Made by a program: the position numbers and the translations under genes. The notes under the pieces are model-generated. The model was not told the DNA's origin, ran no database searches, and saw nothing but the letters and a program-made list of their open reading frames with translations. From NCBI GenBank assembly GCA_016220175.1, contig JACRHZ010000032.1:1-35549 (forward strand): a DNA stretch of 35,549 bases, given 5' to 3'. The DNA is from Candidatus Peregrinibacteria bacterium (GTDB lineage: Bacteria; Patescibacteriota; Gracilibacteria; CAIRYL01). Positions 1 to 35,549 of the stretch are shown here, piece by piece (the first letter of the stretch is position 1; each line of letters begins with the position of its first letter).

Positions 1-55
1 ACTCTTTCCAATTTGCGATACGATATCTCTGTCTAAGTGAGGATTTCTTTTTCAT
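1..55 (-). CDS. Partial IS5-family transposase (N-terminus only)
   Basis: An ATG at 55-53 opens a reading frame that runs out of the window after 18 codons and begins MKKKSSLRQRYRIANWKE. Transposases of the IS903 group of IS5 begin with a basic stretch followed by a similar 'KxxNWxxYN' sequence, so this fits the DDE transposase that moves the element. Only the N-terminal end is visible, so neither the catalytic residues nor intactness can be judged. A minus-strand AGGAGG lies further upstream than ideal (about 18 bases). A second ATG at about 91-89 is in another frame and stops after 19 codons. Confidence 0.45.
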   Translation of the reverse strand, partial: MKKKSSLRQRYRIANWKE

Positions 56-130
56 TTTGAAAGAGGTTATTGTTCCTCCTCATCTTAGACATACTCCTAT
101 TCCCGTACAATTTATTTGTGCAACAAAGCC
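1..130 (-). mobile_element. End of an IS5-family insertion sequence
   Basis: The stretch ending at 130 reads, on the minus strand, GGCTTTGTTGCACAAATAAA (130 to 111). This closely resembles the terminal inverted repeat of the IS903 branch of the IS5 family, which starts GGCTTTGTTGAATAAA. It is followed after about 55 bases by the start of a transposase gene that runs off the left edge, as expected for the left end of such an element. The family assignment rests on remembered consensus sequences; the other end is outside the window. Confidence 0.6.
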
Positions 131-154
131 ATTCGTAATTCGTAATTCGTAATT
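131..154. repeat. Tandem 7-bp repeat (ATTCGTA)x3
   Basis: Three head-to-tail copies of ATTCGTA plus a partial ATT directly abut the outer end of the insertion sequence. The same unit recurs at 12045-12075. The first nine bases (ATTCGTAAT) could be one copy of a 9-bp IS target duplication, but the partner copy lies outside the window. Confidence 0.8.
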
Positions 155-160
155 GTTTCT

Positions 161-880
161 ATGATTACAAAAGGCATCATTCTCGCTGGCGGCTCTGGAA
201 CTCGACTCAGACCATTTACAAAATTCACGTCGAAACATCTCCTTCCTGTGTATGACGAACCGCTGATTTATTTTCCACTGAAAACACTTTTGCAAATGGG
301 AATTCAGGATATTCTTCTTATCACTGCTCCGCATCACGCGGATAATTTTCTCGAACTGCTCGGATATGGAAATGAATTTGGTGCGCGGATCGAATATAAA
401 ATTCAAGAAGAACCAAATGGAATTGCGGCGGGGCTCCTTCTTGCTGAAAATTTTGCTCACGGAGAAAATGTCGCTCTTGTTCTCGGAGATAATATTTTCT
501 TTGATGATTTGAGTTCTGCAGGAAAAGATTTTTCGGCTGGGGCAGAAATATTTATCACAAAAGTAGAAGATCCCGAACGATTTGGCGTTGTCGAACTCAA
601 TGGAAAAAATGTGATTACTCTTGAAGAAAAACCCAAAAATCCAAAATCATCACTTGTTCAAACTGGTTTGTATTTGTACGATACAACTGTTTTTGATAAA
701 ATTCGTAACTTGAAACCTTCACCTCGAAATGAGCTCGAAATCACCGATTTGAATAATTTGTATCTTTCAGAAAAAACGCTGAAAGCGCATATTTTGGAAA
801 ATGAATGGATCGATGCGGGAACATTTGAAAGCCTGCTGAGAGGGGCGGAGATGGTGCGGAAATTAAAAAATATTCCGTAG
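161..880 (+). CDS. rmlA: Glucose-1-phosphate thymidylyltransferase (short RmlA type)
   Basis: A cytoplasmic nucleotidyltransferase that joins dTTP and glucose-1-phosphate to dTDP-glucose, the first step towards dTDP-rhamnose and related sugars. The N-terminus carries the nucleotide-binding motif GGSGTRLRP (residues 10-18) with the expected lysine at 25 in SKHLLP. LGDN (D110) is the metal-binding aspartate, EEKPKNPKS and QTGLY follow, and WIDAGTF near the end contributes to the sugar site. At 239 residues it lacks the C-terminal extension of the roughly 290-residue enterobacterial enzymes, as is common in short homologues. Other rml genes are absent here, so another sugar nucleotide is possible. 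The ATG at 161 has no clear ribosome binding site. Two glycosyltransferases follow on the same strand. Confidence 0.85.
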   Translation: MITKGIILAGGSGTRLRPFTKFTSKHLLPVYDEPLIYFPLKTLLQMGIQDILLITAPHHADNFLELLGYGNEFGARIEYKIQEEPNGIAAGLLLAENFAHGENVALVLGDNIFFDDLSSAGKDFSAGAEIFITKVEDPERFGVVELNGKNVITLEEKPKNPKSSLVQTGLYLYDTTVFDKIRNLKPSPRNELEITDLNNLYLSEKTLKAHILENEWIDAGTFESLLRGAEMVRKLKNIP

Positions 881-920
881 AGGCGCGATTAATCGCGCCT
901 CTACAAATCGCGTCTCTACA
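877..920. repeat. 28-bp perfect palindrome containing the rmlA stop, plus a half copy
   Basis: Bases 877-890 (GTAGAGGCGCGATT) and 891-904 are exact reverse complements. A near copy of one arm (AATCGCGTCTCTAC) follows at 906-919. The TAG stop of the preceding gene (878-880) lies in the left arm. No T-tract follows, so it looks more like a dispersed intergenic repeat than a terminator, although the RNA hairpin could protect or separate transcripts. Confidence 0.85.
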
Positions 921-943
921 GAATCAAAAATTATTTATTACGA

Positions 944-1945
944 ATGAATCACGAACAAACATCACGCGTTACCATCGGCATCCTCGTCTATAACGGTCAA
1001 AAATATTTTGATTTCCTTTTTCCGTCGCTTTTTGATCAAGATTATTCGGATGTGGAAATTCTCGTGCTCGATAATAATTCTCCAGAAAAAGATGCTGAAA
1101 TTCTTGAAAAAAAATGGAAAAACAAATTGAAAATATTTCGAAAGGAAGAAAACTTAGGATTCGCTGGAGGACATAATTTCCTCATCAATAAGATGAATGG
1201 AGAATATTATCTCTGTCTGAATCAAGACATTCTCCTCGAAAAAAATTATGTTTCTGAACTCGTGAAAATCATGGAATCCGACGAGAAAATTGCTTCTGCG
1301 ACGGGGAAAATTTTGAAATGGGATTTCTCTCGAGGATTTGAAGGAAAGACGAAATTTATTGATACGACTGGAATTTCCGCTTCCAAAGCACAGCATTTTT
1401 TCGACCGCGGACAAGGAGAAGTTGATCATGGACAATTCGAAACCATAGAAGAAATTTTTGCGTGTTCTGGAGCGGCTCCGATGTATCGAAAAGCAGCAAT
1501 TGAAGATGTTTCATGCATCGGAAGGCGCGACGGCGACGTCGCGCTTACATTCGACGAAACATTTTTCATGTACAAGGAAGACATTGATCTCGGATACCGC
1601 CTTCGCTTCGCAGGATGGAAAAACGTGTACGCACCGAATGCTATCGCGTACCACGATCGAACGGTTTCTTCTTCTCAAAAAAAATCACCTAAGGTTCGAG
1701 AATGGTCTTACCAAAATCATCTTCTGCTTCTTGAAAAAAACTTTTCTTCAAATTTTTCGTGGAAAACACGTATTTGTACATATTTGAGAAATTCTCTCCT
1801 TTCTCTTCATTTCTTTTTCTCATTTCCGAGAAAATACTTTTCGATACGGCGAAAATTACGAGATAATATCGCAGGAATGAGAGGAAAAAATGAGATAGTG
1901 AAACACCGCGTTTCACCGGGAGAAATTGAAAAATTCTTTTTATAA
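944..1945 (+). CDS. GT2-family glycosyltransferase (rhamnosyltransferase-like)
   Basis: An inverting family 2 glycosyltransferase expected to move a sugar from a nucleotide donor to a growing surface glycan at the cytoplasmic face. The GT-A fold starts at TIGILVYNGQ; DNNSPEKD binds the nucleotide, and ENLGFAGGHN is typical of WbbL-like enzymes. LNQD near residue 95 stands in the DxD metal-binding position. The acceptor-side motif FMYKEDIDLGYRLRFAGW is followed by a conserved YHDR. Length (333 residues) is normal. It lies 63 bases after the rmlA-like gene, which may supply its donor, and its stop is one base from the next start. Acceptor and exact donor cannot be read from the sequence. Confidence 0.85.
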   Translation: MNHEQTSRVTIGILVYNGQKYFDFLFPSLFDQDYSDVEILVLDNNSPEKDAEILEKKWKNKLKIFRKEENLGFAGGHNFLINKMNGEYYLCLNQDILLEKNYVSELVKIMESDEKIASATGKILKWDFSRGFEGKTKFIDTTGISASKAQHFFDRGQGEVDHGQFETIEEIFACSGAAPMYRKAAIEDVSCIGRRDGDVALTFDETFFMYKEDIDLGYRLRFAGWKNVYAPNAIAYHDRTVSSSQKKSPKVREWSYQNHLLLLEKNFSSNFSWKTRICTYLRNSLLSLHFFFSFPRKYFSIRRKLRDNIAGMRGKNEIVKHRVSPGEIEKFFL

Positions 1946-1946
1946 A

Positions 1947-2759
1947 ATGCAGAAAAATCCAATTCTTTCCATCATTATTTTGAATTATAAATCCGCAGAC
2001 TTTTGCGACAAATGCCTGCAAGCAATTTCCACATTTTCTCCATCGTGTTCTTACGAAATTTTAGTCGTAGATAATGCTTCTCATGAAATAGAAAGATGGC
2101 GAGAGCTCAAGGAAAAATGGTTAAAAAAACTTAATGTTTCATTCTCAGCGCTTCCGAATAATATTGGGTACGGAAAGGGAAATGAATACGCAATTCGGAA
2201 ATCACATGGGAAGTATTTTGCCATTGTGAATCCCGACATAGAAGTGCTTCCGGGAACGTTTGATGGTCTTCTTGAGTACATCAAAAATCATGAAAATGTT
2301 GGAATTGTGGCTCCAAAGCTTTTGTATTCAGATGGGAAAATCCAGGATTCTTTTCGTCTTTTCCCAAATTTTTCTGATCTGTTTGTGAAGCGAATTGGAA
2401 TTTTGAGACATATATTTCAAAAAAAAATGGAGCACTTTCTCATGTGGAAAATTGATCTTTCAAGTCCAATAAAAGTGGATTGGGTGGTTGGTGCTTTTTT
2501 TCTTGCACGAAGAAAAGCGTGGGAAGAAGTAGGAGGATTTGACCCTCGATATTTTCTTTTTTTGGAGGATACCGATGTGTGCCGTTCTCTTTGGAAAAAA
2601 GGATGGAAAGTAATTTTTCATCCTCATTTTTCGGCATATCACCATCATGAACGCCTTTCCGATGCCAAAAATATTTTCTCTATATTTCGGAATAAAATGC
2701 TCCAAATTCATCTCTGGAGCGCGATCAAGTATTTTTGGAAATGGAAGGGCAAGCGGTAA
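1947..2759 (+). CDS. GT2-family glycosyltransferase
   Basis: A second family 2 glycosyltransferase, probably extending the same surface polysaccharide. Motifs in order: LSIIILNYKSADF at the N-terminus, VVDNASHE, NNIGYGKGNEYA, the DxD-equivalent VNPDIE, VDWVVGAFFLARR, and FLFLEDTDVCRSLWKKGW followed by HHHER. The ATG at 1947 was chosen because it lies one base after the previous stop, implying translational coupling. A TTG at 1926 in the same frame would overlap the preceding gene. The last codons (GKR, stop) are encoded by the start of an inverted repeat at 2748-2780, so the C-terminus may vary between strains. Confidence 0.85.
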   Translation: MQKNPILSIIILNYKSADFCDKCLQAISTFSPSCSYEILVVDNASHEIERWRELKEKWLKKLNVSFSALPNNIGYGKGNEYAIRKSHGKYFAIVNPDIEVLPGTFDGLLEYIKNHENVGIVAPKLLYSDGKIQDSFRLFPNFSDLFVKRIGILRHIFQKKMEHFLMWKIDLSSPIKVDWVVGAFFLARRKAWEEVGGFDPRYFLFLEDTDVCRSLWKKGWKVIFHPHFSAYHHHERLSDAKNIFSIFRNKMLQIHLWSAIKYFWKWKGKR

Positions 2760-2892
2760 GCGATCAGCTGTCAGCGGTAAATTTTTTAGAGACCATATTT
2801 TCTGATTTTTCCACACAAAAAGAGTGAGCTTTTAAGACTCACTCCGTTTTGCTGATTGCTGACCGCTTACCGCTGACCGCTTACTGCTTGCC
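2748..2892. repeat. Inverted repeat pair flanking a terminator between convergent genes
   Basis: The left copy (2748-2780) starts GGCAAGCGGTAAGCGATCAGC. The right copy (2851-2892), read on the minus strand, starts GGCAAGCAGTAAGCGGTCAGC. They match at 19 of the first 21 positions in opposite orientation. The right copy also contains the internal tandem repeat (GCTGACCGCTTAC)n. Each copy supplies the stop codon of the gene that runs into it: the glycosyltransferase from the left and the DUF11 protein from the right. Confidence 0.8.
2822..2850. terminator. Bidirectional intrinsic terminator
   Basis: A 7-bp perfect stem, GAGTGAG (2822-2828) with CTCACTC (2838-2844), encloses a 9-base loop. It is followed by CGTTTT on the plus strand and preceded by a run of A, which is T on the minus strand. 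It sits between the convergent glycosyltransferase and DUF11 genes and can serve both. Confidence 0.65.
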
Positions 2893-5800
2893 TCCGAACA
2901 TACAGATACGTTGCGCTCAGGAGGAAGAGGAAGAATGCAAGATTCGCGGTTCCTGTAGAAACGTTGAGTGGAGGTTCTGGAGTGAAGATAACTGTGGTTT
3001 CTGTTCTGACTTTTTTGTCCGAGAAATCTTCGTCATCTGCAGAGATACCAGCAATATTCACAATAACTATTCCGTTTGTCGTTTCTTCTTTCACTCTCGT
3101 CTTTATGTTTACCGTCCATGGATCTCCAACTCTCAGGACTCGTTTCCTGAAAACGAGTGTATTTCCCATTTGAACACCTTTCGCATCCATTTCTAAAATA
3201 TCCAAATACTCGAAAGGGAATTCATCGATAATCGCCATATTGATGAAATCTTTTTCACCAATGTTTCGAATACTGATTGTGTAATAGAGCTCTTCTCCCG
3301 GTCTTACAAATTCCTTATCAACAGTTTTTTTGAGGCTGATGTCACCGGTAACAATTCTTGCTGCTGTAGTTTTTACATACGCCGGATCATCACTTCCAAC
3401 TCCTTCAATTTTCTCCAAAACATAGTTGAAAGGGAGGTCTGGATTTTTCCCCGCCCGTTTTATGAGGGCAGTGTTTACTCCTTCAAGCCCATTTACGACG
3501 TTTGTTCTCGCTTCAAGTATAGAAGTGTAGGTAATTTCAGCAGTTGTATCAGTACCGATAATGTCCACCGTAAATCTTTGAGCGAGCGCATCCCATTTTG
3601 CGCCCTGTACGTTCTCAACAGTTTTTCGAATGAGTGTTGGACTCACAAATACATCTTCAATTTCGGTAGCGTAACTCGAGAATCTTCCCGTATTTTTTAT
3701 GCGGATTCGATATTTTACTTCTTGAGATTTTTGTTCCGCAATAAGCGCAGCAAGATCTGCAGTATTTGCATCCTGCCATTTTCCATCTTTATCCATCACT
3801 TCTTTCATCACATCGAGAATAATTTCTCCTCGAATTTCACGATATCCGCCGCCGCCTCCACCACCACCGCCGCAATTACTCGTGCATCCGGGAGGAGGTG
3901 GAGTGTTTGGACCGATGAGAGTTACCGTGGCATTTTTTGATGAATCTATTGGAGCAGTTGTATCCGTGATGATTACATCATTTATCACTCGAGAAGTTCC
4001 ACCATTTTGTGGAACATCCGCATTAGAAGCATTACAGAGATATGAAACTGTCACTGTTGAACCTACGGTTAAATTATCAATGCCAAACTCAGGATATGTT
4101 CCTTTTCCTTGTCTCACGGAACCAGAACCAAGAGGATCAAATGTAATCTGAGGAGTACCGTTACTACATCCCGAAATTGATCCTGTATTATTGTTGTCTC
4201 CCTTTCCCCCATTTCTAAAGGCATCTTTGAGAATAAATGACTGAGGAGCGTTTGTCGTATTTCTTGCTTTAATCGTATAGGTAACAGACTTAATCTGATC
4301 AACACTGATTGGCTCTACTGATTTTTCAAGAATAATCATGCCTTGTTTAACGGTAACAGTTACCTCAGAATGATTATTCGCTGGAATTCTCTCTGGAGGA
4401 GGATTCGGAGTTCCCGGTGTTACTTCAATGTCTACTTCATTGAAGATAGTTGCAGTTTGACCTGCTTGAAGTGCAGCATTCACCTTAACCTTAAAATATT
4501 TTTCCAAAGGAAGAAGATTCCCTCTTGGACCAAGGTCTCCTATAGCACAAGTTATTTTTCCATCACCAGTACTCAAAGTGCATCCTTGTGCTGGTATTGA
4601 TGTTTGATCCAAAATTGTTAACTTTGTTTCATCGTAATCATCAATAAATTGAACATTTGGTGCTGTAACCGTTGTTGGAGCACTTCCTTCATTCGAGTAT
4701 TGAACAATATAATAAAATTCTTGTCCTGGTTGAACCTCGGTGAGGGGAGTTCTTTCCGTGAGATTATTTACTGCTTGTTTTACCACTTTCAAATCTATAG
4801 AAGGCACGATAGTAACTGTCACCGGTGAGAAGCACGTCGCTGGCGTTGTTCCTGCAGCACCAATAATTTTGAGATAATATAATGTCGTCTCCGTCGGAGT
4901 AATATTTACTGGATTTGTATCGTTATCATCCGCATTAGCTCCCCCTGAAAATACGAGAGTTCCTGTTTGGCTGTCTTTTCTTACTTCCGCAGTAACCCCA
5001 TTTGTCTGGTCCCATCTCAGTCTTGATGAACTTCCTATGAAAATGGAAGAAGGAGTTGCGGTAAAGTTTGAACATGTGGGATTTTGTGTTCCAGTTGTAA
5101 CGGTAACTATTACTCTACACTCAGCAGGCGTTGTTCCTTGGACTCCAATAATCCGAAGAAGATATTCCGTTGTTACAGTTGGAGATACTAAATATGGACC
5201 ATTTATTAAAGAAACATTTGCTCCATTAATTGTTGCCGAAATTCCATTTGTTTGATCCCAGTCGAGAACACTCGATTCCCCTACAACAATTGAACTCGGA
5301 TTCGCAATGAAATTCGAACATGTCGGAGCAGTGAGAGAAGAAATGTTCAATGTTGCGCTTGCCGTGTTATTACTCTCACCACTTCCTGGAATTACTGCAT
5401 TATTCTGAGCATTCGCTCCGTCTCCTTCATCTACCACATTCGTGGCATCTATTGTCACAGTATTCTTTACAGTTACTGTTGCAGTTCCGTCTCCTCCGAT
5501 GGCTTGAATTGTGTAATGAATCACATAATAATCAGAATTTGCTGGAATCGTATTTGATATTGTGCAAATCAAGTCTCCAGTAATTGGCCCCGTCGGGCAG
5601 GATACACCTGGAGGAAGAGTTTGTTGTTCGACAAAACGTGCAGAAATAAAGCCTGTTCCTGAAGTAACCTGATCTTTTATCTGAATATTTTTCCCTCCAG
5701 GAATCGCAACTGGTCCCTGATTTCTATATCTCAAAATATATGTCACAAGAGTGTTTTTATTTACCGTTGCTTCAATTGTGCCAATTGCACCAATATATTT

Positions 5801-8800
5801 TTCTATGATGAGATCTGGTTTTTGAACTGCAGATCCAATAGTTACAATCGCCTGATCGCTGTTATTAAGTTCATTGCTTTCATCAATTTCATGGTTTGGA
5901 TCAACAGTAGCTGTATTTGTGACAACTTCTGTTTGTGTTACTGCTAATGCCGTCATTTTATACGTTATCACTGCCGTATTTCCCCCAGTTCCGAGAGAAG
6001 AGAGAGAACCTATCGTGCAGTTCAATATTCCTGTCCATTGAGCTGGATTTGTTGGAAAATCACAAGTAGTTCCTTGTGTACTATTGGTATCAAATGGAGC
6101 GCTCATTTTTTGCCAATTCGTTACTCCATCTGAGAACTTAATATTTGTCGCTCCAATTGTTCCAATATTTTTGATCTCTAACTTAAATTCAACTGTATCC
6201 CCCTGTTTCACAGTTTTTCTGGAGATAGAATCTGTCCCTTCTGTGCCTCCAATAATTGTTTTTGTTACAGTGAGATCAGGTTTTGAAGAAAGAGGTGTAA
6301 TCGTAATGGTCTGTGTATCAAAAACACTTTGCACAGGATTTGTGGAGGAAAGAGTTGCCTTGTTAATAACATTTCCTGGTCTTTCCGCTCTTACGTGGTA
6401 TTTAATTTGATAATCACCACTGTTTGCAGGAAGTCCTTCCGGTATAGTACACGTAAATCCTGTATCTTCTATTGTCTGAGGACAGTCTATTTTTCCACCT
6501 TCAGGAGAAACAGATTCAATAACATAATTTACCACTAAGCCAGCTGATCCAGGCTGCTGACCAGTAGTTGTATCAGTAATTGTCACGAGACCTTTTGCAA
6601 TCGTGCCTCCTCTATTTCCAAATGTCAGAACGTAGCGAACCTCTGAGTCTTTATCAACAATGGCGGATTGTCCGATGTCAAGAGTTTTATCGATATACAA
6701 ATTTGGTGGTGTTGGAATAGCCACCGTGACTTCCGCGAATGATGTATTATTTGCTGGAACTATATCTGGGATGGAAGGAATAATTTGTGCTGTATTCTTT
6801 ATTTTTTTCCCATCAGTGGTATTCAAAACTTTCGCCTGATAAAGAATTTCCGCTCCTTGTCCCGGGAGAACAAATCCAAAAGTGCATTTCATCCCTTGTA
6901 TAGTACCACCGGGACCAACTTTGGTATCACCTCGGCACCACTCATCTCCTGTCGTCGGGAAAACATAATTTCCGAGAAGACCTGCTTCACCTGGAAAATC
7001 ATAAATCTCATTTGATCCGTTCACGAGCCAAGGACTTTCATTCTTGTAAACGAGTTTGTAGGTGAGAATATCACCAATTGCTGCCTGACGTGATTTTACA
7101 AAGTTTCCCTGAGTATCTCGAACATATTTCACGAGAGAAAGATCTACGTTTGTTGGCTCCTTCACGATGATCGTCACGCTTGCGAATTTCGGTGAAAGTG
7201 GAAGGGGAGGCGTAATTATTGCTTCGTTCGTCACTTTCTCTCGATCTGGTCCCGGCAGAAGAGCCATAACTCTAAGCTTAAAACTTATGTCATATGATGA
7301 ATTCGGCGAAAGCCCATCCGTTTTCGTACAGGAAATGCTCAAACGCGTCGCATTGAATTGACATTGAGTATTTTCCGGAAAACTATTGGGAGGAAGAAAT
7401 GAGAAACCATCAGCAGTAAAATTAATCGGAAGATCATCGGTAATGGTTATAGGACCGGGAATATTTTTCCCTCCGGAATTACCAAAGGCGAGCGTATATG
7501 TCACAAATTGTCCGAGATAATAATAGTCCGGAGGTGTTTTATCAGCTATTTTTTGAATAAAAATGTCTGCTGAGCTACTGTTGTCAACCACATTGAAAGC
7601 AGCGTTACAACCCCTTGATATTGGTCCAAAACCACCTTCCGCATTTTTTATAAGAGACAGAGTATATGTTTTTACGCCTGTCTCAGATTGTACCGTCGTG
7701 AAACCCGTTCCATCAATACGATAATCGTGATTCTCAGCGAGTGCTGGACTCATTGTTCCTACATCAGCCCTTGTTCCGGAAATATCCCACTCAAATTCTG
7801 CTTTTTGTCCAAGTGGAATTATGCGGTAATCACTGCCCGGAGGCGGATTTTGACCATTTTTTAACGTCAAAGTACATTTTGGAGGCGGACGAACTTCAAT
7901 GGGAGTAGGACAAGAGACCAAAGTTGCACCTCCATCCATTACTTTCATCGTATAGGTTGTATTCTGAACGGGATAATCGAGATATTGACCATTATTCAAG
8001 TTTACACTGACTGGCTGAGCGGGGTTTGTACTTTTTGTGATAGTAGCGGTTGCCGTTTGACTAAATACATTATTCCAACGCAAAGTAGCGGGACTGCCAT
8101 TTTCATTTGGAATATCATTATAAATCTTCGCAGGGTCTCCATGAAAATTAAGGTCAGCACAAGTTTTTTTCACTATATTCACCGTTGTTTCACCACATAC
8201 AATCTCGTTATGACCACCAATAGTGTAATCAAAAATACATGCTTCATTCTTCACTGTTTGAGTGGCGTCAAACTTTACTGTAACTGTATACCTGAGCACG
8301 CCTCCCGTATGCGGATCAAGGATACGATTACCAAAAGAATCAGTCTTAGTAAAATCAAATTGTAGAGCGCCTTCTAACGGAATAAACCAAGTCATAGAAG
8401 GTCCTGATACAATTTGAACTGAATCCATATCAAGAGTGGCATTTACTGGAAGGATATCACTGATGGCTACATTTCGTGCTGGCTCATCTGAGTTATTCGC
8501 ATATGTAACGGTATAGGTAACTTTTCCTCCCGGTTGAACTTCTGGCACAGAAGCTGTTTTTATAAGAGTAAGTTTTTCTTGGCAAGTAAAATTCACAGGA
8601 TTTGGCAATGAAGCAGTTGGTGGTAGTAATTGCAGCACATTTTCCCCATCACGATTATTAGAAGCATAAGCGTAAATATTATGTAATTGACCATCCTTGA
8701 GTTTTTCTGGGATAGGAAATACAAATCCATGGTTCGCGTTTTCTCCGCAAAGACTAGCAACTGCTGGTTCTCGTTCTTTATCAGCAAGAACAGCTCCAAA

Positions 8801-10123
8801 TGCATCTCCAATTGATCCTTCAGAAAACCAAATGTAAAGTGGCTTTGTAAAATCAAACGAATCACATGCCCACCCAGTTGTGAAATTACAACTGATGCTA
8901 TCGTGAAAACCTTTTATTACAGGGGCGCTTTCACACAAAGGCAAAGTTCCACCTCTTGTAACAAGATACCCAAACAAAAATCCAGGAAATATTGGCTGTC
9001 CTGCACTATTTGCAGGAGGCTCCCAATAGTGCCCTCCAGCAACATTCCATTCCAGCGCATCCACTTGATACTGGCAAGTAGGTACTTCGATAGGACCAAA
9101 ATTAACAAATCCAGCATCTACAGGAACTTCTACATAGTTATTTAAATGATCGAAAAGTTTTTGGGTCTTGGCAAAATTCGGATCCCCCTGCGGATAAAAA
9201 ACCTGATACGAAGCAAATCCTATTTTATAGACACACCCTCTATTGTTATAGGTTTGTCCGTTCTCTTCGAATTCATAGTAACTTGCTTTTACTTTTCCCT
9301 CGTTGTATTTCCCTCCACTTTCAGATATTCGTAAATCAAGAATATGTTTCTTTAAATCTTCGTTTGGATAACAGTTTTTTGGTAATTGACTACTCTCTGG
9401 CAACGATTGTGAAGGATCCTCACTCCACGTTTGCCCATCTACAAGAATCCCATCAAAATCCGTAGTATTTGAATTCACGCTTGGAGTCGTCGTAGTCGAA
9501 TTATCACTCTTAGTGCCAGAATCATCGGTGATAATCTGAGTCCCTTCGGTCGGAACAGAAATACTCAGCGTTGCTGTTGCGTTCTTAAAAACTTCCACTC
9601 CATCAAGCCGTTTTTCTTCTCCAAAACTATATCCATTTGCTCCGGGACTATATGTCACCTCTTCGCCACTCGGAAGCTCCACATGGAACTCCGCAGAAGC
9701 GGAAAAAGAGCCTTGGGAAAAGCCTTCCTTTGGTTTTGTCCACAAAAAGACATTTCCACATCCTGCGTTCAGTTCTCCTGTACAATTCTTCTCTGAAGAC
9801 ACTTGAAGTGGCGCTGAGCAGTCGCTTCCTCCCCAGTGAATCACATTTCCATTTTGAACTCCGCCAGGTGAAATCTGTGTTATTTCAAACTCCCCGAGAT
9901 CTGAGACGTCGAGATCGGCGTAACAGACCTTTACCTCAGCAGTTTCTGCATTCGGTCCAATTTGCCAATACGTCATTTGTTCATTCCCTTCACTTTCGGC
10001 AAGAAGCGAGAAAAAGAGCTGGAGAAACAGCGCTGAAAATAGCGCGAAGATTTTCCATAAACTTCTGTTGGAAAAATTTGGCTTTAAAGCGGCGTTTGGA
10101 GCCGAATTTTGCACTGAGGGCAT
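2867..10123 (-). CDS. Giant secreted DUF11-repeat surface protein with C-terminal membrane anchor
   Basis: A 2418-residue exported protein, probably an adhesin or cell-envelope protein. A signal peptide is visible (basic NRSLWK, then IFALFSALFLQLFFSLLA, about residues 20-42). A module at about 405-510 has the GWACDS...HGF...LKDGQLHNIYAYA pattern seen in other large surface proteins. About ten DUF11-type beta-sandwich repeats start near 517, 854, 993, 1141, 1283, 1436, 1775, 1928, 2101 and 2260. Each begins with a hydrophobic strand and Lys (for example PDLTVTKTI) followed by the 'V.YTL...N.G' pattern. Two near-identical Cys-containing Ig-like modules (TCSNF.A.PSS) lie near 1601 and 1679. A Gly9 linker follows TSNC at about 2084. 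The end, STGTANLAFFLFLLSATYLYVRR, is a membrane segment with a basic stop-transfer tail; no LPXTG motif is present. A sigma-70-like promoter lies upstream. Ligand unknown. Confidence 0.85.
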   Translation of the reverse strand: MPSVQNSAPNAALKPNFSNRSLWKIFALFSALFLQLFFSLLAESEGNEQMTYWQIGPNAETAEVKVCYADLDVSDLGEFEITQISPGGVQNGNVIHWGGSDCSAPLQVSSEKNCTGELNAGCGNVFLWTKPKEGFSQGSFSASAEFHVELPSGEEVTYSPGANGYSFGEEKRLDGVEVFKNATATLSISVPTEGTQIITDDSGTKSDNSTTTTPSVNSNTTDFDGILVDGQTWSEDPSQSLPESSQLPKNCYPNEDLKKHILDLRISESGGKYNEGKVKASYYEFEENGQTYNNRGCVYKIGFASYQVFYPQGDPNFAKTQKLFDHLNNYVEVPVDAGFVNFGPIEVPTCQYQVDALEWNVAGGHYWEPPANSAGQPIFPGFLFGYLVTRGGTLPLCESAPVIKGFHDSISCNFTTGWACDSFDFTKPLYIWFSEGSIGDAFGAVLADKEREPAVASLCGENANHGFVFPIPEKLKDGQLHNIYAYASNNRDGENVLQLLPPTASLPNPVNFTCQEKLTLIKTASVPEVQPGGKVTYTVTYANNSDEPARNVAISDILPVNATLDMDSVQIVSGPSMTWFIPLEGALQFDFTKTDSFGNRILDPHTGGVLRYTVTVKFDATQTVKNEACIFDYTIGGHNEIVCGETTVNIVKKTCADLNFHGDPAKIYNDIPNENGSPATLRWNNVFSQTATATITKSTNPAQPVSVNLNNGQYLDYPVQNTTYTMKVMDGGATLVSCPTPIEVRPPPKCTLTLKNGQNPPPGSDYRIIPLGQKAEFEWDISGTRADVGTMSPALAENHDYRIDGTGFTTVQSETGVKTYTLSLIKNAEGGFGPISRGCNAAFNVVDNSSSADIFIQKIADKTPPDYYYLGQFVTYTLAFGNSGGKNIPGPITITDDLPINFTADGFSFLPPNSFPENTQCQFNATRLSISCTKTDGLSPNSSYDISFKLRVMALLPGPDREKVTNEAIITPPLPLSPKFASVTIIVKEPTNVDLSLVKYVRDTQGNFVKSRQAAIGDILTYKLVYKNESPWLVNGSNEIYDFPGEAGLLGNYVFPTTGDEWCRGDTKVGPGGTIQGMKCTFGFVLPGQGAEILYQAKVLNTTDGKKIKNTAQIIPSIPDIVPANNTSFAEVTVAIPTPPNLYIDKTLDIGQSAIVDKDSEVRYVLTFGNRGGTIAKGLVTITDTTTGQQPGSAGLVVNYVIESVSPEGGKIDCPQTIEDTGFTCTIPEGLPANSGDYQIKYHVRAERPGNVINKATLSSTNPVQSVFDTQTITITPLSSKPDLTVTKTIIGGTEGTDSISRKTVKQGDTVEFKLEIKNIGTIGATNIKFSDGVTNWQKMSAPFDTNSTQGTTCDFPTNPAQWTGILNCTIGSLSSLGTGGNTAVITYKMTALAVTQTEVVTNTATVDPNHEIDESNELNNSDQAIVTIGSAVQKPDLIIEKYIGAIGTIEATVNKNTLVTYILRYRNQGPVAIPGGKNIQIKDQVTSGTGFISARFVEQQTLPPGVSCPTGPITGDLICTISNTIPANSDYYVIHYTIQAIGGDGTATVTVKNTVTIDATNVVDEGDGANAQNNAVIPGSGESNNTASATLNISSLTAPTCSNFIANPSSIVVGESSVLDWDQTNGISATINGANVSLINGPYLVSPTVTTEYLLRIIGVQGTTPAECRVIVTVTTGTQNPTCSNFTATPSSIFIGSSSRLRWDQTNGVTAEVRKDSQTGTLVFSGGANADDNDTNPVNITPTETTLYYLKIIGAAGTTPATCFSPVTVTIVPSIDLKVVKQAVNNLTERTPLTEVQPGQEFYYIVQYSNEGSAPTTVTAPNVQFIDDYDETKLTILDQTSIPAQGCTLSTGDGKITCAIGDLGPRGNLLPLEKYFKVKVNAALQAGQTATIFNEVDIEVTPGTPNPPPERIPANNHSEVTVTVKQGMIILEKSVEPISVDQIKSVTYTIKARNTTNAPQSFILKDAFRNGGKGDNNNTGSISGCSNGTPQITFDPLGSGSVRQGKGTYPEFGIDNLTVGSTVTVSYLCNASNADVPQNGGTSRVINDVIITDTTAPIDSSKNATVTLIGPNTPPPPGCTSNCGGGGGGGGGYREIRGEIILDVMKEVMDKDGKWQDANTADLAALIAEQKSQEVKYRIRIKNTGRFSSYATEIEDVFVSPTLIRKTVENVQGAKWDALAQRFTVDIIGTDTTAEITYTSILEARTNVVNGLEGVNTALIKRAGKNPDLPFNYVLEKIEGVGSDDPAYVKTTAARIVTGDISLKKTVDKEFVRPGEELYYTISIRNIGEKDFINMAIIDEFPFEYLDILEMDAKGVQMGNTLVFRKRVLRVGDPWTVNIKTRVKEETTNGIVIVNIAGISADDEDFSDKKVRTETTVIFTPEPPLNVSTGTANLAFFLFLLSATYLYVRRQAVSGQR

Positions 10124-10151
10124 GATAATTTATTAAAAAAGAGTGGAGTCC

Positions 10152-10180
10152 TTTTTACCTTAAAACTGCAATCTTGTCAA
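10152..10180 (-). promoter_or_regulatory. Sigma-70-type promoter for the DUF11 surface protein
   Basis: On the minus strand a perfect -35 box TTGACA (10180-10175) is followed by 17 bases and TAAAAA (10157-10152), a weak -10 box. The predicted transcription start is about 20 bases before the ATG at 10123. The rest of the 10124-10308 gap is AT-rich without other visible signals. Confidence 0.5.
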
Positions 10181-10308
10181 TATTTCTTTCGACATTCTCT
10201 TTACAAGAAACAAAAAATTTGAAGAACAAAATCAGGAATTACAAATCAAAACTATCTGATTGTAAACTAAATTTAATATTTCGTATAGCTTTTCTCTTGA
10301 AAAAAGTA

Positions 10309-10791
10309 TTATTTTTTCCCTTTTTTATACCCTTTTTTTACCGCATCATCAGCACTTTGAAAAAAAATCCTGTTTTTCGGCGTAATAAGAGCTGCCTCTG
10401 GCGCATCAAGAGGCCAGAACTTACTTCCACGACTCGATCCGACAAATCGCATTCCTTGAGGCGCTGGGATCATTTTCAAATTCGGGAGAATGCTCACCAC
10501 AGAAAATGAAAATTCCTCATCATGCACCGAAAAGATTTCCTCATCTTTTCCCACTATGAAGCGAGATTCTTGCCCTTCATGCTTCCCATAAAGAATTCCA
10601 TTTTCAATTTTCTCGAACGTAAAAAGAGGAATTTCTGCGTGTATTTGAGGAGAAAAAGAGATTCCAGAAGCCGATTTTGATTTTTTGAGCTTTTCATTTA
10701 GAGTACCTGCTGAAAATCCGAGAACGAAAAGTGATCCTGAGAGAAAAATCAGAAAAAGTGATGATGCGTGTTTATGAAGAAATTTTTTCAT
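10309..10791 (-). CDS. Membrane-anchored small protein with Ada-like C-terminal domain lacking cysteines
   Basis: About 160 residues. The start MKKFLHKH is followed by an uncleaved-signal-type segment (SLFLIFLSGSLFVLGFSAG), so the bulk is predicted outside the membrane. The C-terminal part, RFVGSSRGSKFWPLDAP...ITPKNRIFFQSADDAVKKGYK, has the spacing of the small Ada metal-binding fold ('FVGSKxGxKYxxxxC..A..I...NRVxFxSxxEAxxxGY'). The zinc-binding cysteines are missing, so it is probably a structural or nucleic-acid-binding variant. The ATG at 10791 is preferred over the in-frame TTG at 10803. It lies three bases from the start of the divergent methyltransferase gene, so each gene's upstream signals would lie in the other's coding sequence. 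Function unknown. Confidence 0.65.
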   Translation of the reverse strand: MKKFLHKHASSLFLIFLSGSLFVLGFSAGTLNEKLKKSKSASGISFSPQIHAEIPLFTFEKIENGILYGKHEGQESRFIVGKDEEIFSVHDEEFSFSVVSILPNLKMIPAPQGMRFVGSSRGSKFWPLDAPEAALITPKNRIFFQSADDAVKKGYKKGKK

Positions 10792-10794
10792 ATC

Positions 10795-12027
10795 ATGAAA
10801 CAATATTTTTTCTTTGAAATAGGGAATTTTCCAAAATTATCTGAGGAAGAGCTTTCTTCCACTCTTCCGGAGTTTGAGCAGGAATCACTCATCGAGAAGC
10901 ACATTCTCATCGGATCTTTTGCGAGTCCATCTGTTCTTTCTCCCGGGAAGGACATAGAAAAGCGTAAAATTCAGGAAAAATTTGATGAACTTGGCGGAGT
11001 GCTTCGATATGGATATTCTCACAAAATTACTCAGAACCTCGACGAGCTGACCCTCTGCATCATTTCCATTCTCACAAAAAAACATGAAGAGTATGCGAAA
11101 AAACTCTGTTTTGGTATTACGCTTTTTTCTGACGTCGGAGGTCGACAACAGAATAGCTTTCTCCAAAGAATTCTCCTGACCGTGAAAAAAAAATGCCAAA
11201 AGCTCGGAATTTCTGTCCGATTTATCAATAGAGATTTTCGCTCTCTCGATACGGGAACATATCACAAGGAAGCGCTTTGGAAAGAGGAACACACGGAATT
11301 TTTTATTTTTGAAGACCAGAACGGGTATATTTTGGGCGAAACCCTTGCCGCGCAGGATGTGGAACTCTTTGCGAGAAGAGATTTTGGCAAACCCGTTCGA
11401 GATATGAATGTGGGAATGCTTCCGCCAAAACTTGCGCTCATGATGGTAAATTTTTCGAGAAAAGCCAACGGATCACTCCCCTCTTCCATTTGGGATCCAT
11501 TTTGCGGAACAGGAAGCATTCTCATTGAAGCTGAAAAAATTGGCATTACAACGTTTGGAAGCGATATTTCCGTCGAAATGGTGAAAGCGAGTCAGAAAAA
11601 TATGCGATTTTTTTTCCCAAAGTATGATACGTCATCAGTTTTTGAACATGATGTGATGCAAAAACTTTCAAAAAAAATCCATGTGGAAGCGATCGTGAGT
11701 GAAGGATGTTTAGGACCGATTTTTCATCATTCAATTTCATTAGATGAATTTCAAAAGGCTGTAAATGAAGTTTCTCCGGTGTATTTTGGTTTTTTTCAAA
11801 ACCTCTCCAAAAGTTTTTCCGGGAAAAAAATAATTCTCTCCGTTCCCTTCTGGAAGATGAAAAATGGAGATTTTCAGTATCTCGAAAATATCCTTGAATT
11901 AGCCACAGAATTTGGCTACACTTGCGAAGCTTTTCACCACGGGACACGTCGTGGAAGCCTGGAATTTATTCGTGAAAACCAAGTGGTAGGTCGAGAAATT
12001 TTCAGATTTATTCCTCAGAATCTTTAA
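10795..12027 (+). CDS. Putative tRNA methyltransferase, Trm11/TrmG10 (UPF0020) type
   Basis: About 410 residues. The N-terminal half (KQYFFFEIGNFPKLSEEEL onward) fits the substrate-binding region of RNA methylases of the Trm11/TrmG10 group. The C-terminal half is a Rossmann methyltransferase: the lead-in PKLALMMVNFSR, then SAM-binding motif I WDPFCGTGSILIEA near residue 232, and the acidic GSDIS strand after it. At the catalytic position the usual DPPYG is replaced by SEGCLGP near residue 302, a divergent form that leaves the reaction open. The family methylates the N2 of a guanosine in tRNA. The ATG at 10795 is chosen because homologues begin with a short strand such as KQYFF; in-frame starts at 10768 and 10774 are possible. 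Confidence 0.65.
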   Translation: MKQYFFFEIGNFPKLSEEELSSTLPEFEQESLIEKHILIGSFASPSVLSPGKDIEKRKIQEKFDELGGVLRYGYSHKITQNLDELTLCIISILTKKHEEYAKKLCFGITLFSDVGGRQQNSFLQRILLTVKKKCQKLGISVRFINRDFRSLDTGTYHKEALWKEEHTEFFIFEDQNGYILGETLAAQDVELFARRDFGKPVRDMNVGMLPPKLALMMVNFSRKANGSLPSSIWDPFCGTGSILIEAEKIGITTFGSDISVEMVKASQKNMRFFFPKYDTSSVFEHDVMQKLSKKIHVEAIVSEGCLGPIFHHSISLDEFQKAVNEVSPVYFGFFQNLSKSFSGKKIILSVPFWKMKNGDFQYLENILELATEFGYTCEAFHHGTRRGSLEFIRENQVVGREIFRFIPQNL

Positions 12028-12036
12028 CACCATCGG

Positions 12037-12075
12037 AAATTACGATTCGTAATTTGGAATTCGTAATTCGTAATT
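12037..12075. repeat. ATTCGTA repeats and AAATTACGA palindrome
   Basis: Bases 12037-12045 and 12047-12055 form a 9-bp inverted repeat (AAATTACGA / TCGTAATTT). They are followed by two tandem ATTCGTA units at 12059-12072. It is the same repeat unit as at 131-154 and fills the gap between the methyltransferase gene and the tRNA. Confidence 0.75.
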
Positions 12076-12076
12076 T

Positions 12077-12094
12077 ACTCCGCTTCAGCGGAGT
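12077..12094. terminator. Hairpin between methyltransferase gene and tRNA
   Basis: ACTCCGCT (12077-12084) pairs with AGCGGAGT (12087-12094); in practice a 7-bp stem with a TTCA loop. It is followed by TGATTTTATT. It may end the methyltransferase transcript, ten bases before the tRNA. Confidence 0.45.
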
Positions 12095-12137
12095 TGATTT
12101 TATTCCCCTGTAGCTCAGTGGTAGAGCGTCCGGCTGT

Positions 12138-12669
12138 GAAATTACCAATCTTTCTTTTTATTGAATGAAAGATAAAAGAAAATACGCCGACCGTGCCGAG
12201 TATTTAAAAGCGGCTGTCAAGAAGCGTCGCAAGACAATTCGAGAAAAAGCAATTCTATACAAGGGCGGCAAATGTCAGCTTTGCGGGTACAAAAAATGTA
12301 TTGAAGCACTGGAGTTTCATCACTTTCTTGATAAGAAAAATTTTGGAATATCTCAAAAAGGGTATACCAGAAGTTGGGAAAGAGTGAAAAAGGAACTCGA
12401 GCTTTGTATGCTTCTCTGCGCAAATTGTCACCGTGAAGTAGAAAATGGCGTCACGCAGCTTCCCCGCTAAAGCGGGGTTGAAACTCGTTGGGATAACGGT
12501 GAAGGCTAAAACTTAAAGCATTTGAGTTATGCTAATACCGTGGGAACCCTCCTTCGCATAAAGCTTCGGAGGGGCGCCGTAGAGACTAGATACCAACGCA
12601 CCTAACTTTCGCACACGCAAAACATGGTGAAGATATAGTCCACGCTTCATGGAAACATGAGGATACGTG
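12138..12669 (+). ncRNA. Group I self-splicing intron in the tRNA-Asn anticodon
   Basis: The 5' exon ends in U and the intron ends in G, as group I splicing requires. P1 is exon GGCTGT (12132-12137) with guide GCAGCT (12455-12460), ending in the splice-site U-G wobble. P2 is CCCCGCT/AGCGGGG (12462-12468 / 12471-12477). P3 is CGTTGG/CCAACG (12486-12491 / 12593-12598). P4 is ACGGT/ACCGT (12496-12500 / 12537-12541). P7 is GACTA/TAGTC (12584-12588 / 12636-12640), within the typical AGAGACTAGAT and AAGATATAGTCC boxes. P8 is CACC/GGTG (12599-12602 / 12626-12629). P9 is TCATG-GAAA-CATGA, enclosed by CACG/CGTG. P10 is not evident. The whole HNH gene lies in the P1 loop. Confidence 0.92.
12165..12470 (+). 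CDS. HNH homing endonuclease encoded in the group I intron
   Basis: A 101-residue protein with a basic N-terminal part (KRKYADRAEYLKAAVKKRRK) followed by a zinc-coordinated HNH motif: CQLCGY, EFHHF, then CANCHREVE. The two CxxC pairs bind structural zinc and HH..N..H forms the betabetaalpha-metal nuclease. In this setting it is expected to cut intron-less tRNA-Asn alleles and so spread the intron. The gene occupies the loop between the two strands of P1. Its last codons overlap the internal guide sequence and its TAA (12468-12470) spans the start of the P2 loop, so protein and RNA constraints coincide. No strong ribosome binding site is visible; the ATG at 12165 is the only reasonable start. 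Confidence 0.88.
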   Translation: MKDKRKYADRAEYLKAAVKKRRKTIREKAILYKGGKCQLCGYKKCIEALEFHHFLDKKNFGISQKGYTRSWERVKKELELCMLLCANCHREVENGVTQLPR

Positions 12670-12680
12670 TAACCGGCAGG

Positions 12681-14309
12681 TCACTGGTTCGAATCCAGTC
12701 GGGGGAGCCATTCGCAAATTTCAGAGGGCAAAAGATCGTTTTGCCCAGTTTTGAAGTACTCTTTGTCCAGTTCGGATAACGGAATTGCGGGAATTGGTTC
12801 TAAAAGAGCAGAAAATGGTTTCTCCAGTTCTACTCCTATCTTTCCCGAAGTTAGGATGAATTTTGAGCCGAGCGTTTTTAAGATGTCTCTTTTTCCCATG
12901 AAATCTGCTGTTTCAAATTCCCAAACAATATTTCTTACTTTTTGAAAGAAGGCTTCGCATTTTGAAAGCCAGTTATTCCCTTCTCCTTTTAAATCCGCAA
13001 GCTGTTCTTCCATATCATCTACCTCTTTTTGAATACTCTTTTTCTGTGCTGAATATTCCTCATCTGAAATAAGCTCGCCACTTCTATTTGCTTCAGAGAG
13101 CCATTTTGTCGTGAGTCTTTCTTGTTTCAGCTTTGCATTTCGTATGTTCTGATTGATCAGCTCCTCTTTCCCCAGAAGAAAGCCATTTTCTTCCTTGTAT
13201 TGCTGTCTCAAATATTTAATTCCCCACGAAATGATACGATCTGGGATCTGAATACGCTGAATAACTTTTTTGAGAACTTCTTCAATTTTGTCTTCCCGAA
13301 GATGGGTGGTATATGAACATTCCGAATATTTCCCTTTTGCTTTCGCGCAACGATAATAGTGCATCCCTTTCTGATACTCTCCGCTGAGCCTATTTTTACA
13401 CTGAGGGCATTCTACGAGCAATGTATACAGGTACTCATTTTTTCTATTTTTTGGTCGGCTTCGCCCTCGCAATATTTCTTGGATTTTATCGAACTCAGTT
13501 TTTGTCATGAGCGGTTCATGACAACCTTGGTGAATTTCGTTCAAATACAGGAATTTTCCGGTATAGAAAATACTGCTGAGAATATTGAGGACACTCTGTT
13601 TGCAGAGCATTTTTCCTGAGTTTTTTCCTCGTATTCCCATTTTATATCCCTTTTCTCGAAGAATATTTGGAGAATATGTTCCGAGGAGGGTCAGATCAAT
13701 GAATTTTCGGATAATAGGCGCTTCAATTGGATCAAGTTCTATTCTTTTGAGTGGTCTTCCCAGCATATTGAGCATCTCTTGTTTTTTCTGGTCGTATTTT
13801 TTCCCCGAAATAACGCCGTTATCGTTGATATTCAAATATCCATACGGAGCTACTGCCGGATACTCACCTTTTTCCAATTTTGTCTTCACATTATTTTTCA
13901 CAAAGGAGCTGGTATCGTCTGAACTCTTTTTCGCCATAGCGAAATGAATATTCATCATGAACTTGTCATCTGAGGTATTGAGATACGCTTTTTCTGTTGT
14001 TCTGAGTTCCTTTATCCTCCCTTCATCCATAAATGAAATAATGAGTCCTCCATCTGCTCCATTGCGCGCCAATCTCGTCAAATGCCATGTGAGGATTGCA
14101 TCCGCTTTCCCAACTTCAATTTGATCCATCATTTTTTTAAATTTTGGTCGTCCGCGTTTATACGCGCTCATGTCTTCAGAAATAACATCGACAACTTCCA
14201 ATTGGTGTTTTTTTGCGTATGCCATAAGTTCTCTCTGTTGAGACTCGATACTGAGCACCTGCTGATCATCTCGATCTTGTGAACGCCGGCAGTAGATAAA
14301 ATACCTCAT
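12681..14309 (-). CDS. Large serine recombinase (integrase of element 1)
   Basis: About 542 residues. It integrates and excises the element by serine-linked double-strand exchange at the tRNA-Asn site. The catalytic domain begins MRYFIYCRRSQD with the nucleophile at Ser10 (YxRxS), and LTRLARNGADG carries the conserved arginines. Then come the recombinase domain, a zinc ribbon (CPQCKNRL...YYRCAKAKGKYSEC) and a coiled-coil segment (residues about 370-440) as in other large serine integrases. The C-terminus EWLPRLDSNQ is the antisense translation of the tRNA 3' end, so the gene overlaps the tRNA by 30 bases and its tail depends on where it is integrated. ATG 14309 is chosen over the upstream GTG at 14348. 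It overlaps the stop of a short leader reading frame (ATGA). Confidence 0.93.
   Translation of the reverse strand: MRYFIYCRRSQDRDDQQVLSIESQQRELMAYAKKHQLEVVDVISEDMSAYKRGRPKFKKMMDQIEVGKADAILTWHLTRLARNGADGGLIISFMDEGRIKELRTTEKAYLNTSDDKFMMNIHFAMAKKSSDDTSSFVKNNVKTKLEKGEYPAVAPYGYLNINDNGVISGKKYDQKKQEMLNMLGRPLKRIELDPIEAPIIRKFIDLTLLGTYSPNILREKGYKMGIRGKNSGKMLCKQSVLNILSSIFYTGKFLYLNEIHQGCHEPLMTKTEFDKIQEILRGRSRPKNRKNEYLYTLLVECPQCKNRLSGEYQKGMHYYRCAKAKGKYSECSYTTHLREDKIEEVLKKVIQRIQIPDRIISWGIKYLRQQYKEENGFLLGKEELINQNIRNAKLKQERLTTKWLSEANRSGELISDEEYSAQKKSIQKEVDDMEEQLADLKGEGNNWLSKCEAFFQKVRNIVWEFETADFMGKRDILKTLGSKFILTSGKIGVELEKPFSALLEPIPAIPLSELDKEYFKTGQNDLLPSEICEWLPRLDSNQ
12695..12713. repeat. Attachment site att1 (tRNA-Asn 3' end), 19-bp direct repeat
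   Basis: CCAGTCGGGGGAGCCATTC spans the 3' half of the T stem, the acceptor, the discriminator and CCA, plus three bases. An identical copy lies at 27589-27607. The copy here keeps the tRNA functional, as is usual for tRNA-targeted elements. Confidence 0.88.
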
Positions 14310-14395
14310 TGGTAAAACAAAAAATTCACAAAGTGGGCAACTCTGCACCCCAACATCAAATTCCGAAAGGAAGTCTTGTTGGAAGAGTTGCCCAT
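14306..14395 (-). CDS. Possible 29-codon leader reading frame before the recombinase
   Basis: On the minus strand AAGGAGG (14417-14411) lies 15 bases before an ATG at 14395. The frame (starting MGNSSNKTSF, ending VNFLFYQ) stops in TGA overlapping the recombinase ATG. Such overlap suggests translational coupling. The same frame can be extended to a TTG at 14518 that overlaps the stop of the preceding gene, giving 70 codons. No family resemblance is seen, and the DNA is also strongly constrained by inverted repeats, so the peptide itself may not matter. Confidence 0.25.
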   Translation of the reverse strand: MGNSSNKTSFRNLMLGCRVAHFVNFLFYQ

Positions 14396-14444
14396 ATTAT
14401 GAACAAGACTCCTCCTTCGGTTAAACCGTTGATGTGGGGTGCAA
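14333..14444. promoter_or_regulatory. Highly structured, potentially pseudoknotted leader upstream of the recombinase
   Basis: Two nested-crossed inverted repeats occur. TGGGCAACTCT (14334-14344) pairs with AGAGTTGCCCA (14384-14394). A second set pairs across it: GCACCCC/GGGGTGC (14345-14351 / 14436-14442), CATCAA/TTGATG (14354-14359 / 14429-14434) and AGTCTTGTT/AACAAGACT (14372-14380 / 14402-14410). Side hairpins TTCC-GAAA-GGAA (14361-14372, sharing its last base with the previous stem) and CGG-TTAAA-CCG (14418-14428) sit in the junction. The order A-B-A'-B' gives a pseudoknot rather than a simple hairpin. The minus strand carries AAGGAGG within it, so it could control recombinase translation; a plus-strand RNA or a protein-binding DNA site is also possible. 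Confidence 0.6.
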
Positions 14445-14514
14445 ATCAATTGTGGCATATTTCCGAGAGAAAAATCAAAATAATTTGAGATAACTGAAGT
14501 TATAGGGGGTATAC

Positions 14515-16146
14515 TCAATTTTCGAGAATGTCAGAGAATTTCTTCTCAATATCCTTCATGAATTCTTTCTGGTTTTTAGGATCAGCTTTCTCAATCGGAA
14601 TGTACATTTCTCGAACGCACTTATGGCTTTCTTCAAATTTTTTGTTCACTTTCTTCCCTTTGAGTCCCATTTCCATAAAAGCATTATCGAGAAAAGAGTT
14701 ATAGACTTCGATTCTGAACCGGAGCGCTTCAATCCATCCTCGCACCTTAAAGGTAGCGTCGGCTTTAAAAAACTTTGAGACCTTTTGCAAAAGCTCTTCA
14801 AAAGCGAGAAGCCTCTCGTAATATTCAAAAAAACACCTTTGTTTTTCTTGTATCCATGCTCGGGTTCCTTCTTCAATTTCAAGTATATCCGGTTGGTTTT
14901 TCTTTTTTTTGAGACAGGTAAAAAGTTTATCCATCTCTCTAATAATATCTAACTGAAGGTTCAAAAGCGATGTCCAAAAAGGAGAGGTGATCAGAAGATT
15001 TTTATCGAGATGATTCTTTCTTTTTGTATCTTTCTCATCGAATAATATTCCAAGATTTGGATCATAATCCCCTTCTATATACTCACGAATTTCTCGAATA
15101 AATGAGCATTGATACTCTTTGGGGAGATCCAAAAGCGTTTGTATGTCGATATACACGGCTTCTTTTTTCGCTCGTTCTTTTTGTACTGTATGCGGAAGGT
15201 ATCCTTTCGTTTCGTCTTTTGTGAATGTCTTCAGAAGACCTTTTGAAATAAGCTCCTGCACTTTCCTTTCTGCTTTTCCCTTAGCTTCCTTCCATCTTTG
15301 GAAAAGCTTTGGATTTTCGGTGCAAAGAGGCGAGAAATCATGTTCAAGCATTCCCTCCTCTATCCATGAGAGGGCTTCTTCTTTCAGAAGTTTTCGGACA
15401 GTTGTTTTATGAGATTCTGCATATTCCTGCACTGCTTCGGCAGAATACATCGAAATTTTCTTTTTGGAGGCGATTCTCTTCAGGACTTCCTCAATGCTGA
15501 TGCAGGCATAGTATCCCCATGAGAGTGTGTCGTAGAGACTTATGCGCTCAGCAATGGTATCAATATCTTTCTTTTGGATCAGTTCTGCGAGCTCTTCCTC
15601 CTCCGAAAGCCAGTCCATTTCTGTTTCGATGTCTTCATAATATTCTTTTAGCATGGTCTGATCTTCTTTTGGAAGAGAGGCAAGCACCATCTGATAGATG
15701 ACATATTCCAAAGACTCACCGCTTTCTACTTTTGCTTGTCTTTGTTTTTTCATAATTTCTTCAGCTTCTTTTGGAGTCACGAATGCCACAGTACCTTCAA
15801 AGAGATCAACTATCCGTTGAATTCTGCGAATGAGAGGATATTGCCCTATCCTAAATGAGTGGAGTAAAAGTTGTTCCAAAGTTGAGTCTGCAATGAGCCA
15901 TGCTGTTTGAGCATCGATAATGAGTATTTGTACCTTGTACCAAATTTCCATATAGCTGTTGAATTTCTGCTGTTCGTAGCTACTGTGTCCTTTCCATTCT
16001 TTCGTAATGGAATTCTCTTCTTTTTCAGAGAGTATTTTCTTTCCTGTTTTTTGCTCTTCAATATCATTGAGAGCAATGAGCTGAGCCCTCTCTTTTGCGG
16101 AGAGGTTATTTTGTGAGAGGAGGCGGGAAAAATCTTTTGGGATCAT
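14515..16146 (-). CDS. Unknown 543-residue protein of element 1
   Basis: Not recognised. A soluble, highly charged, mainly helical protein with many Lys/Glu and no signal peptide or membrane segment. Residues about 30-150 contain an aromatic helical stretch (SYEQQKFNSYMEIWYKVQILIIDAQTAWL), and the middle part contains a possible helix-turn-helix-like segment (MYSAEAVQEYAESHKTTVRKLLKEEAL, about 233-260). Basic KKKKNQ and KGKKVNKK runs lie towards the C-terminus. Its ATG overlaps the stop of the zinc-binding protein gene upstream (ATGA), so the two are translationally coupled and probably act in the same replication or maintenance operon. Its stop overlaps a TTG that opens the leader frame of the recombinase. 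Confidence 0.75.
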   Translation of the reverse strand: MIPKDFSRLLSQNNLSAKERAQLIALNDIEEQKTGKKILSEKEENSITKEWKGHSSYEQQKFNSYMEIWYKVQILIIDAQTAWLIADSTLEQLLLHSFRIGQYPLIRRIQRIVDLFEGTVAFVTPKEAEEIMKKQRQAKVESGESLEYVIYQMVLASLPKEDQTMLKEYYEDIETEMDWLSEEEELAELIQKKDIDTIAERISLYDTLSWGYYACISIEEVLKRIASKKKISMYSAEAVQEYAESHKTTVRKLLKEEALSWIEEGMLEHDFSPLCTENPKLFQRWKEAKGKAERKVQELISKGLLKTFTKDETKGYLPHTVQKERAKKEAVYIDIQTLLDLPKEYQCSFIREIREYIEGDYDPNLGILFDEKDTKRKNHLDKNLLITSPFWTSLLNLQLDIIREMDKLFTCLKKKKNQPDILEIEEGTRAWIQEKQRCFFEYYERLLAFEELLQKVSKFFKADATFKVRGWIEALRFRIEVYNSFLDNAFMEMGLKGKKVNKKFEESHKCVREMYIPIEKADPKNQKEFMKDIEKKFSDILEN

Positions 16147-16532
16147 CGTTTTTGTGAGAAAAAGGATTCTAAAAGGTCTACCTTTCGTTTCAGATCAGAA
16201 ATTTCAAATGACTTGAGAATGTGTCCGCTCAAAAATCCGATACAGTTCGCGATTTTCACATCCATCGTTCCGTCACGGACGCGATTCACGGTATCTTCCA
16301 GAAGTCCGAGCACATGATCAGGTTCTTTGAGTACCATAGGCGTAAGCGCTTCCAATATCGTAATTCTTGAATTTTTTCCTCCCTTCGTCTGTATTTCTTT
16401 CTTTTGAGAGTCAGGAATAGCGGGATTGTGGAGGAAACAATATTCTTCGCCGTGCATCGGAAAAGCCTCGCATTCAGATCCATTTTTTTTGACATGTTGG
16501 CAGTTTTTCTTGGGGCTAAAATGATTTGTCAT
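16143..16532 (-). CDS. Small Cys/His zinc-binding protein
   Basis: 129 residues. The N-terminal part shows CQHVKKNGSECEAFPMHGEEYCFLHNP, a C-x8-C-x11-C-x2-H arrangement like the short zinc-binding motif of many phage- and plasmid-encoded proteins ('C...G..C......C..H'). The remaining part is helical (ALTPMVLKEPDHVLGLLEDTVNRVRDG, then a leucine-rich end KRKVDLLESFF). It may regulate or assist DNA processing; the function is unknown. ATG 16532 is chosen because the longer upstream frame overlaps the helicase gene and starts with an implausible hydrophobic stretch. It begins 19 bases after the helicase-like gene and overlaps the next gene by ATGA. Confidence 0.65.
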   Translation of the reverse strand: MTNHFSPKKNCQHVKKNGSECEAFPMHGEEYCFLHNPAIPDSQKKEIQTKGGKNSRITILEALTPMVLKEPDHVLGLLEDTVNRVRDGTMDVKIANCIGFLSGHILKSFEISDLKRKVDLLESFFSQKR

Positions 16533-16551
16533 AAAGAGAAGGTAAAATTTA

Positions 16552-18342
16552 TTAAAAAGGAAGCTTTTCGTTAGAAATATGGGGAGAAATAGGCTTTGCT
16601 TTTGCGCCAAAAATATTTTCAAAATCTTTCAGTGTTGCCGGTGTGTTTCCTTCCAATAAGCTGTGATTTTCATCGTCTCCGTCGTTGTCATCGGTGCATG
16701 GCAAAGAAGAAGTAGATTCTGACGGTATTGATATTGGTGGCGATTCTTTTGAATGATCGATGCTGGTATCGTTACTGGTTTTTCCATTTTCTGCTGTGGC
16801 ATGAAGCGATACATCGGTCTCAACGGTCTTTTTCTTAATTTTTTGGATACGAATGACACGCTTCCTTTTTTCCTCAAATTTTTGAATTGAGATCCCCTCT
16901 TCGGCAAGATTCGTTTTTAATTGGTTGAGCTTTGCGCTGAGGGCATTTGCGGCTTTCGGAAAATTGGGATCCTTCGGATCAATGCTCTTTTCCTCGGCAA
17001 TTCGCCGAAATATATCTAAGAGTTCAGATGGTGTTCCCTCCCATTCATCTCGCTCTTCCAAGAGAGTAACGACGCATATCGCAACGACGTTTTCGTAGAG
17101 AACTTCCTCATTCTGGCTTTTGATATTTTTTGAATATGCGCTCAAAAATGCTTCTTGGGTATATTCCAACGCCTCCGCAATAGCGCATCCCCAGAGCGAA
17201 AAATCCGCCATTCTCGGGGGTTCCGCAATTGATATAGTATTCTTGATTCGTAGTACATGAGAAAGTGCATGGAATATCCCCGAAAGCAATTGGGGACGGA
17301 GTGAGTCAAATTTCTTCCAGAGTTCTTTTTCTTGCATTCTGTTTTCCGGTGAAATCCTGTGAAGCTCAAATAATATTCCCCTTTCCATCAGATCTGGCTT
17401 TGTCGCAACGAGATTGATACCGTTGATACCAATACAACGTTTGAAAGAAAACATGATGTCATCATCGTCTGTATAGAGCTCTCTTTTTGAGAATCCTCCT
17501 CCGGTTACGGCTTTGCAAAACTCATCAGAGATCCATTCCGGCATTTGAGAAATGTTATCAAAAATTATGCACCAGTGGTGTGAGAGTTGTTGGACAAGTT
17601 CGGCAATGTTTTTAGGGAAACCGGAAGTTTCGAGAACTGAAGGATCAATAAGCTTTCTCAGAATTCTTGAGAGTGTAGATTTTGCAGAACCTTGAGCACC
17701 GTAAATAAAAGGGATTGGGTGGGGAAAGTCAGGAATAAAACACGATACAATCCAAACCAAAAGTATGAGCTTATGGTCGTCGTCATTGATGTTTATGAAT
17801 TCAAGAAGAAGATTGAAATTTCCTTCAGAAGCAGGCAAGACTTGTGCTTGTTGGTGATTATGGCGTTTAAAAAGAATGGGAGGAGTGTTGAATATGCTCC
17901 ATCCTTCTTCTGAAATCCTCACTGCCTGCCACTCCTCGTTACAGAGGTCATACCAAAGAACATCTTCATGCCAAGCGACACGGTTCCATAATTTGTGCTG
18001 GGGAGAATCAAAGATTGCTTTTGCTTCAATAACATTAAGTGCAGTATTGAGTGCATCAGAATTTGGCGCCTTTTTGTGGGTTTCCCAGTATATTTTCGCG
18101 AGCCACTGTTTGAATGCCTTGCTCCTGCACTTCCAAATTTCCAGATGATTTTTTACAGGAAATTGTACATAGGATTCCTTCAGGTCGTCATGGAAGAGTC
18201 GGATTCTCGTATCTTTTTCTACTATTTCAAGAAGAAGATCACTTTGCGACTTTTTTTCGCGATTCCCAGAATTTTCTTCAGACTTAAGAGTCCTTTTCTT
18301 CAGAATATTTTTTACAACCTTTTGCGTATGCTCATTCTGCAT
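16552..18342 (-). CDS. P-loop ATPase, probable replicative helicase of element 1
   Basis: 596 residues. Walker A GAQGSAKST lies near residue 217 and a Walker B-like strand CIIFDNIS near 257. An arginine-rich sensor region (KPDLMERGILFELHRI) follows near 330. The layout resembles D5-like/SF3 helicase ATPases of mobile elements that sit next to a CHC2 zinc-finger protein, and the 'GSAKST' form of the P-loop is typical of that group. The C-terminal 120 residues are low-complexity and polar (IDHSKESPPISIPSESTSS, then acidic). The gene lies 15 bases after the CHC2 protein gene, supporting a joint role in primer synthesis and unwinding during element replication. SF3 membership is an inference from motifs and context. 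Confidence 0.75.
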   Translation of the reverse strand: MQNEHTQKVVKNILKKRTLKSEENSGNREKKSQSDLLLEIVEKDTRIRLFHDDLKESYVQFPVKNHLEIWKCRSKAFKQWLAKIYWETHKKAPNSDALNTALNVIEAKAIFDSPQHKLWNRVAWHEDVLWYDLCNEEWQAVRISEEGWSIFNTPPILFKRHNHQQAQVLPASEGNFNLLLEFININDDDHKLILLVWIVSCFIPDFPHPIPFIYGAQGSAKSTLSRILRKLIDPSVLETSGFPKNIAELVQQLSHHWCIIFDNISQMPEWISDEFCKAVTGGGFSKRELYTDDDDIMFSFKRCIGINGINLVATKPDLMERGILFELHRISPENRMQEKELWKKFDSLRPQLLSGIFHALSHVLRIKNTISIAEPPRMADFSLWGCAIAEALEYTQEAFLSAYSKNIKSQNEEVLYENVVAICVVTLLEERDEWEGTPSELLDIFRRIAEEKSIDPKDPNFPKAANALSAKLNQLKTNLAEEGISIQKFEEKRKRVIRIQKIKKKTVETDVSLHATAENGKTSNDTSIDHSKESPPISIPSESTSSLPCTDDNDGDDENHSLLEGNTPATLKDFENIFGAKAKPISPHISNEKLPF

Positions 18343-18357
18343 AATGAAAATGAAAAA

Positions 18358-18930
18358 TTAAAAAGTACTCAAAATCTGCACTGCCTCTTTGAAATCGCAG
18401 TCGCACATGTATTTCACGAATTGAACTGGAGAACCTCCTTTCTGACAGCCGAAGCAGTAAAAAGAGTTCGTCGCCTCATAAATTTTGAAAGAAGGGCTGT
18501 CATCATTGTGCAAAGGACACCTGATTGATCTCCTTGGATTCTTCACCTCAATAAAGTGCTCCACCACCGGCAATATTTGTACTTCCTGAGTCGCGTGATC
18601 ATAATTTCTTTGCCATTCAGTTGATTTTGGAAGCTTGCTGAATGTTCTTTGATAGAGGTAGCACATGCGATCCAGTCTCTTTTTGAGTACGGGAAGGGTT
18701 CTTCCTTCGAGAACCTTGTCAAAAGCCTTCTCACGGAATTCTTGAGCAAAATCGCCAAGGTCAGAGAAAAGATCTGAAAAAATATATTCATCTCTCCTTT
18801 TTTCAAGGTACTCAATCTCTTGAGCAGTCCAGAGGATAGAATCTTCAAGATGTTCTTTGACTCCCTCTACTTTCAGAAGTTCATCTTCAATCACTGATTT
18901 GTCCTGCACTGGAACGTACTTTGTTGTCAT
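18358..18930 (-). CDS. CHC2 zinc-finger primase-like protein
   Basis: 190 residues. The C-terminal part (about 135-190) is a DnaG-type CHC2 zinc finger: IRCPLHNDDSPSFKIYE followed by FYCFGCQKGG and the helix FVKYMCDCDFKEAVQILS. In DnaG this module recognises template DNA for primer synthesis. The N-terminal 130 residues form a charged helical region (LEDSILWTAQEIEYLEKRRDEY), and no TOPRIM catalytic domain follows. It is therefore a stand-alone zinc-binding subunit, probably working with the helicase-like ATPase next door and recruiting a separate catalytic primase. Its ATG overlaps the stop of the 46-residue gene (ATGA). Confidence 0.85.
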   Translation of the reverse strand: MTTKYVPVQDKSVIEDELLKVEGVKEHLEDSILWTAQEIEYLEKRRDEYIFSDLFSDLGDFAQEFREKAFDKVLEGRTLPVLKKRLDRMCYLYQRTFSKLPKSTEWQRNYDHATQEVQILPVVEHFIEVKNPRRSIRCPLHNDDSPSFKIYEATNSFYCFGCQKGGSPVQFVKYMCDCDFKEAVQILSTF

Positions 18931-19067
18931 TTTTTAAAAAATAAAATCTCAAAAAGTTGTAACATCCGAGTTGCCTCCTTTTCTGCTTCTGAGTCTTCAA
19001 GCGCCACTCCAAACTCTTGCAAGTGGATCTCCTGATATTCCCGAATCATTTCTGGAGAAATCTTCAT
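18927..19067 (-). CDS. 46-residue conserved small protein of element 1
   Basis: The sequence begins MKISPEMIREYQEIHLQEFG and ends in LLQLFEILF-type residues (RMLQLFEILFFKK). It is an amphipathic helical mini-protein with an acidic middle (ALEDSEAEKEA). It overlaps the upstream DUF5659 gene and the downstream CHC2 gene by ATGA at both ends, so it sits in a strictly coupled operon. A short protein with the same layout ('F....LTDQELWEIHFNLTRFF') accompanies the DUF5659 gene of element 2 at 30434-30601. Function unknown; the constant company of DUF5659 and replication genes suggests a copy-control or partner peptide. Confidence 0.75.
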   Translation of the reverse strand: MKISPEMIREYQEIHLQEFGVALEDSEAEKEATRMLQLFEILFFKK

Positions 19068-19300
19068 TTGCTGTCGTACAGATAGTTTTTTAAAGTACGC
19101 TGGCTCAAAGAGAGCTGACGAGGATTGATTTTCAACTCGTCATGCCAAAACATTTGAACGGTATCTTGCAACTCATCAGAATCGAGAAAACAGAACTCGA
19201 CTCTTTTCGGATTACTCCGGTCAAGTTTTTCGAGTCGGAAACCTTCTGCGAGCAAAACGGATCCGAGAACAAAATCACTGGTGCGGTAGAGATTCGACAT
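19064..19300 (-). CDS. DUF5659 domain protein (element 1)
   Basis: About 78 residues: MSNLYRTSDFVLGSVLLAEGFRLEKLDRSNPKRVEFCFLDSDELQDTVQMFWHDELKINPRQL and a basic end. The 'YRTSD...A..L.A.GF.L...D..NP.R..F.F.DS.EL...V..FW' pattern is that of DUF5659, a small uncharacterised domain frequent in mobile elements of candidate phyla. The ATG at 19300 is preferred, with 19306 also possible; upstream codons show no similarity. It is the first gene of the leftward operon and overlaps the 46-residue gene by ATGA. A second DUF5659 protein is in element 2 (30177-30422). Function unknown. Confidence 0.75.
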   Translation of the reverse strand: MSNLYRTSDFVLGSVLLAEGFRLEKLDRSNPKRVEFCFLDSDELQDTVQMFWHDELKINPRQLSLSQRTLKNYLYDSK

Positions 19301-19485
19301 ACGCATTAAGGAAAAATTCAAATCTGTAAAAACACGACCTCTTACCGCCGAAACAAGGCAAGAGTTGGGAAGAGAAATAGCTATGCCTCTATGACACAAA
19401 AACCTCCTGAGGCATGACGAAAAGCCACTTCCGCAAGAAGAAGAGTTCTTAAAAAATGAATTGCAACGATTTTATTTGTATTGCA

Positions 19486-19526
19486 AAGGATATATCCTTA
19501 CCGATTTACGGTAAGGCAATCGGTAA
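19486..19526. promoter_or_regulatory. Palindrome cluster upstream of the DUF5659-primase operon
   Basis: The 14-bp palindrome AAGGATATATCCTT (19486-19499) overlaps an 8-bp inverted repeat CCTTACCG/CGGTAAGG (19496-19503 / 19509-19516). A third CGGTAAG copy lies at 19520-19526. It lies in the 130-bp gap between the 700-residue protein gene (stop 19530) and the DUF5659 gene. It can serve as a terminator for the former, and the repeated CTTACCG half-sites also look like an operator for the latter. Confidence 0.5.
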
Positions 19527-19529
19527 GAC

Positions 19530-21632
19530 TCACTTATCCAAAAAAACAGGATTGATAGCAAATCCTTCGGCTTTTCCTCCTATTATTACATCTTCTCCTT
19601 CAAATGATTCCTTGAGAATACCCTTAAGCTCACTGATATTTTTTTCCATAGTCCCGTCACCATATTGATCACCATTTGCCTGACGAACTTTTGTTAAAAG
19701 ATCCTCAAAGGAAATTTTTCTCTTATTCTGGTTTTTGGAATATGAAAGGGTCATTGCAAATATTTCATTCCCGTGACCACCAAGTTGCCTTAAAAGACTT
19801 CTTCCTCGAACAATTTTTCCAGATTTGCTTCCATAAAATATTTGTTTTTTTAGATTGAGTGTCTCAATTTTTTCATCTTTTTCAAAAAGTCCTTGAGGTA
19901 CATATGCAAATTTTGCTTTTTGTAACAGTGTTTTTCTGTCCACTTGCATTTTCTTTATTCCGAAAGAAACAATACCCCCAATGCTGACTTGGTTTTCAAC
20001 GAGCATATCTTTGTCAGAAATGGGGACAAGTACAATTGGGCTGGGTTCTTTTTGTAGATATATCTGCCAATCAGCAGATTCGCCTCTATCTCGAATGAAA
20101 AATACATCGACTCCATCGAGAATTCCCAGCAGATAGACCTCTCCTTCTTTTTTGATTTCAAATATTCCTTTTAGCTTCAAAAGTTCGCGCAATTTTTGCA
20201 AAAACTTCTCAAGATCAAAGCGCCACCTTTTCATTTGTTCAGGATGTATTCTTAATTTTCCTGTCCCAACGCTACTACAAGTAAAATAAGCTCCTTCTTC
20301 ATCTCTCTGGACAGGCTCCGCCTTTCTGTCTTCACAATGCCAGCATTCTACTCTATCAATTTCTCCATCCTCAATCAGCATATTTTCCCTTTTGAGAATC
20401 TCAAATGTTTTCTTAAGCTTGCCTTCCATGTTCCAAAAATCAAAATATGGGGAAGATTTTTCTTTTAAAAACTGCCAAATATTAGCTTCTAAATCAGTAC
20501 CCTTAATAATTCCCCAATTTTCAATATATTCCCAACAAAGCTGATCTTCTTCACTCCCTCCAAGGCTACAATAATTAGGGAAACCAAGGCTGAAAGTATG
20601 ATTCCCTATTATGCCTTCACCTGAAAATTTTACTTGTATCTTTACAGATTGGACAAAAGCATTAGGTGCATAAACATTATGCTTATTCATCATTCCATAA
20701 ATTTCATTCGGGTCGTCTGTCCCCTCTGCTTTTAATGCAACCATCTCTTTCTTTTGGTATCTGTCCTTAACGCTTATATACTGAAGTTTAATGAATTCTA
20801 CCTTTCCTTTTGCTTTTGCCTTTTCTTTAAGGGTTGTTCCAAATTGCCTATTCAGAAACTGCCAAAGGGCAAACTGTTTATTTTCAAGTTCGTCATCAAA
20901 TTCTTTTTCCAGAATGTCTTCCACAAATACTTTTTTTACATCTCTGATCCGTTCCCATTTGTAATGAGTATTGGATTTAAACCATAATTTTCCTTTTTTC
21001 GGATAAATCACGAAGAAAAATTCTGATACAGGACGCTCTGTTACATGCGAAATTTCTTCGGTGTCTTCTTTATATTTCGAAATTGTAGCTGGTAGCCCTT
21101 CAGGATAGGCAACAAAACAAATTCGATCTTCCTGTATAAATGATTCTACATCGCACTTAATGATGCGATTTTCTTCTTTTTTGAAATGTTTTTTAATCTC
21201 GATGGCAAGTTCTTCCTCTTTTTTTTGAATATCCTGAATATTATCAGAAAAATCAATATTCTCTACCTCCCAATTCTTAGAGATATTAACCTTATCCCAT
21301 ACTCTCAATTCATTAAGAAGTTTTCTGTGGTATAAAAAAAGCCACATCACCAGTTCTTCCTCAGCATTATATTGAGGAAGAATTATATTTTGGTTTGTCG
21401 CTTCTGTATGAATATCAAGACTCCCCTTATGAGAGCAAAAGTCTGATATTATCAAAAAATCACTCTCAATTATTCGCTGTGAATCTTTATGGAGGGTTTT
21501 TATGTACTCCAAAATTTGTTCACTGCTCGTATTATCTGAGAAGGGATATTCAATGCCTTTATTTTTAAAATATTCTGGGAGAAAGTCTTTTGTTCGGTCA
21601 ATGAACTTTATCCATGGTAGTCCTTTTGCCAT
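19530..21632 (-). CDS. Unknown 700-residue protein of element 1 with a Cys-rich motif
   Basis: Not recognised. A soluble protein without a signal peptide or membrane segments. A region around residues 425-460 has VECWHCEDRKAEPV...YFTCSS, a possible zinc-binding cluster (C-x2-C and a later C, plus H). The end (about 645-680: ISFEDLLTKVRQANGDQYGDGTMEKNISELK) resembles a winged-helix or DNA-binding tail. The middle shows alternating beta strands and charged helices. It lies divergent to the restriction-modification operon and beside its XRE regulator, 59 bases away, so a role in defence or in regulating the element is possible. No catalytic motif of a known family could be identified. Start ATG 21632. 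Confidence 0.7.
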   Translation of the reverse strand: MAKGLPWIKFIDRTKDFLPEYFKNKGIEYPFSDNTSSEQILEYIKTLHKDSQRIIESDFLIISDFCSHKGSLDIHTEATNQNIILPQYNAEEELVMWLFLYHRKLLNELRVWDKVNISKNWEVENIDFSDNIQDIQKKEEELAIEIKKHFKKEENRIIKCDVESFIQEDRICFVAYPEGLPATISKYKEDTEEISHVTERPVSEFFFVIYPKKGKLWFKSNTHYKWERIRDVKKVFVEDILEKEFDDELENKQFALWQFLNRQFGTTLKEKAKAKGKVEFIKLQYISVKDRYQKKEMVALKAEGTDDPNEIYGMMNKHNVYAPNAFVQSVKIQVKFSGEGIIGNHTFSLGFPNYCSLGGSEEDQLCWEYIENWGIIKGTDLEANIWQFLKEKSSPYFDFWNMEGKLKKTFEILKRENMLIEDGEIDRVECWHCEDRKAEPVQRDEEGAYFTCSSVGTGKLRIHPEQMKRWRFDLEKFLQKLRELLKLKGIFEIKKEGEVYLLGILDGVDVFFIRDRGESADWQIYLQKEPSPIVLVPISDKDMLVENQVSIGGIVSFGIKKMQVDRKTLLQKAKFAYVPQGLFEKDEKIETLNLKKQIFYGSKSGKIVRGRSLLRQLGGHGNEIFAMTLSYSKNQNKRKISFEDLLTKVRQANGDQYGDGTMEKNISELKGILKESFEGEDVIIGGKAEGFAINPVFLDK

Positions 21633-21691
21633 ATTCGCATACTCATAAAATTGATTGTAATGTACAACTTTTTTTTAAGTCTGCAAAGAAC

Positions 21692-21937
21692 TCACTGATT
21701 TTTATTTTTGAGAGGCTTTTTTTCAAATCTGAACAATTCCCAAAGAGGAATCCCAAATCCCCTCGCCAATTTTTGAGAGGTCTCCAAACCAGTATTTGGA
21801 GGCTTTTTCCCTTCTATTCTCTGGATGTACTTCAAACTTACGCCTGATTGTTGTGCCAACTTCTCCTGAGTTAGCTCGTTCCGACTGCGTAGAGTCCTCA
21901 CCTGTTGCCCGAATTGTTGTTGGATAGATTCTTTCAC
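21692..21937 (-). CDS. XRE-family helix-turn-helix regulator (probable controller of the restriction genes)
   Basis: About 81 residues with one Cro/C1 domain: VRTLRSRNELTQEKLAQQSGVSLKYIQRIEGKKPPNTGLETSQKLARGFGIPLWELF, in which TQEKLAQQSGVSLKYIQRIE is the helix-turn-helix. The coding frame has no ATG. A GTG at 21937 has a suitable GAGGA upstream and matches usual domain length, while a TTG at 21976 gives 94 residues. It is divergent from the nuclease-methylase gene, whose start is 100 bases away, the place of controller (C) proteins that delay restriction until methylation is complete. That role is inferred from size, domain and position. Confidence 0.8.
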   Translation of the reverse strand: MKESIQQQFGQQVRTLRSRNELTQEKLAQQSGVSLKYIQRIEGKKPPNTGLETSQKLARGFGIPLWELFRFEKKPLKNKNQ

Positions 21938-22036
21938 ATGTTTATATTCCTCATTACACCTTCTATTGAGAACCAATGATTGTTGGTGTACTATCGCTGG
22001 TGCTTATTCTTGGCGTGTATCTTCAAATCCGTCTAA

Positions 22037-23818
22037 ATGGAAAATATTTTTGAAAAAATTTTGAAGGACGGTGAAAGGAAGGGATATTTTCGTCTCCATA
22101 ACGATGGAACAAAAATTGAATATCTTCCGTCCGGTCACAAGGAAAATCTAAAGGATCCCGAAGAAAAAATCCGTGCCGAATATTATTTTGATCTCGTTGA
22201 AAAATATGGCTATCCGGCTACGAATATTGGACTTGAAGTAGAAATGCCAGATCGAACACCTGAACGCTATGCAGACATCGTTGTTTACGAAAATGACTCT
22301 CAGACAAAACCGTATATTGTCATTGAGTGTAAAAAAGATGGTATTTCCGACGCAGAATTTGAGCAAGCCACCAAACAAGCGATAGCCAATGCGCGAGTTC
22401 TCCATGCTCCGTTCTCAAACTGCGTCGCTGGGAATACTCGGCGCGCTATGGAAACGGCTGTTTGGAATGATAAGGAGCCGGAAAAAGCGACTATCACAGA
22501 TATTCCGATTTCCTACGGTAAAGTTGAAGAATTTCGCTACAAGAAAGGCGATTCAAAGTCGGATCTGAAGCCGATCGATCAACAAGCCCTAAAGCGAACT
22601 TTTCAAAAATCCCAAGATACATTATGGGCGGGTGGCAAGCGTGCACCAACGACAGCATTTGATGAATTTGCAAAAATTATTTTCGTAAAAATTAGAGATG
22701 AGAAAAAAGGAAGGAAAGCCGGAGAACCTTATGACTTTCAGATCAAAACCCATGAAAGCGCCGCGAGTGTTTACAAGCGAATAGATAATTTATATCAAGA
22801 AGCAAAGATAAAAGACCCTGAAGTTTTTAAAGAAAGTTTGAAAGTTGAGCCAGAGGAGCTTTATACCGTCGTTGAACACTTGCAGAGCATCTCGCTTGAT
22901 AAAACTGACCTTGACACCAAAGGTGTTGCTTTCGAGCATTTCATGGAGGATTTTTTCAAAGGTAAAAGTGGTCAATTTTTCACTCCACGTAATATCGTAA
23001 GCTTTGCTGTCAAAATGATGAGCATAAAGAATGACGATTTCGTGCTCGATCCCGCGTGTGGCTCCGGTGGTTTTCTTCTCCATGCACTCGATGAAATCCG
23101 TCGTCAAGCAGACGAATACTATCCACAAGATAAAGAACAATCAGAGACAGGAGAGCACAGACGATATTGGCACGATTTTGCACAAAACAATCTTTTCGGC
23201 ATTGAAATAAATGATTCCATTGCGCGCGTAGCCAAAATGAACATGATTATTCACGACGATGGACACACTAACGTCATCGGTTTTGATGCGCTCAACGACA
23301 TTGAGAAAATGACAATAAAAAACCGTGGATTTGCGCCAAATCATTTTGATTTTATCGTTACCAATCCGCCATTTGGTGCGACGGTAAAACGAAGTGAGCA
23401 TCCATACCTTGAAAGGTTCGTGCTTGCTCAAAACGGCAAGAAAATCCGCGATAACCAAAAAACAGAAATTCTATTTATCGAACGATGTATTGATTTCCTG
23501 AAACCCGAAACAGGTCGAATGGCAATAGTTTTGCCGGATGGCATTTTGACCAACTCATCGCTCCAGTATGTCCGCGATTTTCTGATGGAGCGTTGTCAGA
23601 TTTTAGCCGTCGTTTCGCTTCCGCAATTTGCTTTTACGCACTTCGGCGCGGGCGTAAAATCCTCCCTTGTTTTTGTGCGACGAAAAAGTATAAAGGAAAA
23701 ACTTGGACGCTATAAAATCTTTATGGCGATTGCCGACCATATTGGGTATGACGCGATAGGGCGCAAAGACTCAAAGAATGATTTGGGCGAGATTTTGAAG
23801 CAGTATCTCGAATTTTAA
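22037..23818 (+). CDS. BcgI-like restriction-modification subunit: nuclease fused to N6-adenine methylase
   Basis: 593 residues with two domains. Residues 1-130 form a PD-(D/E)XK nuclease of the type I HsdR N-terminal type, with E48, D80 (YADIVVYE) and E97-x-K99 (IVIECKK). Residues about 280-590 are a type I-style N6-adenine methylase: GQFFTPRNIVSFAV, SAM motif I VLDPACGSGGFLLHA near 336, GIEIND, and catalytic TNPPFG near 442. One subunit with both activities plus a separate specificity subunit is the arrangement of BcgI-type (type IIB) systems; translocase motifs of HsdR are absent. It starts the cargo operon and ends six bases before the specificity gene. Restriction activity depends on the three visible nuclease residues, all present. 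Confidence 0.85.
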   Translation: MENIFEKILKDGERKGYFRLHNDGTKIEYLPSGHKENLKDPEEKIRAEYYFDLVEKYGYPATNIGLEVEMPDRTPERYADIVVYENDSQTKPYIVIECKKDGISDAEFEQATKQAIANARVLHAPFSNCVAGNTRRAMETAVWNDKEPEKATITDIPISYGKVEEFRYKKGDSKSDLKPIDQQALKRTFQKSQDTLWAGGKRAPTTAFDEFAKIIFVKIRDEKKGRKAGEPYDFQIKTHESAASVYKRIDNLYQEAKIKDPEVFKESLKVEPEELYTVVEHLQSISLDKTDLDTKGVAFEHFMEDFFKGKSGQFFTPRNIVSFAVKMMSIKNDDFVLDPACGSGGFLLHALDEIRRQADEYYPQDKEQSETGEHRRYWHDFAQNNLFGIEINDSIARVAKMNMIIHDDGHTNVIGFDALNDIEKMTIKNRGFAPNHFDFIVTNPPFGATVKRSEHPYLERFVLAQNGKKIRDNQKTEILFIERCIDFLKPETGRMAIVLPDGILTNSSLQYVRDFLMERCQILAVVSLPQFAFTHFGAGVKSSLVFVRRKSIKEKLGRYKIFMAIADHIGYDAIGRKDSKNDLGEILKQYLEF

Positions 23819-23823
23819 AAGCT

Positions 23824-25206
23824 ATGAATCAAGTAGCAACAACAAAACCGGAAATATTTGAGATATGGAGCGATGAGATAATCGGGCGTATTGATCCTTT
23901 CTTCTATCATCCTAAATTCAAGGAACTAACAAAAGTGTTGAAAAAAACGCAAGCCGATCCGTTCGGGAATATTATTGCAACGATTACAAATGGACTCGAT
24001 TATCGCGATTTTGAAGAAGATGGCATAACGGACTATTTGAGAGTTGCGAATATTAAGCCGTATGAAATAGATTTTAGCGATGTAAAAAAGGTTTCGCTTG
24101 TATCTTCGGAAATCAGTAAGGAAATCCAATTACGCAAAGGCGATATTCTTTTGACACGAAAGGGTACATACGGTATTGCCGTTGCTCTTGATCGTGATCT
24201 TGATGCAATAATCAGTTCGGAGATTTTTCTCATCCGCTTGAATCGTGACGATATTGACCCCAAATACATAGAGGCATTTTTAAATTCGAGCATAGGTCAA
24301 AAGCAGTTTCTTAATCAAAAAGTAGGAGCAATAATGGGCAGTCTCTCGCAGGATGCTGTAAAAAGTATACTTATTCCGCTTCCAGCCGAAGCAGTACAGC
24401 GAGAAGTTTTATCTCTTATTCAAAAAGCCTATACAGAAAAGCGAAAAAAAGAGGAGGAAGTTGAAAAAATCCTCGTTTCCATCGATAGCTTCGTTCTTGG
24501 CGAGCTTGGGATAGAAATTTCAAAAGGAGGGACAGAAAAGGTCTTTGAAATTTGGAGCGATGAAATCCAAACACGCCTCGATCCCATATATTTACGTGAC
24601 TACTCAATATTTGAAAACCTCAAATCAAAATATCCGTTTGTAACCGTCTCTGATGTCATTTCTCAACCACCTCAATATGGAGCGAATGAGCGGTCTATTG
24701 CGGGTGATCCAGATCAAAATATCCGCTATATAAGAATTACCGACATTGATGAAAATGGGGAGCTCAGAAACAATGACTGGAAAACCGCCGAACATATTGA
24801 AGATAAGTATTTTTTACAGCAGGATGATTTACTTTTTGCTAGAAGCGGAGCAACGGCAGGAAAAACATATCTTTATAAAGATCATGATGGTAAAGCAATT
24901 TTTGCAGGCTATCTGATACGTTTCAAAATTGATCCCAAGAAGGTTCTTCCTGACTATGTTTTCTATCTTACAAAAACGCGATATTACGCATTATGGAAGA
25001 ATCTTATTCAACGACCCGCTGGTCAGCCAAATATAAACTCCGAAGAGTTCAAATCATTTAGATTTCCGCTCCCTCCTTTGGATGCTCAAGAGAAAATCAC
25101 AAATGCTATAAAGTTGTCTTACTCAAAAATACGCACTCTGCGCGCGCAAGCGACTCAAGTTCTGGTAGAGGCGCAGAAACAAGTCGAGCAGATTATTTTT
25201 GCATAA
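23824..25206 (+). CDS. hsdS: Specificity subunit (HsdS type) of the restriction-modification pair
   Basis: 460 residues with two target recognition domains in tandem, each introduced by the same sequence: FEIWSDEIIGRIDPFF at residue about 12 and FEIWSDEIQTRLDPIY at about 240. Each domain ends in the helical linker typical of HsdS (LIPLPAEAVQREVLSLIQKAY and FRFPLPPLDAQEKITNAIKLSY), consistent with recognition of a bipartite DNA site. A single complete S subunit with one nuclease-methylase fusion gene fits BcgI-like systems. It begins six bases after the fusion gene, so the two are co-translated. Confidence 0.88.
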   Translation: MNQVATTKPEIFEIWSDEIIGRIDPFFYHPKFKELTKVLKKTQADPFGNIIATITNGLDYRDFEEDGITDYLRVANIKPYEIDFSDVKKVSLVSSEISKEIQLRKGDILLTRKGTYGIAVALDRDLDAIISSEIFLIRLNRDDIDPKYIEAFLNSSIGQKQFLNQKVGAIMGSLSQDAVKSILIPLPAEAVQREVLSLIQKAYTEKRKKEEEVEKILVSIDSFVLGELGIEISKGGTEKVFEIWSDEIQTRLDPIYLRDYSIFENLKSKYPFVTVSDVISQPPQYGANERSIAGDPDQNIRYIRITDIDENGELRNNDWKTAEHIEDKYFLQQDDLLFARSGATAGKTYLYKDHDGKAIFAGYLIRFKIDPKKVLPDYVFYLTKTRYYALWKNLIQRPAGQPNINSEEFKSFRFPLPPLDAQEKITNAIKLSYSKIRTLRAQATQVLVEAQKQVEQIIFA

Positions 25207-25298
25207 TACAATCAAAATAAATAGAATCAGAACTCAAGAATAGTTTGAATGAGATATTTCAGTAAAGGCGCAGTATTTTTTCATTGTAATTTTATTTT

Positions 25299-25784
25299 AT
25301 GAAAAATATAAAATCTTTTGAAGATATGGATATTAAATCCTCTCCAAGGGAACTTATAGAAGAACTCTTTCGTGTCGTTCTCTTCGAAAAGAGCAAAAAA
25401 GAAAAATTCTTTTACTTGTCATTACTTTTAGAGGAAATATTCGGTTCAGATTCACTTGATAGGATTTTAGAAGATATTATCAGTGCTGAAGATGAAAATG
25501 GTGAAAATCCATTACAGAACTGTAGAAAATCTTCTTCTCGAGACATTAAATTGAATAATATTTTCGAAGGAGTCATAAAAATAGATAACAAAAATCAGGC
25601 ACAGGACTGTACTACCCAAAAGCCAGAAGACATTGATTTGTATAAAAGGATTTATCGTGAGGTGGAGGTACATAAAAAACAAATAGTAACATTTTTGGTA
25701 TTCATTAAGGTATTTCCAAAAGATGCAGAGATTTTCTGGGATTTGTTGGTGGATCGGCTATATCAAGAATTTTATCGACCGTAA
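25299..25784 (+). CDS. Unknown 161-residue protein in the restriction cargo operon
   Basis: Not recognised. A soluble, acidic, mostly helical protein (LIEELFRVVLFEKSKKEKFFYLSLLLEEIF at the N-terminus, RLYQEFYRP at the end) with a polar middle. No motifs or membrane segments. It begins 92 bases after the specificity gene and its stop is followed after one base by the start of the HARE-HTH nuclease-like gene, so the two are co-expressed and may be partners. The intergenic 25207-25298 shows no clear promoter. Confidence 0.65.
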   Translation: MKNIKSFEDMDIKSSPRELIEELFRVVLFEKSKKEKFFYLSLLLEEIFGSDSLDRILEDIISAEDENGENPLQNCRKSSSRDIKLNNIFEGVIKIDNKNQAQDCTTQKPEDIDLYKRIYREVEVHKKQIVTFLVFIKVFPKDAEIFWDLLVDRLYQEFYRP

Positions 25785-25785
25785 T

Positions 25786-26523
25786 ATGAATACCTTTAAA
25801 CAATCTGCGATTGAAGTCTTGAAAAAAACAAAGAAGCCTCTGCATTATAACGAAATTACAAGGTTAGCTTTGGAATTAGGGCTCCTTGAAACTGAAGGAT
25901 CAACGCCAGAAGGTACGATGAATGCTCAAATTGCGATGGATATTAAAAATAAATGTGCCGGATCTGATTTTCTCAGAACAGCGCCTGGGACTTTTTCTCT
26001 CAATCCGCATAAAAAAGAAATCAAAGAAAACGCCAAAATTATTGAGGTAGAAAAGCAGGAAGAAGAAAAAATTGTTGTTGCTGGCGGGTTCACTGGAAAA
26101 GGAGGTGAACATTTAGTTTGTAGCGAGCTCCTTTTTCGTGGCTTCAATGCAAGCATCATGAGTGTGGATGTGGGCATGGACATCGTAGCGGTAAAAGATA
26201 ATCAGTTGTTTGGCATTCAGGTCAAAACATCAAACCTCAATCGCTTTCACACCTATACTTTTGATATTCGTAAAGTGTCTTTTGAAAGGCACAGTAACGG
26301 AAATGTGTTTTACATCTTTGTTTTGCATGGCGAAAAACAGAACCGTTTTTTGATCCTGCCATTTCATGAAGTAGAGAAAAAAGTTCACGAGAAAGCGATA
26401 TTAGAAATCTTGAGCGGAACTCGTTATCGCGTAACCATCAAATTTCGAGAAGGGAAAATTTATCTCGGCAATATGGATCATGAAATGCGATATTTTTTGG
26501 ACAACTGGGGACTCATAAAATAA
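25786..26523 (+). CDS. HARE-HTH domain fused to a PD-(D/E)XK nuclease-like domain
   Basis: 245 residues. The N-terminal domain (about 1-75) is a HARE-HTH wing fold: SAIEVLKKTKKPLHYNEITRLALELGLL, TMNAQIAMDI, FLRTAPGTFSL. A charged linker follows. Residues about 100-225 match the PD-(D/E)XK layout of Mrr/DUF4365-type nucleases: KGGEHLVCSELLFRGF (general acid helix), VDVGMDIVAVKD (Asp), and FGIQVKTSN with Gln in place of Glu and the catalytic Lys (QxK variant). Such proteins are common in defence regions, where HARE-HTH domains are thought to sense modified or foreign DNA. The ATG at 25786 follows the previous stop by one base. The role as a second restriction effector is inferred. Confidence 0.78.
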   Translation: MNTFKQSAIEVLKKTKKPLHYNEITRLALELGLLETEGSTPEGTMNAQIAMDIKNKCAGSDFLRTAPGTFSLNPHKKEIKENAKIIEVEKQEEEKIVVAGGFTGKGGEHLVCSELLFRGFNASIMSVDVGMDIVAVKDNQLFGIQVKTSNLNRFHTYTFDIRKVSFERHSNGNVFYIFVLHGEKQNRFLILPFHEVEKKVHEKAILEILSGTRYRVTIKFREGKIYLGNMDHEMRYFLDNWGLIK

Positions 26524-26553
26524 GTGAACACGGTGAAGAGAGTGAACACTTAT

Positions 26554-26581
26554 TCACCTTCAGAATTTTGAGGTGATTTTT
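26554..26581 (+). terminator. Terminator after the restriction cargo operon
   Basis: TCACC-T-TCA (26554-26562) pairs with TGA-GGTGA (26569-26576) around a short loop with one bulge, followed by a T run. It lies between the HARE-HTH gene and the exporter gene. Just upstream, GTGAACAC occurs twice (26524-26531 and 26542-26549), possibly a regulatory site. Confidence 0.55.
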
Positions 26582-26622
26582 ATGCCATTCATGGGTTAGG
26601 ATAAATTCATCTTGTTTCTCTT

Positions 26623-27531
26623 ATGCAAGAACACGACCATACCCACGATCATACACATGGAGTTGTAGATGCCACTCTCACGACCTCAGCTCGTGGTTTA
26701 TGGGCTATTAAATGGTCATTTATCGGTCTTGCGATAACAGCGCTTCTCCAAAGCATTGTGGTAATTATTTCTGGGAGCGTCGCTCTCCTCGCTGATACGA
26801 TTCATAATTTTGGCGATGCGGCGACGGCTCTTCCACTCGGAATTGCTTTTCTATTTTCTCGAAGAAAAGCGACTTCTCGTTTTCCTTACGGCTATGGACG
26901 AGTGGAAGATCTCGCAGGACTTATCATTATTTTGATTATTTTTCTCAGCGCAGTAGTGGCGGCTTATCAGGCAATAGATCGTTTTTTTCATCCACAAACA
27001 GTAAGCCATTTGGGAATGATTATCATTGCTTCTCTCGTTGGTTTTTTGGGGAATGAATTGGTAGCGATATTCCGTATTAAGGTTGGAAAAGAGATCAAGA
27101 GCGCCGCTCTTATCGCAGATGGATATCATGCGCGCGTTGATGGCTGGACGAGTCTTGCCGTTCTTTTTGGCGCGCTTGGAATTTGGTTTGGTTTCCCTCT
27201 TGCGGATCCTTTGGTGGGTTTGGGGATCACCATCGCCATTTTCTTTATTGTTTGGGATTCAGTAAAATCGGTTCTCTTCAGAAGCTTGGATGGTATCGAG
27301 CCAGAAATAATTCACAAAATTGAGCACGTTGCAATGGGAACAAAAGGTGTCCATTCTGTAAAAAGCGTCAAGGCGAGATGGGTAGGGCATCGGGTGTATA
27401 CTGAAATAGCGCTTGAGGTCGATCCGAAAGGAAGCTTTCAGGAAATTGAGAAAATCACAAAAGAACTCAAGCACCAACTTCATCACGACATTTCCTATTT
27501 GGAAAAAGTCGTCATAGAGCTGGTCTCTTGA
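26623..27531 (+). CDS. Cation diffusion facilitator (CzcD/ZitB-type) metal exporter
   Basis: 302 residues, membrane protein of the CDF family that exports divalent metal ions (commonly Zn2+, Co2+ or Cd2+) in exchange for protons. Starts with a His-rich loop (HDHTHDHTH), followed by six predicted membrane segments. The metal site residues are present in TM2 (LLADTIHNFGDA) and TM5 (ADGYHARVDGWTSL), with His-Asp in each. The cytoplasmic domain (KIEHVAMGTKGVHSVKSVKARWVGHRVYTEIALEVD) is the usual dimerising CDF tail. It is the last gene before the right att site of element 1, the typical position of cargo, giving the host possible metal tolerance. The exact metal is not determined by sequence. Confidence 0.92.
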   Translation: MQEHDHTHDHTHGVVDATLTTSARGLWAIKWSFIGLAITALLQSIVVIISGSVALLADTIHNFGDAATALPLGIAFLFSRRKATSRFPYGYGRVEDLAGLIIILIIFLSAVVAAYQAIDRFFHPQTVSHLGMIIIASLVGFLGNELVAIFRIKVGKEIKSAALIADGYHARVDGWTSLAVLFGALGIWFGFPLADPLVGLGITIAIFFIVWDSVKSVLFRSLDGIEPEIIHKIEHVAMGTKGVHSVKSVKARWVGHRVYTEIALEVDPKGSFQEIEKITKELKHQLHHDISYLEKVVIELVS

Positions 27532-27556
27532 AAAAAGCGAATACCTTAAAAAAATA

Positions 27557-29425
27557 TTATGAGATAAGAAAGAAAGTTCGGATAACGCCCAGTCGGGGGA
27601 GCCATTCAGAAAATTTCGGGTCAAACAAAGCGTTTGCCGTCTTTTTCTCGTGCAAGTCAAATGCTTGAATTTTATTTTCAACGTTCGCATTAACGGCTCC
27701 ATTCAGCCCTTCTTTGATGAGTACGTCAAAGGGTTTTCGAAGCGTAAAGTTCAGTTTTCCCTCTTTCAAAAAAATGTGCGAGCTCATGGATTTGAGAATT
27801 TCGCGTTTTGTGTGAATAGTTCCGGTTTTGAAGACAAACCTCGCTTTGGAAGCCATATTCAGGAAATTTTCGGTTTGTGCGACCCAGTCGGTATTGTTTT
27901 TATTGAGTGATTCCAGCTTTTTCATGACTTCACCGAGTTTCGCTTCCAGCTCATTTTTCTTGTTGGCGAAAAGCTCCGCGTCGATCTCGCCATTCAGGCG
28001 CATTTCCACCAGTTTATCCATTTTCCCACGAGCCAGCTTGTGATCTTTCTGCAAAGCGGTCAAAGAATGGTACTGCATGATGCTATTTTGAAAATGCTCG
28101 GATTTAAGCGTCTTAATACAATAGTCATAAACCGCCTCATCCATGCTCAAGCGCGACAATAGTGCATCAACCTGCTCTTCAAGGTCACTCAAAGCCACAG
28201 AAACTTTCGGCCTGCCAGTGCCATGATTAAGTTGAGCGCAAGCCTTACCGCCACGCTTTTTACCCGTACAGTGGGCATATGCGTGATTTTTCACATGCTG
28301 AAAAGTTTCCTTGTTCAAAAGTTCTTCACAGGCTACACAACGCGTCGGAATGCGTAGAGAACTTGAAGCCGTCATCCAGCGATTGCATTTATAACAACGA
28401 TATTTCACTTTTTCCTCACAAACCACCGAACCTTCGCAATAACCACATCTTATCATTCCGGCAAAAACAAACTCCTTGGTTTTTGGACGGGCAAAATGCG
28501 AAAGTCCTTTTTCTTTCAAGATTTCCTGCACTCGATAAAACAGCTCTTCACTCACCATCGGCGGATGACTGCCCTGAACAATCGCATAATCCTCAAAAAC
28601 TTCACCTTTGATCTCATTCTTCAGAATCATCTCCTTAATATCCTGCAAAGACTTAACTCCCTGCTTTTTCCCAACCTGCATTTTGCCGATAAAGAAAACA
28701 TCGCGAAAAAGATTGTAATAGGTATTAATCCCGACAAATGAGCCTTCGGGAGTCGCTTTGGTCGGTCTGGCACGAAGCCCCATTTCTTCGGCTTTTTTCT
28801 TGATGGCAGGCATACTGTAGGTTCCAGTAGCGAAAAGTTCCCATAAACGTTTGAGAATCTCGAATCTCACAGGATCTTTATCCACCCACTTTTTGCCTTT
28901 TCGGTCGCCACAGTTCAAATAACCGATTCTGGCCCAACCGATCCAGTTTCCATCCCTGATTTTGCTCTTCAGTCCGCGCACAACGTTCACGCCTTTCTGG
29001 TCATTTTCCAGCTTCGCATTCGCGACCGCCTGCACCAGCATGTATTTATGGAACGGTTCATTTTTGAATTCCTGCGAGGGTGTACGCACCTGCTTGATTT
29101 TGCCTGACTCCAGAAGAGAAATAATCCGCTCAACATCGCCTCCGTTTCTGGAAATACGGTCAAGGGACCAAACCAAAATACAATCAAATTTGCGATTCTC
29201 CGCCTTTTCGATCAAATCATTGAAAACCATTCTTTGGCCCGATTTCTTCGCGGAATAACTTTCCGTCAGCGTTTCCATAACCTGAAATTTTTCATCGGGA
29301 GTTCGGGCATATTCGTTAAAACGGCTAATAAAATTCTTTAATTCCGTTTGTTGGTCATCAAGCGACTGCACTTGTCTTTCATCGCTTTCCGAGGATTTGC
29401 GGCAATAGATGACTGTTTTCTGCAT
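27557..29425 (-). CDS. Large serine recombinase (integrase of element 2)
   Basis: About 622 residues. MQKTVIYCRKSSES provides the nucleophile Ser11 (Y7-x-R9-x-S11), and LVWSLDRISRNGGDV carries the conserved arginines. A recombinase domain follows, then a cysteine-rich zinc region (IRCGYCEGSVVC...CYKC...CVACEE) and a coiled-coil C-terminal segment. Its tail reads SEWLPRLGVIRTFFLIS. WLPRL is encoded by the 19-bp att sequence; the rest differs from recombinase 1 (DSNQ), as expected if the original tail was replaced when element 1 inserted at the same site. ATG 29425 is chosen over the GTG at 29449. Related but not identical to recombinase 1. Confidence 0.93.
   Translation of the reverse strand: MQKTVIYCRKSSESDERQVQSLDDQQTELKNFISRFNEYARTPDEKFQVMETLTESYSAKKSGQRMVFNDLIEKAENRKFDCILVWSLDRISRNGGDVERIISLLESGKIKQVRTPSQEFKNEPFHKYMLVQAVANAKLENDQKGVNVVRGLKSKIRDGNWIGWARIGYLNCGDRKGKKWVDKDPVRFEILKRLWELFATGTYSMPAIKKKAEEMGLRARPTKATPEGSFVGINTYYNLFRDVFFIGKMQVGKKQGVKSLQDIKEMILKNEIKGEVFEDYAIVQGSHPPMVSEELFYRVQEILKEKGLSHFARPKTKEFVFAGMIRCGYCEGSVVCEEKVKYRCYKCNRWMTASSSLRIPTRCVACEELLNKETFQHVKNHAYAHCTGKKRGGKACAQLNHGTGRPKVSVALSDLEEQVDALLSRLSMDEAVYDYCIKTLKSEHFQNSIMQYHSLTALQKDHKLARGKMDKLVEMRLNGEIDAELFANKKNELEAKLGEVMKKLESLNKNNTDWVAQTENFLNMASKARFVFKTGTIHTKREILKSMSSHIFLKEGKLNFTLRKPFDVLIKEGLNGAVNANVENKIQAFDLHEKKTANALFDPKFSEWLPRLGVIRTFFLIS
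27589..27607. repeat. Attachment site att2, second 19-bp copy
   Basis: CCAGTCGGGGGAGCCATTC, identical to the tRNA-Asn 3' end at 12695-12713, here without a tRNA body upstream. It is the right end of element 1 and the left end of element 2, inside the end of the second recombinase gene. Upstream bases (GTTCGGATAACGCCCAG) only loosely resemble the tRNA T arm. Confidence 0.88.
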
Positions 29426-29491
29426 ATATATCTTATAAGTTAAGGACACAATGCGCTAAAGAACTGGAATAGCTAGTGGATAAGCGAAAAA

Positions 29492-30157
29492 TCAGACTTC
29501 ATCCTCCCAACGTTTGTTATTCAGCCAATTCACGGGATACGGAATAAATTTGCCGTCACAATTTTCCCATTCTTCCGAAAAACGCTGTCTTTGTAATGTG
29601 GTCATGATTTTTACAAAAAGAACCGAATCCAATTCCAGAAATATTTTTCTACAGGTCTGTTTATTGATTTTTCTCGGATAATCATGCCAAAAAGTTTCAA
29701 ATTGATTTTCATTCATTTGTGAATTGAGAGCCGTCAAGGCTCCATCTCCAAGTGTCTTTTGTTTAACAGTGTGTTTTGTTACAGTTTCTTTTGTATGTGT
29801 CGATTTGGACAATCTCGGTTGTCGTTTCTGATAAAGGCAATTGTCCATTGTGATAAACGTTGTCCCTTTTGACAATATCTCCCATTGCGTAGGTATGCCG
29901 TTAATCCTGTATTTATTGTCAGTTTTGACAACGATTCGATTCCGCTGAAGCGAGCGCAAAGCCCTGCAAACATTCGGTTTATCAATGCCGGTCATTTTCA
30001 CAAACTGCGAAAGAGCAATCCAGTCCTGCTCCTTATTCCAGCCCGAAGTTTTACGAAGTATCACAAAAAAGACTCTGGCCTTTTCGGTAAAGATTCTGGA
30101 CCGCGCCATCTCTTCCAGTATTTCATTCGGTATTTTGGTAAATCCGTCCTGCTCCAT
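29492..30157 (-). CDS. Replication protein O-like initiator of element 2
   Basis: 221 residues. The N-terminal domain matches phage replication protein O: GFTKIPNEILEEMARSRIFTEKARVFFVILRKTSGWNKEQDWIALSQFVKMTGIDKPNVCRALRSLQRNRIV, a winged helix that binds the origin. The C-terminal part (ENQFETFWHDYPRKINKQTCRKIFLELDSVLF...PYPVNWLNNKRW) is the conserved tail of such replisome organisers, which recruit helicase loaders. It lies between the recombinase and the DUF5659 gene. Element 2 therefore probably replicates autonomously, using host helicase, unlike element 1, which brings its own. Confidence 0.85.
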   Translation of the reverse strand: MEQDGFTKIPNEILEEMARSRIFTEKARVFFVILRKTSGWNKEQDWIALSQFVKMTGIDKPNVCRALRSLQRNRIVVKTDNKYRINGIPTQWEILSKGTTFITMDNCLYQKRQPRLSKSTHTKETVTKHTVKQKTLGDGALTALNSQMNENQFETFWHDYPRKINKQTCRKIFLELDSVLFVKIMTTLQRQRFSEEWENCDGKFIPYPVNWLNNKRWEDEV

Positions 30158-30176
30158 GTGTATCTTCGGTTAATGT

Positions 30177-30422
30177 TTAGAAACTGTCAGCATGAAGCAG
30201 AACCTTGGCCTTTTTCACGGCCAGAATAAAATCCTGAACCCTGACATTGCTGTTTTGCCAGAAAGCCTCGACTGCATCCGTAAGTTCGTGCGAATCCTCG
30301 AAAAAGAACAGACATTTATTTCTGTTCTGCTTGTCGATGGCTTTCACCTCGAAACGATTGGCAATAAGCCAAACAAAAAGGTACCAGTCCGCCGTTTGAA
30401 AGTATGAGATTTGCATATTCAT
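30177..30422 (-). CDS. DUF5659 domain protein (element 2)
   Basis: About 81 residues beginning MNMQISYFQTADWYLFVWLIANRFEVKAIDKQN and containing FFFEDSHELTDAVEAFWQN, the same pattern as the DUF5659 protein of element 1 at 19064-19300 (YRTSD...FLDSDELQDTVQMFW). Start at 30422 (or 30416); the longer upstream frame overlaps the small gene and shows no similarity. It begins 12 bases after the 55-residue gene. The recurring position near replication genes suggests a conserved element function, so far unknown. Confidence 0.7.
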   Translation of the reverse strand: MNMQISYFQTADWYLFVWLIANRFEVKAIDKQNRNKCLFFFEDSHELTDAVEAFWQNSNVRVQDFILAVKKAKVLLHADSF

Positions 30423-30433
30423 GTGATAAAAAA

Positions 30434-30601
30434 TTAAGAAACTTGATTGATGGCAATAAAAAATCGCGTCAGATTGAAATGGATTTCCCACAACTCCTGA
30501 TCGGTCAATTCACACCTGTATTTAGGCTCAAAAAAAGCACGCAAATCCTTCTTTTGCGTTTCCGTAAGTTCGCCTGCTTTTAATTGTTCATGTGTATCCA
30601 T
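30434..30601 (-). CDS. 55-residue small protein of element 2
   Basis: Begins MDTHEQLKAGELTETQKKD and ends ELWEIHFNLTRFFIAINQVS. The acidic LTDQEL...LTRFF region corresponds in layout to ALEDSEAEKEATRMLQLF of the 46-residue protein in element 1, and both genes lie next to a DUF5659 gene. It has no membrane segment or catalytic motif. Function unknown. Confidence 0.65.
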   Translation of the reverse strand: MDTHEQLKAGELTETQKKDLRAFFEPKYRCELTDQELWEIHFNLTRFFIAINQVS

Positions 30602-30692
30602 GGCCGAAACGAATATGTATCGTCACGGCCATTTTCTGTTTTTAAGTCCCAACTTTCACCGACACGGAACCGACATTTTCCCGACATGCGCT

Positions 30693-31430
30693 TCAAGCCT
30701 CCACAAAAACACTGTCATTTGAGAAGTGAAAAATCTTATTCCCAAGTTTTCGGTTCAAACGCTCAAAGAGCTTATCGAGGCTTCGCTTGTAATTGAATGA
30801 ACTGCGCCAATCCGCACAAACTGTGCTTTCACCCAATAAATCAGCCAACTCTTCATAGGTGAATTTCTTACCTCTGTTACCAAGGATGAATCTCGCCAAC
30901 CTTGCCGATTTGATCCCGATTTTAACGATCACATTGTCTTTCAACCGAACTTCATTTTTCGTAAAATCAAGAACAATCCCTTCATATTTCTGCATATCGG
31001 CAGAAAAAGTCTCAAAGCGTTTTATCCTGTTCGATTGTAAATAGCCATCCAGTTTTGCCCTATCTTTGATGAAAAAACGCAAACCGCGCCAATTCTCCCA
31101 AAGCAAGCCTGCCTGAGGCGTGTAGTAATATTCTTCTTCAGGCTCAAAATCCTCACCGTCCCCCAGATAAACCGTTTTTGACTGGATCGAAAGCTCCTCC
31201 ATAATGCGCTTAGCATCAATCCCTGTCTGTAAAAATAACGCCCACAACTCGGTTTCATTCAGACCAAAATGGCTTTTGAAAAAAGGAACCGCTTGCTCAA
31301 ACTCCCACAAAGCCTCAAAAACCGCCTCACGTTTCGCAACACCATGATAATCGGCCACAACCGCTCCAAACGGAGTAAGTCCTCTCAAATCGCCTGATTT
31401 TCCGTTCAACGGTTCCATGTGTATGTACAT
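30693..31430 (-). CDS. Unknown protein with C-terminal winged-helix domain
   Basis: 245 residues (start ATG 31430; ATG 31418 also possible). The N-terminal two thirds are not recognised but include a helical ALWEFEQAVPFFKSHFGLNETELWALFLQTG and an acidic stretch GEDFEPEEEYYY. The last 80 residues (IVKIGIKSARLARFILGNRGKKFTYEELADLLG...YKRSLDKLFERLNRKLGN) look like an OmpR/PhoB-type winged helix. It probably binds DNA as a regulator of element 2 genes. The gap 30602-30692 to the 55-residue gene shows no strong signal. Confidence 0.65.
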   Translation of the reverse strand: MYIHMEPLNGKSGDLRGLTPFGAVVADYHGVAKREAVFEALWEFEQAVPFFKSHFGLNETELWALFLQTGIDAKRIMEELSIQSKTVYLGDGEDFEPEEEYYYTPQAGLLWENWRGLRFFIKDRAKLDGYLQSNRIKRFETFSADMQKYEGIVLDFTKNEVRLKDNVIVKIGIKSARLARFILGNRGKKFTYEELADLLGESTVCADWRSSFNYKRSLDKLFERLNRKLGNKIFHFSNDSVFVEA

Positions 31431-31455
31431 ATGTATGTAGATCTTGTCTTTACAC

Positions 31456-31803
31456 CTAAAGGCTCAGCAAATCAGCCAAAGCCTTGGTGGGATCTTTAAA
31501 AGATTCGGTTTGGATTTTCTGCATGTATTTGCGGTTGCGCGATTGCAGGTAGAACTTCACGGCATTCAGATCGCCACGAACAATAATCGCTTCCGCCAGC
31601 CTATCCTCTGCAATTATCCCGATCTCAACATCCCGAATCTGGTCTGCATCCTGCGCAAATTCTGGGTCACTGCTTTGCCAACGATAAAAAGTTACGGGAT
31701 TGATGCCTGCTTCTTTGCATGCCAAAGTCACGATACCTTTACGTTTCTGCAAAAGTTCAAGAAATGCCTTCTTATCGCCCTTTGTAGCTTTTTTGCCTTG
31801 CAT
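31456..31803 (-). CDS. Terminase small subunit-like helix-turn-helix protein
   Basis: 115 residues: a basic start (MQGKKATKGDKKAFLELLQKRKG), then IVTLACKEAGINPVTFYRWQSSDPEFAQ, a helix-turn-helix of the phBC6A51/terminase small subunit type, and a helical tail EDRLAEAIIVRGDLNAVKFYLQSRNRKYM with the family's 'AI..GD..AVKFYL..R' ending. In phages such proteins bind packaging sites; without a visible large terminase here it may instead be a regulator. ATG 31803 is preferred over an upstream TTG at 31839. Confidence 0.75.
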   Translation of the reverse strand: MQGKKATKGDKKAFLELLQKRKGIVTLACKEAGINPVTFYRWQSSDPEFAQDADQIRDVEIGIIAEDRLAEAIIVRGDLNAVKFYLQSRNRKYMQKIQTESFKDPTKALADLLSL

Positions 31804-31837
31804 GGTCGCCGTGTTACAAGTGTTGCAAGTTTCAAAC

Positions 31838-31884
31838 AAAAAAAGACACGTTGGCTCCGCCCTTCCGGACGAATATGTGTCTTT
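31838..31884 (-). terminator. Intrinsic terminator after the KAP NTPase gene
   Basis: Minus-strand AAAGACAC (31884-31877) pairs with GTGTCTTT (31849-31842) with a GC-rich internal part, followed by a run of T (TTTTTTTG). It ends the KAP gene transcript coming from the right and separates it from the terminase-like gene. Confidence 0.65.
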
Positions 31885-31944
31885 AAAGACTGAAACTTAC
31901 CAGCTAATTATACCGATTTGGAACAGGTGGGCAAGGGAATCATG

Positions 31945-34900
31945 TTATGAAGCAGGAACAACTTCATCATTCACTTTTTGTTCAAGCAATTTATTAAGCT
32001 CTTCATAAGTATTTTTCAAATCATCTTTGTAATTCGCTGTATAATTGGCAGTTACAACCTGTCTATCTTGATCTTGATAATTTTTAGCTTTAATTGCGGC
32101 ATTGTTTTCTTTCCAATAAGTGGCCAATCTATCTTTATCCAATACCTTGGTAAATTCGCCGAGATGAGGCACATATTTAGTTTCATGTGACTCTCCATAA
32201 GAATGCGTAAAATTTATAAGTAAATAATCCAAAAAGTGCATGTAATTATTCGCGTTTTTTTCGACATTGAAACAAAATCCTAATAAATAATCATTCATTG
32301 CTTTCTGAATCCCTTTCTCATCCTTTTTCCCATCCAGATCGTAATACCCACAACCTATGCCTTGATTAATATAAATATTCCCAAGTTGATAAAGGATAAA
32401 GGCTTTAAGTCTGGATTTTAATGAAAGAAACAAAGAATCAATAGTTGTTATCTCTCCAGATGTTACTTTTGACTGAACATAATTTAAATAATCACCACAT
32501 ACCTTCTCCATTGTCAAACCATCGATTTCATCAAATATATTTTTCTCTTTATCTATAAAAAGTGATTTAAATATCTGAAAAACCTTCTGAGATAGCTCAC
32601 GCATTTCTTCTGTTACAATTTGGCTTATTTTCCCCTCAGTTGGAGCCTGTAGATCGCCATGCTTCGAAAGAGCTCGTGATAAGTTAAAAATATCTCCTCC
32701 ACGATCAGAACAACATCGCAGCCTAAATAGTAATAAATCATAAAGACCAGCAATGCCTCTACTTTCATCACATAAAACATTTAAAATGTCATTTCCGGAA
32801 TGAGAATTTTCACCAAAAATCCAATCTGCAATTTTAATGACGTTTTCATCAGTATTATGTGAAGAATGCTTACCTTCTTTATCCGTCCAACCAACTTGCT
32901 CAAGAAGTTTTACAATAAAAAATATTAATGTATTACGAAAACCAATTCCCTGACTCTCTATTTCAAGAAGAGAATGTTTTGGTAAACATTGCAGTGCATA
33001 GGTTATTACTTCCTTTGATTTTTCAGGCGTATATTCCTGACTCGGAGTATTGACTAAAACCCGCCATAGTTGCTCATGAGTCGTTTCCCTATATTCAGAA
33101 GAAAACTCTTTTTTAGAAAGAACATCTGCGATTTTCGCATTAGATAGAACTTCGTCCTTAATTTTGACATAAAATTTATATTGATCAGTCTGCAATGGTC
33201 GAAAAATTTTGGTTATTAGATTCAAATATTCCTCTAAATTTCTTCCTCCGGAACTCCAAAGCGATCCGTTAAAACATGCATACGAGGTTTCCATTTCCCG
33301 CGTAATCTGATTCATATTAAAACCTCCATTTGCAATTTTTAATCTCTCCTTAACACTAAAGATTTTATTCAAAATGAACTTTTGATTTTCAGTTAGCGCT
33401 GTTAAATATTCACTATATTGTTCTGAATTTTTATATGTCCCCTGTCCTTGCCCATATTCGTAAATTACAGAAAAGAATCCATTTTTGCGGCCAGTTTCAG
33501 TATTATAAATCTTTCTAAAAATATTTGGATAATTGATATAGATGAGCAAAAGGAGGATCAAGTCCTGTTTATCAAAATCGGTATTATCGAAGTCGGTTTT
33601 TTCAACCTCAAGAAGCAAGATTGTATTTATTAACCTTTTTATTTTTCGCGCATCTCCAATAAACGGTAAATAACAATAAAAGTCTTCTGCTTTTAAAATG
33701 TCTTTTAAACCGTCGACTGCCTTTGAAACCAATACCGGATCAGCCAAACGATTTTTCGAGATGGAATCACTTTTATGTTCAGTAAAATAGTGAAATAATT
33801 TTTCATTATCTAAAAATATACTGGTTTTTACATTCACAAACTTCTCCAAAAATTCGATAATTTTTTCTGTATCAAAATCTTTTCTTTCAAGTGCAGAAAT
33901 ATTTTCAGTGTCATAACACAAAACATAGGACAAATTAGGCAGCGTAAATGATTTTTTTATTACAAAAAGAACTTCTTTGATCGAGGAAAAATTCAAACGG
34001 TCTAGATCGTCCACGACAATGACTATTTTCTTATTCAAATTCAATAAAACTGTTTCAAGTCTCTCAAATATTTCGTCAATGGATTCACATCCTAACGGAA
34101 TATCTAAACTTAATCCAAGAAAAGAGAAAGACACCTTTGGATCCTTCAAATATCTTTCATATTTCGACAGCAGCGTCTCAAGTTCGGGAGCAAACACATT
34201 ACTCTTTATTTCCCGAACAAGCCCATTAATAAACTTCTCAAGCAAATTATTTTGGCTTTCATACCTCAAAGGATCGAAGCTATAAACAATCATTTGATCT
34301 TTATATTTTTCACTCCAATATTCTTTGCAAAAATTGACAAACGTTGACTTGCCCGTACCCCAAGGAGCATCAATGCCGAAAACTAAACTATCAGATGAGC
34401 CCTGATTAAAAACTCGCTCTGCAAATTGCTGAGCCTGAGGAAGAAATCCGAAACCATCATCCTCTTTAAATCTTCCTTCTTTATCACTCATAAACAGTGA
34501 ATCTGGATCCTTTTTCTTTAAAAATCTTATTTGGATTTTGCGCATTAAAATTGCGACAACCACAAAAAACGGCAGGAAAAGAATGGCTCTCAATTCTTCC
34601 CAAGATAACCATCCCATCACTTTTGAAAAATTATTTATACCAAATCCACCAAAAACATACGAAATATATACACCAACACACAACAGAATCAGCAAATCGA
34701 TCCTCCAACTAGTCAATAGCACCTTTGCGCTTAGCCACAAATCCTTTCTAAAAAGAAAATAAAATAATGTGCAAAGATATGCTATACAAAGCCACCAAAC
34801 CCAATTTAATCCACTGTTTAATTCAACCAAGTAAACAAATCTTTCACCGATTATTTTGGATATAAAGATTGTTTCTGCTAATAAAATACCCGTAAGAATC

Positions 34901-34959
34901 GCTTTAAAACGAGTTGAAAGATTTATGGCCGTAAATGTAGATTTTGCAACTTTACTCAT
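31945..34959 (-). CDS. KAP-family P-loop NTPase with N-terminal membrane segments
   Basis: 1004 residues. The first 145 residues contain about four hydrophobic membrane segments (ILTGILLAETIFISKII, WVWWLCIAYLCTLFYFLF, LLILLCVGVYISYVF, AILFLPFFVVVAIL) followed by a basic cytoplasmic stretch. The NTPase core has Walker A APWGTGKST near residue 203 and Walker B KIVIVVDDLDRLN near 315, the KAP signature, and ends in long helical regions. KAP NTPases are membrane-linked and several act in phage exclusion. Here it is element cargo next to an HsdS remnant, which supports a defence role by inference only. It stops before a clear terminator and begins one base after the HsdS remnant's stop. Confidence 0.85.
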   Translation of the reverse strand: MSKVAKSTFTAINLSTRFKAILTGILLAETIFISKIIGERFVYLVELNSGLNWVWWLCIAYLCTLFYFLFRKDLWLSAKVLLTSWRIDLLILLCVGVYISYVFGGFGINNFSKVMGWLSWEELRAILFLPFFVVVAILMRKIQIRFLKKKDPDSLFMSDKEGRFKEDDGFGFLPQAQQFAERVFNQGSSDSLVFGIDAPWGTGKSTFVNFCKEYWSEKYKDQMIVYSFDPLRYESQNNLLEKFINGLVREIKSNVFAPELETLLSKYERYLKDPKVSFSFLGLSLDIPLGCESIDEIFERLETVLLNLNKKIVIVVDDLDRLNFSSIKEVLFVIKKSFTLPNLSYVLCYDTENISALERKDFDTEKIIEFLEKFVNVKTSIFLDNEKLFHYFTEHKSDSISKNRLADPVLVSKAVDGLKDILKAEDFYCYLPFIGDARKIKRLINTILLLEVEKTDFDNTDFDKQDLILLLLIYINYPNIFRKIYNTETGRKNGFFSVIYEYGQGQGTYKNSEQYSEYLTALTENQKFILNKIFSVKERLKIANGGFNMNQITREMETSYACFNGSLWSSGGRNLEEYLNLITKIFRPLQTDQYKFYVKIKDEVLSNAKIADVLSKKEFSSEYRETTHEQLWRVLVNTPSQEYTPEKSKEVITYALQCLPKHSLLEIESQGIGFRNTLIFFIVKLLEQVGWTDKEGKHSSHNTDENVIKIADWIFGENSHSGNDILNVLCDESRGIAGLYDLLLFRLRCCSDRGGDIFNLSRALSKHGDLQAPTEGKISQIVTEEMRELSQKVFQIFKSLFIDKEKNIFDEIDGLTMEKVCGDYLNYVQSKVTSGEITTIDSLFLSLKSRLKAFILYQLGNIYINQGIGCGYYDLDGKKDEKGIQKAMNDYLLGFCFNVEKNANNYMHFLDYLLINFTHSYGESHETKYVPHLGEFTKVLDKDRLATYWKENNAAIKAKNYQDQDRQVVTANYTANYKDDLKNTYEELNKLLEQKVNDEVVPAS

Positions 34960-34960
34960 A

Positions 34961-35420
34961 TTAATTTTTAAAAACCCCCTGCATTAGACTATTAAAATTC
35001 GCTTCAAGCTGCTCGGATTGCTTGAGCATTTGCTGTTTAATCAATTCAATTTTTAAAAATACTGCAGAATACTTTTTTTGGAGCTGAATGTCAGGCTTCA
35101 TTAATTCGATTTCTGAAAAACTACTTTTGCTTAACATACCCTTCATACTGTTAGTAGATGCCTTCTGAAATAGTTTTTTCCCAAACAAAATCTGTGAATA
35201 CAAAAAACTTTGATCAACATCGCCATTAGGAACAATCGCATTGATCTGCTGGTTAAAAGCGACTTCTCTGTCCGACATACCAACATTGCCAATACAACTT
35301 AAACTTCCAGCAATGCAAGTCACCAACACAGAACCACTAGGTACTGTTCTAGCCTTCTTCAAGCCTAATTCTGATACAAACTCTTTTGCTTTGGTTAAAT
35401 AGTGAGACTCAGTAGTGGGC
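34961..35420 (-). pseudogene. hsdS: HsdS C-terminal remnant
   Basis: About 150 residues remain of a specificity subunit's second half: EFVSELGLKKARTVPSGSVLVTCIAG, NVGMSDREVAFNQQINAIVPN, SFSEIELMKPDIQLQKKYSAVF and the helical end. Complete HsdS proteins are around 400 residues with two recognition domains; here the reading frame is closed just upstream by the end of a transposase gene (stop at 35425-35423), and no suitable ATG starts this frame. It most likely was cut by an insertion sequence. Its last codons lie one base from the KAP gene start. Confidence 0.75.
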
Positions 35421-35422
35421 GG

Positions 35423-35549
35423 TTAAATCTCTGGTAACTGAGCCTGTTCTAGGGAAACGTGATCGAGGTTTTGCAAACGATCTTCAGAAAACAGCTTAGC
35501 TAAGGGCATTTTATCAAATGGAGAAATACTTAAAATCTGTAGAATTTCG
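35423..35549 (-). mobile_element. End of an insertion-sequence transposase
   Basis: A minus-strand frame open from the window edge reads EILQILSISPFDKMPLAKLF and ends with LEQAQLPEI and TAA at 35425-35423. The 'LQILS.S.F.K.P...LF' C-terminus is characteristic of IS4-like transposases. The bases beyond (35395-35422, ...GAGTCTCAC) probably hold the terminal repeat and the HsdS junction, but the exact border is not certain. Confidence 0.5.

Follow-up and report, generated by a model that had tools for sequence, protein, structure and literature searches.

Recombination directionality factors (RDFs) of large serine integrases are often 58–110 aa long, are unrelated to each other in sequence and are encoded beside replication genes or next to int. 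Xis/Orf7 of TP901-1 has 64 aa, and its gene precedes ssb and rep in the early operon. Large serine integrases need their RDF for recombination of attL with attR; the RDF, often a small protein, binds the integrase, and RDFs vary from system to system and can be located among replication genes (PMC5814800, PMC5311408). RDFs are regarded as the bottleneck with large serine integrases, in that an integrase is easily found while its RDF has little sequence in common with others and differs from them in size and location (PMC5814800, PMC5311408), and the search for RDFs of thousands of recombinases has been put forward as future work (PMC10083194). The 62-aa gp52 of phiJoe was recognized by its location, its size and a distant likeness to another RDF, and its phylogeny runs parallel to that of its integrase (PMC5311408).

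Two kinds of described elements resemble the ones reported here. The PLE islands of Vibrio cholerae (Int, PexA) likewise bear defence functions, and the large serine recombinase that moves them depends on a small RDF (PMC6002521); however, PLE takes its RDF from a phage, whereas the elements of CPR bacteria encode the candidate RDF themselves. Streptococcal elements that reside in rumA and have a single serine integrase likewise have the 3′ end of the integrase gene at att, and this end is swapped with the target gene (PMC4701971). In contrast to the rumA elements, the targets in the elements reported here are tRNA genes, which are always read antisense.

An integrative element and a probable second one at one tRNA gene

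The DNA analysed here, in the following called the window, is a stretch of 35,549 nucleotides from a Candidatus Peregrinibacteria bacterium. It contains an integrative element and, next to it at the same tRNA gene, a probable second one, each with its own large serine recombinase (Table 1). Both recombinases show the domain order of this class, Resolvase followed by Recombinase, and a zinc ribbon was found in the element 1 enzyme only. Element 1 has direct att repeats, one of them in the target gene, and the recombinase at one end, with the 3′ end of the recombinase gene running antisense within the 3′ half of the tRNA gene. The 19-bp repeat has two exact copies genome-wide, both in the window, at an expectation of 0 for its 18-base core. 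For element 2 only one end was seen; the repeat does not occur a third time in the genome. Since element 2 abuts the right repeat, and since the 3′ end of its recombinase gene overlaps this repeat, both elements are placed side by side at one site.

Table 1. Features of the window, in order of position.
Feature	Position	Strand	Basis and remarks
Repetitive, secreted-looking protein, outside the elements	2867..10123		2418 residues; by eye
tRNA gene split by a group I intron; element 1 inserted at its 3′ end	12110..12710		
HNH-like ORF inside the tRNA insertion	12165..12470		by eye
Large serine recombinase, element 1	12681..14348	-	Resolvase, Recombinase, Zn_ribbon_recom all above cut-off
Left att repeat CCAGTCGGGGGAGCCATTC, end of tRNA gene	12695..12713	+	exact 19-bp copy
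596-aa protein, same gene run, probable ATPase/helicase	16552..18342	-	weak AAA matches below cut-off; inferred from Walker-like stretch and position
CHC2 zinc-finger primase, next gene after SP	18358..18930	-	PF01807, 63 bits
SP, element 1	18927..19067	-	46 aa; candidate recombination directionality factor; held-out HMM E=1.3e-13
DUF5659 protein, element 1	19064..19300	-	78 aa from ATG; PF18903, 35.8 bits
700-aa protein upstream of DUF5659, C-terminus winged-helix-like	19530..21632	-	grouped with OmpR/PhoB-like C-termini by some iterated profiles at E<0.01; the profile of this group hits response regulators
HTH regulator, start of element 1 gene run	21692..21976	-	HTH_31, 36 bits
Element 1 cargo: type I restriction-modification M (22037-23818) and S (23824-25206)	22037..25206	+	N6_Mtase 145 bits, Methylase_S 66 bits
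Large serine recombinase, element 2	27557..29449	-	Resolvase and Recombinase
Right att repeat (element 1), where element 2 adjoins	27589..27607	+	exact 19-bp copy
Phage replication protein O homologue, element 2	29492..30157	-	PF04492, 76.8 bits
DUF5659 protein, element 2	30177..30422	-	81 aa; PF18903, 38.3 bits
SP, element 2	30434..30601	-	55 aa; upstream of DUF5659; relatives-only HMM E=2.7e-10
245-aa protein of element 2, C-terminal domain OmpR/PhoB-like; lies upstream of SP and DUF5659	30693..31430	-	profiles matching response regulators

An initial annotation of this DNA had paired, in both elements, a DUF5659 protein with a gene of 46–55 residues (here called SP) next to replication genes, with the gene order swapped between the elements. 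This observation is confirmed. Both DUF5659 proteins exceed the curated Pfam cut-off of 23.6 bits for PF18903, and the small ORFs are present on the minus strand exactly as annotated. The order runs from DUF5659 to SP in element 1, where the start of SP overlaps the stop of DUF5659, and from SP to DUF5659 in element 2; the adjoining replication genes encode the CHC2 primase and the Phage_rep_O protein, respectively. These two genes are the only above-cut-off DUF5659 matches in the whole 1.49-Mb genome. By score, both proteins are members of PF18903, a domain of unknown function, of which no mention was found in the literature searched; the searches tried for such elements in Patescibacteria likewise found no paper.

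Minor observations concern the target gene and the cargo. Inside the insertion in the tRNA anticodon loop, the core of a group I intron was matched by RF00028 with 46.5 bits (E=1.4e-10), slightly less than the gathering score. By our own reading of the loop the target tRNA would be His(GTG), while ARAGORN gave Thr or Phe, depending on the placement of the intron. The M protein of element 1 also matches the HSDR N-terminal domain, and no R gene was identified in this element.

A small protein family and its company across CPR

The initial annotation even understated the case, as it had not claimed homology between the two tiny genes, which form one family. The element 1 protein was recovered among the 413 ORFs of the window by an HMM trained without the window, and the element 2 protein among 14,019 ORFs by an HMM built from five relatives of its own type only (E-values in Table 1). 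The two sub-profiles, of the element 1 and the element 2 type, align with 95% probability (E=4e-8). The held-out matches together with this profile alignment therefore show that the two proteins are homologous; in a sequence alignment they share just 9% identity. The consensus of SP is roughly mLSeEaIeeFq.lYkk.fG.eiSdeEA.e.g..LlrlvkiiykP. Searches against Pfam, NCBIfam and PHROGs yielded no consistent match, only scattered single-member ones; SP is an undescribed family absent from these three collections. The element 1 protein is modelled as a two-helix hairpin (pLDDT 93.8), for which the PDB fold search gave nothing significant; the hairpin has no recognisable DNA-binding domain, and the median net charge of SP is 0. 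Weak sequence matches of SP to solved structures of acyl carrier protein and calmodulin were read as chance.

As an observation made by eye, SP-like domains also form the N-terminal part of some longer proteins that have a zinc-ribbon-like CxxC stretch (L133 6013-6579, L151 6416-7030, L084 6127-6531), and those of L133 and L151 have an HTH-like C-terminus as well.

DUF5659 is present in 73 of 380 Patescibacteria/CPR genomes, and the named relatives of one DUF5659 locus are mostly Patescibacteria. Cultured phages and plasmids gave no tblastn match to DUF5659 or SP, and in the viral contigs searched DUF5659 was found in two contigs only and SP in none. Phage proteins also named DUF5659 match the DUF5659 fold, which AlphaFold2 predicts for the element 1 protein as strand-helix-strand-strand-helix-helix (pLDDT 95.6).

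The neighbourhoods of 80 DUF5659 loci were compared. SP is present in 53 of them and a large serine recombinase in 71, the latter within 5 kb in 69 cases (median 1.7 kb); only ~3% of the DNA would be expected to lie that near to a recombinase, as estimated from 40 of these genomes, each of ~1 Mb, with 118 recombinase matches in total. Among the 45 cases with DUF5659 and SP on the same strand, the gap between the two genes lies between -88 and +48 nt in 41 (median +1) and is at most 25 nt in 40; the two genes are usually translationally coupled. The next larger gene often encodes a primase, a Prim-Pol, a Toprim or an O-type replication protein. In 73 of 80 loci the gene upstream of DUF5659 has the same orientation, and the product of this upstream gene often ends in an OmpR/PhoB-like winged helix (profile against ArlR, E=1.4e-6) or another HTH, these groups overlapping at a loose threshold. 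All in all, CPR genomes contain a conserved early operon consisting of a DNA-binding regulator with a winged-helix or HTH C-terminus, DUF5659, SP and replication genes, followed further on by a recombinase with its 3′ end at att. The company seen in the window is thus kept phylum-wide, replication genes included, and DUF5659 is found neither mostly without the small gene nor mostly outside mobile elements, either of which would have spoken against the initial annotation. SP is missing from 27 of the 80 loci. It is also missing from L156, a tailed-phage contig of 13 kb, where DUF5659 (7885-8127) belongs to the early region and adjoins, as judged by eye, probable recombination and SSB genes.

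Two tiny overlapping genes within a mobile element might also represent a toxin-antitoxin pair that stabilizes the element. Yet DUF5659 and SP are each common without the other, other than expected for a toxin always accompanied by its antitoxin, and the confident DUF5659 model yielded nothing significant in the PDB fold search, toxins included (best E 0.37). This explanation is thus considered highly improbable.

SP follows the recombinase lineage

Strong SP matches are as frequent away from DUF5659 as beside it, with 53 of 106 lying away. For 62 DUF5659 loci, SP presence was mapped onto the tree of their recombinases, where it requires 5 changes compared with 14.4 after shuffling (0 of 500 shuffles as low), with the same outcome for FastTree and IQ-TREE: SP is present in 43 of 45 rows on one side of the tree and missing in 14 of 17 on the other. 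On the DUF5659 tree, which has few resolved forks, SP presence requires 19 changes compared with 20.1 after shuffling (174–179 of 500 as low), so DUF5659 and SP are not seen to be gained and lost together on this poorly resolved tree. The type of primase or replication gene served as an operon-mate control. It requires 16 changes on the recombinase tree compared with 18.8 after shuffling, which argues that operon-mates in general are not locked to the recombinase; on the DUF5659 tree it does not cluster at all (23 changes compared with 23.0).

The divergence of the proteins shows the same preference. Mantel correlations were calculated between the distance matrices of four proteins encoded at the same loci. 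With tree distances, SP and recombinase correlate at r=0.49 (n=57); in the common set of 45 loci the values are 0.47 for SP and recombinase, 0.27 for DUF5659 and SP and 0.18 for DUF5659 and recombinase. The partial correlations in this set amount to 0.44 for SP and recombinase given DUF5659, 0.21 for DUF5659 and SP given the recombinase and 0.07 for DUF5659 and recombinase. BLOSUM distances from one common set of 43 loci gave 0.65, 0.29 and 0.28 for the three pairs in the above order; the contrast between the correlations is smaller with tree than with BLOSUM distances, but it persists. Among five segments of the recombinase, the nominally highest correlation with SP is that of the coiled coil (0.54 compared with 0.41–0.47), by a small margin. 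As one to five genes often separate SP from the recombinase, plain adjacency fails to explain this lock.

A second set comprised 80 recombinases away from DUF5659 matches, with SP scored upstream. In the joint recombinase tree there is one clade with SP in 35 of 35 loci (29 with and 6 without DUF5659; 8 from the second, DUF5659-independent set), a count that includes L219, where SP overlaps the annotated recombinase start and was scored by inspection, and that was obtained with an SP HMM trained on DUF5659-linked SPs, members of this clade included. Outside the clade, SP is found in 19 of 38 loci with DUF5659, compared with 4 of 55 without. Nearest-neighbour prediction at all distances for recombinases away from DUF5659 gave 50 predicted positives, of which 12 had SP and 38 were wrong, and 16 predicted negatives, none of which had SP; the low precision arises because two large SP-less recombinase clades sit among SP-bearing ones. 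The 12 SP-recombinase pairs away from DUF5659, taken alone, gave r=0.46 and a rank rho of just 0.09. On the whole, the presence and divergence of SP go with the recombinase lineage, not with DUF5659 or the primase; this lock is tight in one lineage of recombinases and incomplete in the others.

These results bear directly on the functional proposal of the initial annotation, an undescribed two-component function of DUF5659 and SP such as copy control, in which the two would form one complex controlling replication or copy number of the element. The translational coupling, the position just ahead of primase, O or Prim-Pol genes and the residual partial correlation between the two proteins would suit such a complex. 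Against this, each gene frequently occurs without the other (see the counts above), and on the DUF5659 tree the distribution of SP is near random, as is that of the replication-gene type. A two-component function of this kind is therefore regarded as quite improbable, and nothing was found that points to copy control. The partial correlation and the difference between 19 of 38 and 4 of 55 loci nevertheless leave room for some direct link between DUF5659 and SP.

SP as a candidate directionality factor

Taken together, the size of SP, its place in the early operon and its phylogeny parallel to the recombinase suggest that it might be the RDF, i.e., the excision switch, of these large serine recombinases, a reading to which we give about an even chance. 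SP resembles the small RDFs TP901-1 Xis/Orf7, SPbeta SprB, phiJoe gp52 and phiRv1 Rv1584c in its size and in being element-encoded in an early or replication operon or near int (PMC5311408), and it shares with phiJoe gp52 the phylogeny parallel to the integrase (PMC5311408). There is no sequence likeness between SP and TP901-1 Xis, such likeness not being required of RDFs, and SP matches no PHROG. As expected of an RDF, SP is encoded with its cognate serine recombinase in the same lineage, as seen from the clade with SP throughout and from the few changes on the recombinase tree, while SPs without a nearby recombinase stand against this role.

If SP is an RDF, induction would start with the regulator turning on the early operon. 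SP would then bind the recombinase, perhaps at the base of the coiled coil, as phiC31 gp3 and A118 gp44 do, and lift the block on attL x attR recombination, upon which the element would be excised. Meanwhile, the co-transcribed replication genes would copy the element, so that the position of SP in the early operon would tie excision to replication. DUF5659 would be an independent early protein and not the obligate partner of SP; that it serves as a replication or nucleoprotein accessory is a tentative guess. A sequence family that tracks a recombinase lineage offers testable recombinase-RDF pairs, and SP, if it is indeed an RDF, would provide a functional handle on mobile elements that are widespread in CPR, a group with almost no genetics.

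Among 40 SPs away from DUF5659, a recombinase match was present in the fetched stretch for 17 and absent for about 23. Some DUF5659-free SPs lie 7–18 kb from a recombinase, where they may sit in element cargo, and others have none near. Several recombinase-less SPs end defence-like operons, as judged by eye. In L134, for example, SP follows genes for an OLD-like nuclease and a UvrD-like helicase, and in L134, L140 and others it closes a row of defence-like genes while the stretch fetched around it contains no recombinase. SPs in such positions imply that the family may have a wider or second role. On the SP tree, which lacks resolution, SPs linked and unlinked to a recombinase are not clearly separated (15 changes compared with 17.1 after shuffling, 55 of 500 as low).

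SPs at the end of defence-like operons, and the fusions to a zinc ribbon and an HTH, would also fit a different explanation, in which SP is no RDF but a regulator or adaptor that is encoded in the early operon and serves transcription of the element, the recombinase gene included, and in which the lineage lock reflects a co-inherited module for regulating the recombinase. Against this, no DNA-binding domain is recognisable in the two-helix hairpin of neutral median charge, and in DUF5659 loci SP is usually not adjacent to the recombinase. Such a regulator is considered unlikely.

A second tiny family, T2 ('MLSIEeaRkLLg...SDeE...'), replaces SP where the recombinases fall in another clade; it was found beside DUF5659 in L068, L073, L085, L093 and L100 and ahead of the recombinase in L235. 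Returning to SP as an RDF, it is conceivable, though doubtful, that large serine recombinase lineages across CPR are matched to different families of tiny element-encoded RDFs, with SP serving one broad lineage and T2 a sister lineage, with the RDF genes located either behind DUF5659 in the early operon or immediately in front of the recombinase gene, and with excision wired to replication. If true, one phylum would supply many ready-made recombinase-RDF pairs.

In addition to the window, recombinase genes with their 3′ end in a tRNA gene, always antisense, were observed in 38 of 54 DUF5659 loci (L034-L112) and in 26 of 61 loci away from DUF5659 (L166-L245), with many tRNA identities. Such recombinases may take their C-terminus from the target tRNA gene.
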